Below are positions 1 to 64,000 of a stretch of DNA of 64,000 nucleotides, piece by piece. Source of the DNA: Streptomyces sp. NBC_00483 (GTDB lineage: Bacteria > Actinomycetota > Actinomycetes > Streptomycetales > Streptomycetaceae). How positions within the stretch are numbered: position 1 is the first letter of the stretch; each line of letters starts with the position of its first letter. Location of the stretch: positions 1,922,001 through 1,986,000 of the forward strand of contig NZ_CP107880.1 of assembly GCF_036013745.1 (NCBI RefSeq), written 5' to 3'. Made by a program: the position numbers and the translations under genes. The notes beneath the pieces were generated by a model. The model was not told where the DNA came from and ran no database searches. It saw only the letters and a list, made by a program, of their open reading frames with translations.

Positions 1-723
1 CTGCAAACGGTCTCCGAGGTGTTCCGTCAGATCGACACCGACGTCTTCGTGAAGGAACTCGTACCGGAGGGGAGCTTCGCCCACCAGGGCCAGGCAGTGG
101 TCCGACTCAGCGGCAGAACCCGCAGCCTCCTGACGGGCGAACGCACCGTCCTCAACTTTCTCCAACGCATGTGCGGCATCGCCACCCTCGCCAAGGCATA
201 CGTCGACATGGTCGCCGACCTGGGCGTGCAAGTGCTCGACACCCGCAAGACAGCCCCCGGCCTGCGTGCCATCGACAAGTACGCTGCCGCGTCAGGCGGT
301 GTGAGCAGCCATCGGCTCGACCTCTCGGCCATGGTGCTGCTGAAGGAGAACCACATCGCGGCCGCCGGCGGGATCACCCCGGCGATCGACGCCGTCCGCG
401 CGGGCATGGCCGATGAGGGCCGCGAGACACTCATCGACGTCGAGGTCGAGAACGTGTCTCAAGCAGTCGAAGCCCTCCACGCGGGCGCTTCCTGGATCAT
501 GCTCGACGACATGTCCGTCACCGAAATCGGAGAGGTCGTTCGGGCCCGGGACGCCATCGCCCCAGGCCGACGAGTCGTCCTGGAGGCATCCGGAGGGATC
601 ACCCTCGAACGCCTCAGGCCGATCGCCGAATCCGGAGTGGACAAGATCTCCGTAGGAACACTCACCCACAGCGCACCGGCGCTCGACCTCAGCATGCTGC
701 TGACGAGGGCGACGGGCGCTTAA
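1..723 (+). CDS. nadC: NadC-like quinolinate phosphoribosyltransferase paralogue (5' end outside the window)
   Basis: This is the C-terminal ~240 residues of a nicotinate-nucleotide pyrophosphorylase (carboxylating). The family makes nicotinate mononucleotide from quinolinate and PRPP in de novo NAD synthesis. The frame is open from the first base, and full-length NadC is about 280 residues, so the start is missing. Family signatures visible are RTVLNFLQRMCGIAT, DTRKTAPGLRA and a lysine in LLKENHI; near the end ASGGI and SVGTLTHS resemble the phosphate-binding part. The usual GGGxNHR segment reads GGVSSHR. It keeps His and Arg but differs from housekeeping NadC, so this may be a second, specialised copy such as one in a biosynthetic cluster. 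The stop is followed after 11 bp by an orphan yjbQ gene end, so this gene lies just outside the integrated segments. Confidence 0.85.
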   Translation: MQTVSEVFRQIDTDVFVKELVPEGSFAHQGQAVVRLSGRTRSLLTGERTVLNFLQRMCGIATLAKAYVDMVADLGVQVLDTRKTAPGLRAIDKYAAASGGVSSHRLDLSAMVLLKENHIAAAGGITPAIDAVRAGMADEGRETLIDVEVENVSQAVEALHAGASWIMLDDMSVTEIGEVVRARDAIAPGRRVVLEASGGITLERLRPIAESGVDKISVGTLTHSAPALDLSMLLTRATGA

Positions 724-734
724 CGGCTGCCTCG

Positions 735-791
735 TCACCCGAGAAACGCCAGTCGAACCTGCCGGCGAGGATTGTCCCTGTTGGTGTCCGC
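735..791 (-). repeat. Orphan yjbQ 3' end, att-like direct repeat copy 1
   Basis: Read on the minus strand, these 57 bases encode the last 18 residues of YjbQ (ending RRQVRLAFLG) plus a stop. No YjbQ reading frame precedes them. They match copy 2 at 52 of 57 positions and the real yjbQ end (39271-39327) at 48 of 57. Homology stops abruptly at both ends. The rest of the 724-901 gap shows no gene. I read this as the displaced gene end left by an element that integrated into yjbQ. It would be the outer left boundary of the accretion. Confidence 0.75.
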
Positions 792-901
792 CACCCCACT
801 CGAAACCCGAGTCCGATGGCAACACGACTGCACCACCGCAGCGTAAGTACCCGCTGTCCACGGCCATGGGGGAGCTTCAGTGCGGTATTGCCGTTGTGCA
901 G

Positions 902-2437
902 TCAAGGGCGCTCCGGTGGGCGCCGTCGCAGAAAGTGCCAGGCGAGTCCGAACAGGAAGGTGAAGACGACGGCGAAGACGAGCATCGTGGTCCGGTAGGC
1001 GGTGATGTAGGTGTCGGTGGAAGCGGCGATGACCTGTTTCATGAGGTCGGTGCCCTGGGCCCACTTGGGCACGTTGCCGTCCTGGAACCAGCCGGCGACC
1101 GTGGTCTGCTCCGACGGTGTCAGGCCGAGGTCGGCCAGCTTGTCCGGCAGGCCGCGGCCCAGGCCCCCGTAGAGCAGGGTCGAGCTGATCGCTGAGCCGA
1201 GGGCGAAGGATGCCTGGCCGACCGCGGGTTTGCTGGCCACCGTGACGCCCACGAGGTCGGGCGGTGGTACCTCGACGTAGAAGCCGCCCGCCGCGGTCTC
1301 CGTGAGCATCCGCGAGAAGCCGCCGACGACGAGAGCGAGGGCGAACACCCAGTACGGTGTCGAGGCGCCGGCCACCGCGAGCAGGAACATCGCGAGCGCC
1401 ACCCCGGCGAGGCCGAGCAGCACCAGGCTCTCGGGCCGCCGCCCGCGCGCGGCGAGCCGGCCCGCCGCGAACGCGCCGATCACCATGGCGAGGGTCGCGG
1501 GGAGCTGGCCGAGTGTCACGCCGAGCGGGCTGTACGCGTAGACGTACTGCCACAGCAGTGCCAGTTGGAGTGCCATGACGGCCTGCCACATGTTGAAGGA
1601 CACGTCGGCGACGAGGGCACCCGCGAGACCGCGGTTCTTGAACAGGTGGACGGGCAGGGCGGGTTCGTCGTAGCGGATCTCCCACCATACGAACGCGACG
1701 AGGGCCACCACGCCGAGCACCACCGGGACGAGGACCCGTGCGGTCAGCCAGCCGTGGGAGGCGTTGCTGACGCCCCAGATGAGGCCCGTCAGGCCGAGGG
1801 CGACGAGCACCAGGCCCACCGGGTCGGCCTTGCGGCGGTGCACGGCCTTGGAGCGGGGCACGTAGACCTTGTTGAGGATCAGGGCGAGCGCGGCGACGAC
1901 GGGCACCACCAGGTAGCCGAGCCGCCAGTTCGCCCCGATGAGGCCGCCGCCGATCACCGTCAGCGGCAGCGCGATGCCCACCTGGCCGGTGAAGTACAGA
2001 GACATGGCCTTGGGGACGCGGTCGGGAGCGACCGTGCGGATCAGCGCCATGGACAGCGCAAGGGTGCCTGCCAGGCCGATGCCGGTGATCACGCGCCCGA
2101 TCAGGTACACGGCGAGGTCGGGCGCCGCGGCGGTGACGAGGCCGCCGACGATCAGCGCGGCGGCGCACCACAGCAGGGTCAGACGGCGGCCGTAGCGGTC
2201 GCCGACGGTGCCGATCGCGAGGATGGACGCGGCGAGCGCCAGGGTGGCGGCGGATGCGGCGACGGACCGTTGAGTCGCGGACATCCCGAACTCGGCGGCC
2301 GCCGACGCGAGGGCCGTGTTGTGCAGCGACACGTCCGCCGCCTGCGCCACGCCCGCCACGGTGAGGGCGAGGATCGCCGCGCCGGGGCGCCGTGCGACGC
2401 CGTCGGCGACCGTCGTGTCGCCGGCCGAGGTGCTCAC
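902..2437 (-). CDS. MFS drug/solute exporter, DHA2 type (14 membrane segments)
   Basis: The product is a 511-residue integral membrane transporter of the major facilitator superfamily with long alternating hydrophobic segments. The loop motif GDRYGRR (cytoplasmic loop 2-3) and a proton-antiporter-like region (GRVITGIGLAGTLALS) are present, and the size fits the 14-helix DHA2 families. The GTG start shares a GTGA overlap with the stop of the amidohydrolase upstream, so the two are translationally coupled. It is paralogous to the MFS protein at 4132-5733: both carry the segments FNMWQAV, LLWQYVY and LGQLP in the same order. The substrate is unknown; coupling to an amidohydrolase suggests export or import of its substrate or product. 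Confidence 0.88.
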   Translation of the reverse strand: MSTSAGDTTVADGVARRPGAAILALTVAGVAQAADVSLHNTALASAAAEFGMSATQRSVAASAATLALAASILAIGTVGDRYGRRLTLLWCAAALIVGGLVTAAAPDLAVYLIGRVITGIGLAGTLALSMALIRTVAPDRVPKAMSLYFTGQVGIALPLTVIGGGLIGANWRLGYLVVPVVAALALILNKVYVPRSKAVHRRKADPVGLVLVALGLTGLIWGVSNASHGWLTARVLVPVVLGVVALVAFVWWEIRYDEPALPVHLFKNRGLAGALVADVSFNMWQAVMALQLALLWQYVYAYSPLGVTLGQLPATLAMVIGAFAAGRLAARGRRPESLVLLGLAGVALAMFLLAVAGASTPYWVFALALVVGGFSRMLTETAAGGFYVEVPPPDLVGVTVASKPAVGQASFALGSAISSTLLYGGLGRGLPDKLADLGLTPSEQTTVAGWFQDGNVPKWAQGTDLMKQVIAASTDTYITAYRTTMLVFAVVFTFLFGLAWHFLRRRPPERP

Positions 2438-4047
2438 CGCCCCTCGTACACCGTGACGCCGCGCTTGATGGTGCGCAGGACCTCGATGTCGCGGATCGCG
2501 TCCACCTCGACTTCAAGTGGGTTGGCGTCGAGGACGACGAGGTCGGCGAGTTTGCCGGTCTCGATGGAGCCGCGGTCGTCCTCGGTGCGGTGTTCGTACG
2601 CAGCGTTGATGGTCAGCGCGCGCAGGCCCTCCAGTGGTGTGACGCGCTCGTTCTCGCCGAGCACGACACCGCCGGTGGAGGTCCGCGCGACCGAACTCCA
2701 CAGCAACACAAGGGGGTTGATCGGGGTGACCGGGTAGTCCGAGTGGTTCGTGGGTTTCAGTCCCCGGTCGATCGCCGAGCGCATCGGGGAGATGCCGAAG
2801 GCACGCTCCTCGCCGAAGTTGCGGATGTGCGTGTCACCGAAGAGGAGGGTGTGGATGGTGAACATCGACGGCTCGAAGCCCTCGGCGACGTACTCGTCGA
2901 GCTGTTCGCGGCGCATGACCTGCGAGTGGATGGGGACGGTGCGTCCCGGCGGGGTGGCCCCCGCGGTTTTCGCCGCGCGGTGTGCGGCGAGCAGCCGGTC
3001 GATGGCGGCGTCGCCGTTGCAGTGCGCGAAGACCTGCACACCGTTCTCGTACGCCTTGGTGACGACGGCGTCGGTCTCCGCCTGGTCCATGTTGGCCAGG
3101 CCGTGCCAGCACTGCTCGCCGCCCGGTCCACCGGTCTTGTACTCCTCGGTGACGAACGCGGTGCGGCCCTGCGGGGAACCGTCGATGATGAGCTTGACGC
3201 CCTGCACGGTGTGCCCGTCGACGGTGGTGTCGACGAGCCCAGACTCCAGGGCCTTGGCGAGGTCCGAGTAGATGATCAGGGACCGTACGTCGATGTGGAG
3301 CGGCGCCTGTTCTGCGTAACCGCGCACCTTGGCGATCTGGGCCTGGGTGGCCGCGCCGTCCTGGGCGGTGGTCACGCCCCAGCGCGCGTACTCGGCGAGC
3401 ATGGCGTCGAACTCTTCGCGACCGTAGTCCATCAGGCTGAACACCAGCGGGATCCAGGCCTGCTCCCACAGGATGCCGTTGGGTTCGTTCGTGCCCGGGC
3501 GGCGCACGATCGTGCCGCCCTCGGGGTCCGGGGTGTCGGCGGTGAAGCCGAGTTCGGCGAGGGCGCGGGAGTTGACGGTGCCGCCGTGCGCGGAGATGTG
3601 GACGACGGCGACCTTGTGGTCGGGGAACTCGCGGTCGAGGATCTCGGCGGTCAGCTCCCCGCCGTCGTCCATCGCGTCCGGGTAGTGGGCCCAGCCGACG
3701 ATGTAGTCGTCGGGGCCCGGTTGGTTGCGTTCCTTGGCCTCGTGGAGCTTGCGGAGGATGTCGGCCACCGTGCGGGTGTCGCCGACGGGCGGCGTGTGCA
3801 GAGCGGCGTGCTTGATGTACGGGGCGCCCATCGACACATGGCTGTGCGCGTCGACGAAGCCCGGCACGACGGTGCGACCCTCCAGGTCGATCACCTCCGT
3901 GCCGGGCCCCGCGAGCGCGGTGACGTCGACGGTACTGCCGATCGCCGTGATCTTTCCGTCGGTGACGGCGACGGCCTCGGCGACCGTGTCGGACGCGTCG
4001 ACGGTCAGGACGGTGGCGTGGGCGAGGATCAGGTCTGGCGTCCCCAT
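2434..4047 (-). CDS. Amidohydrolase 3 family (YtcJ-like) metal-dependent hydrolase
   Basis: The product is a 537-residue cytoplasmic hydrolase of the amidohydrolase superfamily, YtcJ/amidohydrolase-3 branch. The metal-binding HxH is seen in VDAHSHVSMG (residues 68-70). Later features are DGSPQGRTAF, FAHCNGDAAIDRLL (a metal-ligand His region) and TNHSDYPVTPINP (catalytic Asp region). Members of this branch cleave C-N bonds in N-acyl amines, amino acids or heterocycles, and the exact substrate cannot be read. It sits between two paralogous MFS exporters. Its stop overlaps the downstream MFS start by 4 bp, and 84 bp separate it from the upstream MFS gene. The three probably form one operon handling a single compound class. 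Confidence 0.87.
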   Translation of the reverse strand: MGTPDLILAHATVLTVDASDTVAEAVAVTDGKITAIGSTVDVTALAGPGTEVIDLEGRTVVPGFVDAHSHVSMGAPYIKHAALHTPPVGDTRTVADILRKLHEAKERNQPGPDDYIVGWAHYPDAMDDGGELTAEILDREFPDHKVAVVHISAHGGTVNSRALAELGFTADTPDPEGGTIVRRPGTNEPNGILWEQAWIPLVFSLMDYGREEFDAMLAEYARWGVTTAQDGAATQAQIAKVRGYAEQAPLHIDVRSLIIYSDLAKALESGLVDTTVDGHTVQGVKLIIDGSPQGRTAFVTEEYKTGGPGGEQCWHGLANMDQAETDAVVTKAYENGVQVFAHCNGDAAIDRLLAAHRAAKTAGATPPGRTVPIHSQVMRREQLDEYVAEGFEPSMFTIHTLLFGDTHIRNFGEERAFGISPMRSAIDRGLKPTNHSDYPVTPINPLVLLWSSVARTSTGGVVLGENERVTPLEGLRALTINAAYEHRTEDDRGSIETGKLADLVVLDANPLEVEVDAIRDIEVLRTIKRGVTVYEGR

Positions 4048-4131
4048 CGGTGCTCCCGGTGTTCGAGCGCGGCGTCCGGGCTGTGCGGCGCCGCGCGGTG
4101 TGGCTCCTGGCAGGCGGATGTGTGGTGGGGG

Positions 4132-5733
4132 TCAGGCCCGGTCGGTGGTCTGGTCGGCGAGGGCGGCGGGGCGGCCGTCCAGGGGGAGCGGGCCGTCGAC
4201 GAGGCGGCCGGCCTTGCGGTCGCGGTTCGCCTTGGCGAAGAACAGCGTGCTGATCACGGCGAAGAAGGCGAGGAAGCCCGCGATGATGAACATCGTGCCG
4301 CTGAGGGAGTCCACGAAGACCTTCGAGGCCTGGTCGACGGCCTTGTGCACGAGGGCCGGGTCGTAGTCGGACATGTCACCGCCGGACACGTACTGGTTGA
4401 TCATTCCGGTGTAGTAGCCCTGCTGGGACGGTTCCACGTTGGCCTTCTCCAGGGCGTCGGCGATGCCGCGGCCGTACTGGCCGAACAGGAACGTCGAGGA
4501 CAGCGCGGTACCGAGCGCGAAGCTGGTCTGCCCGATCGCGGTCTTGGACGAGGCCATCGCGCCAGTGAGCGCGGGCGGCGGTTTCGCCACGAAGAACTGG
4601 CCCATGGTGGTCTCGTTGAGCATGCGCGCGAAGCCACCGATGATCATCGGGATCGCGAAGAAGATGTACGGCGACGTGGTCGTGGAGAAGCCGAACACCA
4701 GCATCGTCCCGATCAGCAGGACGTGACCGACGATCAGGTTCACGGAGGCGGGCACGCCCTTGGACAGCAGCCGCCCCGCGACCATGGCCCCGACCACCAT
4801 GGCGAGGTTCATGGGGAGTTGGCCGAGGCTGACCTGGACCGGTTCGTAGCGGTAGACGTACTGCCACAGCATGGACAGCTGAATCATCACCACGGCCTGC
4901 CACATGTTGAACGAGAACCCGGTGGCGACCGAGCCGGCCAACTCGGGGTCCTTGAACAGCTTGACCGGGAACGCGGGATGGCTGACCCGCGCCTCCCACC
5001 AGATGAACACCACCATGCACACGACGCCGATGATCAGCGGAACCAGCACCTGCGCCGCGCCCCAGCCGTAGGTCGACGAGTTCGACAGGCCGTAGATGAG
5101 GCCGATCAGTGAGATCGCGATCGAGCCGAGACCCACGTAATCGAAGCGCCCGACGTCGTCGGACTTGGCTTCCGGCAGCCCGCGCAGACACATGACGAAG
5201 GCAACGAGCGCGATGATCGGCATCGTCAGATAGCCGAGCCGCCAGCCGAACCCGGCCATCCACCCGGCGACAACACCGAGCACCAGCGCGGCGGCGGTCT
5301 GCCCGGCGAGCCAGAACGCCACGGCCTTCGGGATCGCGTCGGGCGCCACCTCGCGCAGCAGCGCGAAGCTCAGGCCGAACGAGGCGGCGATGCCGAGGCC
5401 GGTCACGGCGCGCCCCAGAATGAAGATGCCGGTGGTCGGCGCGATCGCCGTGATCACCCCGCCGACGATCGCGGTGAGCAGGCCGAGCCGCATGATCTTC
5501 CGGCGGCCCAGACGGTCGCCGAGCGAACCCGTCGTCAGAATGAACGCGGCCAGCGCCAGCGTTCCGACACTGGCGGCGAACGCGCGGCCCGAACTGGACA
5601 TGTCCAGATCGCTGCCCGCCCCGACGATGGCGATGTTGTTGGCGGTGGGGTCCACGACCTGCAGGCAGGACGCGGCGGTCAGCGCGATGAGCGCCGCCGT
5701 CGTCCCCTTGCGTGTCGCGCTCGGCGTTGCCAT
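4132..5733 (-). CDS. MFS transporter, paralogue of the neighbour at 902-2437
   Basis: This 533-residue polytopic membrane protein of the major facilitator superfamily has a GDRLGRRK loop motif and about 14 hydrophobic segments. The chosen ATG is preceded by a purine-rich GAGAGAGGG about 5 bases upstream. It is first in an apparent operon MFS - amidohydrolase - MFS. Segment order and identity with the second MFS gene (FNMWQAV, LLWQYVY, SLGQLPMNLAMVVGA, GGFARML) show an old duplication rather than a recent one. The 288-bp region upstream (5734-6021) holds the divergent start of the phosphatase gene and no other gene. Substrate unknown. Confidence 0.87.
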   Translation of the reverse strand: MATPSATRKGTTAALIALTAASCLQVVDPTANNIAIVGAGSDLDMSSSGRAFAASVGTLALAAFILTTGSLGDRLGRRKIMRLGLLTAIVGGVITAIAPTTGIFILGRAVTGLGIAASFGLSFALLREVAPDAIPKAVAFWLAGQTAAALVLGVVAGWMAGFGWRLGYLTMPIIALVAFVMCLRGLPEAKSDDVGRFDYVGLGSIAISLIGLIYGLSNSSTYGWGAAQVLVPLIIGVVCMVVFIWWEARVSHPAFPVKLFKDPELAGSVATGFSFNMWQAVVMIQLSMLWQYVYRYEPVQVSLGQLPMNLAMVVGAMVAGRLLSKGVPASVNLIVGHVLLIGTMLVFGFSTTTSPYIFFAIPMIIGGFARMLNETTMGQFFVAKPPPALTGAMASSKTAIGQTSFALGTALSSTFLFGQYGRGIADALEKANVEPSQQGYYTGMINQYVSGGDMSDYDPALVHKAVDQASKVFVDSLSGTMFIIAGFLAFFAVISTLFFAKANRDRKAGRLVDGPLPLDGRPAALADQTTDRA

Positions 5734-6021
5734 CGCAGCCCTCTCTCACGAGCGGAGATCTTGATCCAGAGACGGGCACCAGTATGTGACAGTAAGTCGC
5801 TTTTCGCTCGATGCATGCCACTTACCCCATATACCGAGGAGTTCGTCACTGCGGGGTCCGGGAGACTGCGGCGGATCGTGCCGACTGTCGCGGGGTGCGC
5901 ATGAGCGGCCGGTGGTGTTCGTCGCCGGGCAGCCTGAGATGGGCAGCCGGCGCCCGGCTGGCAGTCCCGAACGGCGTCTCATACGATCCGTTTCATCGCG
6001 AAACACGCATAAGGTGAAAAG

Positions 6022-7176
6022 TTGCCGGAGCCTGCCATCGACCTCGACGCCATCGCGGACGCTCGAACCGGCAAGCCGGGACGCCTCGCCCGGTACGCCA
6101 GGCGTGGCGTGGACCTGCTGCCGGTGCTGCTGATCCTGGCAGGCGCGCTCTTCATCCAGTGCGCCCCGGACGAGATCTCCTCGCAGGACTTTCTCGAGAT
6201 CGCCGTACTGATGGCCGCTGCGCTGCAGTCACTGCGGGCCACGTTGGCGACGGCCGCGCTCAGCATGGTGGTGCAGTTCTGGCTCGAGTACGACACGGGG
6301 GACGTGGGTTCCGCAGCTTCGGTGGCGGAACTGGTCGGCCAGTTCACGGTCTGCGTGGCGGCCGTCGCCATCAACCGCCTCGCCGCCGGTCAGTCCCGGC
6401 GCCTTGCCTCGGCCAGGGCGATCGCGGCGGTCACCACGCAGGCCGCGCTGCCTACGCCGCCCGAGGAGGTGGGCGGGCTGCGACTGGCCGCGAGCTACCG
6501 GGCGGCGGACACAGAGGCACGCATCGGCGGCGACCTCTACGCCGCGCAGGAGACCCCGTACGGAGTCCGGTTCGTGGTCGGCGATGTACGGGGCAAAGGC
6601 CTCCAGATGGTGCAGACCGTATCCCTGGTGGTCGGCTCCTTCCGGGAGATCGCCACGCACGAGCCCGACCTGGCCGCCGTCGCCGACCGGTTGGACGGCA
6701 CCGTGCGCCGCGGCGTCACCGCCCACCACGGGCTGATGTCCGAAGAAACGTTCGTCACCGCCGTCTTCGCCGAGGTCGCCACCGACACCGGTACCCTGCG
6801 GCTGGTCAGCCGCGGCCACCCGTCCGCGCTGCTGCTCACCCCCAACGGCGGGGTGGACGTACTGGAACCGACGACGTGGTCCCTCCCGCTCGGCCTGGGC
6901 GACCTCGCCCCCGAGGCGGACGAGGTGGTCGAGCACCCGTTCCCGCCCGGCTCCACCCTGCTGCTCGTCACCGACGGGGTGACCGAGGCCCGCGACCGCC
7001 GGGGAGTCTTCTACGATCCGGCCACCGCCCTCCGCGGCCGTACCTTCACCGGCCCCGCCGAGCTGCTCCGGGAGGTCCGCTCGGACGTCGTCCGGCACAC
7101 CCGCGGCCACCAGGAGGACGACGCAGCGATGTTGGCCGTCACCCGGCCCAATCCCGATGATCGGAGGGCCCGATAG
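6022..7176 (+). CDS. Membrane-anchored PP2C/SpoIIE-type serine phosphatase
   Basis: The 384-residue protein has about four hydrophobic segments in residues 35-125 (VDLLPVLLILAGALFIQ is the first), then a PP2C SpoIIE domain. Domain signs are RIGGDLYAA (metal ligand Asp), FVVGDVRGKG, VSRGHPSALLL and LLLVTDGVTEARD. Such proteins dephosphorylate anti-anti-sigma (STAS) partners and are abundant in Streptomyces. The start is TTG at 6022, chosen because AAGGTGAAAAG lies immediately upstream and the membrane domain begins shortly after. No kinase or STAS partner gene is adjacent. It lies inside the left integrated segment, between two orphan yjbQ ends, and is followed by about 245 bp containing only repeat copy 2. 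Confidence 0.85.
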   Translation: MPEPAIDLDAIADARTGKPGRLARYARRGVDLLPVLLILAGALFIQCAPDEISSQDFLEIAVLMAAALQSLRATLATAALSMVVQFWLEYDTGDVGSAASVAELVGQFTVCVAAVAINRLAAGQSRRLASARAIAAVTTQAALPTPPEEVGGLRLAASYRAADTEARIGGDLYAAQETPYGVRFVVGDVRGKGLQMVQTVSLVVGSFREIATHEPDLAAVADRLDGTVRRGVTAHHGLMSEETFVTAVFAEVATDTGTLRLVSRGHPSALLLTPNGGVDVLEPTTWSLPLGLGDLAPEADEVVEHPFPPGSTLLLVTDGVTEARDRRGVFYDPATALRGRTFTGPAELLREVRSDVVRHTRGHQEDDAAMLAVTRPNPDDRRAR

Positions 7177-7284
7177 CAGAAGGGCGCCGACGCGCTGCTG
7201 TGCGAGAACGCCTATGCAGTGGCACCGTTCGATCTCAGGTGCACTTGGTACGGCCGAACTTCAGGCCTACGGTCGACGTCCTCG

Positions 7285-7341
7285 TCACCCGAGAAACGAC
7301 AGGCGAACCTGCCGCCGCGGATTGTCCTTGTTGGTGTCCGC
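7285..7341 (-). repeat. Orphan yjbQ 3' end, att-like direct repeat copy 2
   Basis: On the minus strand this encodes 18 residues ending RRQVRLSFLG and a stop, without a YjbQ gene before it. Identity is 52/57 to copy 1 and 50/57 to the intact yjbQ end. Most differences are synonymous, so the copies were taken from functional yjbQ genes of diverged strains. The remainder of 7177-7421 shows no gene. Confidence 0.78.
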
Positions 7342-7421
7342 GAATCTCCGTTAAGACAACCGTCAGCGTAGCCGGTGAGTAGCAGTCTCCTCCGACTCGG
7401 GCCACCACCTCGTCGAACCGG

Positions 7422-8183
7422 TCAGTAGAACCGCTGAAGAGTTCCCTCACGCTGAAGTTCCCGTACGTGTTCGACCGTGCGGGAAGGAGTCGTCCCACCC
7501 CTGATCAGAGTTCCGGCCTCGATATTGCGGTCCACTCCGGACTGAGTGAAGTTGGCGCTGGTGACCAGCAGGGTCCGCCGGTCCGCAACGGCCAGCTTCG
7601 CGTGCGTCTTGGCTCCGCTCTCCACTCGTTTGTCCAGTGGCCAATGCCAAACGCGGACCCCAGGGATCCCTTCGAACGCCGAGGCGGGCTCCGCTCCCGC
7701 GAGTGCGCTTCCCGCGCCCTGCAGGGTCTCGACCACCACATCGATGGTCACACCCCGCTCTGCGGCTGCGGTCAGCGCCGTGACGAGCGGCGGGTAAGGC
7801 TTCGCCGAATACGTCATGAGCAGGAGCTCCCGCCGGGACTCCTCGATCAGTTCCACCAAAGTTAGGCTGGTCGAACGGACCGGGACCCGGTGAGAGGAGG
7901 GGCCGCTCCAGACGAGGGAGACCCGTTGCTCGGCGGCGCGCAGGGCATGCCCCTCCGCTAGGCCTTCCAGGTAGGCCGCCGCCTCACCGGCAGGTATCCG
8001 GTCCGAGGCGGCGGCGTCCATGACGGCGGCCGCCTCCTCGGCGAAGCCCGGGACGGAGCGCAGGGACAGAACCGCGGCCCGGGGCCGCCCGTCGGCGATG
8101 CCATCGGCGAGAGCCCTGAGCGCTTGCGTCCCGACGACCGTGCGGGCCTGTGCCGCTGCCTTCCGGAACGCCGCATGTCTCAC
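7422..8183 (-). CDS. drmC: DISARM protein DrmC, phospholipase D-like
   Basis: This 253-residue protein has one PLD (HKD) motif: HAKLAVAD at about residues 193-200, followed by SANFTQSG. That fits DrmC, the PLD-superfamily member of DISARM. The N-terminal ~100 residues are Ala-rich and helical. The GTG start overlaps the drmB stop by 4 bp (GTGA), so it is the last gene of a coupled drmA-drmB-drmC block. DrmC is reported to be dispensable in some DISARM systems, and its biochemical role is unsettled. Only one HKD is visible, so an active site would need dimerisation. The orphan yjbQ end lies 80 bp after the stop, so drmC marks the left edge of the island. Confidence 0.88.
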   Translation of the reverse strand: MRHAAFRKAAAQARTVVGTQALRALADGIADGRPRAAVLSLRSVPGFAEEAAAVMDAAASDRIPAGEAAAYLEGLAEGHALRAAEQRVSLVWSGPSSHRVPVRSTSLTLVELIEESRRELLLMTYSAKPYPPLVTALTAAAERGVTIDVVVETLQGAGSALAGAEPASAFEGIPGVRVWHWPLDKRVESGAKTHAKLAVADRRTLLVTSANFTQSGVDRNIEAGTLIRGGTTPSRTVEHVRELQREGTLQRFY

Positions 8184-10099
8184 TTGATGTCCTGAGTGAG
8201 GACGAGTCCGGGGTCGCCGATGGGCACGACGAACCGGCGGTCCAGGAAGCGGTTGCCACGTTCACAGGTCGTCTCTGAGACGAAGAGACACACATGGCAG
8301 GCGGCGCCGTGCAAGAAGTCCTCGTGCGGCGGGTGGGGCAGACGTTCGGCGCACAGCGGGTCTGATGAGCAGCGCCGGGCGTCGGCGAGGGCCCGGCGCA
8401 CGATGCGGGTGAGCTCTTCGGGTTCGGCGAGGGAGGCGAGACCCCCGAGGGTTCCTTCCGCGTCCGGTACCGCCGTGTAGATCAGGATGCCGGTCCGCGG
8501 GTCGCCCTCCTGCCCTGCGTAGATCCGTTCAGAGAGGCTGGCGGAGGAGTAGCCACAGTTCAGGGAGATGGCTCGGATGAGGAGGTGGGACAGGGTGTGC
8601 AGGGCGATGTACCGGGCGCCGGGCCAGCCGCGCAGCGGGTCGTCGTTTCCCTGGATCCGTCCGGAGTAGCGATTGCGGCGGAACTCGACGTAGGCGTCAC
8701 GATGCGCGGCAAGCTCCTCAGTTCCGGCGACCCTCTGCTCCCAGTCGGCGACCAGGGGTTCCGGAAGGCGCAGGAAGATTCCCTCGCCGCGCACCTCGCT
8801 GGCCGGTACCCATGCGGGGGTCCGGTTCCGGGAGAGCGGGGCGCGGGTGACCAGGGTCGGGTCCTCGGGGTCCGGCGCGTCGAGTCGGGTGAAGCCGACC
8901 AGAGCACGGACCTCGCGGAGGCGCTCGGCCTGGACGATGTGCGAGAACAGGCCGCCGAGGGCGGGGGGAATCTCGATGTCCCGCAGCGCGAAGTCCTCGG
9001 TCGGTGCAGGGGTGTCGGGGCTGGTGAAGATCTCCCATTCCGGGGTGAGGAGATCGGGATACGTGACGGTCTGCGCGGCGGCAGGTCCCGCCTCCACGCT
9101 CGCACGATGTTCCTGCACCGCGTCCAGGACTTCGTCCTGCGTCCACTGGTGGAGCACCTTGAACTGCGGGAGGTCCCAGACCATCTGCAGCATGGCCGGC
9201 GCGGTGGCGTTCTGGAGGGTGTCCCAGAGCTTCTCCACCTCTCCCTGCAATGCGCTGCCCTGGGTCGGCGGGACGGCAAGGACACTCAGCGTCTGCGCGA
9301 ACCACTGGTTGGAGGCACCGATCACCAGTGGTTTCGGACGATGCTCGCAGCCTGCCGGGTCGAAGGTGGACAGGTGCGGGTGACGGCCCCGGCAGGCAGG
9401 CAGATTGGCTTCGCCACGCGGCCCCATCGCGTCCCGGATGTTGCGTTCTTTGTTGCAGTTCACACATCTGAGCTTGACGTTGGCGGCCTGGTTGCCGCCA
9501 TGGTCGAGCATCTGAAGGCGCGGATGGCTCACCGCGGTGCAACTGCCGCCGCGGTGCACGAAGGTGGTGTACGGGAAGTCGTCGAGGTGGCCGGCCTGGC
9601 AGGCGAGGACGAAGCGGGCGGCCACGGCGAGCGGGGGCTTGCCCTTGCGCTTGGCTGTGCAGCCCGCGTGGAAGAAGCGGGCCTTGTCGGGGCGGCGGGG
9701 TTTGTCGTTCTCAAAACGGAAGTTGCTGGAGTCCAGGGCCCCGAGCTCATTGCAGGCAGTACAGCGCAGCCATTGAGGGAAGGGCAGGACGGGCACACCG
9801 ACCTTGGCCGCGGGGCCGTTGGGATCCCGGTCCGCTCCGTCCAGCCACGGGGCCGGACGCAACTGGGACACCTGGTAAGGGCTGTTGGGAACGGCAAGGA
9901 GGCTGTTGACGGCCCGCAGTAGGCGGGGTTCCTTGAGGTCGGACCACCCGGGGACGACGTCATAGTTCCAGTCGTCGATGCCTCGGACCAGGACGGCGAA
10001 ATTGGGCAGGTCGACGAGGGAGCCGACGCCGCCGGTGAACATCAGATGGCTGGGGCGTACGGATCCGACGCGGCGGCGGTACTGGGGCGTGTCGGTCAT
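8180..10099 (-). CDS. drmB: DISARM protein DrmB (DUF1998)
   Basis: The 639-residue protein has the DUF1998 layout. An N-terminal segment (RRVGSVRPSHLMFTGGVGS) is followed by Cys pairs typical of zinc ribbons (CTACNELG, CVNCNKERN). The C-terminal module contains HTLSHLLIRAI and the cysteine cluster ACHVC...CERGNRF. DrmB works with the DrmA helicase as the core DISARM complex that engages unmodified incoming DNA. The ATG at 10099 is chosen because it overlaps the drmA stop (ATGA) and begins the family's N-terminus; upstream in-frame starts would lie inside drmA. Its stop overlaps the drmC start. The tight coupling of all three supports co-production of a complex. Confidence 0.92.
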   Translation of the reverse strand: MTDTPQYRRRVGSVRPSHLMFTGGVGSLVDLPNFAVLVRGIDDWNYDVVPGWSDLKEPRLLRAVNSLLAVPNSPYQVSQLRPAPWLDGADRDPNGPAAKVGVPVLPFPQWLRCTACNELGALDSSNFRFENDKPRRPDKARFFHAGCTAKRKGKPPLAVAARFVLACQAGHLDDFPYTTFVHRGGSCTAVSHPRLQMLDHGGNQAANVKLRCVNCNKERNIRDAMGPRGEANLPACRGRHPHLSTFDPAGCEHRPKPLVIGASNQWFAQTLSVLAVPPTQGSALQGEVEKLWDTLQNATAPAMLQMVWDLPQFKVLHQWTQDEVLDAVQEHRASVEAGPAAAQTVTYPDLLTPEWEIFTSPDTPAPTEDFALRDIEIPPALGGLFSHIVQAERLREVRALVGFTRLDAPDPEDPTLVTRAPLSRNRTPAWVPASEVRGEGIFLRLPEPLVADWEQRVAGTEELAAHRDAYVEFRRNRYSGRIQGNDDPLRGWPGARYIALHTLSHLLIRAISLNCGYSSASLSERIYAGQEGDPRTGILIYTAVPDAEGTLGGLASLAEPEELTRIVRRALADARRCSSDPLCAERLPHPPHEDFLHGAACHVCLFVSETTCERGNRFLDRRFVVPIGDPGLVLTQDIK

Positions 10100-13000
10100 G
10101 CGCGCGCCTCCTTTCCGTTCGGTCCGTCGGGACTCTGCTGCTTGTTGTCCAAGACGGCTCCGGTCTCGTCGCCGTCCGGGGTCTCCTCGGCTGGGTCGCC
10201 GTCGCCCGGTCCCTGACCACCGGAATAGTTCCATGGCGGAGCCCCGCCCACGACGTCGAAGAGTCCGCTGCCGGGGACCAGGAGGTTGATCTCGTTCTCC
10301 GTCTCGCGCATCGACTGAGAGACAGTGAGCTCGCCCCACTTCGCCCCGGTGGCCTTGTCGAGCAGACCCGTGAGCTGCTGCCGCTGCCATTTCCCTTCCT
10401 CGTAGCCGAGGCGCGAACTGCCTTGCTTGCGCCGGGTCCAGGCCTCCTTGAGGGTGTCGATGCGCTCAGCGAGGTAGTCGCGGGCCCGCTCGCCGCCCAC
10501 GGTTTCGGCGCGCGCGAGGAACCGCTCGGTGACCTGGCGCGCGACCGGCCCTTCGAGGTCCACGTCGTAGGCGTCCGCATTACGCGAGTGACCGGTGTCC
10601 GCGTTGCGGATGGCGCCGATCCACGCGGCCGCTGTCGTGCGGTCCAGGGAACGGCGGGCGAAGGGTGTGACCGAGAGCGCTTCGACCTCACGATAGAAGG
10701 TGGCGTGGTAGTGGCCGAAGGTCTCGAAGTGGGCGAGGTCGCGTGGGCGCGTCCAGTTGTAGAGAGTGACGACGAGGCCGGGCCGTCGGGCGTCGCGGCC
10801 GACGCGGGAGGACGCCTGGATGTACTCGGCGGTGTTCTTCGGCTGTCCGACCACCAGCATCAGGCCGAACCGGGAGACGTCGACGCCGACTTGGAGCATG
10901 GAGGTGGCGATGACGGCGTCCACCGCGCCGTTGCTCTCGTTGCGCAGACTCAACTTTGCGGGGTCGAGACGCTGCTTGTGCTGTGCGGCGGCCTTGAGCT
11001 CGTCGAGGAGGGCCTGCCTGCGGACCGTTGTGTCCAGTTCCTCGTCGAAGCCGATCTCCAGGCGGGCAAGCACCTCAGTGATGTCGCCCGAGGAGATGCG
11101 GGAGGTCAGTTCCTGGACGGAGAGCATCTCGGTGCGGCGAAGGAGCCGGTTGGACAGGCCTTTGCGGGTGCCGTGGACGCGCACCCGGGTGGCGATGTCG
11201 TCGTCCAGGAAGCGGCGCATTCCCGCGAGTTCGCGGGTGGCGTTGAAGTAGCCGACCAGAGTCATGTACGGGTCGGCGGGTGCACCGTGCCGGTCGAAGA
11301 GCGTTTGGCCGGCCAGGGCGAGGATCTCGGCGACGCGGATCTCGGCCTGCTTCATCCGGACGCCGTGTGCGCAGATGCCCAGGTAGCGGCGGCCGGGGGC
11401 AGCGGGGGTGACGGCGACCTGCTGGGAGAAGAAGGTGTCCTCGACGTCGACCACCTGGGGCGGAAAGATCGCCGCCCGGCGGGCGAAGACGCCGCGGATC
11501 TGGTCGGCGGCGCGTTTGGTCGTCGCGGTGGAGGCCACGATCTTAGGGCCGACGGGGCGGCTAGCGCCGCGGGCGTCGAGGGCGGGCCAGGTGCAGAGTT
11601 CGTCGACGGCGGCTTCGAAGAGGCCGACGGTGGTACCCAGCGCGCCGGAGATCAGGTGCAGTTCGTCCTGGATGATGAGGTCCGGCGGGCGCAGCCGGGT
11701 GACGGGACGACTGGCGACCGCCTCGTACTTGCCCTTGGCGTTGTGAGTCTTCCCGCAGGAGGTGCGCACGTCGAGGTCGGCGTGACGGTACCCGTGGCGG
11801 GGGCAGAACTCGGAGACCCGGCCGAAGAGCATGCCCGCGTAGCCGCGCCAGGGCAGCTGGGCGAGTTTGTCCACGGTGGCGATCAACAGGCTGGGGGCGA
11901 GACGGTAGATCTCCTCGTCCACGGTAAGGATGGGCAGCCCCTCACCGGGCGAGCGCCGCTGGGAGAACGGGCAGGCGTTCTTGCCCTCTCCGTCGGCGCA
12001 GTAGAGCAGGACCCGGCGCAGCGTGTCGTCGGGGTGGAGGTCGCGCTGAGCGCTCAGTGCGGTACCACACCAGGGGCAGGCGAGGGTCTGGAGAACCTTC
12101 GCACCCCGGCCCGCACCGGCTTCCTTGGCCTCGGCGATCTGCTGGGCGGCTTCCTCATAGCGGTTGGGCGAGACGGCCCCGCCGACCCAGAGCCCGATCC
12201 GGAAAGGGGTGTCGCCCCACCGTGTGTCGCCTGCGTCGTACGCCTCGCGGCGGAGCATCTCAGCAGCGCAGACCAGAGCCGCGGCGCGCTGAAACTGCTG
12301 GGCTGTGAGCAGTCTCAGCGTGTACCGCATGAGGACGGCCACTCCGGCCTCGCCGCTGCGCGCGTCGGGGCCTTCTCCGAGCCTCCCCTGAAGCCTGCGG
12401 ATGGCGAAGGTGAAAGCGGCCAGGCCCAGGTACGCCTCGGTCTTTCCGCCGCCGGTGGGGAAAAACAGCAGGTCGACGATGGCGTCCGGTCCTGCTTCCC
12501 GCTCCGTGAGGGTGGGGACGGCGAGTGCGCGAAGGTTGAGCAGCACGAAGGCCAGCTGGAACGGGCGCCAGGAGGCGGCTGCGGCTCCCTGCTCATCGAT
12601 CCGCGCCTTCGCCTGCGCGAAGCCGAGGCCTTCGCGCTCGCGCAGTGCGGCGATGGCGGTGTGCCGGCGCTGGAGGGCCATGGCCCGGTTGGCGAACCGG
12701 AACGCCTCGAGCGCCTCGGGGCACGCGGGGTCGGAGAGCAGGTCCACGCCGAGCGTGATCCGCGCGGCCACGTCACCGGCCTGTTCCACGGCGTCCAGCG
12801 CGGTGGCACGCAGGCTGGGCGGCAACGCCCCGGCACTGGCCCGCTGTTCCTCGAGCCACGCGGTGTATCCCTCGGCGAGGGGGGCGAGGGCGGCGGTCAA
12901 CCGGTCGGCGGGGAGCTCGGCGAGGGCGTCCATCGAGAGTTCCAGGCCGGCCAGGTGGGTGGCGTCCGCACCGGTGGGCGCGATGGTCGCCGGTACGTCA

Positions 13001-13959
13001 TGGACGGGGAGCCAGTTGGTGGTGAGGCGGTGGGCCCGCCGTTGCCCCTGGTCCACCAGCGCGTCGACGGCGACGTTACGGCCTGCGGCGTGCTTGAGCT
13101 GGTTGCGGTAGAGCAGGGTGAGGCGCTGCTCCTCAAGGTCGGCCGGGACCTCGCCTGCTGCATCGGCACTCTCGTGGAGCGGGTCGGAGATGGGCGCGAA
13201 GACAGCGGCGGCTCCGTCGAGGGCGGTGACCCGCAGTTCGGTCTGGAAGAGCCAGGCGCTGTCCTTGGACTGGGCGGGCTCGTCCTGACCGTTAACCAAG
13301 GCGAGTTCGACCACCCGGACCGCTCCGGGCCGCTCCCGTACGTCGACTTCCAGGCGTACGCCCGGAGTTTCCGGGCCGGCCACATCGAGTGGCAGACTCT
13401 GCCGTTCCGGGCCGTCGAGCCGGACTTCCACCGGCACTTCGACCTGTCGGCGGCTCCAGGTCGTACGGGCGACACCGTCCTCGGCGAGGACCTGTGTCTT
13501 GCGGTACTGGCCCCAGCGGACACGCACACTGACGGCGTCGGCCCCCGCGTCGCCGGGCACGGCGAACATCATGCCCATCGAAGAGGCCCACATCCGGCCC
13601 GCGTTCTGCGTGGTGAGCTTTTCCGGGAGGCTGTGGTCGCTGCCGTCCCCTTCGCCGTCGGAATCGTCATCGAGCTGTTCGGACGCGGCGGCGAGCGAGT
13701 TCGTCAACGTCCGCTTGGGGCCCAGCATGCCGACCAGATACCGGTCGCGCGGTCCTGCCGCCCGCGGGTCGAACTCCTCGTCAGGGCCGTCCCACGGTCC
13801 GAGCAGGTCCCGGCTGATGATGGCGCCGAGCTCGTCCCGGACCTCGTAGGACGTGGCCGCCGCGAAGTCCTGCGAGACCTCACGAACCCGTTGGAGAAGG
13901 TCCTCCTCCGGCGTGGACGGCAGCGCTCCCGCCACTCCCCCGGCTGACGTGCTCGGCAT
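10096..13959 (-). CDS. drmA: DISARM helicase DrmA
   Basis: A superfamily 2 helicase of about 1,287 residues. Walker A is FPTGGGKTEAY (about residue 500), the DExH box is IIQDELHLISG (about 765), motif III is ASTATTK, and motif VI is QASSRVGRD (about 1,050). A Cys-rich insert (CPWCGTALS, then a second cluster) sits between motifs I and II. In DISARM, DrmA pairs with DrmB to load on and translocate along foreign DNA. The start at 13959 is preferred because GAGGAGAGGAAG lies just before it; an in-frame start at 14001 has a weaker site and would add 14 residues. The stop overlaps the drmB start. A 134-bp gap separates it from the upstream HARE-HTH gene on the same strand. Confidence 0.92.
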   Translation of the reverse strand: MPSTSAGGVAGALPSTPEEDLLQRVREVSQDFAAATSYEVRDELGAIISRDLLGPWDGPDEEFDPRAAGPRDRYLVGMLGPKRTLTNSLAAASEQLDDDSDGEGDGSDHSLPEKLTTQNAGRMWASSMGMMFAVPGDAGADAVSVRVRWGQYRKTQVLAEDGVARTTWSRRQVEVPVEVRLDGPERQSLPLDVAGPETPGVRLEVDVRERPGAVRVVELALVNGQDEPAQSKDSAWLFQTELRVTALDGAAAVFAPISDPLHESADAAGEVPADLEEQRLTLLYRNQLKHAAGRNVAVDALVDQGQRRAHRLTTNWLPVHDVPATIAPTGADATHLAGLELSMDALAELPADRLTAALAPLAEGYTAWLEEQRASAGALPPSLRATALDAVEQAGDVAARITLGVDLLSDPACPEALEAFRFANRAMALQRRHTAIAALREREGLGFAQAKARIDEQGAAAASWRPFQLAFVLLNLRALAVPTLTEREAGPDAIVDLLFFPTGGGKTEAYLGLAAFTFAIRRLQGRLGEGPDARSGEAGVAVLMRYTLRLLTAQQFQRAAALVCAAEMLRREAYDAGDTRWGDTPFRIGLWVGGAVSPNRYEEAAQQIAEAKEAGAGRGAKVLQTLACPWCGTALSAQRDLHPDDTLRRVLLYCADGEGKNACPFSQRRSPGEGLPILTVDEEIYRLAPSLLIATVDKLAQLPWRGYAGMLFGRVSEFCPRHGYRHADLDVRTSCGKTHNAKGKYEAVASRPVTRLRPPDLIIQDELHLISGALGTTVGLFEAAVDELCTWPALDARGASRPVGPKIVASTATTKRAADQIRGVFARRAAIFPPQVVDVEDTFFSQQVAVTPAAPGRRYLGICAHGVRMKQAEIRVAEILALAGQTLFDRHGAPADPYMTLVGYFNATRELAGMRRFLDDDIATRVRVHGTRKGLSNRLLRRTEMLSVQELTSRISSGDITEVLARLEIGFDEELDTTVRRQALLDELKAAAQHKQRLDPAKLSLRNESNGAVDAVIATSMLQVGVDVSRFGLMLVVGQPKNTAEYIQASSRVGRDARRPGLVVTLYNWTRPRDLAHFETFGHYHATFYREVEALSVTPFARRSLDRTTAAAWIGAIRNADTGHSRNADAYDVDLEGPVARQVTERFLARAETVGGERARDYLAERIDTLKEAWTRRKQGSSRLGYEEGKWQRQQLTGLLDKATGAKWGELTVSQSMRETENEINLLVPGSGLFDVVGGAPPWNYSGGQGPGDGDPAEETPDGDETGAVLDNKQQSPDGPNGKEARA

Positions 13960-14093
13960 CCACGCTTCCTCTCCTCGGGTCCGTCGTGTTGCGTCGTCCA
14001 TGACTCGTACGCACCTTGCGGGGACAGTTCACCACCGCAGGAAGGAGCATGACGGTCCGTCAACATCATGATGCTAACGGGCGGCACCGACAT

Positions 14094-16316
14094 TCACGCT
14101 GCGGCGGACTCCACCCCGTCTCCTGACTGCGCGAGCAGATCCACGATGTCCCGGTCGCCCCGTTCCCGGAGCCTGGCTGCGAGCTCCTCGGCATCCGTGA
14201 CCGCCGCCATGCCGGTGCGCTGTGCGATGACATCGACCGCAGTTTCGGGGGTGACCGCCGCGGTCCAGCCCGTCAGCCGGACCGCACGCTGCTCAGGCGT
14301 GGTCCCAGGCTCGTCGGCCGGGAGCCGCAGCGCGGACAGCACGCCGTCCGTCACATTGAGGAAGACCTGCTCGCCCAGGGCGGCGCCCACACTGTCCACG
14401 ACCGCCCGGACCGACCCGAGCATCGGCTGGGTGCGCCAGTGGAACCTGACGTCACCGGTCGCGTGCCGCAAGACCACCGGCTCGGCGTCCGCGGATGGCG
14501 AGGACCCCAGGTCCGCCGCCCAGCCTGCGGGCACCGGACTGCCGGAGCCTCGAAGGTGTTCGCCGGTGACCTCCATGCGGTACCACCAGCGGCCGTCGCC
14601 GCCCAGGAAACACCGGCGCGTGTCCGCAATGCTGTACCGGGGCGTGTAAGCGGCTTTCCCTGCCTGCTCGGAGGGAGCAAGGCCCAGCCAGCCGCGTCGG
14701 GTGCGGGCGAACCGGGGAGCAGCGAGGTTGGTGCGCACGGAGGCCGCAGACACGTCGAAGCGCGTGGTCAGGCCCTCGACCATCGTGGCGATCTCAACCT
14801 CGCCACCACCTCGCTCGATCTCCCGGACGATCATTTCCTTGATGCCCAGGTACTCCTCACCGCCCCACTGCCGCAGTCCGTACAGGTCGCGGTCGAGACG
14901 CACGAAGCGTTCGTCGGCCCAGATCTGGTTCCGCATGCTGTTGAGGGCGCTGCCGTCCGCGAGGCGCTGGTGGATCTCCTCCATCGACAGCGGCTCTCCG
15001 TGCAGCGCAAGGACAACCGCAGAACGGTCCCCGACCGAGCGCCCCCAATGCACCAGGTGTCCGTCCAGCACCCGGAACCGCCCGATGCGACCGGCCCACT
15101 CGCCCAGTACTTCGGTCCGCACGCCGTACCTGCCCGCGAGCGCCGTGGCCTCGTCCCATCGAAGGGGCGCCTCGGAGCATGCGGCGTGCAGCACGTCACG
15201 CACCTCGGCGGCCAGTGTGTCCGCGTCACCCCGGACGATCCACTCGTCCTCGACGCTCCGCTCGGGGAGCAGTCGTGCGACGACTCCGGCGAACGGGACA
15301 CCGAGCCCGTCGACCTCACCCGCGTGATCCTCGTGCACGTCCCGGATCTCGTGGACGCGGCCCACTGCCCCGAGAAGTTCGGCGACGGCGGCCAGGTGTG
15401 CGGCGAAGGCCTGGCCCTCCGGCGCCGTCGCGAGCCATGCGCCGATCGACGCCCGAACCCCTTGCTCCACCTGGTATATCCGCGCACGGCCGACGCCGAA
15501 CTGGTCGACCAGCACGCCGATGCGCTCCGGCTCGTCGGCGAAGATCCGGCTACGGGCGATCACGGCCTCCCGTTCGTCCCAGCCTGCGACCAGCTGCTCG
15601 AAAGCAGCGAGCGGTGCGTCCATGAGCTGGGCGGGCAGCGCGGCATCAGCACTGGCGGCCTCTTCACTCCCGACCGGAGCCTCCTCGACGGGCCCGGTCG
15701 GAACGACGGACAGGCCGTAGGCAGCAGTTGCGAACTCACTGCCTTCGGGCTGGTGCCTATCGGAGGAAGAGGCGTCCGGTTCTGTGCCCCGATCCCTCTC
15801 GCCGTGTTCACGCCGCAACACCGCCAGTGCCTCCCGCACTGCCGCGGGCGCGTCCGCCGGCATCCAGCGGCCGATCACCGCCACGGCTTCCCGCATACTC
15901 CGACCGACCGGTTCCACGGGTCCTGTCGGGCGCCCGTGCAACCGGTCGAGCAGCCCGCCGAACAGGGCGGCCAGTACCGCATCGCCCTCGGCCACGGTCA
16001 CGCCCGCCTCCCCGGCGGCCCGTGCCACCGTCTTCACGGCCGCATCGGCAGCCGGCCCGTCGAGCAGGCGCAGTACCGGAAGAAGGTCGCCGAGCACCAC
16101 CTGCGGCCAGAGCGCGCGCAGCGCCTGCGCCACCCTGTGCGTGAGCGCCTCGGCCCCGATGACGCGCTCGATCTCCGTCAGAGAAGTCGCATGCCACCAG
16201 CCGAGAGGCAGCCGTACGTCGTCGAGTCGGGACGCGAGGAGCTGAGGGTCCATGTACCGGACGGCGGGCAGCAGATCGGCGAGGCTGGTCGTCGGATACG
16301 ACGGCGCACTGTTCAT
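14094..16316 (-). CDS. Protein with sigma-region-4-like HTH and HARE-HTH-like winged helix, putative DISARM accessory
   Basis: A 740-residue protein with no catalytic motif that I recognise. Residues ~262-290 (GVLVDQFGVGRARIYQVEQ) look like sigma-70 region 4, the helix-turn-helix that reads -35 elements. Residues ~439-482 (LSMEEIHQRL... then DERFVRLDRDLYGLRQWG) resemble a HARE-HTH winged helix, a domain linked to restriction-modification and modified-DNA recognition. Two further helical, Ala-rich regions flank these. The ATG at 16316 is used because the only longer in-frame start is TTG. It lies directly upstream of drmA on the same strand (134 bp) and divergently from the second methyltransferase, so it may be a regulator or a DNA-sensing subunit of this DISARM locus. 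Function is inference. Confidence 0.7.
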   Translation of the reverse strand: MNSAPSYPTTSLADLLPAVRYMDPQLLASRLDDVRLPLGWWHATSLTEIERVIGAEALTHRVAQALRALWPQVVLGDLLPVLRLLDGPAADAAVKTVARAAGEAGVTVAEGDAVLAALFGGLLDRLHGRPTGPVEPVGRSMREAVAVIGRWMPADAPAAVREALAVLRREHGERDRGTEPDASSSDRHQPEGSEFATAAYGLSVVPTGPVEEAPVGSEEAASADAALPAQLMDAPLAAFEQLVAGWDEREAVIARSRIFADEPERIGVLVDQFGVGRARIYQVEQGVRASIGAWLATAPEGQAFAAHLAAVAELLGAVGRVHEIRDVHEDHAGEVDGLGVPFAGVVARLLPERSVEDEWIVRGDADTLAAEVRDVLHAACSEAPLRWDEATALAGRYGVRTEVLGEWAGRIGRFRVLDGHLVHWGRSVGDRSAVVLALHGEPLSMEEIHQRLADGSALNSMRNQIWADERFVRLDRDLYGLRQWGGEEYLGIKEMIVREIERGGGEVEIATMVEGLTTRFDVSAASVRTNLAAPRFARTRRGWLGLAPSEQAGKAAYTPRYSIADTRRCFLGGDGRWWYRMEVTGEHLRGSGSPVPAGWAADLGSSPSADAEPVVLRHATGDVRFHWRTQPMLGSVRAVVDSVGAALGEQVFLNVTDGVLSALRLPADEPGTTPEQRAVRLTGWTAAVTPETAVDVIAQRTGMAAVTDAEELAARLRERGDRDIVDLLAQSGDGVESAAA

Positions 16317-16549
16317 GATCAGAAGAGACTCCGGGACAGGGATCGGGCCAGGTCGCCATGGGCCGGACCGTGACAACGTCTGCCGGCGGGGGCATCCGTC
16401 CCGATCCTCCCGCCCCGCCCGTCACCCGGCCAGGGCCGAAGGTCATCACGGGCAGGGCCTCTGTTCCTGTGGCGCACACGCCGCTACCGTCGGTTGTGGT
16501 GGCTTCGTCATGCACCTGCCCGGATCACCGTTGTGCCACGGGGGTGTTC

Positions 16550-19500
16550 ATGGCTCGCAGTGCGCCGACCGTACGAACCGGGGCCAGGCCACATGGCCTC
16601 AGGGGCACACCGCTGGACGACAGGCAGCAGCACAAGGAATGGCTGGCTCTCGTCTCAGTGGACGGCCCCTTCCTCCCGTTGGCGACGCTCACCGACGTTT
16701 GGCCCCACCTCGACGCACTGGACGAGGCAGCGCGGCGGCCGCTCCGCCAAGCCCACCGAGCCTGGCAGTCGGATCCACAGCGATTGCACGACGACTGGAT
16801 CCGGCACCTCCTGAACTCCCTGCTCGGCTGGGGAGACGCGTTACACGAGGAATCGGAACTGCTTGCGCGTCTCAGCGCCCACATACCTGAGCATCCGGAG
16901 GGGCTCACCCCGTCCTTCGCTCTCGTCTCCCCGGACGCCCACGAGCCGGCCACCCCGGAGCCGTCGGAGATCGCACTGCTCGGACTGGTCTGCCCGCCGG
17001 GCACGGTGCCAACGGCACGGCAGCCCGGCGCCGCCTGGGCGGACTCACCCGCGGACCGGCTGGCAGGCCTGTGCCGGCACCACGGCACCGGCCTCGGCCT
17101 TGTCTCGGCCGGCCGCTGGTGGACCCTCGTATGGGCACCCCGCAACGCGCCGACCAGCTACGTCACCTTCGACACCGCGGACTGGGCGTCGGCCGCCGAC
17201 CGCCCGGTGGTTCGCGCCTTCCTCTCGCTCCTCTGTCGACGTCGCTTCTTCAGCGTGCCCGACGACGAAACCCTCTCCCACCTGCTCTCCCACGCGAAGG
17301 ACGAGACCGAGGACCTCACCGAATCCCTCGGACGACAGGTCAAGGAGGCCGTGGACCTGCTTGTCGCGGCCATCGGCCGTAAGGACCAGGAAGCACGCGG
17401 CAGCCACCGGCCGGACCTCGGACGCCAACCCGCCGCCGAGGTGTACAAGGCGGCGCTCTCCACCCAGCTGCGCATCCTGTTCGTCTTCTTCGCCGAGGAG
17501 CGCGGACTGCTCCCAGCGGACAACCCCCTTTACGCCGCGGCCTATTCGGCGAGCGCTCTCTGCGCCGACCTGGAAGCTCAGGCCAGGGCCACGAGCGAGG
17601 AGGATCTGGAGCAGAGCCACGCGGCATGGCACCGTCTGGTCGCTCTCTTCCGCGCCGTGTACCAGGGCGTGGATCACCCGGATCTCCAGGTGTGCGGATA
17701 CGACGGCAGTCTCTTCGACCCCGGCCGCCACCCTTGGCTGGAGCCTGTCGACGGCGGCTCACCGTGGCCGGTCGACGACCGGACGGTGCTGCACATGCTG
17801 CGTGCGGTGCAGTTCGTCACGGTCGGTCGCGGCCGTACTCGCGAGCGCCGCAGGACCGCCTTCGGGCAGTTGTCGATCTCCCAGATAGGCCACGTCTACG
17901 AAGGGCTCCTGGAGTACGAGGGACGCCGCGCGGCGGATGCGGTCGTCGGCCTGATCGGCAAGCCCGGCCGGGAGATCCAGGTGGAGCTTGCCGAGTTGGA
18001 ACGCCTCGCCGCCGAAGCGGCACGGCAACCGGATGCGCCGGTCCGGCTGGCCGCGGCGCTCGCGGACCGGTACAGGAAGTCGGGTCTGGGTACCGCGAAG
18101 GTGGTCGAGCGCGCACTCCGCCCGCTAGGGACCACCGAACGCGAGGAGGGCGTAAGGAAGTTACTGGCCGCGACCAACGGAGATGCCGAACTCGCCGATC
18201 GCCTCCTTCCCTTCCACGGCATCATCCGCCGCGACCTGCGAGGGCTCCCCCTCGTCGTGCCGCCCGGCGGCCTGTACGTCGGCCGCTCGTCGACACGCAG
18301 GGCCACGGGCGCCCACTACACCCCCGAGCGGCTCGCCGCGAAGGTGGCACGGGGCGCGCTGGAGCCCTTGGTCCACTCCCCCGGGCCGCTGGAGACCGCG
18401 GACCGCAGAGCTTGGGTCGTCAAGCCCAGCAGCGAGATCCTCCGACTCAAGATCGCGGATATCGCCTGCGGGTCCGGGGCGTTCCTCGTCGCGTCGTGCC
18501 GGTACCTGGCGGAGAAGCTGGTGGAGTCCCGCGCGCGTGATCAGCGGAGCCGCCTCCTTCGGGAAGCGAAAGACACCGATGCCGATGCCGATGCCGATGC
18601 CGATGCCGATGCCGATGCCGACCGTACGATGCTCCGGGCACGCCGCGAGGTCGCCGAACGTTGCCTGTACGGGGTGGACATCAACCCGCTCGCCGTCGAA
18701 CTCGCCAAGTTCGCGCTGTGGTTGGAGACCGTCGAGCCGGGCATGCCGTTCACGTTCCTCGACGACCGCCTGCTCGACGGCGACTCCCTCGTAGGACTCG
18801 CGTCGTACGCACAGCTTGAGGCCATGCACCTGCTTCCGGGGCGCCGCCGAGTGCACGACCGCTCCCCGGTCGACTTCACCGCGACCGTCCCCCAACTCAC
18901 CGGATTCGGCGGCGATGTGGAGCGTGCCGCGAGGCTGCGCGCGAGCATCGTGGACATCCCGGGTACGTCCCTCGCCGCGCTGGAGGAGAAGCGGCGGGTC
19001 CTCAGCGAGGCCGAGGAAGCGGTGGCGCTCCAGGAACGCGTCGCCGGACTTCTGGTCACCTCCTCACTGGACCGGGCCGCGCGCGGCGAGTCCGGGTTCG
19101 ACGATGCCGCCGTCTCGGCCGCCGACCATGTACGCCGGTGGGGCGAATCCGATCCGGCGGGACGCGCCAAGATCGAACGGCAGATGGACGAGGCCGCCCA
19201 CCGCGGCACACGCAGTGCGCTCGGCACCGACGGCGACGCATGGAAGCCCTTCCATTGGCCCTACCGCTTCCCGGAGGTGTTTCAGCAGGGCGGCTTCGAC
19301 GCCGTCGTCGGCAACCCGCCGTTCCTCGGCGGCCAGAAGCTGACCGGATCCCTGGGCAAGCCGTTCCGCGACTACTACGTCACCGGGATCGGACGATCCG
19401 CGCGCGGCAGCGCGGACCTGGTGGCGTACTTCCTGCTGCGGGCTCATGACCTGCTGAACGAGGGTGGCCAGACGGGGATAATCGCGACGAACACCCTGGC

Positions 19501-20812
19501 GCAGGGGGAAACCCGGGAGGTCGGGATCGATCGACTGGTGGCGGACGGGGTGGAGTTGCGGCAGGCGGTGAAGAGCGCGCCGTGGCCGTCGCGGAGCGCG
19601 GTGCTTGAGTACTGCGCGGTGTGGACCAGCCGGGCGGCGATGCGACCGGGAGGGCTACGTGTCGCGGACGGGGTGGAGGTCGCCGGCATCACGTCGTCGT
19701 TGGATGCGGTGTCGCGGGTGACGGGGGCGGCGCACCGGCTGGCGGAGAACCGGGGGATCGCCTTCCAGGGTTCCATCGTCCTCGGACTCGGTTTCACCAT
19801 GGAGCCGGAGGCAGCACAGGCGCTGATCGCCCGTGACGAGCGGTACCGGCAGGTGCTGTTCCCTTACCTGAACGGACAGGACCTCAACTCGCGCCCGGAC
19901 GGATCGGCAAGCCGGTGGGTGATCAACTTCCACGACTGGAGCGAGGAGCGCGCCAAGAGGTTCCCCGAGGCCTACGAGCAAGTCGTCCGCGACGTCAAAC
20001 CGGATCGACTCAAGGTCAAGTTCAGCAAGAGAGCGCGCGAGCGATGGTGGCAGTACGAGCGGAGTCGCCCTGAGCTGTACGCCGCCCTCGAGAACACGGA
20101 CCGGATGATCGTATTGACGCGGCATAGTAAGTCAGTGATGCCGCTGTCCGTTCGAACTGGTCAGGTTGCGAGCGAAGCGACGGTCGTGTTCGCCTCTGCT
20201 GACTCAGCGATGCTGGCGGTGCTGAGCAGCTCTCCGCACTACTGGTGGGCCATCAACCGGGCCTCGACGATGAAGGGCGACCTGCGCTACACGCCCTCGG
20301 ACGTCTTCGAGACCCTCCCCCGCCCTCAACTCACCCTGCCTCTCCGCGAAGCGGGCACCCGCCTCGACACCCACCGCCGCACCATCATGCCCGCCCGCGG
20401 CGGCCTCACCGCCACCTACAACCTCGTCCACGACGAGAAGTGCACCGACCCCGACATCACCAAACTCCGCACCATCCACCGCACCATCGACGAAGAAGTC
20501 GCCCGCGCCTACGAATGGCACGACCTCCTCGACCAGCCCGGCGGCCTCGACCACGGCTTCCACGACACCCGCCAAGGCCCCCGCTACACCATCGGCCCGG
20601 CCATCCGGCAGGAGATCCTCGACCGCCTCCTCGAAGAGAACCAGCGGCGCCATGCGAGGGAGACCGGCTCACGAAACGTCGCGTCGGGCCAACTGTCCTT
20701 CGAAGAGGAACCACGGCCGACAGGGGCTCCGCGAGCGACTACGACAAGGCGTCCAATGTCTGTACCGTCGCAGTCATCCCCGGCCAACTCACCGAACGGC
20801 GCCGTGCGATGA
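16550..20812 (+). CDS. drmMI: Adenine-specific DNA methyltransferase, DrmMI-like copy A
   Basis: This large (1,420-residue) gamma-class N6-adenine methyltransferase has SAM motif I in DIACGSGAFLVA (about residue 637) and the catalytic motif NPPF in GNPPFLGGQKL (about 922). The C-terminal part should hold target recognition. In DISARM this enzyme marks host DNA as self. It is homologous along its whole length to copy B (24750-28967) but is on the opposite strand and not coupled to drmD. The ATG at 16550 is chosen by alignment with copy B, where the RQQH segment lies at a similar distance from the start; GGGGTG precedes it. Oddities are a (DA)7 run at residues 677-690 from a hexanucleotide repeat, and a 264-bp 3' tract nearly identical to copy B. 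Confidence 0.85.
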   Translation: MARSAPTVRTGARPHGLRGTPLDDRQQHKEWLALVSVDGPFLPLATLTDVWPHLDALDEAARRPLRQAHRAWQSDPQRLHDDWIRHLLNSLLGWGDALHEESELLARLSAHIPEHPEGLTPSFALVSPDAHEPATPEPSEIALLGLVCPPGTVPTARQPGAAWADSPADRLAGLCRHHGTGLGLVSAGRWWTLVWAPRNAPTSYVTFDTADWASAADRPVVRAFLSLLCRRRFFSVPDDETLSHLLSHAKDETEDLTESLGRQVKEAVDLLVAAIGRKDQEARGSHRPDLGRQPAAEVYKAALSTQLRILFVFFAEERGLLPADNPLYAAAYSASALCADLEAQARATSEEDLEQSHAAWHRLVALFRAVYQGVDHPDLQVCGYDGSLFDPGRHPWLEPVDGGSPWPVDDRTVLHMLRAVQFVTVGRGRTRERRRTAFGQLSISQIGHVYEGLLEYEGRRAADAVVGLIGKPGREIQVELAELERLAAEAARQPDAPVRLAAALADRYRKSGLGTAKVVERALRPLGTTEREEGVRKLLAATNGDAELADRLLPFHGIIRRDLRGLPLVVPPGGLYVGRSSTRRATGAHYTPERLAAKVARGALEPLVHSPGPLETADRRAWVVKPSSEILRLKIADIACGSGAFLVASCRYLAEKLVESRARDQRSRLLREAKDTDADADADADADADADRTMLRARREVAERCLYGVDINPLAVELAKFALWLETVEPGMPFTFLDDRLLDGDSLVGLASYAQLEAMHLLPGRRRVHDRSPVDFTATVPQLTGFGGDVERAARLRASIVDIPGTSLAALEEKRRVLSEAEEAVALQERVAGLLVTSSLDRAARGESGFDDAAVSAADHVRRWGESDPAGRAKIERQMDEAAHRGTRSALGTDGDAWKPFHWPYRFPEVFQQGGFDAVVGNPPFLGGQKLTGSLGKPFRDYYVTGIGRSARGSADLVAYFLLRAHDLLNEGGQTGIIATNTLAQGETREVGIDRLVADGVELRQAVKSAPWPSRSAVLEYCAVWTSRAAMRPGGLRVADGVEVAGITSSLDAVSRVTGAAHRLAENRGIAFQGSIVLGLGFTMEPEAAQALIARDERYRQVLFPYLNGQDLNSRPDGSASRWVINFHDWSEERAKRFPEAYEQVVRDVKPDRLKVKFSKRARERWWQYERSRPELYAALENTDRMIVLTRHSKSVMPLSVRTGQVASEATVVFASADSAMLAVLSSSPHYWWAINRASTMKGDLRYTPSDVFETLPRPQLTLPLREAGTRLDTHRRTIMPARGGLTATYNLVHDEKCTDPDITKLRTIHRTIDEEVARAYEWHDLLDQPGGLDHGFHDTRQGPRYTIGPAIRQEILDRLLEENQRRHARETGSRNVASGQLSFEEEPRPTGAPRATTTRRPMSVPSQSSPANSPNGAVR
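18578..18619 (+). repeat. In-frame hexanucleotide tandem repeat GATGCC x7
   Basis: Seven perfect copies of GATGCC encode (Asp-Ala)7 at residues 677-690 of methyltransferase copy A, between motif I and NPPF. Because the unit is six bases, slippage would change linker length without shifting the frame. Copy B has no such repeat at the corresponding place. Confidence 0.95.
20387..20650 (+). repeat. Near-identical 264-bp tract shared with 24855-25118 (inverted)
   Basis: This codes for 88 residues near the C-terminus of methyltransferase copy A. It matches the minus strand of 24855-25118 with about 11 differences, roughly 96% identity; 82 of 88 residues are the same. The rest of the two genes is far more diverged. 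This points to recent gene conversion or recombination between the inverted copies. Confidence 0.85.
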
Positions 20813-20822
20813 GTTCGGCGCA

Positions 20823-21614
20823 TCAGGTGAACGGGTCGTACGGCTCGGGCCAGCCGAAGATCTCACCGAATACCGTGCAGGCCGTGTCCATGCACTCCTG
20901 CGCGGTGGGCAGGTACCCGGTTTGGTGGGCGAGTTGATCCTCCCAGTCCATGACGGGCGGGGTCCGGAAATGATGGCGCCCGGGAGTGATTCCGGTGATG
21001 TCCCGCACCAGCCTCGGGACGTCGTCCGTCACCTTGTCCAGTCGGGCGAGGGCCGCCAGATCGAAGAGATCACGAGGTGCACGACGGTCGGCATAGGCCG
21101 CGATCTTCATGCCGGCGAAGGCATCGAGAGTGGGGACACGGAGTCGGACAGGCCCGGGGACATCGCCGTAACGCAGGTCGATCTCGCGGACTTCGGTCGG
21201 CCAACGGTTCCAGTCCGCGTGGGTGCTGCCGGTGTCGATCAGCTGGATACGCAGACGGAGTCCGTCCTCGGTGACCAACTGGGCGGCGTCGACGGATCCG
21301 ACGTCGGCGAACGCGGGCTCCCAGCGACTGCGCGGGAACTCGCGACGGAGGCGGCGTGGCAGGGCCTTGTCCAGAACCCCGGCGACCATCCTACGATCAC
21401 CGGTCAGGAGGTCGATGTCCTCGGAGAGGCGGCCGCCGGCCTCCGCCGTGGTCAGGTGGGTGCGGGCCAGCGCTGTGCCGCCGAAGAAGACGAGGGGAAC
21501 GTCCAGTTCGGCCAGTGCGTGCAGGACATGACTGATGAGGTGGTCACGCCGGATCTGGTTCTCTGCCGCGCCGTAGTCGGCGGCTACGCGGGCCAGTTCG
21601 TGCCGGGAAAGCAT
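20823..21614 (-). CDS. abiEii: AbiEii-like nucleotidyltransferase toxin
   Basis: The 263-residue protein belongs to the AbiEii/MenT nucleotidyltransferase family, the toxin of type IV toxin-antitoxin systems used in abortive infection. The nucleotidyltransferase signature is complete: GGTAL at residues 45-49 and SEDIDLL at 64-70, followed by FAGMKIAAYADRRAPRDLFDL, which the family uses as a conserved Lys/Asp block. Six bases separate it from the abiEi stop, giving the usual antitoxin-toxin operon order. It is convergent with methyltransferase copy A, whose stop lies 10 bp away. Confidence 0.9.
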   Translation of the reverse strand: MLSRHELARVAADYGAAENQIRRDHLISHVLHALAELDVPLVFFGGTALARTHLTTAEAGGRLSEDIDLLTGDRRMVAGVLDKALPRRLRREFPRSRWEPAFADVGSVDAAQLVTEDGLRLRIQLIDTGSTHADWNRWPTEVREIDLRYGDVPGPVRLRVPTLDAFAGMKIAAYADRRAPRDLFDLAALARLDKVTDDVPRLVRDITGITPGRHHFRTPPVMDWEDQLAHQTGYLPTAQECMDTACTVFGEIFGWPEPYDPFT

Positions 21615-21620
21615 GCCCGG

Positions 21621-22268
21621 TCAGCCTCCTTCGGCGTCGACGAGAGCGCGGGCACGACGCAGCGCGGCCGCCTTGCGCTGCCCCCGGCCCAACTCCTCAA
21701 GCAGTTCGGTGTCGGTGCGTGGCCACAGAGCGCGAAGGGCTTCGGTGACGGCGCCCTGTGACAGGCCGCCGAGAGTGGGCCGGGCCGCCAGGTCGAGGAC
21801 GGTCTGCTCGGGGGTGGTGATCCATCCCTGTGTGAGTTCGGTGTCGGCACGTTCGAGGTCAAGGGTGTCCAGGGTGCGGCGCACGAAGAGGATGCGGCCG
21901 TAGTCGGTGTCGAGCGGCGGCCGCTGCTTGGGAATGGCTACGACCGTCACGGCGACGGCCCGGGGAATGGCACCGAGCACGCGGGCCGCGCCCACACCCA
22001 TCAGCGCCGCACCGCCCTCCCCGTAGTCGCACTGGGCGATTCCGAGCGCGAGCGAATGGAGGTCAGGCCGCCAGGCCGGCGATCCGAGATGACGATCGGG
22101 CACCAGCGCGTAGTAACCCTGAGCGAGCTTGCGGGCGGCCCCATTGCGAACCAGCCGGGCGAATTCCGGTCGGGGCTGGGCGTAGATCCCGGCAGCGTCC
22201 TGGGGCCGGATCACGCGATTGTTCCGACGAGCGAGCTCGGCGGGAACGGCCACCGCACTGCGAGCCAT
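21621..22268 (-). CDS. abiEi: AbiEi-like antitoxin/transcriptional repressor
   Basis: The 215-residue protein has an N-terminal winged helix (VIRPQDAAGIYAQPRPEFARLVRNG, then GYYALVP) followed by the AbiEi C-terminal antitoxin region (TPEQTVLDLAARPTLGG). AbiEi neutralises AbiEii and represses its own promoter by binding inverted repeats. The ATG at 22268 is chosen over an upstream in-frame ATG because GGAGGTGAT sits four bases before it. An inverted repeat lies just upstream at the likely transcription start (22281-22299), consistent with autoregulation. Confidence 0.87.
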   Translation of the reverse strand: MARSAVAVPAELARRNNRVIRPQDAAGIYAQPRPEFARLVRNGAARKLAQGYYALVPDRHLGSPAWRPDLHSLALGIAQCDYGEGGAALMGVGAARVLGAIPRAVAVTVVAIPKQRPPLDTDYGRILFVRRTLDTLDLERADTELTQGWITTPEQTVLDLAARPTLGGLSQGAVTEALRALWPRTDTELLEELGRGQRKAAALRRARALVDAEGG

Positions 22269-22280
22269 CGCTATCACCTC

Positions 22281-22308
22281 CGTTGGGCTAGAGCCAACGC
22301 CCATAATA
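22281..22308 (-). promoter_or_regulatory. Putative abiE promoter and operator
   Basis: On the minus strand a TATTAT -10-like hexamer (22303-22308) is followed at the expected start point by CGTTGG-N7-CCAACG (22281-22299), a perfect 6-bp inverted repeat. No convincing -35 is seen. Position over the start site suits AbiEi autorepression. This is inferred from sequence only. Confidence 0.5.
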
Positions 22309-22575
22309 CTCATGACACTGACGATACTGCCCGCTCGGCGATCCTTTGCGGAGTACGCACCCGACCCGGCACCCGCACACTCACGCAGCGCGCCCCGAGC
22401 TGCGCTCCGGCCCGCCCACTCCCCGGAGCAGCCCGAGCGCCTCGTCCACCTCGCGTTGCTTCCGCCCAGTCAGCCCCGCTGCCGCCACCGCCCCACCAGG
22501 CCCATCGGGCAGCTCTCCGGCCTCGGCCTCCACCCACGCGATCGCGACATCGAACCCGACAAACAGGTCTGCGAC
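22309..22575. other. Gap between abiEi promoter and PIN gene; no gene I can support
   Basis: No antitoxin gene is clear here. A plus-strand frame (22346-22579) ends in a GTGA overlap with the PIN start, as an antitoxin would, but its Ser/Pro/Thr/Arg-rich product looks like a shadow frame. A minus-strand frame ending at 22381 has a more protein-like composition over its last ~60 codons (for example GELPDGPGG and GRKQREVDEALGLL) and may be the fragment of a lost gene. Confidence 0.3.
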
Positions 22576-22974
22576 GTGAGCGGGGCCCTGGTCCTGGACA
22601 GCGAGGGCTTGGCCAAAGCCGTGCAACGCGACCGCGAGGTGCACGAATGGCTGACCGCCGCCCGCAATACGGACCTCCCGGTGATCACCTCGGCCGCGGT
22701 TCTGGTCGAGGTGATCCACCCGAGGATCAACACTCCCGCGCTGGAATGGACCCTGTCCCGGGTACGCGTCGAGCCGGTGACCCAAGCCATCGGCCGGTCC
22801 GCCGCCACCCTGCTGCGGACGGCAGGGCTCCACGGCCACAAGTACGCCATCGATGCCATGGTGTGCGCCACGGCTCTCGCACAGTCCGGCCGCATCACGA
22901 TCCTGACCTCCGACGTCGAAGACATCACCCTGCTGACCGCCGAGCACCCTCGCGTAACCGCCCAGAAGGTCTGA
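22576..22974 (+). CDS. PIN-domain (VapC-like) toxin
   Basis: This 132-residue protein looks like a PIN ribonuclease. An early Asp follows hydrophobic residues (LVLDSEGL), a conserved Glu lies in AAVLVEVIHP, and the C-terminal acidic pair lies in KYAIDAMVCATAL and ILTSDVEDI, making the metal-binding acidic set. PIN toxins cleave RNA and are held in check by a small antitoxin. The GTG at 22576 is chosen because the PIN fold starts there; the frame stays open upstream but that stretch is low in plausible protein sequence. No clear antitoxin is adjacent. It ends 17 bp before the convergent ATPase gene. Confidence 0.75.
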   Translation: MSGALVLDSEGLAKAVQRDREVHEWLTAARNTDLPVITSAAVLVEVIHPRINTPALEWTLSRVRVEPVTQAIGRSAATLLRTAGLHGHKYAIDAMVCATALAQSGRITILTSDVEDITLLTAEHPRVTAQKV

Positions 22975-22991
22975 GCCGCCCCCGCAACGGC

Positions 22992-23459
22992 TCAGGACGC
23001 GGCCTGCAGGTCTAGTTCCGCCCATACTGTCTTGCCGATCGGGTCACGGTCGGTGACGCCCCAACGCGCGGCGACGTGTTCGACGAGGAGGAGGTTGCGG
23101 CCGGAGGCGGCCTCGGGAGGCGCGACCGGGAGAGGGCGCGCAGGTCGCTTCTCGGCGCGGGCATCGGACAGCTCGATACGGAGTACGGGGGCGGAACCGT
23201 CACTGAGCGCGAGGGCGAGTTTGAAGTCTCGACCGGGGAGCGCGGCGTGCCGTACGGCGTTGGCCGCCAGCTCGGCGACGACGAGGGCGACCGCGTCCGA
23301 GACGTCGCCGTACGGGTGCCCCCACGCGTCGAGCTGCTGCGTCGCGAAAGGTCGGGCGAGGCGGGCGCCACGGCGGGTCGACGTGAAGGTGGCGGTGAAG
23401 TCGCGGGTGGGGATGGCCGGTTGGGGCTGGGCTGCCGGGTTGGCAATCTGCTGATTCAT
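22992..23459 (-). CDS. ATP-binding protein (SpoIIAB/anti-sigma-like HATPase)
   Basis: The 155-residue protein is a GHKL-type histidine-kinase-like ATPase of the anti-sigma regulator kind found in dozens of copies in Streptomyces. The N box is VVAELAANAVRHA and a lid region is ASGRNLLLVEHVAARWGV. It is divergent from the XRE/DUF397 pair, an arrangement typical of WhiJ/AbaA-like developmental clusters. The start is the ATG at 23459 before NQQIANP; no strong ribosome-binding site is visible. Here it sits inside a defence island whose XRE partner is broken, so it may be stranded. Confidence 0.82.
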   Translation of the reverse strand: MNQQIANPAAQPQPAIPTRDFTATFTSTRRGARLARPFATQQLDAWGHPYGDVSDAVALVVAELAANAVRHAALPGRDFKLALALSDGSAPVLRIELSDARAEKRPARPLPVAPPEAASGRNLLLVEHVAARWGVTDRDPIGKTVWAELDLQAAS

Positions 23460-23572
23460 GTCACGCAGAGTGGCCAGTCGTCCGTACGGTGAACAGTAAC
23501 CGGGTTGGTACAGCGTGTAGTTGTCGGCTGGTCGCCGTGTTTTGTACGGGCTGTCGGCCGCGACCCGGATGC

Positions 23573-23596
23573 GGGGCAGGGGCAGGGGCAGGGGCA
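23573..23596 (+). repeat. Hexanucleotide repeat GGGGCA x4 in the XRE leader
   Basis: Four perfect GGGGCA units lie 25 bp before the start of the XRE pseudogene, in the divergent gap to the ATPase gene. No function assigned. Confidence 0.85.
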
Positions 23597-23621
23597 GGGT
23601 ACGTCCGGAGGTGGCGGTGAC

Positions 23622-24475
23622 ATGGCGGAGTCGGGTACGGAGGCGGAGACCGAGTCGGCGAGTCGGGACTGGGACGAGGGGATGTCCGGGGTCCTGGAGA
23701 TGGTGGGGCGACAGGTACGGCGCTGGCGCGAGCGGGCGGCGCTGTCGCAGGCGGAGCTGGGGGCGGCGATCAGATACACCGAGCACCAGGTGTCGGCGGT
23801 CGAGCGGGGGCGGCGCATCCCGAAGGCGGCCTTCCCGGAGAAGGCGGACGAGGCGGTGGGTGCGGGCGGGATACTGGCGGCGCTCGCGGAGGAACTGGTC
23901 GAGGTCCGGTACCCGAAGAAGGTCCGGGACCTGAAGCGACTGGAGTCTGACGCCGCCGAGATGGGCACGTACGCGAACCACGTGATCCATGGCCTGCTCC
24001 AGACCGAGGACTACATCCGCGCGCTGCACCGGATGCGGCAGCCCCCGCTGGACGAGGAGATCATCGAGCAGTACGTGGCGACCGGCTGTCCTGACAGGAT
24101 GTCTTCGAGCGGCGGCCCGCTCCGATCCTCACGTTCGTCCAGGAGGAGGTGACGCTGCGACACCCGCTCGGTGGCAGGATGGCGATGCGAGTGCAGCTCG
24201 AACGACTGTTGGAGGTCGGACAGTTGCGGAACGTCAAGATCCAGGTGATGCCGCCGGAGCACGAAGAACATCCGGGGCTGGGTGGCGGGTTCAAGCTGAT
24301 CGACCCCCACCACGGGGCGAAGGTCGGCCACGTCGAGGCGCAGCAGTTCAGTCGCGTGATCTCGGAACGAGAAGAGGTGCGCCGCCTGGAAGCGCAATAT
24401 GGCAGCATCCGGGCGCACGCTCTGACGCCACGGAAGTCGATGGCGTTCATCGAGAGGGTTCTGGGCGAGACATGA
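23622..24475 (+). pseudogene. WhiJ-like XRE regulator (HTH + DUF5753), broken by frameshift and nonsense
   Basis: The first part reads as an XRE helix-turn-helix protein (VRRWRERAALSQAELGAAI, then YTEHQVSAVERG) running into DUF5753 (YANHVIHGLLQTEDYIRAL). The frame is lost at about 24081-24083, where one base is missing relative to the expected VATRL reading, and the first frame ends at 24149. The second frame carries the rest of DUF5753 (VFERRPAPILTFVQEEV, then HPLGGRMAMRVQLERLLEVGQL) to a stop at 24475. Even with the frame restored, a TGA at 24092-24094 interrupts it. Two independent lesions argue for true decay rather than one sequencing error. The 3' end overlaps the DUF397 start (ATGA), as in intact clusters. 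Confidence 0.8.
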
Positions 24476-24855
24476 GGATCAAGCCCTCTACCGGCGAAGT
24501 CACCGATGGCCTTGCGTGGTTCAAGAGCAGCTACAGCAGCAACGAAGGCTCGGAATGCGTGGAGGTCGCGGACGACACCGGTACGGTCCATGTCCACGGC
24601 TCCAAGCGGAAGTTAGGGGCGCGACTGACGTTCGGGGCGAACGAGTGGGCGACGTTCGTTACGCATGTCAGGGGCCAGGAGGGACTGACGAGCACGGGAC
24701 GTACAACGTGGGCGTGGCCTCTCACCGGGGCCGCGCCCACGTTGCCGTGTCAGAAGAGACTCGGAGGCTCTCCCTCAGGCGAAGCCGCCTTCTTCTTCGC
24801 CGCCCCACCCTTCCCCTTCTTGTCGTGCAGCCCGGCTTCGACCTCGACCTTGTAG
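24472..24855 (+). CDS. DUF397 small protein with run-on C-terminus
   Basis: The first ~65 residues are a DUF397 domain (AWFKSSYSSNEGSECVEVAD, later FGANEWATFV). These small proteins accompany WhiJ-like XRE regulators in actinomycetes. The ATG shares ATGA with the XRE stop. Family members usually end soon after the ATFVxxVR segment, but this frame continues for about 55 low-complexity residues, running 106 bp antisense into the 3' end of methyltransferase copy B. The original stop was probably lost when this end was joined to the methyltransferase, so the gene marks a recombination junction. Confidence 0.7.
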   Translation: MRIKPSTGEVTDGLAWFKSSYSSNEGSECVEVADDTGTVHVHGSKRKLGARLTFGANEWATFVTHVRGQEGLTSTGRTTWAWPLTGAAPTLPCQKRLGGSPSGEAAFFFAAPPFPFLSCSPASTSTL

Positions 24856-27800
24856 CGCCGCTGGTTCTCTTCGAGGAGGCGGTCGAGGATCTCCTGCCGG
24901 ACGACGGGGCCGACGGTGTAGCGGGGGCCCTGGCGGGTGTCGTGGAAGCCGTGGTCGAGGCCGCCGGGCTGGTCGAGGAGGTCGTGCCAGCCGTAGGCGC
25001 GGGCGACTTCCTCGTCGATGGTGCGGTGGATGGTGCGGAGTTCGATGATGTCGGGGTCGGTGCACTTCTCGTCGTGGACGAGGTTGTAGGTGGCGGTGAG
25101 GCCGCCGCGGGCCGGCATCACGCCGCGGCGATATCCATCCAACCGATCGCCCAGTTCACGCATGACAGCCGATCGCTTGGGCCGCGGGAAAGGAACAAAC
25201 GCCGTCGAAGGAGTGAACCTGATGTCACCCTTCAAGGAGGCACTCCATTGCGCTGTCCATAGGTACTGCATGGCACTCGAGTGCAATGCGAGATCTGCCG
25301 AATCATCCGTCGCAAAGACAACGAGCATTTGCGAGATGACTTGCCCAGTCTTCACAAATAGAGGCATCTGGGTAGAACTATTCAGCGTGATCGCAAGCAC
25401 GCGATCCATGCCGTCGATCTTGCGATACAGCTCCACTGCCGGCCGAGTGAACCGCCACCAGACCTCGCGCCGCTGCCGATCCTTATTCTGAGCCCGCTCC
25501 GGCTTCACGAGCCTAAGCACCTGCTCGTATGTTTCCGGATACCCCTTCGCTCGCTCTTCGGTCCAGTCGTGGAAATCGATCACCCACCGGCCAGCAGAAC
25601 TATCCGGACGAGAGTTCAGGTCCTGCCCATTGATGTACGGGAACAGCACATCTTGATACCGAACATCTCGCGCGATCATCTCCTGGGCCTCCTCCGCCTC
25701 AAGATGAAACCCCGCACCGTGAACGTAGGAACCAATAAATGCAATCCCCTCGTTCTCTGCCAAGCGATTCGCTACCCCACTCGCGCGCGATTCCGCATCA
25801 AGCGACGAAGTAATCCCACTTGCCGGTACTCCATCAGCCAGGCGTACCGCACCTGCTTCGAGATTGGCTTCACTCGTCCATACAGCACAATATTCCAGCA
25901 CAGCGCTTCGCGAGGGCCAGGGCGCACTCTTCACCGACCGCCTAACGGTCACCCCGTCCGCAACTAGCTGGTCGAGGCCAACTTCACGAGTATTCGCCTG
26001 CGCCAAGGTATTTGTCGCGACAATGCCAGCCTGACCTTGCTGATTCAGTAGCTGATGGGCCCGCAGCAGGAAGTACGCAACCAGATCAGCGCTTCCACGA
26101 TGCCCTCTCCCCAACCGTTCTACCAAATACTCTCGATACGGTCCCCCCATCGCCCCCGTGAGCTTCTGGCCACCCAGGAACGGCGGATTCCCCACCACCG
26201 CGTCGAACCCGCCCCGCTCCTCCCACACCTCCGGGAAGACCAACGGCAAATGCACCGGCTCCCGGTCGAACGCACCCTCCGGCTGCCCCGTCGCCAGCCA
26301 CTGCCCCGCCAGCCGCTCCGCCTTGCGCAGCTCGGCCGCCGCCAGCTCGGCCTCATCCCCCGCGTCGACCACCGCATGCGCAGCCGTAACCCCCGCGAAC
26401 GACAGCTGGTCCTGCTCCCGCTCACCCCGCCCGGCCCCCGCAAGCGCCGCCCCCACCACAAGGTCCGCGAACACCCCCGCCTGTCGCGTCTTCTCGCGCA
26501 CCGAGCCCAGAATGGTCCGCTTCCGCTCCAGTTCCGCGAGCCCTACACCCGGAATCCCGGCCAACTTCCGCCGCTCCTCGGCGACTTCACGCACCACTCT
26601 CCGCACACCGCCCGTGAAGTCGATGCCATCCCCGTGGATCCGCCGCCCCCGCGCCGGGTCCAGGTGCATGGCCTCGACCTGCTCCACGGACGTGATTCCG
26701 AGCAGCGCGTCCCCCGCCACCAAGCGGTCGTCCAGGAACGTGAACGGCCGCTGCGGGTCCATCGAGACCAGCCACAGCGACAGCTTGGCCATCTCGACGG
26801 CCATGGGGTTGATGTCGACGCCGTACAGGCAGTGTTCGATGATCTGCCGTCGTGCCTCGACCATCACCGGGTCCGCCTCCGCCTCGACCGCCGAGGCGGA
26901 CAGGGAGCCGGCCGACTCCAGGTAGGTCTTCGCCCGTACGTCCCCCTCCCGGCTCCACGCCTCGACCAGCGCGCCCGCGAGATAGCGGCAGGCGGCGACA
27001 AGGAACGCCGCCGAGCCCATCGCGATGTCCGCGACCTTCAGTTTCAGCAGCTCTGACGACGGCTTCGGACACCACTGCTTACGTTCCGACGTCGTCAGCG
27101 GGCCGTGCTCCTGCTCGTACACCAGTGGTTCGAGCGCGCCGTCCGCGACTTCCTGCGCCAGGGACTTCGGGGTGTAGTGGGTGCCCGTGTTCTTCCGCAG
27201 GGCGGACTCGGTGACGTACAGGGCGCCCGCGCGGATGACGACCGGCAGGCCACGCAGGTCGGACCGGATGATGCCGTGAAAAGACAGCAGCCGCTCCGCG
27301 AGATCGAGGTCGCCGCCCGTCGCGGCGAGCAGCTTGCGGCGGGCCTCCCCTCGTACCGACTCGTCCATCGGCGCGAGCGCCTTCGCGAGCTTGCCCGCCG
27401 TGCCGATGCCGGTGGTCTTGTTGAACTCCTCCGCCAGCGCCCCGGCCAGTCCGGCCACGTCCGTACTCCTGGCCGCCTTCGCCTCCAGGTCCGTGAGCAG
27501 GACCTCGGCCTCCAGGCCCGGCTTGCCAATCAGGCCGACGACGGTGTCCTCGGCCCGTCGGCCCTGATAGGAGAGCAGGCCCTCGTAGACGTAACCGATC
27601 TGCTCGACGTCCAGCGTCCGGAACGTCAGACGCCTGCGCTCCCGCCGCTTGCCCGTGCCGATCCAGACGTGCTGCACGGACTGGAGCATGTGGAGCACCG
27701 TGCGGTCGTCGATGGGAAGCGGGTCCGTCGGGTCGCCCTCCCCACTCCCCCGCCCCTCCAGCCATGGGTACGTGTCGGGATCGAAGATCGAGCCGTCGTA

Positions 27801-28967
27801 GGCGTGCAAGGAGAGGGACGGGTGGTCCACTCCCCCGTACACAGCGTTGAAGAGGGCGATGAGGCGGTGCCAGCCGGAGCGGGTCTGCTCCAGGTCCTCC
27901 TCGGTGGTCTCGCGGGCGCGCTGTTCCAGGTCCGCGCAGAGGCGGCCGGCCGAATAGGCCTGTAGGTACAGCTCGTTGTCGCTGGGGAGCAGGCCGCGTT
28001 CCTCGGCGAAGAGGAGGAAGACGACGCGCATCATGATGGCGACCGCGCCCCGGTAGACGTCCTGCGCGGGCACGTCGGCGAGGCCGCGGCCGCCCTTGGC
28101 GCGCTCCGTGACATCCGCCCGGCCGATGGCCTCGACGAGGAGCTCCACTGCTTGGCGCACCTGTACGCCGAGGGCGTCGGTGACGTCCTCCTGGTTGTCC
28201 AGGGACTCGCGCAGGAGCGGCAGGAGCATCTCGTCGTCGGCGACGGCGAAGAAGCGGCGGCGGGAGAGGAGCGAGAGGAAAGCGCGGACGACGATGCGTT
28301 CGGCCTGCTCGGTCCAGGCCACGGTGTCGAAGACCGCGGAGGTGGTGACGCCGCCGCGCGGCGCCCAGACCAGGGCCCACCAGCGGCCGTCGGTGACCAG
28401 GCCGAGTTCCGTGCCGTGGTGGCGGCAGAGGTGGGCCATGCGGTCGATGGGCGTGGCCGACCAAGGCGAGTCGGGGACGCGGCGGGCGGGGTGCTGACCA
28501 GCCGGGACGGTGAGGCCGAGGATCGCGCAGTCGGCGGCCAGGACGGAGCCATCCTCACCGGCGCCTTCCAGCGCCACCGAGTCCGGGTCGAGCAGTGCGA
28601 ACGTCGGCGCGACGCGGTCGTCGTGCTCGGGCACATCCACGGCGAGGGCGTCCGTCAGGGCCGCGCCCTCCGTCAACGCGTCACCCCAGCCGAGGAGTTC
28701 GTCGAGGACGAAGCGGATCCAGGACTGCTGTCCTGCGGCCGGGGCGGACTGCCACACGCCGTGCTCGTACCGCAGTCGGACGCGTACCGGCTTGTCGACG
28801 GAGTCCAGCTGCGGCCAGGTCTTCAGGAGGACCGGCAGGGTCAGGAAGGGGCCGGAGACGTCGACCAGACTGAGCCAGTCGAGGTGCTGCTGCCTGCCGT
28901 CGGGAGTCGGCGCCCCGCTGCGGGGACGGCCCCGGAACGTACGGGGCGTGGACTGGGTGGTGCTCAC
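24750..28967 (-). CDS. drmMI: DISARM adenine methyltransferase DrmMI, copy B
   Basis: This 1,405-residue gamma-class N6-adenine methyltransferase is translationally coupled to drmD through a GTGA overlap, as expected for the class 1 DISARM methylase that protects host DNA. Motif I reads DIAMGSAAFLVA (about residue 649), so the second Gly of the usual GSGAF is Ala. The catalytic NPPF lies at about 927. From just after NPPF to about residue 1,280 the GC content falls to roughly 53-58%, far below the rest of the gene, marking a recombined block in the presumed target-recognition region. The last ~90 residues match copy A almost exactly. The stop overlaps the run-on DUF397 frame. Confidence 0.9.
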   Translation of the reverse strand: MSTTQSTPRTFRGRPRSGAPTPDGRQQHLDWLSLVDVSGPFLTLPVLLKTWPQLDSVDKPVRVRLRYEHGVWQSAPAAGQQSWIRFVLDELLGWGDALTEGAALTDALAVDVPEHDDRVAPTFALLDPDSVALEGAGEDGSVLAADCAILGLTVPAGQHPARRVPDSPWSATPIDRMAHLCRHHGTELGLVTDGRWWALVWAPRGGVTTSAVFDTVAWTEQAERIVVRAFLSLLSRRRFFAVADDEMLLPLLRESLDNQEDVTDALGVQVRQAVELLVEAIGRADVTERAKGGRGLADVPAQDVYRGAVAIMMRVVFLLFAEERGLLPSDNELYLQAYSAGRLCADLEQRARETTEEDLEQTRSGWHRLIALFNAVYGGVDHPSLSLHAYDGSIFDPDTYPWLEGRGSGEGDPTDPLPIDDRTVLHMLQSVQHVWIGTGKRRERRRLTFRTLDVEQIGYVYEGLLSYQGRRAEDTVVGLIGKPGLEAEVLLTDLEAKAARSTDVAGLAGALAEEFNKTTGIGTAGKLAKALAPMDESVRGEARRKLLAATGGDLDLAERLLSFHGIIRSDLRGLPVVIRAGALYVTESALRKNTGTHYTPKSLAQEVADGALEPLVYEQEHGPLTTSERKQWCPKPSSELLKLKVADIAMGSAAFLVAACRYLAGALVEAWSREGDVRAKTYLESAGSLSASAVEAEADPVMVEARRQIIEHCLYGVDINPMAVEMAKLSLWLVSMDPQRPFTFLDDRLVAGDALLGITSVEQVEAMHLDPARGRRIHGDGIDFTGGVRRVVREVAEERRKLAGIPGVGLAELERKRTILGSVREKTRQAGVFADLVVGAALAGAGRGEREQDQLSFAGVTAAHAVVDAGDEAELAAAELRKAERLAGQWLATGQPEGAFDREPVHLPLVFPEVWEERGGFDAVVGNPPFLGGQKLTGAMGGPYREYLVERLGRGHRGSADLVAYFLLRAHQLLNQQGQAGIVATNTLAQANTREVGLDQLVADGVTVRRSVKSAPWPSRSAVLEYCAVWTSEANLEAGAVRLADGVPASGITSSLDAESRASGVANRLAENEGIAFIGSYVHGAGFHLEAEEAQEMIARDVRYQDVLFPYINGQDLNSRPDSSAGRWVIDFHDWTEERAKGYPETYEQVLRLVKPERAQNKDRQRREVWWRFTRPAVELYRKIDGMDRVLAITLNSSTQMPLFVKTGQVISQMLVVFATDDSADLALHSSAMQYLWTAQWSASLKGDIRFTPSTAFVPFPRPKRSAVMRELGDRLDGYRRGVMPARGGLTATYNLVHDEKCTDPDIIELRTIHRTIDEEVARAYGWHDLLDQPGGLDHGFHDTRQGPRYTVGPVVRQEILDRLLEENQRRYKVEVEAGLHDKKGKGGAAKKKAASPEGEPPSLF
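24855..25118 (-). repeat. Near-identical 264-bp tract shared with 20387-20650 (inverted)
   Basis: Partner of the tract in methyltransferase copy A, in inverted orientation about 4.2 kb away. The two tracts flank the AbiE/PIN/WhiJ-like cargo, so homologous recombination between them could invert that cargo while swapping the final codons of the two methyltransferase genes. Confidence 0.85.
25120..26155 (-). other. Low-GC mosaic block inside methyltransferase copy B
   Basis: Two 60-base lines counted by hand (25261-25320 and 25681-25740) give 53% and 55% GC, whereas flanking coding sequence is near 70%. The block begins within about 15 codons after the NPPF motif and ends at the start of the conserved tract shared with copy A. 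It stays in frame. This is the signature of replacement of the specificity part by DNA from another source. Boundaries are by eye. Confidence 0.7.
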
Positions 28968-31900
28968 TGCACGGCCTCCCGGCGGGGAACGACGAAGACG
29001 ACGGCGACGGGGAAGAGCAGGGGCTGCGGGGTGGCGTAGCGGGCGGCGATCGCCGCGGTCTCGCGCTGCTTCTCGCTCTCCAGGGCCTCCAGCCGCTGCT
29101 CCCAGTTCTCGCGGTCACGGCGCTGCTGCTCGGCCTCGTCGAAGGCCAGCTCCAACTGGCCGTCCCCTTGCGGAGCTTGACCGAGGGCGGCGCGCAGCGA
29201 TGCGCGGAACCGGTCGATGTTGGCGGCGATCCGTTCGGATTCGGCGCGGCGGCGGTTTTCCAGGCGGCTCTCCAGGGCGGTCAGGCGGTTGCGGGCCCGC
29301 CATTCCAGAGAGGAGACCAGGCCTTCGCCGAGTTGCGGCCAGGCTTCGGCGAGACGTTCCTGGACGAGTGGGGAGGCCTGGGCGGAGTCGGCGAGCGCGC
29401 TGTCGAGGAGGTCGCGGACCGTGGTGGTGCGCTCCAGGCGGGCGAAGCGGGCCGCGCTGTCGTTCGCTTCGCGCCGGATCCAGCCGCCTGCCTGGAGGAC
29501 CTCCTCGTGCAGGCGTACGCCGTCCGCGCCGACCAGGACGAAGCGGGCGAAGGCGCCGACGAAGGCGGTCTCCAGCTCGGGGTGGTCGCTGACCACGGCG
29601 GTGACGCGGGCCAGGCCGGTCTGGTCCTGGTTCCAGACGGCGGCGCGCAAGAGCCGCGTGGACATGGAGACCAAGGGGTGGCCGAGGTGGGCGAGGACGA
29701 CGTCGTCGCGGCCCTTCACGTTCTGCGCGTCGAAGGTGACGGGCCGCTGGATCTCGGGGCGCAGCTTGTCGGCGAGACCGTGTGCGGCGCGCTCCCAAGA
29801 GCCGGTGAGGGTGGGCACGCGGTAGAAGCCCGGGGCGAATTCACGTTCGTCGACGGTCGGGGTGATGGCCTGCTGGCGGGCGAGCGGGAGGGCAGTGGAG
29901 ACGACGCGGGCGATCTTGGGCGGGGTGATGCCGAGGGTGGAGACGGTCGCGTCGACCTGTTCTTTCAGCTTCATGGCCTGCGCCTGGACGTCGCGTTCGG
30001 CGGCGACGTTGCCGCCGCGGCGGGCCTTGCGGTCGGCGTACAGCTCGGCTCGTTCCACGTCGAAGTCGGCGGAGAGATCGCCGGTCATGCGGCGCTGGAC
30101 GGCCTCGGCGAGGACGGCGTTGACCTTGCCGAGGTCCTCCTCCATGCGGGCGACCTTCTTGGCGACGCGGGCGAGGAACTCCAGGTCCGCGTCGTAGGTG
30201 TCGGCGGTCTTCTCGTAACCGCTGCCGATGAAATGGACGACTTCGGGGGCGGTGGTCTGGCCGTAACGGTCGATGCGGCCGATGCGCTGTTCCAGCTTGT
30301 TGGGGTTGAAAGGAATGTCGTAGTTGACCAGGCGGTGGCAGTGCCGCTGGAGGTCGATGCCCTCGCTGGCGGCGTCGGTGGCGAGCAGGATACGGACCGG
30401 GTTCTCGGAAGGTTCGGCCTGGAACGCGAGACGGAGGTGCTCGCGTTCCTCGGCCTTCAGGCCGCCGTGCAGGAGGGCGACGCGGTCGCCGCCGAGACCT
30501 TGGTCGCGCAGGAGGTTCTGGAGCCAGATCTGGGTGTCGCGGTACTCGGTGAAGATCACGACGCGTTCGTTGGTCCAGAGCTCGCCGTCTGGGATGCAGA
30601 CGGCCTTGACGTAGGAGATCAGTTCGCCGGCTTTGGAGTCGGCCTGGGCCTGGTGGCGCAGCGCCCATTCCTGCATCTGCTCCAGGAGGGCCGCCTCGTC
30701 GCCGTCCGTGCCGGGCTGGAGGGTGGTGGCACGGGCGATCGCGTCGTCCTCGGCCTCCGTGAGGGGCTCGTCGTCGAAGTCCGCGTAGTCCTCGAAGAAG
30801 GTCTCCTGCCAGTCCTCGATCTCCTCGGCGGCCTGCTGCTTCTTCGTCCGCAGGGTGTCGAGGTAGACAGCGATGGTGCGGGCGAAGGCGTCCGGGGAGG
30901 AGAACAGGCGCTTCTTGAGGAGCAGGGTGACCAGGTCGGCCGCTTTCCTTCCGCCCTTGTGGCGGGTGGCGAGCTTGGCGCGGCGCAGGTGCGCGTACTC
31001 CTTGAGCAGGCCGTGGATGCGGCGCTCGTCCTCGGTGTAGTCGACGGGAAGGGCGAGGGTGCTGCGCTCCAGGAAGCGGCGGGTGCCGTCCGGTTCGCGG
31101 ATGTCGGTCTTCAGGCGGCGGACGACGGTGTCCTTGACTGCCTCCGGGTCCGGTTCGACGCCGCGGGCGAACCGCTGGCTGTCGATGATCTCCAACAGGG
31201 CGGTGTACGACTCCTGGTAGCCGTTGTGCGGGGTGGCGGAGAGGAAGAGCCGGTGCTCGAAGTGCGGGGCGAGGCGGCGGATCAGCTTGGTCTGCTGGGA
31301 GTCGACGGGGTAGAGCTGCTTGGGCGCGGAGGGCGCCACATGGTGGGCCTCGTCGAGGATGAGCAGGTCGAAGGCGCGCTTGGCCGGGGTCGCGGCGGGC
31401 TCGGCCTCCTCCTGGGGCAGCACCTCGGCGAGCAGCCGCTGCGCCTTGGGGCCGCGCAGCCAGGGGAGGCTGACGATGGCCCGCGGATAGATGTTGAACG
31501 GGTTGGCGGCGCTGCCGTGACTGCGGCGGACCTCGGCACAGCGCTCGGAGTCGATCACGGTGAAGTCGAGACCGAACTTCTCCTCCATCTCGTCCCGCCA
31601 CTTCACGGTGAGACCGGCGGGGCACACGATCATGATCTTGTGGGCGCGGTTGCGGAGGATCATTTCCAGGGCGACCAGACCGGCCTCGATGGTCTTGCCG
31701 AGGCCGACGTCGTCCGCGAGCAGCAGGTTCACACGAGGCGCGGCCACGGCTCGGGAGACCGGCTCCAGCTGGTACGGCTCGACGGCGACGCCGGAGCGGA
31801 ACGGGGCCTGGAGGGTGCGTACGTCCGCCGAGGTCACAGCGGACCAGCGGACCGCGTCCAGGAACGCGGCGAGGCGCTCAGGCGGATCGAAACCGGTACG

Positions 31901-32209
31901 GGTGACATCGGGGAGCGATCCGGCAGGGAGCCTGCGACGCCCCGGCTCGACCTCCCAGATGACGGAGAGGGTGTCGTTGTAGCGGCCGTCCTCGACGCTG
32001 TTGAGCGTGACGAGGGTGACCGGTGCCCCCGAGCCCGGGTGCCGCGCCTCGCCCGGTTTGACGTTAGCGACCACCCAGCGCTGGCCGCGCACCTCCACGA
32101 GGTCGCTGATTCGCGGTACGGCCGTGGGGTCCTGGGCGTCCCCGCGGCGTCGCGCGGACCGCTGGGCCACTCCCGCCAGCTCGGTGTTCGGCGTTGTCGG
32201 CGTCGTCAT
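28964..32209 (-). CDS. drmD: DISARM SNF2-like helicase DrmD
   Basis: The 1,081-residue SNF2/RapA-like ATPase has Walker A LLADDVGLGKTIEAG (about residue 163), Walker B LILDEAHHVAP (about 288), motif III LFLSATPHNG (about 328) and motif VI QRIGRIDRYGQ (about 645), followed by a long helical, charged C-terminus. DrmD defines class 1 DISARM together with DrmMI. Its stop overlaps the drmMI copy B start (GTGA). The ATG at 32209 is followed by TTPTTPNTEL. The 148 bp upstream (32210-32357) contains a short AT-richer patch but no promoter I can name. It is therefore likely read with the upstream DUF4365 pair or from that gap. Confidence 0.93.
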   Translation of the reverse strand: MTTPTTPNTELAGVAQRSARRRGDAQDPTAVPRISDLVEVRGQRWVVANVKPGEARHPGSGAPVTLVTLNSVEDGRYNDTLSVIWEVEPGRRRLPAGSLPDVTRTGFDPPERLAAFLDAVRWSAVTSADVRTLQAPFRSGVAVEPYQLEPVSRAVAAPRVNLLLADDVGLGKTIEAGLVALEMILRNRAHKIMIVCPAGLTVKWRDEMEEKFGLDFTVIDSERCAEVRRSHGSAANPFNIYPRAIVSLPWLRGPKAQRLLAEVLPQEEAEPAATPAKRAFDLLILDEAHHVAPSAPKQLYPVDSQQTKLIRRLAPHFEHRLFLSATPHNGYQESYTALLEIIDSQRFARGVEPDPEAVKDTVVRRLKTDIREPDGTRRFLERSTLALPVDYTEDERRIHGLLKEYAHLRRAKLATRHKGGRKAADLVTLLLKKRLFSSPDAFARTIAVYLDTLRTKKQQAAEEIEDWQETFFEDYADFDDEPLTEAEDDAIARATTLQPGTDGDEAALLEQMQEWALRHQAQADSKAGELISYVKAVCIPDGELWTNERVVIFTEYRDTQIWLQNLLRDQGLGGDRVALLHGGLKAEEREHLRLAFQAEPSENPVRILLATDAASEGIDLQRHCHRLVNYDIPFNPNKLEQRIGRIDRYGQTTAPEVVHFIGSGYEKTADTYDADLEFLARVAKKVARMEEDLGKVNAVLAEAVQRRMTGDLSADFDVERAELYADRKARRGGNVAAERDVQAQAMKLKEQVDATVSTLGITPPKIARVVSTALPLARQQAITPTVDEREFAPGFYRVPTLTGSWERAAHGLADKLRPEIQRPVTFDAQNVKGRDDVVLAHLGHPLVSMSTRLLRAAVWNQDQTGLARVTAVVSDHPELETAFVGAFARFVLVGADGVRLHEEVLQAGGWIRREANDSAARFARLERTTTVRDLLDSALADSAQASPLVQERLAEAWPQLGEGLVSSLEWRARNRLTALESRLENRRRAESERIAANIDRFRASLRAALGQAPQGDGQLELAFDEAEQQRRDRENWEQRLEALESEKQRETAAIAARYATPQPLLFPVAVVFVVPRREAVQ

Positions 32210-32357
32210 CGGCCTGTCGCACTCCCTCGTAACCGCTGTGCCGTTCCGGCCCGGGCGAATCCCGTGAAACAGAGCAATTCAAACACGCACCGGATACGTG
32301 CCGAATATGGTGCACACACCTCCGGGCATTGCCTGCGCGGCCCGGCCGGATCATTGT

Positions 32358-33539
32358 TCAGAGCACATCGAAGAAGGTGAGTCCGCTCAGCTCGTGGTAG
32401 GTGCCACGCAGGGTGAGATCTCCCTCGATCCTGAGGTCGCGAACGTCCCGATGGGCGTCGGTGGCCCGGTTGTACTCGTGTTCCTCGAGGCGTACGTGGA
32501 TCTGGCGCTGCTGACCCACCAGGTCCCCGTTCTCCTTCATCAGCCGGCCCACTACGGTGACGTCGCCGGGGCCGAAATCGGCCTCCCGCTTCAGCCTGGT
32601 CGGCCTGCCGACGATGACCACTCCGCGCTCCGGCTCGTTGCGGCGCAGGTCCTGGGCACCGGCCAGCAGGACCGGGGCCAGGTGCCGGGGAAAGTCCGTG
32701 CGGGCACTGTCAAAAGGCACCGGCCACCGCGGCGACCAGGCGAAACCGACGGAGAAGCCGTGGCCATGCGCCTGCGCGTCCCGGCCGTCGTGTCCGCCCA
32801 GGCCGGCCAGCGCCTCGCACAGGTCGGCGGAGACACCCCGGCCGACGCCCTCGGCGAAAGAGACCGAGTCGTCCGTCAGGTCCGCTTCCTCGGCCGCGTC
32901 GCGGGCAGCGGCGACCGCTTCGAACAGGGTCCGGGAGACCTTGCGGGCGAACGGTTCCGGCGCGACATCGAGCTCGGGACGGTCCTCGAAGAGCGAGCCG
33001 TCCGAGCCCGGCTCGGGCAGCGGAACCTGCACGCTGAGGATGTAGCTGCCGGGTGAGGTCGGCCCGAACCGCGCACCGGCCACGAAGTCCTTGGCGCGCT
33101 GCGGCTTGCGTCTCGGGTGCACGAGACGGCGCTCGTCAGCAACCGTGGTGCAGGCAGCGGCCATCAGCAGGTCCCTGGCGCTGGTCATCGCCAGGACACC
33201 GTCCTGGACCGGAATAGTGCCCGAGGGCGTCTTGGGCTGCGTCCGGATGTACTGCACGTCGAGCCCGGTCAACGCCAGGTCCTGGTGCACGGCGGTCTCT
33301 GGCCGTCCTTCCAGGGCGGCAAGCGCCCGGATCAGATCCGCCATCCGGTCGGTGTAGTCGGCCAGCTCGCGGTCGAGTGGAAGCAGCACCCGGCGACGCT
33401 GTCCGGACCACTCCAGCTCGTAACGGCGGCTGTAGCGGACCCGGCCGCCCGGGCTCCAACCCCTGCTTCGCAGATAGCCCGCCACATCGTCAGGCCGCAG
33501 CCGTGCAAGGTCGTGCTCCGGCACTCCCCCAGCAGTCAT
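32358..33539 (-). CDS. Protein of unknown function coupled to a DUF4365 nuclease
   Basis: A 393-residue protein that I do not recognise. It is soluble by composition, with no signal or membrane segment. Visible features are a basic N-terminal segment (RVRYSRRYELEW then RRRVLLPLDRELADY), a central region with SGTIPVQDGVLAMTSARDLL and SYILSVQVPLP, and a C-terminal beta-rich stretch (ERGVVIVGRPTRL, GDVTVVGRLMKENGDLVG, LRIEGDLTLRGTYHEL). The end resembles a modulator or OB-like beta unit. The ATG at 33539 overlaps the DUF4365 stop (ATGA); an in-frame start at 33560 would overlap more. Coupling to a nuclease-like gene and position upstream of drmD suggest a defence role, perhaps as partner or sensor. 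No enzymatic motif is seen. Confidence 0.65.
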   Translation of the reverse strand: MTAGGVPEHDLARLRPDDVAGYLRSRGWSPGGRVRYSRRYELEWSGQRRRVLLPLDRELADYTDRMADLIRALAALEGRPETAVHQDLALTGLDVQYIRTQPKTPSGTIPVQDGVLAMTSARDLLMAAACTTVADERRLVHPRRKPQRAKDFVAGARFGPTSPGSYILSVQVPLPEPGSDGSLFEDRPELDVAPEPFARKVSRTLFEAVAAARDAAEEADLTDDSVSFAEGVGRGVSADLCEALAGLGGHDGRDAQAHGHGFSVGFAWSPRWPVPFDSARTDFPRHLAPVLLAGAQDLRRNEPERGVVIVGRPTRLKREADFGPGDVTVVGRLMKENGDLVGQQRQIHVRLEEHEYNRATDAHRDVRDLRIEGDLTLRGTYHELSGLTFFDVL

Positions 33540-34039
33540 GACGCAGGCACCTCCTCGCACGCCCGGTCGAAGAACTCGTGCAGAACTTCGATGGTGAGGA
33601 GATTGTCGCGCGGCACAGTGACAGTCACGGTTTTCTGGCCCTGCTGGACCGGCAGCAGGTGGTTCTCGAGAGACAGCCAGTACGCGGAGTGATGCAGAGT
33701 CAGCGCCTGCTGGGCGACCTCGATGTATTCGCGCGGATGCTCCGGCACCATGACCATCACGAGATAGCAGGGGACCTGCCGGCGTCCGCGCAGCCGCTTG
33801 AACTGGTCGATCGGGAGAGCGATCGAGAAACCGGTGCCGCAGGTAGCGAATTCACCAACCCGCCGCGACTTGACCTGCAACGCGATCTGCACATCCAGCT
33901 CCGGGTCCTCGTGGTCCCGGCCGAGGATGAGGTCCTTGCCGATGTCCGGATACGGGACGGCCACCTGAAATCCGGCGGCCGCGGCGATCGCGGACACGAA
34001 CGTCTCCCCGTACCAGCCCTGGTGGTTATTGAGCTCCAT
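33536..34039 (-). CDS. DUF4365 family protein, probable PD-(D/E)XK-like nuclease
   Basis: The 167-residue protein begins QGWYGETFVSAIAAAAGF and contains DIGKDLIL then IALQVKSRR, the DUF4365 layout. The Glu, the Asp of DLIL and the QVKS lysine correspond to a restriction-endonuclease-like metal site. LRGRRQVPCYLVMVMVP is the next conserved segment. DUF4365 proteins occur alone or fused to NTPases in defence contexts. It is the upstream member of a coupled pair with the unknown gene at 32358-33539 and lies 136 bp downstream of the DUF262 gene on the same strand. Confidence 0.8.
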   Translation of the reverse strand: MELNNHQGWYGETFVSAIAAAAGFQVAVPYPDIGKDLILGRDHEDPELDVQIALQVKSRRVGEFATCGTGFSIALPIDQFKRLRGRRQVPCYLVMVMVPEHPREYIEVAQQALTLHHSAYWLSLENHLLPVQQGQKTVTVTVPRDNLLTIEVLHEFFDRACEEVPAS

Positions 34040-34175
34040 GCGCCCCCGCGCTCCGGTCGCAGGCCACTCTCCACGCGCCTATGCCCGGGGTGACGTACCG
34101 ATCACTGTTCGCGCAGGCTACCCACGCCCTGATCGTTTCAAAAGACGGATTCCAGCCAGCGGTCACCCGCCCCCG

Positions 34176-36776
34176 TCAGAACATCGCGTGCCCGCTCCCG
34201 CCCCCGTCACCGTCGTCCAGCGGGCGCCTCGCCTCAGCCAGCGCGACGACGTGGACGAACCACTCCAGTACGGTGCGGATCTCCTCCCCATGGTCCGCGA
34301 AGACCTCCAGGGGGAAGGAGGGGCGCAGATCCAGTTTCGCCTCGGCGAGATCGATGCCGTCGATCTTGTTGAGGCGGGTCATCAGTTCGCGGCGCAGCGG
34401 TTCGTCGTCGAAGGGAGGACGGCGCTTCAGGTGCTGGAAGACCACCTCGACCACGCCGGTCACGGGGTAGAGCGTGACCGGCCACAGGACGCGCGGGCGC
34501 GGATCGTCGTCCACCTGGATCGCGGGATAGCAGCTGGTCTCGCTCGCCTTGCCGTAGTCGCGGTATCCGCCGAGTTCCTCCCAGGCGGACAGCGCGGCCC
34601 GTACGCCGTCGGCGGTCGACGGCGTCTGGTTGTCGCGCAGTTGAGCCTCGAAGCGGGCATCGGCCGACAGCTGTGCATGATCCGGGGAGGGGGTGGGAAC
34701 GGCGAAGTCCTCGGGGTCCCTTCCGAGGAGGGCCGCCAGTTCCGTGGCGGTCAGCCGCTGGGATCGGCGGGCACGGCCGGCATCGTCGAAGGAGATGCCT
34801 TCAGCCTCCAGGAGAGCGCGCGGATCGCCCTGGTCGTGCCCGTCGGCCCAGCGGAATCCTTCGGCGACCCGACCGTCGGCGGTCAGCACCCGGTGGGCCC
34901 CGTACACCCCCGCTTTCGACACCAGGTAGTTGCCGACAGGCATGGCGTGCGTACCGACGAGGGCAGCGAGCTCTCCGTACGTCGTCCAGGTGCCAGTGGG
35001 CATGGCCCGCAGGGCCGCGCGCAGCTCCGTCCAGACCGGCGACTGGGCGTCGGCGGGGGCCAGGTCCTCGATCGGCCCGGGCCACAACTCCAGGGCGCGT
35101 TCCGTCAGTTCTTCGGCGCGGGTGAGGATCTCGGCCCGTCCCCAGCGGGCCTGCGCGGCGATCTGCTGGTTCATCCGCAGGGCACTGGCGTCGAGGATCT
35201 CCTGCTTGCGGCGGAAGGGGTGGTTGGACAGGCGGGCGTTGTCGGCCGACAGGGTGAGGTTGCCGAGAGTGTGAACGAGTCCGGCGTGCAGTTCGCCGGG
35301 GCTCTGCGCGTCATCGGTCTCCTCGGCGAGGAGGTCGAACCATTCCTGGGCGGGATTCTGCGGCAGGACGTGCTCCACGGTGAGCCGCGCCCTGGCGTAG
35401 TCGACCGGCTCGCTGGCCTCGTAGCTCTCCTCCAGCCTGCGAAGCACTTGGAAACGCTGACCGCCGCGGCCCGCCTTGTAGAAGGCGCGGGTACGGATCG
35501 CCTCGCGGACGGTCTCGTCCCGGGGCCAGAGGCGGGGCCCGGCCGGATGGCGCGACAGGTGCCGCCGTACGGCTTCGGCCGACGGAAGGTTGTTGTCCAG
35601 TTCCTTGGGGAGCTCCATGAAGACCCGGTTGTTGCCCGTCGTGGACAGGCCGGCGAACAGGCGGCGCACCAGATAACTCTCCGCGTACGCGAGGGCCTGG
35701 GCCGCGTCGGCGGCGGATGCCTGCCCGGAGTCCACGCGGTCCAGGAGGTGAAGGGCCAGCGGATAGTGGGTCAGGCCGCCCCACCGGTCGAGCCTCTCCA
35801 GCGCCAGCCGGAGGCCGGGGTCCTGCTCGCGTGCGGGTTCCAGGATCCGCATCAGCCGCTCTGCGCGCTCCGCCAGCGCGGCCACTTCCTGCTCCAGAGC
35901 GGCCTCGCCCCCTCGCAGGGCCTCCAAGCGCTTCTTCTGGTCGCGGTAGGTCTCACTCTGCTTGGCCCGGCTGTTGCCGCTGACCACCAGGTCCAGCCAG
36001 ACAAGGAGTTCGAGATTGTCCGGCCCGAGCAGCTCCTGCATGGGCAACCAGCGGCTGCGGTAGACGGCCTCCCCACGGGTCGGCAGACACATGAAGATGT
36101 AATTGCGCAGGAGGTCGCTCTGACTGAGTCCGACGCCGGTGTTGTTGATCGACTCGAAGATCCGGTAGACATTGTCGCCCTCCGCCGCAGTGATCGCGAC
36201 GATGGACAGCTGCCCGCCCAGTACGGTCTCCACCGCCGCGGTCCACTGCTCTCCACCGCTCTCGGCGCCCTCGGCCAGCGCACCGAGGAAGAAGCGGTAG
36301 GCGGCCCCGATATTGCCCGGGCCGCCCGCGCGCGGAGTGCTCTCGACGCAGGCGGTGAAGGCGTCCCGGTCGGCCTGGGTCGGCAGCAGCCGGTAGTGGT
36401 CGTCGCCCTCGCGGTAGGTGTTGACCAGCAGAAGGTCGTTGATACGGGCGGCCTTCCTGTCCGCGCCGAGCTCCCGGTAGTGGTCGCGCAGGGCGGTGAA
36501 GGCGAGCATCAGGGTGGTGAGCCGTTGCTGCCCGTCGACGACCAGCCAGCGCTGCATCGTCCCAGCGGCGACGCCGGTCGGGGCGAGCACCACCGAACCC
36601 AGGAAGTGCCCGGCCACCGGACGCTCCGCAAGGCGCTCCTCGACCAGCTCCAGGACGTCCTCCCAGAGCTGCCTCAGTTCTTCCTGCTGCCAGCTGTAAG
36701 TACGCTGGTACAGCGGCACCTGGAACTGCATCTCGCCCTGGACGAGCTTGCTGAACGTGGTCTCCTGAGCGTGCAC
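34176..36776 (-). CDS. DUF262-DUF1524 (GmrSD-like) protein fused to an alkyltransferase-like domain
   Basis: An 866-residue protein with three modules. The N-terminus is DUF262, a ParB-like NTPase/DNA-binding unit: QVPLYQRTYSW at ~18-28 and VDGQQRLTTL near 80. DUF1524, an HNH-type nuclease, follows with EHVLPQNPAQEW near 470 and LGNLTLS. Next is an MGMT/ATL-type domain at about 585-650 (PTGTWTTYGELAALVG, VGNYLVSKAG, GAHRVLTADGRV). Where O6-alkylguanine transferases have PCHRV, this has GAHRV, so the acceptor Cys is Ala as in alkyltransferase-like proteins that bind and flip modified guanines without repair. The last ~200 residues are unassigned. GmrSD enzymes cut modified phage DNA, so the ATL module could supply base recognition. 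It is divergent from the helicase at 36880. Confidence 0.85.
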   Translation of the reverse strand: MHAQETTFSKLVQGEMQFQVPLYQRTYSWQQEELRQLWEDVLELVEERLAERPVAGHFLGSVVLAPTGVAAGTMQRWLVVDGQQRLTTLMLAFTALRDHYRELGADRKAARINDLLLVNTYREGDDHYRLLPTQADRDAFTACVESTPRAGGPGNIGAAYRFFLGALAEGAESGGEQWTAAVETVLGGQLSIVAITAAEGDNVYRIFESINNTGVGLSQSDLLRNYIFMCLPTRGEAVYRSRWLPMQELLGPDNLELLVWLDLVVSGNSRAKQSETYRDQKKRLEALRGGEAALEQEVAALAERAERLMRILEPAREQDPGLRLALERLDRWGGLTHYPLALHLLDRVDSGQASAADAAQALAYAESYLVRRLFAGLSTTGNNRVFMELPKELDNNLPSAEAVRRHLSRHPAGPRLWPRDETVREAIRTRAFYKAGRGGQRFQVLRRLEESYEASEPVDYARARLTVEHVLPQNPAQEWFDLLAEETDDAQSPGELHAGLVHTLGNLTLSADNARLSNHPFRRKQEILDASALRMNQQIAAQARWGRAEILTRAEELTERALELWPGPIEDLAPADAQSPVWTELRAALRAMPTGTWTTYGELAALVGTHAMPVGNYLVSKAGVYGAHRVLTADGRVAEGFRWADGHDQGDPRALLEAEGISFDDAGRARRSQRLTATELAALLGRDPEDFAVPTPSPDHAQLSADARFEAQLRDNQTPSTADGVRAALSAWEELGGYRDYGKASETSCYPAIQVDDDPRPRVLWPVTLYPVTGVVEVVFQHLKRRPPFDDEPLRRELMTRLNKIDGIDLAEAKLDLRPSFPLEVFADHGEEIRTVLEWFVHVVALAEARRPLDDGDGGGSGHAMF

Positions 36777-36879
36777 GCGCGTACCCCTCCGACAAGGTGT
36801 GGCAAGACTGCCTCGTCATTCTCCCCCATCCGGGTACGGTGATCAGGAGAACCGACAGGCCGCACGTGCGGAGGCACTC

Positions 36880-39063
36880 ATGGCGACGCTGGGCATCCAC
36901 AAGGACTTCCTGATGGAGTTCGCCCGGCTGGAGAAACCCGTACAGAAGCGGGTCCAGGAGGTCTTCGACAAGTTCGAGGAGCACCGGCACGCGGGCCTGC
37001 ACCTGGAGAAGCTGGAGAATCCGCGCGACCCTCGGATCCGGACCATCCGCGTCAACAAATTCATGCGCGGTGTCGTCCTCGCCCCCGAGTCCGGCGACAG
37101 CTTCCTCCTGCTCAAGGTCATGCCGCACGATGACGCGATCGCCTGGGCTCTCAAGCACCGGGCTACGGTCAACTCGGCGACCCAGGGCATCGAACTGCGC
37201 AACGACGTGGCCCTGGAGCGCGCGACCGCGGGGGTACGGCAACTCGCCGAGGAAGGCGACCGTCGCTTGTTCGGGAAGGTCGGCGACAAGGACCTCGTTC
37301 GGCTCGGCGTCGACGCCGACCTACTGCCGCTGGTCCGGCACCTCGCCGACGAGGCCCATCTCGACGCGCTACGGAAGATCCTCCCCGAGCAGCAGTACGA
37401 CGTACTGGCCGGACTCGCCGCCGGGATGACTCCGGAGGACGTCTGGCGCGAGGTGGTGGCGGTCCAGTTGGAGCACGCCTCACCTTCGGCGTCCCAAGAG
37501 GCCAACGTCGTACCGGGCAGCGACCTGTCCCCGTCGCCCACCGACCCGGACGACCTGTCGGCCGCGATGGCCCGTTCCCGGGGCCGGATCGCTCTGGTCA
37601 CCGGCCCCGACGAGTTGATGGACATCCTGGAGCGGCCGTTCGACGCCTGGCGCGTCTTCCTGCACCCCAGCCAGCACCGGGTCGCCTACCGTCCCTCGTA
37701 CAAGGGTCCTGCGCGCGTCGTGGGCGGTCCCGGCACGGGCAAGACCGTCGTCGCCCTGCACCGTGCCCTGCACCTGGCACAGCGGCTGCCCGCCGATGCC
37801 CCGGACGAGTCCATCCTTCTGACCACGTACACCCGGGACCTCGCCACCGATCTCCGGCGCAGCCTCGAACTCCTCATCCCTGACCCCGCGTTGCGCGCGC
37901 GGATCAGAGTGGCGAACGTGGACGCATTGGCCCACCAGCTCGTGCGGGAAGACCGCAACGCCCCTCTCAACCTGGTCACCGACCAAAAAGAGATCATCGC
38001 GCGCTGGGCCCGGATCGCCCGCCGGACCGGTGTCGACTTCACCGATGTCTTCCTCGATCAGGAGTGGCGGCAGGTAGTACTGGCCCAGGACCTGCGGACG
38101 CCCGAGTCCTATCTGAAGGCGTCACGCACCGGCCGTGGGGCCGCACTCGGGCCGCTCAAGCGGGCCCAGACCTGGCGCGCGGTCGAGGCCTTCACGAAGG
38201 AACTGGTGCTGGCGCAGGAGTGGACGTTCCTTCAGGTCTGTTCGGAAGCCGCCCGGCTGCTCGACGCGCAGGGAGGCGAACGCCCGTATCGCCATGTGGT
38301 GATCGACGAGGCGCAGGATCTCCACCCGGCCCAATGGAGGCTGTTGCGGGCGCTGGTAGCCCCCGGACCGGACGACCTGTTCATCGCCGGTGACACGTAC
38401 CAGCGGATCTACGGCAACAGAGTCTCGCTACGCAGTCTCGGCATCCCGGTGACCGGCCGTTCCACCCGGCTACGCATCAACTACCGCACCACGCAGGAGA
38501 TCTTGGCCTGGTCGACGGCGTTGCTCAGCGGTGAATCGGTCGATGACATGGACGAGGGAACCGAGTCACTGAACGGCTACCGGTCCGCCTTTCACGGCGC
38601 AGCGCCCCGGACTTCAGGAGCCGAGGACAAACTGGAGGAGCTCGCCGGACTAGTGGACCAGGTCCGCGACTGGACGCACAGTGGTGTCGCCCCGCAGGAG
38701 ATCGGCATCGCGGTGCGCTACACCCAGCTCGGCAAGGAGATCAGGCAGGCGCTCGAGCAATCGGGCATGCCAGCCGTGGTGCTCGGCGGCAGGTCGGCGA
38801 CGGGTGACGGAATCCGGATCGGCACGATGCACCGCATGAAAGGGCTGGAGTTCCGCTGTGTCGCGGTAGCCGGGGTCAAGGACGGCACGGTTCCGCTGCG
38901 CAACGCCGTGACGGCCGAGGCAACCGACGCCCAGCAGCACCGCGAGGACCTGCTCGGCGAACTGAGCCTGTTGTTCGTGGCCTGCACCCGGGCTCGGGAG
39001 GCGCTGCGGGTGTCATGGCACGGGGCGCCGAGCCCATTCCTTGCCGCGGTGCGCGCGAAATAG
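36880..39063 (+). CDS. UvrD/Rep-like helicase with RelE-like N-terminal domain
   Basis: The 727-residue protein starts with about 95 residues resembling a RelE/ParE toxin fold (FLMEFARLEKPVQKRVQEVF, then KLENPRDPRIRTIRV and FLLLKVMPHDDAIAWA). A superfamily 1 helicase follows: Walker A GGPGTGKTVVA near 283, Walker B VIDEAQDLHP near 475, GDTYQRIY, a motif V-like GTMHRMKGLEF and motif VI VACTRAREAL near 700. The ATG at 36880 is preceded by GGAGG at a good distance. Similar RelE-like/UvrD fusions are common in actinomycetes, with roles in RNA or DNA processing or defence. It is divergent from the DUF262 gene (103-bp shared gap) and is the last island gene before yjbQ. The 207 bp after it show nothing. 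Confidence 0.87.
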   Translation: MATLGIHKDFLMEFARLEKPVQKRVQEVFDKFEEHRHAGLHLEKLENPRDPRIRTIRVNKFMRGVVLAPESGDSFLLLKVMPHDDAIAWALKHRATVNSATQGIELRNDVALERATAGVRQLAEEGDRRLFGKVGDKDLVRLGVDADLLPLVRHLADEAHLDALRKILPEQQYDVLAGLAAGMTPEDVWREVVAVQLEHASPSASQEANVVPGSDLSPSPTDPDDLSAAMARSRGRIALVTGPDELMDILERPFDAWRVFLHPSQHRVAYRPSYKGPARVVGGPGTGKTVVALHRALHLAQRLPADAPDESILLTTYTRDLATDLRRSLELLIPDPALRARIRVANVDALAHQLVREDRNAPLNLVTDQKEIIARWARIARRTGVDFTDVFLDQEWRQVVLAQDLRTPESYLKASRTGRGAALGPLKRAQTWRAVEAFTKELVLAQEWTFLQVCSEAARLLDAQGGERPYRHVVIDEAQDLHPAQWRLLRALVAPGPDDLFIAGDTYQRIYGNRVSLRSLGIPVTGRSTRLRINYRTTQEILAWSTALLSGESVDDMDEGTESLNGYRSAFHGAAPRTSGAEDKLEELAGLVDQVRDWTHSGVAPQEIGIAVRYTQLGKEIRQALEQSGMPAVVLGGRSATGDGIRIGTMHRMKGLEFRCVAVAGVKDGTVPLRNAVTAEATDAQQHREDLLGELSLLFVACTRAREALRVSWHGAPSPFLAAVRAK

Positions 39064-39270
39064 TCGCCCCGGACAAACCAGACATCATCATCGGATGCCC
39101 GACGTGGCCCGGTCCCCCTCCACGTGCAGTCTTCTGCGCTTGCTCTTACTTGGGAAGCAGGAGCAACCGCAGTACCACCTGGCACCGCCTCCTGACGGAA
39201 CGTCGGGCCACCTGCGGACCCGACGCGTTTGGCGTGGCCGGACTACATCCCGAGAGTCCCCCGGCCCCTC

Positions 39271-39327
39271 TCACCCAAGAAACGACAACCGCACCTGCCG
39301 CCGCGGATTATCCCTGTTGGTGTCCAC
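39271..39327 (-). repeat. yjbQ 3' end, att-like direct repeat copy 3 (right boundary)
   Basis: The 57-bp end of intact yjbQ encodes RRQVRLSFLG and the stop. It is in the same orientation as copies 1 and 2 and matches them at 48 and 50 of 57 positions. Homology to those copies ends at the Asp codon of VDTNRD. Confidence 0.78.
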
Positions 39328-39693
39328 CAAACACACCGACTGCCACGTCCCCAGCTCCAACCCACCCCCCACCACCGGCAACGTCGCATGCGGCGGCACG
39401 ATCGCCGGGAGGACGTGGTCGCGGCCGTGGCCCGGGGAGCCGTGGCTGTGCTGCCAGCGGTCGTCCGCGGGGAGGAGGGTGTGGAGGGCGGCGAGGAGGT
39501 CGTCGTCGCTGCCGGCGCCCGTTTCGATGATGGCGATGCCTGCCGTGGCGTGCGGGACGAAGAGGTTGAGGAGGCCGTCGCGGCCGTGGGCGACCTCGCG
39601 CAAGAAGGACTCGCAGTCGCGGGTGAGGTCGGCGATGCGCTCGGTGGAGCCTGTGGTGATGTCCAGGACTCGGGTCGTGAAGACGTCTGACAT
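39271..39693 (-). CDS. yjbQ: YjbQ family protein (secondary thiamine-phosphate synthase / UPF0047)
   Basis: The complete 140-residue YjbQ/UPF0047 protein has SERIADLTRD-like helix residues, LFVPHATAGIAIIE with the conserved His, DHVLPAIVPPHATLPVVGG and the C-terminal WQSVCLVDTNRD block. Members have weak thiamine-phosphate synthase activity in bacteria. The ATG at 39693 begins MSDVFTTRVLDI, the usual family N-terminus; no Shine-Dalgarno sequence is seen, so it may be leaderless. Its last 18 codons are the target sequence found twice more in the window as orphan ends, so this gene is the integration site of the island and kept its function by receiving an element-borne 3' end. Confidence 0.92.
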   Translation of the reverse strand: MSDVFTTRVLDITTGSTERIADLTRDCESFLREVAHGRDGLLNLFVPHATAGIAIIETGAGSDDDLLAALHTLLPADDRWQHSHGSPGHGRDHVLPAIVPPHATLPVVGGGLELGTWQSVCLVDTNRDNPRRQVRLSFLG

Positions 39694-39778
39694 AGGGACA
39701 TTGTCGCCCGGATGAACTGCGGAGCGCCTGCTCGGGCGACCGGCTGCCGGTACGCATGGTCCACCCGCTGAGACGATA

Positions 39779-39807
39779 TTGACCGTACGTCGACAGCTGG
39801 ATACGTT
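39779..39807 (+). promoter_or_regulatory. Housekeeping-type promoter of the sulfonate operon leader
   Basis: TTGACC (39779-39784) and TACGTT (39802-39807) are separated by exactly 17 bp. The predicted start point, about 7 bases on, falls at 39814/39815, directly on the ATG of the leader peptide, so the message would be leaderless. Confidence 0.6.
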
Positions 39808-39814
39808 CTGCCGC

Positions 39815-39898
39815 ATGTTGCGTTCAGCCATGCTCACCACGCGCGGTCACATCGACCTGCTGCGGGTGGCCTCTGCCGCGTGTCGCCGCGGCTGCTGA
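39815..39898 (+). CDS. Cysteine-containing leader peptide of the sulfonate operon
   Basis: This 27-codon frame has the actinomycete leader-peptide pattern (RGHIDLLRVASAACRRGC) with Cys at 23 and 27, the last residue before the stop. Such peptides sit in front of sulfur-assimilation operons. Ribosome stalling at the Cys codons under cysteine shortage is thought to switch on downstream genes. No Shine-Dalgarno sequence is needed because transcription is predicted to begin at the ATG. The 143 bp to ssuC are pyrimidine-rich, then contain GC-rich repeats around GCTGACGC, possible material for alternative structures or Rho action. An in-frame ATG at 39830 is an alternative start. Confidence 0.75.
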   Translation: MLRSAMLTTRGHIDLLRVASAACRRGC

Positions 39899-40041
39899 CG
39901 CCTTTTCTCGCTTCTTCTGCGCTTCTTCACTCTTCTGCGCTCACCCTCTTCTCGTTGCCGCTTCGGTGTTCGGCCGTGACGGCGCGCCGCTGACGCGCGC
40001 CCGCTGACGCCGAGGCGTGCCCTCGCCTGCCATGGAGTGCC

Positions 40042-40950
40042 ATGAGCACCAGTCATGCCCCGCCCGTTTCGTCCGCCCGGTCGCCCGAGGAGGAACCCGG
40101 GCAGGCCGCCGACAAGGCGTCCGAAGGCCAAGCAGTTGGCCAGTCGCCCGAGCTCGTTCCCCTTGTCCCTTCCTCCACCCGACGCACCCGCGTTCCCCGT
40201 TGGCTGCGCCGTACCAGTGGGCCGTTGCTGCTTCTCGTACTGTGGCAAGTCCTCACGTCTGTAGGGGTGTTGACGCCCGAGGTGTTGGCGTCGCCGGGCA
40301 CCATCGCGCGGGTCGGTGCGGGTCTCGTGTCCGACGGGTCACTGCCCGCGGCCATGGGTGTCTCGCTGCAGCGCGTCGCCGTCGGGCTGCTGTGTGGTGT
40401 CGTCGTCGGGACCGGGCTCGCGCTGGTGTCGGGCCTCTTCCGGGTCGGCGAGGATCTCGTCGACGCGAGTGTGCAGATGCTGCGGACCGTGCCGTTCGTC
40501 GGGCTGATTCCGCTGTTCATCATCTGGTTCGGCATCGGTGAGGCGCCGAAGGTAGCCATCATCACCCTTGGTGTGTCCTTTCCGCTGTACCTGAATGTGT
40601 ACGCCGGGATTCGTGGTGTCGACTCCCAACTCATCGAGGCCGGGGAGTCGTTGGGGCTGAGCCGATGGAAGCTCGTGCGTCATGTCGTGCTGCCGGGCGC
40701 GCTGCCTGGCGCCATGACCGGGTTGCGGTACTCGCTCGGCATCTCGTGGCTGGCGCTCGTCTTCGCCGAGCAGATCAACGCCGACGCCGGCATCGGATTC
40801 CTGATGGTGCAGGCGCGGGACTTCCTGCGCACCGACGTCATCGTCGTCTGCCTGATCGTCTACGCGTTCCTCGGCCTGCTCGCCGACTTCGTCGTCCGTT
40901 CCCTCGAAAGGCTGCTGCTGCAATGGCGACCGACGTTCACCGGCCGGTGA
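40042..40950 (+). CDS. ssuC: Sulfonate ABC transporter permease (SsuC/TauC family)
   Basis: This 302-residue inner-membrane permease has six or so hydrophobic segments after a polar ~55-residue N-terminus. The coupling-loop motif EAGESLGLSRWKLVRHVVLPGALPGAMTG is recognisable (EAA-type, residues ~200-225). It imports alkanesulfonates with SsuB and SsuA. The ATG is preceded by a modest GGAG. It follows the Cys leader peptide, and its last 28 bp overlap the ATPase gene. Confidence 0.9.
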   Translation: MSTSHAPPVSSARSPEEEPGQAADKASEGQAVGQSPELVPLVPSSTRRTRVPRWLRRTSGPLLLLVLWQVLTSVGVLTPEVLASPGTIARVGAGLVSDGSLPAAMGVSLQRVAVGLLCGVVVGTGLALVSGLFRVGEDLVDASVQMLRTVPFVGLIPLFIIWFGIGEAPKVAIITLGVSFPLYLNVYAGIRGVDSQLIEAGESLGLSRWKLVRHVVLPGALPGAMTGLRYSLGISWLALVFAEQINADAGIGFLMVQARDFLRTDVIVVCLIVYAFLGLLADFVVRSLERLLLQWRPTFTGR

Positions 40951-41681
40951 CCCCTTCCCCCAAGACCACCATCGGTGCCGGTTCCGCCGTGCGCGTCGAA
41001 GGTCTCTCCCGTTCCTTTGACGGGCGCGCCGTCATCGATGACCTTCAACTCGACGTAAAGCCAGGGGAGTTCGTCGCCCTGCTCGGGCGCAGCGGGTGCG
41101 GCAAGTCCACGCTGCTGCGCATCCTCGCCGGGCTCGACCGCGACATCGAAGGCACCGTACTCGTACCTCGGCGCAAGGCCGTCGCGTTCCAGGCGCCGCG
41201 GCTCATGCCGTGGAAGCGGGTGTGGCGCAACGTCCTGCTCGGCCTGCCGGGCAAGCCAGAACGCGGCGTCGCCGAGCGGGCGTTGGACGAGGTGGGGCTC
41301 GAGCACCGTACGGACGCCTGGCCCAAGACCCTCTCCGGTGGCGAGGCCCAGCGTGCCTCGCTCGCCCGTGCCCTCGTGCGCGAGCCCGATCTGCTGCTGC
41401 TCGACGAGCCGTTCGGCGCGCTCGACGCGCTGACCCGGATCAAGGCCCAGCGCCTGGTCGGCGAGTTGTGGCAACGGCGGGGCTGTGCCGTGCTGTTGGT
41501 GACCCACGATGTCGAGGAGGCGGTACTGCTCGCCGATCGGGTGCTGGTCATGGACGACGGTGTCATCGCCCACGAGACCCGCGTCGATCTGGAGCGGCCG
41601 CGCGATCTCACCGATCCGCGCTTCGCCGAACTGCGCGCCGAGCTGCTGAACCGGCTGGGTGTGGACGAGTCCTCCCACTGA
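40923..41681 (+). CDS. ssuB: Sulfonate ABC transporter ATPase (SsuB family)
   Basis: The 252-residue ATPase has Walker A GRSGCGKST, signature LSGGEAQRASLARAL, Walker B LLLLDEPFGALDAL and switch His in LLVTHDVEEA. It energises uptake through SsuC. The ATG at 40923 lies within the end of ssuC and gives the normal family length; longer frames reach back into ssuC and are not credible. Followed by a 102-bp gap with a 13-bp tandem repeat before ssuA. Confidence 0.9.
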   Translation: MATDVHRPVTPSPKTTIGAGSAVRVEGLSRSFDGRAVIDDLQLDVKPGEFVALLGRSGCGKSTLLRILAGLDRDIEGTVLVPRRKAVAFQAPRLMPWKRVWRNVLLGLPGKPERGVAERALDEVGLEHRTDAWPKTLSGGEAQRASLARALVREPDLLLLDEPFGALDALTRIKAQRLVGELWQRRGCAVLLVTHDVEEAVLLADRVLVMDDGVIAHETRVDLERPRDLTDPRFAELRAELLNRLGVDESSH

Positions 41682-41685
41682 CCCG

Positions 41686-41737
41686 ATCTCCGCGCCCCAT
41701 CTTCACGCCCCATCTCCGCGCCCCATCTCCGCTCCCC
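41686..41737 (+). repeat. 13-bp tandem repeat x4 between ssuB and ssuA
   Basis: Four consecutive 13-mers of the type ATCTCCGCGCCCC (two exact, one with two changes, one with one) begin four bases after the ssuB stop. The rest of the gap is pyrimidine-rich. Possible roles include an intercistronic transcript-shaping element; none is demonstrated. Confidence 0.9.
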
Positions 41738-41783
41738 TTCTCGCGCTTCTCTCATCGCCCCCCTATTTTTGAACGGACTTGTC

Positions 41784-42830
41784 ATGCGACGCCCTCTCAT
41801 AGCCGGCGCCCTCGTCACCCCCCTCGCCCTCCTGCTCGCCGCCTGCTCCGGTGCCACCACCGCCAGCACATCCACCGGCAGCGGTGGCAGTGGCGGCGTC
41901 GACGGGAAGGGGCCACTCACCCTCAACGTCGGCGACCAGAAGGGTGGTTCGGAGGCCGTACTCAGGGCCGCCGGTGAACTTGACGACCTGGACTACAAGA
42001 TTCGCTGGTCCACGTTCACCTCGGGGCCGCCGCTCCTCGAAGCCATCAACGCCAAGGCCGTGGACATCGGCGGCGTCGGCAACACACCACCCGTCTTCGC
42101 GGCCGGTGCCGACTCGAAGATCAAGGTGGTGTCCGCCAGCCACGGGACCGCCAAGGGGGACACGATCCTTGTCCCGAAGGGCTCGAAACTGAAGAGTCCT
42201 GCGGGGCTCAAGGGCAAGTCGATCGCGGTGGCCCAGGGGTCATCGGCGCACTACCAGCTCGTCGCCTCGCTCAAGAAGGTCGGGCTCGCGCTGAAGGACG
42301 TGAAGGTCAAGTACCTTCAACCGGCCGACGCGCTGGCCGCGTTCACCGCGGGCAAGGTCGACGCGTGGGCCGTCTGGGATCCGTACACCTCGCAGGCGTT
42401 GCGCGCGAAGCTCGGTCGCGTACTCACCGACGGCGACGGGGTCACCAACGGGCTCGCCTTCCAGGTCGCCTCCCCCATCTCCCTCGCCGACAAGAAGAAG
42501 TCCGCCGCCATCAAGGACTATCTCGATCGGCTGCGGCGCGCCCAGAACTGGGTCTACAAGCACCCGCAGGCGTGGGCGAAGGTGTGGGCCAAGGACACCG
42601 GACTGCCGTACGGGGCGGCGTACGACGCCGTGAAGCGTACGAACGGCACACGCGTTACGGTCGCCGTCGACAAGAACGTGATCACCTCTGAGCAGCAAAT
42701 CGCCGACTCCTTCACTGAGTTGAAGTTGATTCCGCGCAAGGTCGACTTCTCGAAGTACGTCGACACGCGCTTCAACGACAAGCTGCCGCCCTCCACCACC
42801 GCCCCGCGCACATACGGCAAGGAGTCCTGA
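41784..42830 (+). CDS. ssuA: Sulfonate-binding lipoprotein (SsuA family)
   Basis: The 348-residue extracellular substrate-binding protein has an N-terminal lipoprotein signal (RRPLIAGALVTPLALLLAAC, Cys as lipidation site), then a Gly/Ser linker and a NitT/TauT-type binding fold (INAKAVDIGGVGNTPPVFA, KGKSIAVAQGSSAHYQL, AGKVDAWAVWDPY). The ATG at 41784 precedes the signal directly. It ends 4 bp before ssuD, so binding protein and desulfonating enzyme are made together. Confidence 0.9.
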   Translation: MRRPLIAGALVTPLALLLAACSGATTASTSTGSGGSGGVDGKGPLTLNVGDQKGGSEAVLRAAGELDDLDYKIRWSTFTSGPPLLEAINAKAVDIGGVGNTPPVFAAGADSKIKVVSASHGTAKGDTILVPKGSKLKSPAGLKGKSIAVAQGSSAHYQLVASLKKVGLALKDVKVKYLQPADALAAFTAGKVDAWAVWDPYTSQALRAKLGRVLTDGDGVTNGLAFQVASPISLADKKKSAAIKDYLDRLRRAQNWVYKHPQAWAKVWAKDTGLPYGAAYDAVKRTNGTRVTVAVDKNVITSEQQIADSFTELKLIPRKVDFSKYVDTRFNDKLPPSTTAPRTYGKES

Positions 42831-42834
42831 ACCC

Positions 42835-44004
42835 ATGAACGTTCATCTGCACTGGTTCCTGCCGACCGGCGGCGACGGACGCACCCTCGTCGACCGGCAC
42901 GCCTTCAGCGGCGGGGCACTTGAGCGTTCGCCAGGCGGTCCGATCTCCGGAGTGCGCGCGCCCGACCTCGACTATCTCGTTCAAATCGCCAAGGCGGCCG
43001 AGCAGTTGGGCTTCGAGGCCGTACTCACTCCGACCGGGACGTGGTGCGAGGACGCGTGGCTGACGACGGTCGCGCTCGCCCAGCACACCGAGCGCCTGAA
43101 GTTCCTCGTGGCATTCCGGCCCGGGGTGATCTCGCCGACGCTCGCCGCGCAGATGGCGTCGACGTATCAACGCCTCACGAACGGACGGCTCTTGCTCAAT
43201 GTCGTCACCGGTGGTGACTCGGCCGAGCAGCGGCGCTTCGGCGACCATCTCGACCACGATCAGCGCTATGCACGCACCGACGAGTTCCTTTCGGTGGTGC
43301 GTGGCGTGTGGGGCGGCAGCTCGCAGGAGCCGTTCGACTTCGCCGGGGAGCACTACCGGGTCGACGGCGGCTACACGGCGCTTCCGCCGGATCCGCGGCC
43401 GGAGATCTTCTTCGGTGGCTCGTCGGCCGCCGCGGGGCCGGTCGCGGCGCGGCACTCCGATGTGTATCTGACGTGGGGCGAGCCACCGCAGCAGGTGAAG
43501 GAGAAGATCGACTGGATCCGTTCGCTCGCCGAGCACGAGGGGCGCACCGTGCGGTTCGGGATCCGGCTGCACTCGATCTCGCGCGACTCCGCGCGGGACG
43601 CGTGGGCCACGGCGGACCGGCTGCTCGACGACCTCTCCCCCGAGGCCGTCGCCGCCGCGCAGGCCGCGCTCGGGCGCAGCGAGTCGGTCGGGCAGCAGCG
43701 GATGCTGGCGCTGCACGGCGGTGAGCGTAAGAGCCTGGAGATCTCGCCCAATCTGTGGGCCGGGATCGGTCTCGTGCGCGGTGGCGCCGGGACGGCGCTC
43801 GTCGGCAGCCACGCCGATGTCGCCGACCGGATCGAGGAGTACCACACGCTCGGCATCGAGCACTTCGTGCTCTCCGGATATCCGCATCTGGAGGAGGCGT
43901 ACTGGTTCGGGGAGGGTGTCATTCCCGAACTGGCCGCACGCGGGCTCGTGGAGCCGGTCGCGCGCCGGTCCGGTGTGCCGCTGGCGGTTGCGGGCGGGCG
44001 CTGA
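42835..44004 (+). CDS. ssuD: FMNH2-dependent alkanesulfonate monooxygenase
   Basis: This 389-residue luciferase-like TIM-barrel flavoenzyme releases sulfite from alkanesulfonates using reduced FMN and O2. Family segments are HWFLPTGGDGR, LTPTGTWCEDAW (with the active-site-region Cys), KFLVAFRPGVISPTLAAQM, LLLNVVTGGDSAEQRRFGD and FGGSSAAAGPVAARH. Length matches SsuD. No ssuE flavin reductase is adjacent, so FMNH2 must come from elsewhere. Last clear gene of the sulfonate operon. Confidence 0.92.
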   Translation: MNVHLHWFLPTGGDGRTLVDRHAFSGGALERSPGGPISGVRAPDLDYLVQIAKAAEQLGFEAVLTPTGTWCEDAWLTTVALAQHTERLKFLVAFRPGVISPTLAAQMASTYQRLTNGRLLLNVVTGGDSAEQRRFGDHLDHDQRYARTDEFLSVVRGVWGGSSQEPFDFAGEHYRVDGGYTALPPDPRPEIFFGGSSAAAGPVAARHSDVYLTWGEPPQQVKEKIDWIRSLAEHEGRTVRFGIRLHSISRDSARDAWATADRLLDDLSPEAVAAAQAALGRSESVGQQRMLALHGGERKSLEISPNLWAGIGLVRGGAGTALVGSHADVADRIEEYHTLGIEHFVLSGYPHLEEAYWFGEGVIPELAARGLVEPVARRSGVPLAVAGGR

Positions 44005-44092
44005 TGGTCGCGGGCGAGCGCTGACGGGGGGCGCTCGTTTCCTGGTCGGCGCACGCGGGAAGATCTCGCGCTCCGATGGAGTTAGTAGAAAC

Positions 44093-45250
44093 GTGAACGA
44101 CATCGGGGTACGAGACGCCGCCTCCGCCGATGGTCCGCGCCGAGTCGACGTCGTCGTCATCGGCGCCGGCCAGGCAGGGCTTTCCGCCGCCTATCACCTG
44201 CGCCGCGTGGGCTTCGAGCCCGAGCGGGACTTCGTCGTCCTCGACCACGCGCCCCGCCCCGGCGGCGCCTGGCAGTTCCGGTGGCCCTCGCTCACCTACG
44301 GCAAGGTGCACGGCATGCACGCGCTGCCCGGCATGGAACTGACCGGCGCCGACCCCGCGCGACCCTCCTCGGAGGTCATCTCCGGGTACTTCACCTCGTA
44401 CGAGGAGGCCTTCGATCTGCGCGTACGGCGCCCGGTCGACGTGCGGTCGGTGCGCGAGGAAAGCGAGGGGCGCGAAGGGCGCGAGGGGCGCGAAGGGCGC
44501 GAAGGGGAGGACGGTCGGCTGCTCGTCGAGACCTCCGACGGGGTGTGGTCGACGCGCGCCCTGATCAATGCGACGGGCACCTGGGACCGGCCGTTCTGGC
44601 CGCGTTATCCGGGGCAGGAGACCTTCCGCGGGCGGCAGTTGCACACCGCGCAGTACCAAGGACCCGAGGAGTTCGCAGGTCAGCGCGTCATGGTGGTGGG
44701 CGGCGGGGCCTCAGGGACGCAGCACCTGATGGAGATCGCTCCGGGCGCCGCCTCGACGACCTGGGTCACCCGCCGGCCGCCCGTCTTCCGCGAGGGCCCC
44801 TTCGGCGAGGAGGCGGGGCGGGCCGCCGTGGCGGCGGTCGAGGAGCGGGTACGTCAGGGGCTCGCGCCGCTGAGTGTGGTGTCGGTGACCGGGCTGCCGG
44901 TGAACGACGCGATCCGCGCGGCCCGCGCGAACGGTGTCCTCGACCGGCACCCCATGTTCGACCGGATCACGCCGACCGGTGTGGCCTGGGACGACGGGCG
45001 CGAGGCGGCGGCCGACGTGATCCTCTGGGCCACCGGGTTCCGTGCCTCCATCGAGCATCTGGCGCCGCTGAAGCTGCGCGAAGCGGGCGGCGGGATCCGG
45101 ATGGAGGGCACGCGCGCGGCCCTCGATCCCCGCATCCACCTGGTCGGCTACGGCCCGTCGGCGAGCACGATCGGTGCGAACCGCGCGGGGCGGTCCGCGG
45201 TCCGGGACATTCAGCGGCTACTGGGGCGCAGGACGTCGGTCGCGGTGTGA
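44093..45250 (+). CDS. FAD-dependent monooxygenase (flavin-containing/Baeyer-Villiger-like)
   Basis: The 385-residue flavoprotein has an N-terminal FAD-binding motif (VVVIGAGQAGLSAAYHLRR), a central NADPH-binding motif (VMVVGGGASGTQHL) and the C-terminal LWATGFRASIEHL. The FMO-type fingerprint between them is not clearly seen. The GTG at 44093 is chosen because the FAD motif follows after ~18 residues and GGAG lies upstream. It is 88 bp from ssuD on the same strand and could oxidise an organosulfur compound, but that is guilt by association. It carries an EGREGR repeat around residues 125-138. Confidence 0.8.
   Translation: MNDIGVRDAASADGPRRVDVVVIGAGQAGLSAAYHLRRVGFEPERDFVVLDHAPRPGGAWQFRWPSLTYGKVHGMHALPGMELTGADPARPSSEVISGYFTSYEEAFDLRVRRPVDVRSVREESEGREGREGREGREGEDGRLLVETSDGVWSTRALINATGTWDRPFWPRYPGQETFRGRQLHTAQYQGPEEFAGQRVMVVGGGASGTQHLMEIAPGAASTTWVTRRPPVFREGPFGEEAGRAAVAAVEERVRQGLAPLSVVSVTGLPVNDAIRAARANGVLDRHPMFDRITPTGVAWDDGREAAADVILWATGFRASIEHLAPLKLREAGGGIRMEGTRAALDPRIHLVGYGPSASTIGANRAGRSAVRDIQRLLGRRTSVAV
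44465..44500 (+). repeat. 9-bp tandem repeat x4 (Glu-Gly-Arg) in the flavin monooxygenase
   Basis: Four near-perfect copies of GA(G/A)GGGCGC encode EGR repeats in a surface loop of the monooxygenase. In-frame length variation is likely between strains. Confidence 0.88.
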
Positions 45251-45352
45251 GGCGACGCGGGTCGGCGCTCACCTGCCGGTTAAGCACCCAAGCCCCTCGG
45301 CACCGCGGTCCCCCGCCGGCACCCCGGTATCCCGGCACCAGGACGGGGCCCG

Positions 45353-46201
45353 TCAACCGTCCTTCTTGGCCTTCGCCTGGTTCTCGTTGAACTCCGCCAC
45401 GTTCTTCTCCTGCTCGCCCAGGTCCGCGGTGAAGCGCGTGTCCCCCGGCTTGACCGTCACGAAGTACAGCCAGTCACCCGACGCCGGGCTGGTGGCCGCC
45501 TCCATCGCCTGCTCCCCCGGATTGCCGATCGGGGTGGGCGGCAGCCCCTTGCGCGCGTAGGTGTTGTACGGGTTGTTGATCTTCGTGTCGTCGTGGGTGG
45601 TGTCCAACGTGGAGCGGCCGAGCGCGTAGTTGATGGTGGAGTCCATCTGCAGCGGCATGTCGTGATCGAGCCGGTTGTATATGACGCGGGCGACCCTGTC
45701 CATGTCCTCCTTGTTGTCCGCCTCGGCCTGCACGATGCTCGCGATGATGACGCGCTGGTACGGGTTGACGGCGTTGCGCTCGGCGCCCGCGGTCGTTCCG
45801 CTACCGCTGCCGCTGCCGCCGCCGAACCTCTTGTTCGCCGTGTCGACCATGTACGCAAGGACCGACTGCGGGGTCGACTTGTCGTTCAAGGGATACGTCG
45901 CCGGGAAGAGGTAGCCCTCGGCGTTGCCACCCGCGTCGCCCGGAAGCTTGAGGTGGGCCTTGGGCGCGGCCTTCTTCGTGGTGCCGGCCGGGACGTCGAG
46001 CGCCTTGTCGACGGCCTCGTACACCTGGCCCGAACGCCAGCCCTCCGGGATGGTCAGAACCCGGTTCGACTCGTCCCCGCCCGCCAGGGCCAATGACACC
46101 GCGACGGCGGTTGCCGCCACGACGGCCCCGGTCACCGTCATGGCGACGCGTCCTCGGCGCGTGATTCGCGTCGTGCTCCGTCGCGGAGTCTCGGTCTGCA
46201 T
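45353..46201 (-). CDS. mltG: MltG-like endolytic transglycosylase, short form
   Basis: The 282-residue protein has a basic N-terminus and one membrane anchor (VAMTVTGAVVAATAVAVSLAL), then a YceG/MltG domain: LPGDAGGNAEGYLFPATYPL, ASIVQAEADNKEDMDRVARVIYNRL with the catalytic-type Glu of SIVxxE, LQMDSTINYALG and YNTYARKGLPPTPIGNPG. MltG cuts nascent glycan strands at the membrane and sets their length. It lacks most of the N-terminal LysM-like region of full-length MltG, so it is probably an accessory paralogue. Convergent with the monooxygenase; alone on its strand. Confidence 0.85.
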   Translation of the reverse strand: MQTETPRRSTTRITRRGRVAMTVTGAVVAATAVAVSLALAGGDESNRVLTIPEGWRSGQVYEAVDKALDVPAGTTKKAAPKAHLKLPGDAGGNAEGYLFPATYPLNDKSTPQSVLAYMVDTANKRFGGGSGSGSGTTAGAERNAVNPYQRVIIASIVQAEADNKEDMDRVARVIYNRLDHDMPLQMDSTINYALGRSTLDTTHDDTKINNPYNTYARKGLPPTPIGNPGEQAMEAATSPASGDWLYFVTVKPGDTRFTADLGEQEKNVAEFNENQAKAKKDG

Positions 46202-46321
46202 GCCGGAACGGTAACCCCTGCGTCAGAACATCCCTGACATATCTCTGCCCTCCTTGACTCCCTCACGGACTCTCTCCCCACTGTTCGCGCCGATGTCATG
46301 GCGGCCCGGGCACAACTCCCG

Positions 46322-48145
46322 TCACGCGGCCGCTTCCACGCGCGCGTCCCGCCGCACGAGCGCCGCGTAGCGGCCCTCCTGGCCGAGCAGTTCCTCGTGC
46401 GTGCCGCGCTCGGCTATTCGCCCGGAGTCCAGGACCACGATCTGCTCGGCGCCGCGGACCGTGGAGAGACGGTGCGCGATCGTGAGCGTCGTGCGGTTGG
46501 CCGAGAGCGCATCGATGGCTTCCTGTACGGCGTGCTCGGTGCGGGTGTCGAGCGCACTGGTCGCCTCGTCGAGGATGAGCACCGGCGGGTCCCGCAGAAT
46601 GGTGCGGGCGATCGCCAGGCGCTGCTTCTCGCCTCCGGAGAAGCGGTGGCCGCGCTCGCCGACCACGGTGTCGTAGCCGTCCGGGAGAGCGGCTATGTGC
46701 TCGTGGATCTGGGCCGCGCGGGCCGCCGCATACAGCTCCTCGTCGGTCGCGTCGGGCTTGGCGAACCGCAGGTTCTCGGCCACCGAGGCATGAAACAGAT
46801 ACGTCTCCTGGGAGACCACGCCGATCGCGCGCGCGAGGGTGTCGAAGTCCAGGTCGCGGACGTCGACCCCGTCGAGCGTCACGCGCCCGCCCGTGACGTC
46901 GTAGAGCCGCGGCACCAGATAGCTGAGCGTGGACTTGCCGGAGCCGGTGGGGCCGACCACGGCGAGGCTGCCGCCTGCGGGGACGGTGAGGTCGATGCCG
47001 TCGAGGATCGCCTTCTGCCGCTCGTCGGCGGCATCGTCGGTGGCATAGCGGAACTCGACGTTCTCGAAGCGGACCTCGCCCTTGACGGTGTCGAGGCGGA
47101 CCGGGTCCTCGCGCTCGGTGATGTCGACCGGCAGGTCCAGGTACTCGAAGATGCGCTGGAACAGGGCGAGCGAGGTCTGGATCTGGACGCCGGTCTGCAG
47201 CAGGCTCACGGTCGGCCGGAACAGGCCCTGCTGCAGCGAGACGAACGCGACGAGCGTGCCGATGGAGACGGTGGGGCCGCCGAAGTGCAGGGCGATGCCG
47301 GCCGCCCAGTAGATGACCGCGGGCATGGCGGCCATGACGATGCTGATGACGGCCATCCGCCAGCGCCCCGCCATGTTCGACCTGACCTCCAGGCCGACCA
47401 GTTCGTCCGACTCGTCGGCGAAGGACTTGGTGAGGGAGTCGGCTCGGCCCATGGTGCGGCCGAGCAGGATGCCGCTGACGGAGAGCGACTCGGTGACCGT
47501 GGCGGCCATCGCGGCCATCTGCTTCTGGCGCTGTGTGGCGATCTTCTTGCGCTCGCGGCCGACCCGGCGGCTGATCCACACGAAGATCGGCAGCAGGAGC
47601 AGGGAGACGATCGTCAGGCGCCAGTCCAGGGCGATCATCGCGATGACCGTGGCGACGACGCTCGTCAGGTTCGAGACGAGGGAGGTCGCGGTGGAGGTCA
47701 CGGTCGCCTGCATGCCGCCGATGTCGTTGGCGATGCGGGACTGGACCTCGCCGGTGCGGGTCTTGGTGAAGAAGGCGAGGGACATGCTCTGCAGCCGGCC
47801 GTAGACGGCGGTGCGCAGATCGTGCATGACGCGCTGGCCGACCGTCGTCGAGATCAGCGTCTGCAGGACGCCGAAGACGCTCGTCACGACGGCGCTGACG
47901 ATCATGCCGAGGGCGAGCAGGCTGAGCAGCCCGGTGCGACCCTGCGGGATGGCGACGTCGAGGATCTCCTTGAGCAGGAACGGTGTCGCGACCGTGACCA
48001 GCGAGGCGGCGCCGACGAGCAGCCCGACGAGGGCGAGGCGGCCGCGGTAGGGGCGGAACAGGGACAGGATGCGGCGGATCTGCCGCGGCTGCCCCGATGC
48101 GTCGGCATCGGGGGGCGGCGTCCAGCGGATTTCGTCGCGGGGCAT
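46322..48145 (-). CDS. ABC exporter with fused membrane and ATPase domains
   Basis: This 607-residue half-transporter has six membrane segments in the first ~320 residues, then an ATPase domain with Walker A VGPTGSGKST, Q-loop VVSQETYLF, signature FSGGEKQRLAIARTIL, Walker B LILDEATSALD and switch His in IAHRLST. It likely works as a homodimer exporting lipids or drugs. The ATG at 48145 is used because AGGAGG lies just before it; an ATG at 48160 is possible. It is divergent from a MarR regulator across a gap containing an 8-bp inverted repeat, so it is probably repressed by it and induced by its substrate. Confidence 0.9.
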   Translation of the reverse strand: MPRDEIRWTPPPDADASGQPRQIRRILSLFRPYRGRLALVGLLVGAASLVTVATPFLLKEILDVAIPQGRTGLLSLLALGMIVSAVVTSVFGVLQTLISTTVGQRVMHDLRTAVYGRLQSMSLAFFTKTRTGEVQSRIANDIGGMQATVTSTATSLVSNLTSVVATVIAMIALDWRLTIVSLLLLPIFVWISRRVGRERKKIATQRQKQMAAMAATVTESLSVSGILLGRTMGRADSLTKSFADESDELVGLEVRSNMAGRWRMAVISIVMAAMPAVIYWAAGIALHFGGPTVSIGTLVAFVSLQQGLFRPTVSLLQTGVQIQTSLALFQRIFEYLDLPVDITEREDPVRLDTVKGEVRFENVEFRYATDDAADERQKAILDGIDLTVPAGGSLAVVGPTGSGKSTLSYLVPRLYDVTGGRVTLDGVDVRDLDFDTLARAIGVVSQETYLFHASVAENLRFAKPDATDEELYAAARAAQIHEHIAALPDGYDTVVGERGHRFSGGEKQRLAIARTILRDPPVLILDEATSALDTRTEHAVQEAIDALSANRTTLTIAHRLSTVRGAEQIVVLDSGRIAERGTHEELLGQEGRYAALVRRDARVEAAA

Positions 48146-48232
48146 GGGCCTCCTAGGCATAGAGGGAACTCGGCACGCGCCACTCATCGGGTACCGACGG
48201 GGCAGCAGTCGAGTTCGACTCGAGGAGCATAA

Positions 48233-48259
48233 TGCATTGTTACCTCTATTCACAATGCA
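48233..48259. promoter_or_regulatory. MarR-type operator between ABC exporter and marR
   Basis: The perfect inverted repeat TGCATTGT-N11-ACAATGCA lies in the AT-rich centre of the divergent gap. On the plus strand TTCACA (48249-48254), 16 bp and TAATGT (48271-48276) would start transcription at about 48283, making marR leaderless, and the operator overlaps the -35. On the minus strand TTGTGA-N17-TTATGC could serve the exporter within the same operator. One bound dimer could thus repress both genes. Confidence 0.65.
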
Positions 48260-48283
48260 CAAGGTCCTGCTAATGTTCCCGGC

Positions 48284-48727
48284 ATGAAGACACCGGACGC
48301 CGACGGTTTCCTCGCCGAGCAGCTGCTGCGGCTGACCCGCCGCCTGCAGCGGATACAGCGGCGCCAGCTGGAGCCGGTCGGGATCACGCCCGCGCAGTCC
48401 CGGCTGCTGCGCACGCTGGTGCACTACGAGACGCCGCCGCGCATGGCCGATCTCGCGCAGCGCCTCGAGGTGGTCCCGCGCGCGGTGACGACGACGGTGG
48501 ACGGCCTGGAGGCGGCCGATCTGGTGCGCCGTGCGCCGGATCCCACGAACCGCCGGGTGATCCGCATCGAGCTCACCGACAAGGGCCGGGCCGCCCTGCG
48601 GGAGCTGCGCAGCGCGCGCCGCGCGGCGGCAGAGGAGATCCTGGCACCGTTGGACAAAGAGCAGCGCGCGCAGCTGACGGTCTTGCTGAACGCGCTGTTC
48701 GAGCCCCCGCGCACACCGGAGTGCTGA
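48284..48727 (+). CDS. MarR family transcriptional regulator
   Basis: The 147-residue MarR protein has a winged helix with PPRMADLAQRLEVVPRAVTTTVDGLEAADLV as recognition region, wing RAPDPTNRRVIRIELTDKG, and dimerisation helices at both ends. The ATG directly follows a predicted start point, so the mRNA may be leaderless. It probably represses itself and the divergent ABC exporter through the inverted repeat at 48233-48259. Its stop codon lies inside the first unit of a 17-bp repeat array. Confidence 0.9.
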   Translation: MKTPDADGFLAEQLLRLTRRLQRIQRRQLEPVGITPAQSRLLRTLVHYETPPRMADLAQRLEVVPRAVTTTVDGLEAADLVRRAPDPTNRRVIRIELTDKGRAALRELRSARRAAAEEILAPLDKEQRAQLTVLLNALFEPPRTPEC

Positions 48728-48799
48728 CCGCGCCGCAGCACTGACAGAGCCGGGGTACTGACATTGCCGGGGTACTGACAGCGCCGGAGTACTGATAGC
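48715..48799 (+). repeat. 17-bp tandem direct repeats x5 before the FAD/Fe-S gene
   Basis: Four consecutive 17-mers of the form GCCGGGGTACTGACAnn (48732-48799), preceded by a fifth at 13/17 identity that contains the marR stop (48715-48731). The array ends 15 bp before the start codon of the oxidoreductase, right before its ribosome-binding site. The regular phase is unlike random GC-rich DNA and could be a multi-site operator or a slippage product. Confidence 0.9.
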
Positions 48800-48814
48800 G
48801 ATCGAGGAGAGGCC

Positions 48815-51748
48815 ATGCCGCTGCTGGAGCCGAAGCCGGAAGCCCTGCGCCCCGGAGCCCGTCCGTCGGGGCCTGCGCCCGACCGGGTCGCGGACCAGCA
48901 GTCCGGTGGCACGCCCGAGCCGTTGCGCTCGGAGCTGACGCGGCTGCTCGGCGCGGACAAGGTGCTCACCAAGATCTCGGACCTGGTGCGCTACGCGTCG
49001 GACGCCAGCCCGTACCGCTTCGTGCCGCAGGTCGTGGTGGTCGCCGAGGACATCGACGACGTGTCGGCGGTGCTCTCCTACGCGCACGGCAAGGGCCGCG
49101 AGGTCGTCTTCCGCGCGGCGGGCACGTCGCTGAACGGGCAGGCGCAGGGCGAGGACATCCTCGTGGACGTCCGCAGGTTCTGGGCGGGCATCGAGGTGCT
49201 CGGCGACGGTTCGCGCGCGCGGATCGGCCCCGGCACCACGATCGTGCGGGCGAACGCCACGCTTGCGCGGCACGGGCGCGTACTCGGCCCCGACCCGGCG
49301 AGCGCCATCGCCTGCACAGTGGGCGGCGTGGTGGCGAACAACGCGTCGGGGATGACGGCGGGCACGACCCGGAACTCGTACCGGATGGTCTCCTCCCTCA
49401 CCTTTGTGCTGCCGTCCGGCACGGTCGTCGACACGGGCGACCCGCGCGCGGACGAGGACCTGGCACACGCCGAACCGGCGCTCTGTGAGGCCCTGTTGGC
49501 GATCAAGCGGGAGATCGAGGAGGACGCCGAGCTCACCCGCAGGATCCGCGCCAAGTACGAGATCAAGAATACGAACGGCTACCGGCTGGACGCCTTCCTG
49601 GACGGCGAGACCCCGGTGCAGATCATGCGCGGCCTCATGGTGGGCTCGGAGGGCACCTTCGGGTTCATCTCCGAAGTCGTCTTCGACACCCTGCCGTTGG
49701 ACCGGAAGGTGTCGACGGCGCTGCTGTTCTTCCCCTCCCTGACCGCGGCCGCGGCGGCGGTGCCGGTGTTCAACGAGGCGGGGGCGCTGGCCGTGGAGCT
49801 GATGGACGGCAATACGTTGCGCGCCTCGGTCAGCGTGCAGGGTGTGCCGCAGGACTGGGCCGAGCTGCCCAAGGAGACGACGGCGCTGCTGGTGGAGTTC
49901 CGCGCCCCGGACGAGAAGACCCAGGCCACCTACGAGAAGGCGGCTGCGAAGGCCCTCGAAGGTCTCGAACTCGTCGCGCCCGTGACCTCGGTGACCAATG
50001 AGTTCACACGGGACGCGAAGACCATCGGGGGCTACTGGAAGGCGCGCAAGGCGTTCGTGACGGCGGTCGGCGGCTCGCGCCCTTCGGGCACCACGCTCAT
50101 CACGGAGGACTTCGCGGTGCCGCCCTCGCGGCTCGCAGAGGCCTGCGAGGCGCTGCTCGAACTGCAGACGCGGCACGGCTTCGACGCGGCGGTGGCGGGG
50201 CACGCGGCGCACGGCAATCTGCACTTCCTGTTGGCTTTCGACGCGGCGAAGCCGGAGGACGTGGAGCGGTACGCGGCGTTCATGGACGAGTTCTGCCGCC
50301 TCACGGTCGACCGGTTCGACGGCTCCCTGAAGGCGGAGCACGCGACGGGCCGCAATATCGCCCCCTTCCTGGAGCTCGAATGGGGCGCCAAGGCCACGGA
50401 GTTGATGTGGCGCACCAAGCAGGTCATCGACCCGGACGGGGTGCTCGCGCCGCGCATCGTGCTGGACCGCGACCCGAAGGCCCATCTGCGGGGCCTCAAG
50501 ACGATCCCAAAGGTGGATCTGATCGCCGACCCGTGCATCGAATGCGGCTTCTGCGAACCCACGTGTCCCAGCGAGGACTTGACGACAACGCCGCGCCAGC
50601 GGATCGTGCTGCGCCGCGAGATGATGCGCCAGCCGTCGGGCTCGCCGGTGGAGGACGAGCTGATCGACGCCTACGGGTACGACGCCGTGGACACCTGCGC
50701 CGGCGACTCCACGTGCAAGCTGGCCTGCCCGGTCGGCATCGACACGGGGGCGTTCATGAAGAGCTTCCGGCACGCCCGTCACTCGCCGCGCGAGGAGCGG
50801 ACGGCCGCGCTCGTGGCGAAGAACTTCAAGGCCGTGGAGACCTCGGCCCGGCTCGCGGTGGCGGCCGCCGACAAGATCGGTGACCGCCTCCTGAGTGCCG
50901 TAACGGGCGCCGCACGCAAGGCGGTTCGGCCGGACCTGGTGCCGGAATGGCTGCCGGAGGTACCTGCCGCTGCGGCCAGGAAGCTACCGCGTACCGCGCG
51001 CGTGGGGGCCACGGCCGTCTACTACCCGGCGTGCGTGAACCGCATTTTCGGCACCCCCGGCGACGTATCGCTGCCTCAGGCCGTTGTCGCGGTCTCCGCG
51101 CGCGCGGGCAAGCCGGTGTGGATCCCGAACGATGTGGCCGGGACGTGCTGCGCCACGATCTGGCACTCCAAGGGCTACGACGAGGGCAACACGGTGATGG
51201 CGAACCGGATCGTCGAGGCGGCCTGGGCCTGGACCGGGGGCGGCAGGCTTCCCCTCGTGGTGGACGCCTCCTCGTGCACGCTGGGCATCGCGCACGAGGT
51301 GGTGCCGTATCTCACCGACGACAACAGGGAGTTGCACGCGGAGCTGACCATCGTGGACTCCCTGGTCTGGGCCGCGGAGGAACTGCTGCCGCGACTCACC
51401 ATCGAGCGCACGATCGGCTCGGCCGTGCTGCATCCGACGTGCTCCATGGAACACCTGGGCGACGTCGGCCAGTTGAGAGCCCTGGCCGAGGCCTGCGCCG
51501 ACGAGGTGGTGCTGCCGGACGACGCGGGTTGCTGCGGCTTCGCGGGCGACCGAGGCATGCTCCACAAGGAGCTGACCGAGTCCGCCACGGCGAAGGAGGC
51601 CGCGGAGGTCACGTCCCGCACATACGACGCCCATCTGTCGGCGAACCGGATGTGCGAGGTCGGCATGGACCATGCGACGGGCCGCTCGTACTACTCCGTA
51701 CTGGTCGAGCTGGAGCGGGCGACGCGGCGCGGTGCAGCCCGCGTGTGA
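48815..51748 (+). CDS. FAD-binding and Fe-S-binding oxidoreductase (D-lactate/2-hydroxyacid dehydrogenase type)
   Basis: This 977-residue fusion begins with a PCMH-type FAD-binding domain (residues ~50-270: VFRAAGTSLNGQAQGEDILVD, GGVVANNASGMTAGT) and a GlcD-like C-terminal oxidase domain to ~560. A two-cluster ferredoxin unit follows (CIECGFCEPTC near 574, then CAGDSTCKLACPV near 628), and then a CCG-type domain (GTCCATIWHSKGY, HPTCSMEHLG, DDAGCCGFAGDRG). Such proteins oxidise D-lactate or similar 2-hydroxyacids and pass electrons to the quinone pool. GAGGAGAGG precedes the ATG. The 17-bp repeat array lies immediately upstream and may be regulatory. Confidence 0.9.
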   Translation: MPLLEPKPEALRPGARPSGPAPDRVADQQSGGTPEPLRSELTRLLGADKVLTKISDLVRYASDASPYRFVPQVVVVAEDIDDVSAVLSYAHGKGREVVFRAAGTSLNGQAQGEDILVDVRRFWAGIEVLGDGSRARIGPGTTIVRANATLARHGRVLGPDPASAIACTVGGVVANNASGMTAGTTRNSYRMVSSLTFVLPSGTVVDTGDPRADEDLAHAEPALCEALLAIKREIEEDAELTRRIRAKYEIKNTNGYRLDAFLDGETPVQIMRGLMVGSEGTFGFISEVVFDTLPLDRKVSTALLFFPSLTAAAAAVPVFNEAGALAVELMDGNTLRASVSVQGVPQDWAELPKETTALLVEFRAPDEKTQATYEKAAAKALEGLELVAPVTSVTNEFTRDAKTIGGYWKARKAFVTAVGGSRPSGTTLITEDFAVPPSRLAEACEALLELQTRHGFDAAVAGHAAHGNLHFLLAFDAAKPEDVERYAAFMDEFCRLTVDRFDGSLKAEHATGRNIAPFLELEWGAKATELMWRTKQVIDPDGVLAPRIVLDRDPKAHLRGLKTIPKVDLIADPCIECGFCEPTCPSEDLTTTPRQRIVLRREMMRQPSGSPVEDELIDAYGYDAVDTCAGDSTCKLACPVGIDTGAFMKSFRHARHSPREERTAALVAKNFKAVETSARLAVAAADKIGDRLLSAVTGAARKAVRPDLVPEWLPEVPAAAARKLPRTARVGATAVYYPACVNRIFGTPGDVSLPQAVVAVSARAGKPVWIPNDVAGTCCATIWHSKGYDEGNTVMANRIVEAAWAWTGGGRLPLVVDASSCTLGIAHEVVPYLTDDNRELHAELTIVDSLVWAAEELLPRLTIERTIGSAVLHPTCSMEHLGDVGQLRALAEACADEVVLPDDAGCCGFAGDRGMLHKELTESATAKEAAEVTSRTYDAHLSANRMCEVGMDHATGRSYYSVLVELERATRRGAARV

Positions 51749-51897
51749 GGGCGCGTGAGGGCGCGTCACATGAGTCCAAAAGCCCGATGACATAAGTCCA
51801 ACCACCCGTCCGATTCGACCTCTTGCGCCCCTGCTCTCACTCCCAGCAGGGTGGCTTGCGCTTGCCCCGGCACCGCACCCACCCTGTTGGAGGTCCG

Positions 51898-53352
51898 ATG
51901 CACGACAACGAGCGCAGCCCCCTCGACAACCCCGAGCCCGATGGCCGGTCCCGCCGCGAGGTGCTGCGCACCGCGGGCGCCACCGGCGCCGGACTCGGGT
52001 TCATCGCACTGGGTTCGAGCTCGACTGCACAGGCCGCGGAGACTTCCGACGCCGGTGGCTCCGGGGCGGCCGAGGCCACCACTGCGGCGGCACCGGCCCG
52101 GCAGGGCGACACGATGATCGGCGTACCGTTCGAGCGGCGCTCCACGGTTCGGGTCGGCATCGTCGGCCTCGGCAACCGCGGCGGCAGCATGATCGACCTC
52201 TTCCTTGCGATCCAGGGCGTCCGGGTCGTCGCCCTGTGCGATCCGGTCAAGGAGAAGACCGCCAAGGCGGCGGCGAAGGTGACGGCAGCGGGTCAGCCCG
52301 CGCCCGCCATCTACGCCAAGGGCGACCACGACTTCGAGAACCTGTGCAAGCGCGGGGACATCGACTTCGTCTACGTGGCGACGCCGTGGGACTGGCACTT
52401 CGAGATGGCGAAGACGGCGATGCTGAACGGCAAGCACGTCGGCGTCGAGTGTCCCATCTCGCTCCAGCTGGACCAGCTGTGGGAGCTGGTGAACCTCTCC
52501 GAGCGCACCCGAAGACACTGTATGCAGCTGGAGAACTGCTGCTACGGACGCAATGAAATGCGCGTCCTGCGGATGGCCCACGCGGGCAAGTTCGGTGAGC
52601 TGCTGCACGGCGCCGGCGCGTACAACCACGACCTGCGCGGCCTCATGTTCGACCCGGACTACTACGAGGGACCGTGGCGCCGGCTGTGGCACACGCGGCT
52701 GCGCGGCGACCTGTACCCGAACCACGGCTTCGGTCCCGTCGCGAACTACATGGACGTCAATCGCGGCGACCGCGTCACCCACATCTCCAGCTTCGGCACA
52801 CCCTCCCTGGGCCTCGCCGAGTACCGCGCGGCCAATATGCCCAAGGACGACCCGAGTTGGAAGGAGTCGTACATCGAGTCGGACCGCACGATCAGCCTGG
52901 TACAGACGGCGAAGGGCCGGGTGATCCGTCTGGAGCACGACGTCAGCACCCCGCACCCGTACTCGCGGATCAATCAACTCGGCGGAACGAAGGGCGTGTT
53001 CGAGGACTACCCGGAGCGGATCTATATCGAGCCCGACCACACGGACGACGCCTGGGGCGACTTCGCGAAGTACGCCGACTGGGACCACTGGCTGTGGAAG
53101 GAGCACTCGAACCCTCCAGGTGGGCACGGCGGGATGGACTACATCATGGTGTTCCGCCTGATGCAGACGATGCGCCTCGGGCTCGTCCCGGACTTCGACG
53201 TGTACGACGCCGCCACCTGGACCTCACCGGTTCCGCTGAGCCATCTCTCGATCAAGGCGAAGGGCGCGCCGCAGCAGATCCCCGACTTCACGCGCGGCGG
53301 CTGGCGCAAGGCGCGCGGCGGTGTCGACTCGGAGAAGCCGAGCGAGGCCTGA
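51898..53352 (+). CDS. Tat-exported Gfo/Idh/MocA protein, GH109-like
   Basis: The 484-residue protein starts with a twin-arginine signal ([17 protein letters not shown], cleavage region STAQAAE), so it is exported folded with its cofactor. The mature part has a Rossmann fold ([17 protein letters not shown]), [14 protein letters not shown], and the GH109-type segment [23 protein letters not shown] followed by [10 protein letters not shown]109 enzymes hydrolyse alpha-N-acetylgalactosaminides by an NAD-dependent mechanism. GGAGG precedes the ATG at 51898. It stands alone on its strand, followed by a convergent transpeptidase gene. Specificity is inferred from motif likeness only. Confidence 0.82.
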
Positions 53353-53385
53353 CAGACCCGAGCACAGGGCGGGGGCCCGCGCGGC

Positions 53386-54147
53386 TCACGCCTTGAGCTC
53401 GGCCTTGTCGCCCATCACGACCACCGGGTGCTGCTTCGGGTCGAGCGTCTTGAGCAGGTACTCCATGTCGCCCTTCGACTGGCTCACGCACGCCGAGGTG
53501 CCGCTGCCGTGGTCCATGTGCAGCCAGATGCTGCCGCCCTTGGACTGGCCCTGCGGCCGGGTCGGGTCGTTGGGCGAGGTGCCCTTGGCGCGGTTGTAGT
53601 CGATGGCGATGACGTAGTCGAAGTCGTGCCAGTGCGACTTCGACCAGTAGTGCGGGGCCTGGAACGACGCGGACTGCGTGTACGGCAGCTTCGCGCCCGG
53701 GTCGGCCAGGACCCCGCCGGCGTCGCTGAGCGTGAAGACACCGACGGGGCTGCGGTTGTCGCCCTCGTGGTGGCTCGTCGTCCAGCCCTTCTTGCCGTTG
53801 TGCCCGGACCAGCCGCGCTGCTTCTTCCAGGTGTCGCCGGACTTGGTGTAGAGGGCAATGGTGGAGCCCGCCGCGTCCTTGCCGTCTCCGTACACGGCGA
53901 CGACCTGCCGGGCGTTCGCCGGGAGCTGCTTCTGGTAGCGGTCGCCCACCCCCGGGATGCGCTTGAGATCCGCCGCGCGCGCCTCGGCGCCCCCGGACTC
54001 GCCGCCCGAGGAGTTCGCCCCCGCCGTGGCCTTCTTCCCGCTGTCGCCGCCGTCGGCGCCGCAGGCGGCCACCGTCGTCAGCAGGACACCGCACGCCGCC
54101 ATCGCGACGCCCGCCCTGATCACACCCGCACTCCGCATGCGTTCCAT
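53386..54147 (-). CDS. L,D-transpeptidase-like (YkuD family) lipoprotein
   Basis: The 253-residue protein has a lipoprotein signal (GVAMAACGVLLTTVAACG, second Cys lipidated), a low-complexity Gly/Ser/Ala linker, and a domain of the ErfK/YkuD type. The catalytic segment reads SIWLHMDHGSGTSACVSQS, with His and Cys in the usual order; HWHDFDYVIAIDYN and SPVGVFTLSDAGG are typical of secreted actinomycete L,D-transpeptidase homologues. Likely extracellular peptidoglycan modification. The ATG at 54147 is used; a longer TTG-started frame is unlikely and an ATG at 54138 is possible. The 181 bp upstream contain no gene. Confidence 0.8.
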   Translation of the reverse strand: MERMRSAGVIRAGVAMAACGVLLTTVAACGADGGDSGKKATAGANSSGGESGGAEARAADLKRIPGVGDRYQKQLPANARQVVAVYGDGKDAAGSTIALYTKSGDTWKKQRGWSGHNGKKGWTTSHHEGDNRSPVGVFTLSDAGGVLADPGAKLPYTQSASFQAPHYWSKSHWHDFDYVIAIDYNRAKGTSPNDPTRPQGQSKGGSIWLHMDHGSGTSACVSQSKGDMEYLLKTLDPKQHPVVVMGDKAELKA

Positions 54148-54328
54148 GGTCGCACCACCGGTCAAAAACCGCGGGACCGACTCCGATCACGACCGTCGAT
54201 CCGGCCCGATTCTTTGCCCGGCGCCGGAAAACCGTTTGCCTCGGCTCGCCATGGGACGCGAACCTTTCACGGTTTGCTGCCTTTGAGTCCGCTTCTTCGA
54301 TCCACCCCGCTTCGAGCCCTGGGACGTC

Positions 54329-56257
54329 ATGCAGATCTCCGACCTTCCGTATCCGGACCCCGGTGCGCCGGACGCCCGCTCGGGCCCCCGGTTCCTGCTC
54401 TGGCTCGGCCGGAACCAGCTCGGTGGGCAGGCCAAGTCCCTTGTCTGGGGCCTGATCCACTTCGTCTCCGTCGCCGGTCTCGCGTACGGCGTCGGCTACG
54501 CGGTGCAGGCGGTCGTCGACCGCTCCGGCACCGGTCTCGCCAAGGCCGGCGCGCTGATCGTGCTGCTCGGCATCGGCGTCGCGGTCGGCGACACGATGCT
54601 GCACCGCACGTCCGTCACGAACTGGATCACCGCCGCCGCCCGCGTCCAGCAGCTGCTGGCCCGCAAGACCGCGACGCTCGGCGCCGCCCTCACCCGGCGG
54701 GTCGCCGCGGGCGAGGTCGTCGCGGTGTCCACCGGCGACGTGGAGAAGATCGGCTGGTTCGTCGAGGCGCTCTCCCGCTTCACCGCCGCCGCGCTCACCA
54801 TCGTCATCGCCGCCGTGGGACTTCTGATCTACCAGCCCGCGCTCGGTGTCGTCGTCGCGCTCGGCATGCCGGTCCTGGCGCTCGCCGTGCTGCCCCTGCT
54901 CCCCCGCGCCACCCGGCGGGCGGACCATCAGCGGGAGAAGGCGGGCCATGCCACCGAACTCGCCTCGGACACCGTCGCGGGCCTGCGCGTGCTGCGTGGC
55001 ATCGGCGGTGAGGAGCTGTTCCTCGACCGCTACCGCCGCGCCTCGCAGGACGTGCGCCGGGCCGCCGTGCGCAGCGCGCGCATGTGGGCGCTGATCTCGG
55101 CGATCCAGGTCCTCCTTCCCGGCCTGCTGACGATCGTGCTCGTCTGGCACGGCGTCACCCTCGCGCGCGAGGGCCGGATCACCGTCGGTGAACTGGTCAC
55201 CGTCTACAGCGGGGTGATGCTCCTCAATTACCCGCTGCGCCACTTCGAAGAGATCGCCATGGCGTACTCGTTCTCCCGGCCGTCCGCGCAGCGTGCGTCC
55301 AGGGTGCTGGCGCTGGAGCGCGTCACCGAACCGGAGGGCGGGCTGCGCGACGCCAAGGCACCGACCGGCGACCTGTACGACCCGGCGACCGGCGTGCTCG
55401 CGTCCGCGGGGCGGCTCACCGCCGTGGTCTGCGGCGACCCGGACCTGGCGGGGCGCCTCGCCGACCGGCTCGGCGGACACCCCGCTTCCGCCACCGACGA
55501 CGACGCGGGCGAGGCGGCGCCATCCGCCCTGCTCGACGGTGTGCCGCTCGACGAACTGCCGCTGGATGTCGCGCGGACGGCCGTGCTCGTCCAGGACAAG
55601 GACCCGGTGCTGCTCTCCGGCACCCTCGCCGAACTCCTCGACGTACCGGCCTCCGGAGACATCGCACCCGACGACGCGCTGGCCGCGGCCCAGTGCTCCG
55701 ACGTGCTGGACGCTCTCACCCAGGGCTCCCTGGACGAGAACCCGATGACCGCCCGCATCACCGAACGCGGCCGGTCCCTCTCCGGCGGCCAGCGCCAGCG
55801 CCTCGCGCTGGCCCGCTCGCTGGTCACCGACCCGGAGACGCTGGTGCTCGACGAGCCGACGTCCGCCGTCGACTCGCACACCGAGGTCCGGATCGCCCAG
55901 GGCGTGCGCGCGCTGCGGCGCGGCCGCACGACCGTGGTGCTGACCTCGTCACCGCTGGTCCTCGACCGCGCGGACCGCGTGGTGTTCGTCCACGAGGGCG
56001 TGGTCGCGGCGGTCGGCGAGCACCGTGAACTGGTGCGCACCGAGCCCCGGTACCGCGCGGTCGTCACCCGCGAGACCGACGAGGAGAAGTCCTCCCCCGG
56101 CGCCGAGCCACGGCCCGACGAGGACGGCACGGACACCGGATCCGGCGCGGAGGCGGGCGCGGGCGCAGGCGCAGGCGCAGGCGCAGGCGCAGGCGCAGGC
56201 GGCGCAGCCGTTGGCATCAACACCGATATCGAGATCGACATCGAGGAGACGGCATGA
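54329..56257 (+). CDS. ABC transporter subunit with degenerate Walker A (heterodimer partner 1)
   Basis: This 642-residue half-transporter has a membrane domain in residues ~25-310 and an ATPase domain after it. The P-loop region reads LTAVVCGDPDLAGRLADRL and lacks the GxxGxGKST core, so it should not bind ATP normally. Its signature LSGGQRQRLALARSLV and Walker B LVLDEPTSAVD are intact, but the switch region reads LTSSPLVLD without the His. It pairs with the next gene, overlapped by ATGA. The C-terminal tail is acidic and low-complexity, with (Ala-Gly) repeats from a hexanucleotide array. Probable exporter; substrate unknown. Confidence 0.88.
   Translation: MQISDLPYPDPGAPDARSGPRFLLWLGRNQLGGQAKSLVWGLIHFVSVAGLAYGVGYAVQAVVDRSGTGLAKAGALIVLLGIGVAVGDTMLHRTSVTNWITAAARVQQLLARKTATLGAALTRRVAAGEVVAVSTGDVEKIGWFVEALSRFTAAALTIVIAAVGLLIYQPALGVVVALGMPVLALAVLPLLPRATRRADHQREKAGHATELASDTVAGLRVLRGIGGEELFLDRYRRASQDVRRAAVRSARMWALISAIQVLLPGLLTIVLVWHGVTLAREGRITVGELVTVYSGVMLLNYPLRHFEEIAMAYSFSRPSAQRASRVLALERVTEPEGGLRDAKAPTGDLYDPATGVLASAGRLTAVVCGDPDLAGRLADRLGGHPASATDDDAGEAAPSALLDGVPLDELPLDVARTAVLVQDKDPVLLSGTLAELLDVPASGDIAPDDALAAAQCSDVLDALTQGSLDENPMTARITERGRSLSGGQRQRLALARSLVTDPETLVLDEPTSAVDSHTEVRIAQGVRALRRGRTTVVLTSSPLVLDRADRVVFVHEGVVAAVGEHRELVRTEPRYRAVVTRETDEEKSSPGAEPRPDEDGTDTGSGAEAGAGAGAGAGAGAGAGGAAVGINTDIEIDIEETA
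56165..56200 (+). repeat. In-frame hexanucleotide repeat GCAGGC x6 in the ABC tail
   Basis: Six perfect GCAGGC units encode (Ala-Gly)6 in the C-terminal tail of the first ABC subunit (codons 613-624). Slippage would alter tail length only. Confidence 0.93.
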
Positions 56258-58053
56258 TCGGCGTAGCGCCCCCGGCCTACGACCCGGCGGCCCCCACCAC
56301 GGCGCACACCCTGCCGGTCGGCGCCCCGGCCACGGTCCGCGCCTATGTGCGGGAGCTGTACCAGCGTCACCGGCGCGAGTTCCTCCTGCTCATCGGCGTG
56401 AACACGGTCGCCGTCATCGCGTCGATGGCCGGCCCGTACCTGCTGGGTGGACTGATCCAGGACGTCTCCGAGAACCCGGGCGGCGTCGACTCCCTCGAAG
56501 GGCCCCAACTGGCCCGCACCATCGGCCTGTTCGCGCTCGCCCTGGTGGTCCAAGCCGTGTTCATCCGGCAGGTCCGGCTGCGCGGGGCGATGCTCGGCGA
56601 GCGGATGCTGGCGGACCTGCGGGAGGACTTCCTGGTGCGGTCCGTGGGCCTGCCGCCCGGCGTTCTGGAGCGGGCGGGAACGGGCGACCTGCTGTCCCGG
56701 ATCACCACGGACATCGACCGGCTCGCGAACGCGATGCGGGAGGCCGTGCCCCAGCTGTCCATCGGTGTCGTGTGGGCGGCGCTGCTCATCGGCGGGCTCG
56801 CGGTGACCGCGCCGCCGCTGGCGCCCGCGCTGCTCATCGCGGTGCCGGTTCTGGTGCTCGGCTGCCGCTGGTACTTCAAGCGGGCGCCGTCCGCGTACCG
56901 CTCGGAGGCCGCCGGGTACGCGGCCGTCGCCGCGGCGCTCGCCGAGACCGTGGACGCCGGGCGCACCATCGAGGCGCACCGGCTCGGCGACCGCCGCATC
57001 GACCTGTCGGAGCGGCGCGTCAAGGAGTGGACCGCCTGGGAGCGGTACACCCTCTACCTGCGCTCCGTGCTCTTCCCGGTGATCAACACCGTGCACGTCC
57101 TCGTGCTGCTGTCGGTGCTGGTGGTCGGCGGTGTCTTCGTCCTCCAGGGCTGGATCGGCGTGGGGCAGCTGACCACGAGCGCCCTCATCGCGCAGATGCT
57201 GGTGGATCCGATCGGGATGATCCTGCGCTGGTACGACGAGCTTCAGGTCGCCCAGGTGTCGCTGGCCCGGCTCGTCGGTGTGCGGGACATCGAGCCGGAC
57301 GCGGGCGATGCCTCCGTGCGGCCCGCCGGCCGTGATGTCCAGGCCGACGCGGTGCACTTCGGCTACCGCGAGGGCGTCGACGTACTGCGCAAGGTGTCCT
57401 TGGAGGTCGCCCCCGGCACGCGGCTCGCCCTGGTCGGCCCCTCGGGCGCGGGCAAGTCGACGCTCGGGCGGCTGCTCGCCGGGATCTATGCGCCGCGCAC
57501 CGGGCAGGTCACGCTGGGCGGCGCGGAACTCTCCCGGATGGAGGCCGAGCGGGTCCGCTCCCATGTGGCCCTGGTCAACCAGGAGCACCACGTCTTCGTG
57601 GGCTCCCTGCGCGACAACCTCCGCCTGGCCCGCACGGGCGCAGAGGACGCGGAGCTGTGGGCCGCCCTCGGTGCGGTCGACGCCGAGGGGTGGGCCGGTG
57701 GCCTCGCCGACGGCCTCGACACGGAGGTCGGCTCGGGCGGGGTGGCCCTCACCCCGGCGCAGGCGCAGCAGATCGCGCTGGCCCGGCTGGTCCTGGCCGA
57801 CCCGCACACGCTGGTCCTCGACGAGGCGACCTCTCTGCTCGACCCGCGCGCGGCCCGCAACCTGGAGCGCTCGCTCGGCCGGGTGCTCGACGGCCGCACG
57901 GTCGTTGCCATCGCGCACCGGCTGCACACCGCGCACGACGCGGACGTGATCGCCGTGGTCGAGGACGGCCGGATCCGCGAACTCGGCAGCCACGACGACC
58001 TGGTCGCGGCCGACGGCGCGTACGCGGCGCTGTGGCGGTCCTGGCACGGCTGA
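56254..58053 (+). CDS. ABC transporter subunit with degenerate signature motif (heterodimer partner 2)
   Basis: This 599-residue half-transporter has a membrane domain in ~25-310. Its ATPase has intact Walker A (VGPSGAGKSTLGRLL), Q-loop LVNQEHHVF, Walker B LVLDEATSLLD and switch His in IAHRLHT. The signature is LTPAQAQQIALARLVL instead of LSGGQ. Together with partner 1 this leaves one complete ATP site (this Walker A with partner 1's signature) and one dead site, the known asymmetric ABC exporter plan. The ATG shares ATGA with partner 1's stop. A hairpin follows the stop. Confidence 0.9.
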   Translation: MIGVAPPAYDPAAPTTAHTLPVGAPATVRAYVRELYQRHRREFLLLIGVNTVAVIASMAGPYLLGGLIQDVSENPGGVDSLEGPQLARTIGLFALALVVQAVFIRQVRLRGAMLGERMLADLREDFLVRSVGLPPGVLERAGTGDLLSRITTDIDRLANAMREAVPQLSIGVVWAALLIGGLAVTAPPLAPALLIAVPVLVLGCRWYFKRAPSAYRSEAAGYAAVAAALAETVDAGRTIEAHRLGDRRIDLSERRVKEWTAWERYTLYLRSVLFPVINTVHVLVLLSVLVVGGVFVLQGWIGVGQLTTSALIAQMLVDPIGMILRWYDELQVAQVSLARLVGVRDIEPDAGDASVRPAGRDVQADAVHFGYREGVDVLRKVSLEVAPGTRLALVGPSGAGKSTLGRLLAGIYAPRTGQVTLGGAELSRMEAERVRSHVALVNQEHHVFVGSLRDNLRLARTGAEDAELWAALGAVDAEGWAGGLADGLDTEVGSGGVALTPAQAQQIALARLVLADPHTLVLDEATSLLDPRAARNLERSLGRVLDGRTVVAIAHRLHTAHDADVIAVVEDGRIRELGSHDDLVAADGAYAALWRSWHG

Positions 58054-58071
58054 TGTGCCGACGGCGGCGGT

Positions 58072-58100
58072 CGGGAGCCCGCTCTTCGGGATGGCTCCCG
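58072..58100. terminator. Bidirectional hairpin between convergent genes
   Basis: CGGGAGCC (58072-58079) and GGCTCCCG (58093-58100) form a perfect 8-bp stem with a 13-base loop, 18 bp after the ABC stop and 12 bp after the convergent lipoprotein stop. No U-tract on either side, as is usual in Streptomyces. Confidence 0.6.
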
Positions 58101-58112
58101 CCCGGCGTCGCC

Positions 58113-58646
58113 TCAGTAGCCGTAGCCACCACTGTCGTTGTCGCCGTCGTCCCCGCCGCCCGCGGGCGCGGCCTTCTTGATCGCATTGCCGTGGGAGTCG
58201 AGGACGTACCAGATCTGGTCGATGCCCTGCCCCTTCGTGTCCCCCGCCTTGTGGTCGTCGGCGTAGTAGTAGAGCGGGTGTCCGGCGTACGTCGCCTGCG
58301 CTGTGCCGCTCCCCTTCGTCGTGGCGATCAGGTTCGCCCGGACCCCGGCGCCCGCCTTCGGTTTGCCCTCCATGTGCGGCCATTCCTTGACGCACTTCGC
58401 ATCGCACTTCATGGAGTTGCTGTTCTTGCCGTCGCTGGTGAACAGGTAGAGCGTGCGTCCCTTGCCGTCGACGAGGATCTTGCCCATCGGCGAATCGCTC
58501 GTGCTCAACGTGGAGGCGTCCTTGGCCGCGGTCGTGCCGCCGTCCGAACTGCCGCCACCACCTGAGCCGCCACCGCCCCCGCAGCCCGCCAGCCCGAAGG
58601 CCGCCACGAGCGCGAACCCGGCCACGCCGATCCTGAAGTTCTTCAT
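58113..58646 (-). CDS. Secreted lipoprotein with repeated Yx(F/W/Y)xxD-type motif (COG4315-like)
   Basis: The 177-residue lipoprotein has the signal GVAGFALVAAFGLAGC, a Gly/Ser-rich spacer, then a domain with GRTLYLFTSDGKNSNSMKC, CDAKCVKEWPHM and GHPLYYYADDHKAGD. This is the repeated aromatic-Asp motif of a widespread small lipoprotein family of unknown function. Two Cys pairs could form disulfides or bind heme or metal. The ATG at 58646 has GGAG at good spacing. It is divergent from the ECF sigma gene and shares its promoter motif, so it is very likely a target of that sigma factor. Confidence 0.87.
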   Translation of the reverse strand: MKNFRIGVAGFALVAAFGLAGCGGGGGSGGGGSSDGGTTAAKDASTLSTSDSPMGKILVDGKGRTLYLFTSDGKNSNSMKCDAKCVKEWPHMEGKPKAGAGVRANLIATTKGSGTAQATYAGHPLYYYADDHKAGDTKGQGIDQIWYVLDSHGNAIKKAAPAGGGDDGDNDSGGYGY

Positions 58647-58673
58647 GATCACTCCGTCCCTTCTCGCGGAGGT

Positions 58674-58702
58674 TGTACGAGCGGGGGACGCCGATGGATT
58701 GC
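58674..58702 (-). promoter_or_regulatory. ECF-type promoter of the lipoprotein gene
   Basis: On the minus strand GCAATCC (58696-58702), 16 bp, then CGTACA (58674-58679). It matches in sequence and spacing the promoter-like motif before the ECF sigma gene on the other strand. The start point would be ~20 bp before the ATG, leaving room for the ribosome-binding site. Confidence 0.65.
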
Positions 58703-58730
58703 GCCACCCGACGGAACACGGACACTGCGT

Positions 58731-58759
58731 GCAATCCCTTCACCTCTCTCGTACGTATA
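58731..58759 (+). promoter_or_regulatory. ECF-type autoregulatory promoter of the sigma gene
   Basis: GCAATCC (58731-58737), 16 bp, CGTATA (58754-58759). Same motif and spacing as the divergent lipoprotein promoter. The predicted start is at or next to the GTG at 58767. Confidence 0.65.
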
Positions 58760-58766
58760 AGGGGGC

Positions 58767-59360
58767 GTGGAACTGTTCTCGCGGGCGGATCGCGCCGACG
58801 ACGCCTCGCTCGTCGCCGGCTTCGCCCTGGGCGACGAGCAGGCGGCCGTCGCCTTCGTACGCCGCTTCCAGGACGCGGTGTACGGCCTCGCGCTGTCGGT
58901 CATCCGCGACTCCGCGCTGGCCGAGGACGTGAGCCAGGAGGTGTTCGTCCGGGCCTGGCGGGCCGCGGGCAGCTACGACGCCCGCCGCGCCTCGGCCCTC
59001 ACCTGGCTGCTGACGATCACGCGCAATGCCGCCATCGACGCCGTACGCGCCCGCAGGCCCGTGCCGGTGCTGGCCGAGACCCTGGAGCGGCTGCTCGACG
59101 TAACCCTGCAGAGCGAGAGCCCGGAGCGCCTCGCCATGGTCTCCCTCGAAAGCGAACGTGCCGTCCGACGGTTGCGCGCCCTGCCGGTCGAGCAGGCCCG
59201 CGCGGTCGCGCTCGCGGTGCTCGGCGGGTGCACGGCGCAGGAGGTGGGCCGCCACGAGGACATCCCGCTCGGCACCGCCAAGACCCGGATCCGGACCGGC
59301 CTGCGGAGGTTGCGTGAGGCGTCGAAGGAGGAGAGCCGCGATGGCACACCACCCCGATGA
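58767..59360 (+). CDS. ECF RNA polymerase sigma factor (SigK-like)
   Basis: This 197-residue ECF sigma factor has region 2 as FVRRFQDAVYGLALSVIRD then AEDVSQEVFVRAWRAAGSYD, with TWLLTITRNAAIDAVRARR after it. Region 4 is ARAVALAVLGGCTAQEVGR then IPLGTAKTRIRTGLRRL. It is followed with a 20-bp overlap by a zinc-finger, one-helix membrane anti-sigma factor, the SigK/RskA-type arrangement. The GTG at 58767 gives the normal N-terminus. It probably recognises GCAATCC-N16-CGTAYA, present before itself and before the divergent lipoprotein, making a small self-activated regulon. Confidence 0.88.
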   Translation: MELFSRADRADDASLVAGFALGDEQAAVAFVRRFQDAVYGLALSVIRDSALAEDVSQEVFVRAWRAAGSYDARRASALTWLLTITRNAAIDAVRARRPVPVLAETLERLLDVTLQSESPERLAMVSLESERAVRRLRALPVEQARAVALAVLGGCTAQEVGRHEDIPLGTAKTRIRTGLRRLREASKEESRDGTPPR

Positions 59361-59994
59361 GGACGAGCTGGTCGCCCTCGCGCTCGGCACGCTCCCCGGT
59401 GGGCAGGACGAGCTGCTGCGCCACCTCTCCCTGTGCTCGAACTGCCGCTCCGCCTACGACGACCTGTCCGCGGCCGTCGACAGTGTGCTGCCCGCGACGC
59501 CCGCGCTCGCCGCCCCGGCAGGGTTCGACGCACGGGTCCTTGAACGCCTCGACGTGCACCGCCCGACGCGGCGCCGCGCGCTGCGGCGGCCGGCTCTGCT
59601 CGTCGCGGCGGCCGTGCTCGCCGGCGTGTGTGCGGGAGGCGCCGGCGCCACGGTCCTCGGCCACCTCGGCGGGGGAAACCCGCCCACGGTCACCGCGAGC
59701 GACCAAGGGGCCGCGCTCGTCACCGGCTCCGGGACGGCGGTGGGCACGGTCGAGCCCAGCCGCGTCGGCGACCGGCGCGTGGTGGTCATGCAGCTCGCCG
59801 ACAGCGGCGCCGGCGGCTACTACACGTGCCGGCTCCTGCTGAAGGACGGCTCCGTCCGCGACGCGGGCCACTGGTGGCTGCCGTCGTCCGGGCGGGCCAC
59901 CTGGATCGCCGACGGAGCGGCGAGCTCGATCGACCGGGTCGACCTGGTGGACGCCAGCGGTCGGGTCTGGTCGTCCGCCGACCTGGACGGCTGA
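59341..59994 (+). CDS. Membrane anti-sigma factor (RskA-like, zinc-finger N-terminus)
   Basis: The 217-residue protein has an N-terminal anti-sigma zinc motif (HLSLCSNC, His-x3-Cys-x2-Cys), one membrane helix (LLVAAAVLAGVCAGGAGATV, ~85-105), and an extracytoplasmic RskA-like domain with conserved aromatic/Gly residues (GGYYTCRLLL, GHWWLP). It should hold the ECF sigma at the membrane until a signal triggers regulated proteolysis. The start lies 20 bp inside the sigma gene, so production is coupled. Confidence 0.87.
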   Translation: MAHHPDEDELVALALGTLPGGQDELLRHLSLCSNCRSAYDDLSAAVDSVLPATPALAAPAGFDARVLERLDVHRPTRRRALRRPALLVAAAVLAGVCAGGAGATVLGHLGGGNPPTVTASDQGAALVTGSGTAVGTVEPSRVGDRRVVVMQLADSGAGGYYTCRLLLKDGSVRDAGHWWLPSSGRATWIADGAASSIDRVDLVDASGRVWSSADLDG

Positions 59995-60023
59995 CGCCCG
60001 CCCGTCGCGGAGCCGGCCCTCGG

Positions 60024-60818
60024 TCAGATGAAGTTGAGCGCGGCCGCGCACCCCACGCCGCCGGCCAGCATGAACACCGGCATGAGCACCTTCAGCTCGA
60101 TCCAGCTGCCGGCCCGGAACCGCATCAGCTTCGGCGGCCCGATCGGGTACCAGCGCTTGCGGCCGATCGGGATGGGCCACAGGATCGGGCAGCCCGAGAC
60201 GGTGAGCGCGTCCCCGATGTCGTGCATGAGCGCGCCGAGCACGATCGGCAGGCCCAGCCACAGGTACTCCTGGCCGGGGTCCGTGAACAGCCAGTCCGAG
60301 CCGTTGCCGGGCTGGTCCAGGATGCCCGCGAGAATCCATGCGCTGGTCGCCGCGAGCAGCCATACGAGGAGGTCGCTGCTGTGACCGCGGGCCGCCCGCC
60401 ACAGCAGGCCCTCGATGGCGAGCACCATGTGCACGAAGAGGATCCCGAGGACGGCCCAGCGGCCGCCGAAGATCGCCAGGGCCGAGGCACCCGCCCCGAT
60501 GAGGACCGCCCAGACCCACGTGTGGGTGAGCGTGCGGTGACCGCCCGAGCGCCGGGGGTCGCCCTGCATCCGGGTCCCCTTGTAGACGGAGTACGAGAGT
60601 TTGTCGACGATCTCGCAAAGGCCCCGGGAGATCGGGCCGAAGGCGCCCGAGATGGTCGCCGACTTGTGGTCGAGGTCCGGGGCGAGCGCGGCGCCCGCGC
60701 AGATCAGTGCTCCGACGAGGAGGACAGGCCACGGCATCGGGTACCCGGCCGCCGTTGTCGCCGCCCCCACCCCCAGCCAGGCCGCCGCTCCTGACAACGA
60801 GTGTGCCGGTCCCATCAT
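60024..60818 (-). CDS. DUF457 / YdjM-like membrane metal-dependent hydrolase
   Basis: The 264-residue polytopic membrane protein has the DUF457 pattern: PAHSLSGAAAWLG at the N-terminus, LAPDLDHKSATIS (metal-binding DxDH), GGHRTLTHTWVW (HRxxTH), and HDIGDALTVSGCPILWPI near the end, with several hydrophobic helices. Homologues include YdjM. The catalytic role is unproven. The double ATG at 60818/60815 follows GCGGAA. It is divergent from the helicase gene over a 193-bp gap without other features. Confidence 0.85.
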   Translation of the reverse strand: MMGPAHSLSGAAAWLGVGAATTAAGYPMPWPVLLVGALICAGAALAPDLDHKSATISGAFGPISRGLCEIVDKLSYSVYKGTRMQGDPRRSGGHRTLTHTWVWAVLIGAGASALAIFGGRWAVLGILFVHMVLAIEGLLWRAARGHSSDLLVWLLAATSAWILAGILDQPGNGSDWLFTDPGQEYLWLGLPIVLGALMHDIGDALTVSGCPILWPIPIGRKRWYPIGPPKLMRFRAGSWIELKVLMPVFMLAGGVGCAAALNFI

Positions 60819-61011
60819 GGCTGTGTTCCGCCCCTGTTTCTGTTGTGCCGGCCGCGCGCGATGTACCGACATGTCGCTTGTTGCTGCGCCGAGTTGCCCC
60901 GTGAGGGCCGCGCGCGTGCTGACGCCCCGTCGGCGACCCAGCGTAGCCTTCGTGATCTTCGCTCCGACATCCGATTGCCGGATCGAGCCGGATGGCAGGC
61001 AAGATGGTTCC

Positions 61012-63525
61012 GTGACCCTTATCGATCAGCTCCCGAAGACCGCCGACCCGGACGCCCTCTACGACGCCTTCGAGTCGTGGTCCGAGGAGCGCGGGCTCAC
61101 CCTCTATCCCCACCAGGAGGAGGCGCTGATCGAGGTGGTGTCGGGCGCGAACGTGATCGTTTCGACGCCCACCGGGTCCGGCAAGTCCATGATCGCCGCC
61201 GGTGCGCACTTCGCCGCGCTGGCCCGGGACGAGGTCACCTTCTACACGGCGCCGATCAAGGCGCTGGTGTCCGAGAAGTTCTTCGAGCTGTGCAAGCTCT
61301 TCGGCACGGAGAACGTCGGCATGCTGACCGGCGACGCCTCCGTGAACTCGGACGCGCCCGTCATCTGCTGCACCGCCGAGGTCCTCGCCTCCATCGCGCT
61401 GCGCGACGGCGCGCAGGCCGACATCGGCCAGGTCGTGATGGACGAGTTCCACTTCTACGCGGAGGGGGACCGCGGCTGGGCCTGGCAGATTCCGCTGCTC
61501 GAACTGCCGCAGGCGCAGTTCATCCTGATGTCGGCGACGCTCGGCGACGTCTCCATGTTCGAGAAGGACCTCACGCGCCGCACCGGCAGGACCACGTCGG
61601 TGGTCCGCTCGGCGACGCGCCCCGTACCGCTCTCGTACGAGTACCGGCTCACGCCGCTCACGGAGACGCTGACGGAGCTCCTGGAGACGAAGCAGGCGCC
61701 CGTCTACATCGTGCACTTCACGCAGGCGCAGGCCGTCGAGCGCGCGCAGGCGCTGATGAGCATCAACATGTGCACGCGCGAGGAGAAAGACCAGATCGCC
61801 GAGCTGATCGGCAACTTCCGGTTCACCACCAAGTTCGGCCGCAACCTCTCCCGTTACGTACGCCATGGCATCGGTGTGCACCACGCCGGCATGCTGCCGA
61901 AGTACCGCCGCCTGGTGGAAAAGCTCGCCCAGGCTGGCCTGTTGAAGGTCATCTGCGGCACCGACACCCTCGGCGTCGGCGTCAACGTGCCCATCCGCAC
62001 AGTGCTGTTCACCGCCCTCACCAAGTACGACGGCACACGCGTGCGGACGCTGCGCGCGCGAGAGTTCCACCAGATCGCGGGCCGTGCGGGTCGCGCCGGG
62101 TTCGACACGGCGGGCTTCGTCGTGGCGCAGGCACCCGAGCACGTCATCGAGAACGAGAAGGCGCTCAACAAGGCAGGCGACGACCCCAAGAAGCGCCGCA
62201 AGGTGGTCCGCAAGAAGGCCCCGGAGGGCTTCGTCGCCTGGACGGAGAGCACCTTCGAGAAGCTGATCGGCTCCGACCCGGAGCCGCTCACCTCGCGCTT
62301 CCGTGTCACGCACACGATGCTCCTGTCGGTCATCGCCCGCCCGGGCAACGCCTTCGACGCGATGCGGCACCTCCTCGAGGACAACCACGAGCCGCGCAAG
62401 GCGCAGCTGCGGCACATCCGCCGGGCCATCGCGATCTACCGCTCGCTCCTGGACGGCGGCATCGTCGAGAAGCTGGACACGCCGGATCCGACCGGCCGCA
62501 TCGTGCGCCTGACCGTCGACCTGCAACAGGACTTCGCGCTCAACCAGCCGCTGTCGACGTTCGCCCTCGCCTCGTTCGACCTGCTCGACCAGGAGTCGCC
62601 CTCGTACGCCCTCGACATGGTCTCCGTCGTGGAGTCCACGCTCGACGACCCGCGGCAGATCCTGCACGCCCAGCAGAACAAGGCGCGCGGCGAGGCCGTC
62701 GGCCAGATGAAGGCGGACGGGGTCGAGTACGAGGACCGGATGGAGCGCCTCCAGGACATCTCGTACCCGAAGCCCCTGGAGGAGCTGCTCTTCCACGCCT
62801 ACGACACCTACCGGCAGAGCCACCCGTGGGTCGGCGACCACCCGCTGTCCCCGAAGTCCGTGATCCGCGACATGTACGAACGCGCCATGACCTTCACGGA
62901 GTTCGTGTCCCACTACGAGCTCGCCCGCACCGAGGGCATCGTCCTGCGCTACCTGGCGAGCGCGTACAAGACGCTCGACCACACGGTGCCCGACGACCTG
63001 AAGTCGGAGGACCTGGAGGACCTGATCGCCTGGCTCGGCGAGATGGTGCGCCAGGTCGACTCCAGCCTCCTGGACGAGTGGGAGCAGCTCGCCAACCCGG
63101 GTGAGATGACCGCCGAGGAGGCCCAGGAGAAGGCCGACCAGGTCAAGCCGGTCACGGCGAACGCGCGCGCCTTCCGGGTCCTCGTCCGCAACGCCATGTT
63201 CCGCCGCATCGAACTCGCGGCGCTCGACAACGTCGAGGAACTCGGCGAGCTGGACGGCGACTCGGGCTGGAACGCGGACGCCTGGGGCGACGCGATGGAC
63301 AAGTACTGGGACGAGTACGAGGACCTCGGCACCGGCCCCGACGCGCGCGGCCCCAAGCTGCTCATGATCGAGGAGGACCCGGAGCACGGGCTGTGGAAGG
63401 TCCGCCAGACCTTCGCGGACCCGAACGGCGACCACGACTGGGGCATCAGCGCCGAGGTCGACCTCGCGGCATCCGACACCGAGGGCCGTGCCGTCGTCCG
63501 GGTCACGGACGTCGGTCAGTTGTAA
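61012..63525 (+). CDS. DEAD/DEAH-box RNA helicase with DUF3516 (Ski2-like)
   Basis: This 837-residue superfamily 2 helicase has the Q-like LYPHQEEALIEV, Walker A STPTGSGKS (residues 51-59), DEFHFY (Walker B) near 144, ILMSATLGD, GVHHAGMLPKYR, and motif VI QIAGRAGRAGFDT. A long DUF3516 C-terminus follows, found in actinobacterial Ski2/Dob1-like helicases thought to act in RNA turnover or ribosome-linked processes. The GTG at 61012 is preferred because the fold starts directly after it; the longer frame upstream crosses the promoter gap. Followed by an 82-bp gap and the thioesterase. Confidence 0.9.
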   Translation: MTLIDQLPKTADPDALYDAFESWSEERGLTLYPHQEEALIEVVSGANVIVSTPTGSGKSMIAAGAHFAALARDEVTFYTAPIKALVSEKFFELCKLFGTENVGMLTGDASVNSDAPVICCTAEVLASIALRDGAQADIGQVVMDEFHFYAEGDRGWAWQIPLLELPQAQFILMSATLGDVSMFEKDLTRRTGRTTSVVRSATRPVPLSYEYRLTPLTETLTELLETKQAPVYIVHFTQAQAVERAQALMSINMCTREEKDQIAELIGNFRFTTKFGRNLSRYVRHGIGVHHAGMLPKYRRLVEKLAQAGLLKVICGTDTLGVGVNVPIRTVLFTALTKYDGTRVRTLRAREFHQIAGRAGRAGFDTAGFVVAQAPEHVIENEKALNKAGDDPKKRRKVVRKKAPEGFVAWTESTFEKLIGSDPEPLTSRFRVTHTMLLSVIARPGNAFDAMRHLLEDNHEPRKAQLRHIRRAIAIYRSLLDGGIVEKLDTPDPTGRIVRLTVDLQQDFALNQPLSTFALASFDLLDQESPSYALDMVSVVESTLDDPRQILHAQQNKARGEAVGQMKADGVEYEDRMERLQDISYPKPLEELLFHAYDTYRQSHPWVGDHPLSPKSVIRDMYERAMTFTEFVSHYELARTEGIVLRYLASAYKTLDHTVPDDLKSEDLEDLIAWLGEMVRQVDSSLLDEWEQLANPGEMTAEEAQEKADQVKPVTANARAFRVLVRNAMFRRIELAALDNVEELGELDGDSGWNADAWGDAMDKYWDEYEDLGTGPDARGPKLLMIEEDPEHGLWKVRQTFADPNGDHDWGISAEVDLAASDTEGRAVVRVTDVGQL

Positions 63526-63607
63526 TTCCAAGGACGGTCGGACGGTAGATTCCGGCCGCGCCCCTGCGCCGGTCCCCTCCGGCCGCACACACGAGAGAGA
63601 TCCACCC

Positions 63608-64000
63608 ATGACGAATCCTGCGGAGCGGCTCGTCGACCTGCTCGACCTGGAGCAGATCGAGGTCAACATCTTCCGCGGACTCAGCCCGGACGAGTCCCTC
63701 CAGCGCGTCTTCGGCGGACAGGTCGCGGGCCAGGCCCTGGTGGCGGCGGGACGCACCACCGAGGGCGACCGCCCCGTGCACTCGCTGCACGCGTACTTCA
63801 TTCGCCCCGGCCGCCCCGGCGTGCCGATCGTGTACCAGGTCGAGCGGATGCGCGACGGGCGCTCGTTCACCACGCGGCGCGTCACCGCCGTGCAGCAGGG
63901 CCGCACGATCTTCAATCTCACCGCCTCCTTCCACAAGCCCGAAGAGGGTGCCTTCGAGCACCAGTTGCCGCCGGCCCGGCAGGTTCCGGATCCGGATTCG
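63608..64000 (+). CDS. tesB: Acyl-CoA thioesterase II, TesB family (3' end outside the window)
   Basis: The first 131 codons of a TesB-type double-hotdog thioesterase: LFDLEQIE-like start (RLVDLLDLEQIEVNIFRG), RVFGGQVAGQALVAAGRT, HSLHAYFIRPGRPGVPIVY and DGRSFTTRRVTAVQQGRTIFNL. It hydrolyses acyl-CoA to free acid and CoA. The frame is open to the window edge; the full protein would be about 290 residues. GAGAGA precedes the ATG. Confidence 0.9.
   Translation, partial: MTNPAERLVDLLDLEQIEVNIFRGLSPDESLQRVFGGQVAGQALVAAGRTTEGDRPVHSLHAYFIRPGRPGVPIVYQVERMRDGRSFTTRRVTAVQQGRTIFNLTASFHKPEEGAFEHQLPPARQVPDPDS

Follow-up and report, generated by a model that had tools for sequence, protein, structure and literature searches.

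We identify a class 1 DISARM operon in which two intact, full-length genes for the methyltransferase DrmMI, copy A (+) and copy B (-), converge on each other within the 64,000-nucleotide stretch analysed here (the window). The preliminary description of this DNA as an inverted pair of full-length DrmMI genes is thereby borne out. Our preferred reading, which we regard as probable, is a static pair of two complete methyltransferases with differing specificity modules and a 3' tract homogenised by gene conversion; relatives of the locus would switch by means of a recombinase. For class 1 DISARM in Actinomycetota, we consider it very likely that a dedicated recombinase, of the tyrosine or serine type, flips the 3' end of drmMI with a convergent, headless TRD cassette as its partner and so changes the self motif, that at least two unrelated recombinases serve this role, and that the window pair is a recombinase-free relative of such loci.

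Two drmMI genes in one DISARM operon

All five class 1 genes, drmD, drmMI, drmA, drmB and drmC, are present in the window; what sets it apart from class 1 DISARM is an additional drmMI, also full-length, that lies in inverted orientation between drmMI and drmA. Calls for drmD, drmA and drmB exceeded curated NCBIfam cut-offs, and drmMI and drmC were called through PADLOC. The features of the locus are as follows.

7422..8183, -, drmC, with a PLD domain (PADLOC PDLC02588, 348 bits; PF13091)
8180..10390, -, drmB (NF038324, 709 bits, cut-off 240)
10096..14001, -, drmA (NF038325, 1398 bits, cut-off 950)
14094..16376, -, unknown 760-aa protein, preceding drmA in three relatives too
16550..20812, +, drmMI copy A, by family a full-length MmeI/Eco57I-type adenine methyltransferase (frame open from 16358; presumed start 16550)
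20375..20650, +, 3' tract of copy A, downstream of the TRD (codons 1340-1431)
20823..21614, -, AbiEii nucleotidyltransferase toxin gene
21621..22313, -, AbiEi antitoxin gene
22219..22974, +, PIN-domain ORF whose 5' part overlaps abiEi; true start probably further in
22992..23446, -, small ORF, putatively ATPase-like (anti-sigma-type) as read from its sequence
23505..24855, +, gene presumed XRE/DUF5753-like, seemingly split over two frames, then a DUF397 gene (by Pfam)
24750..28967, -, drmMI copy B, at the position usual for the operon, beside drmD
24855..25130, -, 3' tract of copy B, downstream of the TRD (codons 1280-1371), probable conversion donor
28964..32209, -, drmD, SNF2 helicase (NF038317, 1349 bits, cut-off 610), adjoining drmMI copy B

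The interval between the copies had been called a toxin-antitoxin cassette; AbiEii and AbiEi are indeed there, but so are the PIN ORF, the ATPase-like ORF and the XRE/DUF397 pair. The 760-aa protein had no PADLOC, Pfam, PHROGs or NCBIfam match at the thresholds used.

Both copies match the PADLOC DrmMI model PDLC02643 (A at 1586 bits, B at 1700 bits, E=0), neither frame contains a stop codon, and PF07669 and PF20473 were matched in the drmMI copies. By family, A and B are predicted adenine methyltransferases, with motif I reading DIACGSGAFL in A and DIAMGSAAFL in B and motif IV reading NPPF in each. The PF20466 TRD covers codons 1145-1325 of A, counted in frame from 16358, and codons 1082-1264 of B. 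A PDB sequence search with copy B returned two weak methyltransferase matches.

Overall, the A and B proteins are 57% identical, in line with the earlier statement that the genes are much more diverged away from their ends. An equivalent A/B pair is present in another species (G122). Relative to these G122 counterparts both copies look to be under purifying selection, with dN/dS of 0.205 for A (dS 1.33) and 0.215 for B (dS 0.95) by the Nei-Gojobori method, values that are rough because dS is near 1. Identity between B and G122B is 83% in the N-terminal part, 47% from motif IV through the TRD and 86% in the tail, and four other B orthologues give 81-82%, 55-61% and 83-89% for the same parts; judged by these identities, the specificity module of B is replaced relative to its orthologues. 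Copy A lies on a long branch (1.18) outside the B clade, with unsure placement, in a tree that omits several drmMI genes (including L103, L105, L114 and G632). Its N-terminus is nearest G122A (63%) and its tail nearest B (88.6% aa). We rejected a recent duplication of B as the origin of A on account of that branch and that N-terminus.

Probable gene conversion of the 3' tract

The tracts of A and B are identical at 261 of 276 nt (94.6%), share exact runs of up to 67 bp and are separated by 4204 nt, which agrees with the 4-kb cassette first described. The previously given 264 bp at about 96% is the same tract minus a more diverged edge, the first 12 bases holding 4 of the 15 differences; with the edge included, the figures are 276 bp and 94.6%. 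Third codon positions agree at 86 of 92 codons (93%). Taken in 40-column windows, third-position identity reaches 90% in the two that sit on the tract; in the others, where 30 or more codons are aligned, it is 25-65%, the window that contains the tract end (59%) included. The two short windows at the ends score 24% of 17 codons and 0 of 8. The 10.24-Mb genome contains no tract-level match beyond the two copies, the further matches being 46 bp at 80% and 91 bp at 72%, and other inverted matches between A and B are 70-76% alike.

On these comparisons, gene conversion best explains the near-identical tract, as the preliminary description had suggested, given that tails from other species and the G122 pair are less alike. 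Compared with six tails from other species, the tract of A or B is 75-88% identical (third positions 57-79%); the B tract is 77.5-87.7% identical to five B orthologues (third positions 59-79%); and G122A and G122B are 77-79% identical to each other over the tract (third positions 59%). That strong purifying selection alone, with no conversion, made the C-terminal module near-identical in both copies is improbable. Of the three parts compared, the tail shows the strongest conservation (79-89% aa between species), and part of the likeness between the A and B tails is due to constraint, since tails are conserved across the clade at 72.5-87.7% between species. However, third positions agree at 93% between A and B, against 46-79% in all between-species comparisons of the tract and 59% in the G122 pair.

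Conversion probably ran from B to A. At all five differing sites where the six other sequences agree, B carries the shared base. The direction is ambiguous at the remaining ten, where the other sequences disagree among themselves; in three cases, five of the six carry the base of A.

Inverted cassettes and recombinases in related loci

We collected 142 drmMI loci, of which 135 are distinct and 123 evaluable, and a convergent second copy occurs in 9 of the 123. Seven of these second copies are headless 3' cassettes and two are full-length pairs, namely the window and one relative. The relatives' cassettes are convergent and lie between drmMI and drmA, the same place and orientation as copy A in the window. 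Each headless cassette and its drmMI have inverted repeats in common, with a longest exact run of 31-404 bp, and the repeat arms are in phase and open both ways at all seven loci. At L114 the exact runs are short, none above 31 bp, within a 75% match, and at both L105 and L114 the cassette covers just the later part of the TRD. TRD types found in the expressed gene of one strain recur in the silent cassette of another.

A recombinase gene of one of two families stands beside the cassette at 7/7 loci and at 0/2 full-length pairs; it is of the tyrosine type at three and the serine type at four, with the serine gene of L097 interrupted. Pfam, applied to the recombinases of four of the seven loci, gave PF00589 or PF00239 with PF07508. 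Five of the seven loci supplied the recombinase queries, and for them the link is therefore not a blind one. None of the 114 evaluable loci that lack a second copy has a recombinase of either family above 150 bits in the stretch compared per locus, which extends a variable distance beyond drmMI (1.5 kb or more), such that a remoter recombinase would be missed. Weaker serine recombinase matches in cassette-free loci (L148, 69 bits; G378, 54 bits) fall below that line, and remoter serine recombinases in G449 and G440 are not beside drmMI. The search for the serine family covered the class set, and that for the tyrosine family the genus sets.

Of the 135 distinct entries, twelve could not be evaluated. 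These include the two pieces of G337, which has a recombinase and a cassette but contig ends inside both drmMI and the cassette, and L087, whose contig ends inside drmMI; G472, one weak class match, was left out of the set. The class 1 DISARM on pNOCA01 of Nocardioides sp. JS614 showed no further copy of drmMI (E<=1e-3), and the only match there to either recombinase family was one of 33 bits, to an integrase some 8 kb upstream. In the plasmid collection, the serine family went unmatched at E<=1e-40.

In these relatives, the recombinase would invert the 3' end of drmMI and swap the TRD, or part of it, used by the DISARM methyltransferase. Examples of such candidate switch loci are found in Streptomyces sp. 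P3, Streptomyces sp. LBL and Thermomonospora umbrina. For two of the seven loci, G225 and G632, we searched 100 surrounding genomes apiece with the 3' region, and this yielded no sister strain in the flipped state. The initial proposal of the inverted drmMI pair as a specificity switch fails in this genome but appears apt for the family, by way of the truncated inverted 3' cassettes and recombinase of relatives.

A probably static pair in the window

Flipping the window tract would leave both TRDs in place, as in each gene the tract comes after the TRD: the TRDs end at codons 1325 (A) and 1264 (B), and the tracts begin at codons 1340 and 1280. Specificity inversion requires a repeat upstream of or within the TRD, and the window repeat is neither. 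The genome contains no member of the tyrosine or serine recombinase families found beside drmMI in relatives, and the window locus, including the interval between A and B, has no match to either family at E<=1e-4. We therefore reject the proposed change of specificity by flipping this tract, and likewise, as neither family is matched there, a recombinase or its remnant between the copies. A flip would exchange C-terminal codons, as anticipated, but only 53 and 34 of them, beyond the TRD.

Copy B occupies the usual place, and A, inverted between drmMI-B and drmA, would represent an older, distinct lineage. The last ~276 bp ahead of the variable tails has been homogenised, by what we take to be gene conversion with B as the probable donor. 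We propose that the two enzymes are both made and that each marks its own motif as self, in a pair that is static rather than a switch; it would be a full-length, recombinase-free version of two-TRD DISARM.

Another explanation, possible although we doubt it, is that copy A descends, at full length, from a switching cassette, the window being a degenerate, frozen form of an ancestral TRD switch. Such a history would fit the place and orientation that A shares with the relatives' cassettes and the replaced specificity module of B. However, the N-terminus of A is its own, deeply diverged and closest to that of G122A, and a truncated cassette lacks such a part; moreover, the interval between A and B contains no match to the two recombinase families (E<=1e-4).

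It is quite unlikely that the window tract is an active inversion site at which 4.2-kb flips swap the tails, reverse the AbiE/PIN segment and affect the enzymes or their expression. The 276-bp inverted arms with exact runs of up to 67 bp are long enough for RecA-type recombination, and related loci combine in-phase inverted repeats with a recombinase. Yet the TRDs would be unmoved by a flip, neither recombinase family occurs in the genome, and G122 keeps the pair at 77-79% tract likeness, which argues that the tract is not kept as a site there. An inverted pair or tract created by misassembly, to which inverted repeats are known to be prone, is extremely improbable given a genome in a single 10.24-Mb contig, copies that differ along their whole length and at 15 tract sites, and an equivalent pair in G122.

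Discussion

Our data place a second DrmMI specificity module beside the first in two forms, the full-length pair of the window and the headless 3' cassette with a recombinase that sets some relatives apart from class 1 DISARM at the same place. Inverting Type I restriction-modification loci carry duplicated hsdS genes with inverted repeats (PMC7394358). Their share among Type I systems, from 3.9% up to about 6%, is of the same order as the 7/123 drmMI loci, although the drmMI sample is not random. The drmMI relatives resemble these loci in having silent inverted TRD copies beside an expressed gene, in-phase repeats and a recombinase. They differ in that hsdS encodes a separate S subunit with two TRDs, whereas the gene that would be switched in DISARM encodes a single-chain MmeI/Eco57I-type methyltransferase. 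The window itself differs further, having no such recombinase and a repeat after the TRD.

MmeI and other Type IIL enzymes have PF20473 and PF20466 in common with drmMI, which differs by sitting in a DISARM operon. Many short PF20466 proteins among the matches listed are named 'type IIL restriction-modification enzyme MmeI' in their source. These are the best 120 of 1750, 1352 and 1246 matches; two of the three protein searches scored only the candidates with most shared words, and the searches admitted 0.55-1.75 times the query length, so that full-length drmMI was excluded and the lists lean to short proteins. Judging from the missing methyltransferase motifs, a PF20466-only protein should not methylate alone. 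In BREX, pglX inversion loci comprise a Type IIG-like methyltransferase, a truncated inverted copy and a recombinase. BREX is a different defence system, and A and B match NCBIfam PglX weakly (at most 43 bits against cut-offs of 400-900).

We found no report in the literature of such a specificity switch in DISARM. DISARM is thought to separate self from phage DNA by methylation and, reasoning from restriction-modification, a phage escaping it once would leave marked as self. If the switch we propose is real, a heritable TRD flip would create mixed populations in which no single escaped phage could sweep, as has been argued for inverting Type I systems. Just after a flip, the chromosome would be unmarked for the new motif, which implies either that the effector is held back or that unmarked self DNA is not killed. 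The TRD flip would therefore be a hard test of the logic of DISARM.

Gene order and inverted tract of the drmMI pair

The window (C1:1922001-1986000 of a single-contig 10.24 Mb genome) carries its DISARM operon on the minus strand.

Genes of the DISARM locus in the window
28964-32209, minus strand, drmD
24750-28967, minus strand, drmMI copy B
14094-16376, minus strand, gene for a 760-aa protein just before drmA, no family match
10096-14001, minus strand, drmA
8180-10390, minus strand, drmB
7422-8183, minus strand, drmC

The interval from copy B to drmA holds, in order, an XRE/DUF397 pair, an ATPase-like ORF, a PIN-domain ORF, AbiEi, AbiEii, drmMI copy A and the gene for the 760-aa protein. Because copy A lies on the plus strand and copy B on the minus strand, the two genes converge tail to tail, and gene order and strands thus bear out the arrangement in the preliminary description. 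Relatives of the 760-aa protein, at 52-55% identity with 73% in one stretch, occupy the same position in the related loci G015, G039 and G227; no counterpart was matched in the locus of G122, a relative from another species with its own full-length pair (G122A, G122B). An XRE/DUF5753-like gene, apparently split over two frames (23505-24855, plus strand), adjoins the DUF397 gene, and matches to this ORF occur 3' of drmMI in many related loci. At 34176-36776 (minus strand) lies a gene for a GmrSD-type protein with an extra O6-methylguanine methyltransferase DNA-binding domain (PF01035), adjoined by DUF4365, PDC-M02B and a UvrD-like gene; the same group stands beside DISARM in G015, G039, G122 and G227.

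Comparison of the window with itself confirms the inverted full-length drmMI pair and its near-identical 3' tract, giving a single strong inverted pair (20375-20650 and 24855-25130; 276 nt, 4204 nt between) that is identical between A and B at 261/276 bases. Eight of ten weaker inverted pairs, 70-76% complementary, link corresponding parts of A and B. Third codon positions are 90% identical in two tract windows versus 25-65% in the other 40-column windows holding at least 30 aligned codons, and tract-level matches in the 10.24 Mb genome are confined to these two places. The target-recognition domain (TRD; PF20466) spans codons 1145-1325 in A and 1082-1264 in B, and the tract codons 1340-1431 and 1280-1371, beginning after the TRD in both copies. 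The proposed flip at the tract would swap the last 53 codons of A with the last 34 of B and reverse the AbiE/PIN segment; it would move no TRD. A switch of specificity therefore does not follow from the tract repeat, contrary to what had been suggested for the window.

Probable gene conversion and apparent function of the two copies

The likeness of the A and B tracts by itself proves little, because the tail is conserved across the clade. Tract identity is 94.6% between A and B, 77.5-87.7% between B and five B orthologues, and 79.0% within the G122 pair. At third codon positions A and B agree at 93% (86/92) versus 46-79% between species, so silent sites have also been homogenised in this genome; set against 59% for the G122 pair, this supports the gene conversion that had been suggested. 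At all five differing sites where the six other sequences agree, the base in B is theirs and that in A is unique to it. The remaining ten sites show no single pattern; in three, A has its base in common with five of the six others. The tail of A is closest to B (88.6%, protein), and its N-terminus to G122A (63%; next best about 50%). The pattern is consistent with conversion of A by B, the direction being less certain than the event. Since the pair holds the same places in G122, the sequences suggest that it predates the split of the two species or passed between them later.

Both copies appear functional, with open frames, a motif I (DIACGSGAFL for A, DIAMGSAAFL for B) and NPPF as motif IV in each (NPPY in G122A); between the window and G122 species, dN/dS of A is 0.205 and that of B 0.215, with dS high. 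B is 83% identical to G122B over the N-terminal part, drops to 47% between motif IV and the end of the TRD, and returns to 86% in the tail; against four other B orthologues the values are 81-82%, 55-61% and 83-89%. Judged by these identities, the specificity module of B is a replaced one. A and G122A share 64%, 68% and 79% over the same parts, with no mid-region dip. We consider it probable that the two copies in the window form a static pair with two specificities, its tail homogenised by conversion, and not a switch.

Truncated cassettes and recombinases in relatives

Loci were collected by DrmMI match alone from 295 genus genomes, of which 30 matched (counting the window's own), from 394 class genomes, of which 32 matched (again counting its own; one weak match left out), and from GTDB contigs (79 loci kept out of more candidates). 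This gave 142 loci, 135 distinct, of which 123 were evaluable, reaching the drmMI 3' end and at least 1.5 kb beyond. Nine of the 123 have a convergent second drmMI. Two are full-length pairs, those of the window and G122, with no recombinase of the tyrosine or serine families at either; in seven the second copy is truncated to a headless 3' piece, or cassette, and all seven share the order drmD, drmMI, inverted cassette, recombinase, drmA. Extra sequence lies between recombinase and drmA in G225 and L114, and inside the recombinase in L097, whose gene is in two parts (12532-12702 and 18390-19535) with about 5.7 kb of other sequence between them. Direct second copies were also seen: L089 (Nonomuraea sediminis) has drmMI at 2929-6717 and 10001-13978 with a 1388 bp direct repeat at 80.5%, and L080 (Prauserella alba) has drmMI at 1982-6013 and, on the same strand, the beginning of another drmMI (14516-16006) that is cut off by the end of the analysed sequence.

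Truncated loci: longest exact inverted run (further runs), recombinase type
G632 (Thermomonospora umbrina): 404 bp (192), serine
L103 (Streptomyces sp. LBL): 334 bp, tyrosine
G225: 178 bp (93, 41), tyrosine
G110 (Streptomyces sp. P3): 167 bp (98), tyrosine
L105: 154 bp, serine
L097: 83 bp (50), serine
L114 (the same locus as G604): 31 bp, serine

In all seven, the arm has the same phase in gene and cassette and the joined frame is open both ways, the arms checked in L097 and L114 being tail arms. Because one arm terminates within the TRD in G110, G225, L103 and G632, inversion would there swap the remaining TRD and tail. The L105 arm falls within the second TRD half; since the L105 and L114 cassettes hold that half only, just the last TRD part and tail would change. 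Ahead of its TRD variation, L097 carries further, shorter exact runs of 34, 27 and 27 bp. The L114 switch is the least sure, having no long arm.

Four of the seven recombinases were assigned by Pfam, to PF00589 or to PF00239 with PF07508. Among 394 class genomes the serine family (E ≤ 1e-50) has five matches: those of G337, G632 and G604 (76-78% identity) all adjoin a drmMI cassette, and the remoter G449 (52%) and G440 (46%) lie away from drmMI. The tyrosine family (E ≤ 1e-40) has two matches among 392 genus genomes, G110 and G225, both beside the cassette; an overlapping second draw of 315 genomes returned the same two. Neither family has a match in the genome of the window.

G337, spread over contigs C16 and C12 (L187, L210), is an eighth case: the recombinase and part of a cassette lie at the end of one contig, and part of drmMI lies at the end of the other. 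In Streptomyces sp. SID3212 the contig terminates within drmMI (L087), and a partial TRD protein (P0170) is listed on a separate contig. Such breaks may be the expected effect of a long inverted repeat, or have other causes; because these contigs end in drmMI or cassette near the repeat site of relatives, switching loci are possibly under-counted in short-read assemblies.

Searches with three of the cassettes as queries (E ≤ 1e-20) matched 1750, 1352 and 1246 proteins; among the best 120 of each, the majority have only PF20466. The matches serve as leads and not a census, because the length limit of the search leaves out full-length drmMI and many matches sit on short contigs as possible gene fragments, others being on chromosomes or long contigs. 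P0135 and P0001 are 100% identical to the cassette proteins of G110 and G632, respectively. In the Streptomyces sp. MBT59 cassette (P0159) the arm shares 96.8% identity with the G110 arm, and the TRD and tail match the G110 full-length gene at 90.2% (244 aa) versus 53% for the G110 cassette; P0137 (Streptomyces sp. NPDC087851 cassette) is 90% identical to that cassette. Likewise, the short protein P0140 (Streptomyces sp. B1866) matches the L103 full-length TRD and tail at 80% versus 47% for the L103 cassette, to which P0121, P0122 and P0128 are 82-87% identical. The G632 cassette TRD is 82% identical to the L097 full-length TRD; no protein among the matches listed pairs a near-identical arm with the G632 full-length TRD (best 72%). 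The same TRDs appear to occur in expressed genes and short cassettes, as inversion predicts; transfer or unequal exchange could also produce this.

Relation to known inverting systems

Inversion is known at pglX loci of BREX. We found no report of inversion in DISARM in the literature searched, including 'drmMI' papers, with bioRxiv and most subscription papers outside its scope; the accessible portions of PMC9716671, PMC12003011 and PMC12707154 describe no DISARM switch. Inverting Type I systems combine duplicated hsdS with inverted repeats, and for several of them the locus is described as including a recombinase gene; the reported share of Type I systems that have the repeats is 3.9% to about 6% (PMC7394358, in the portion available). 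The relatives' loci appear to work likewise, yet belong to DISARM. DISARM methylation has been proposed to let DrmAB distinguish self from phage DNA (PMC9142583, in part). As far as the accessible text of PMC7365801 goes, this Cutibacterium acnes announcement describes what may be a DISARM, together with a methylation signal left unexplained; drmMI of a second strain is split there by a genomic island and not by an inversion.

The preliminary reading of an inverted drmMI pair as a specificity switch thus fares differently by locus: in the window the tract follows the TRD and no recombinase of the two families was matched, whereas truncated cassettes, in-phase arms and a recombinase at 7/7 loci favor it in relatives. 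We think it very likely that the drmMI family holds what appears to be a true recombinase-linked specificity switch, and it is this apparent switch that makes the finding merit follow-up.
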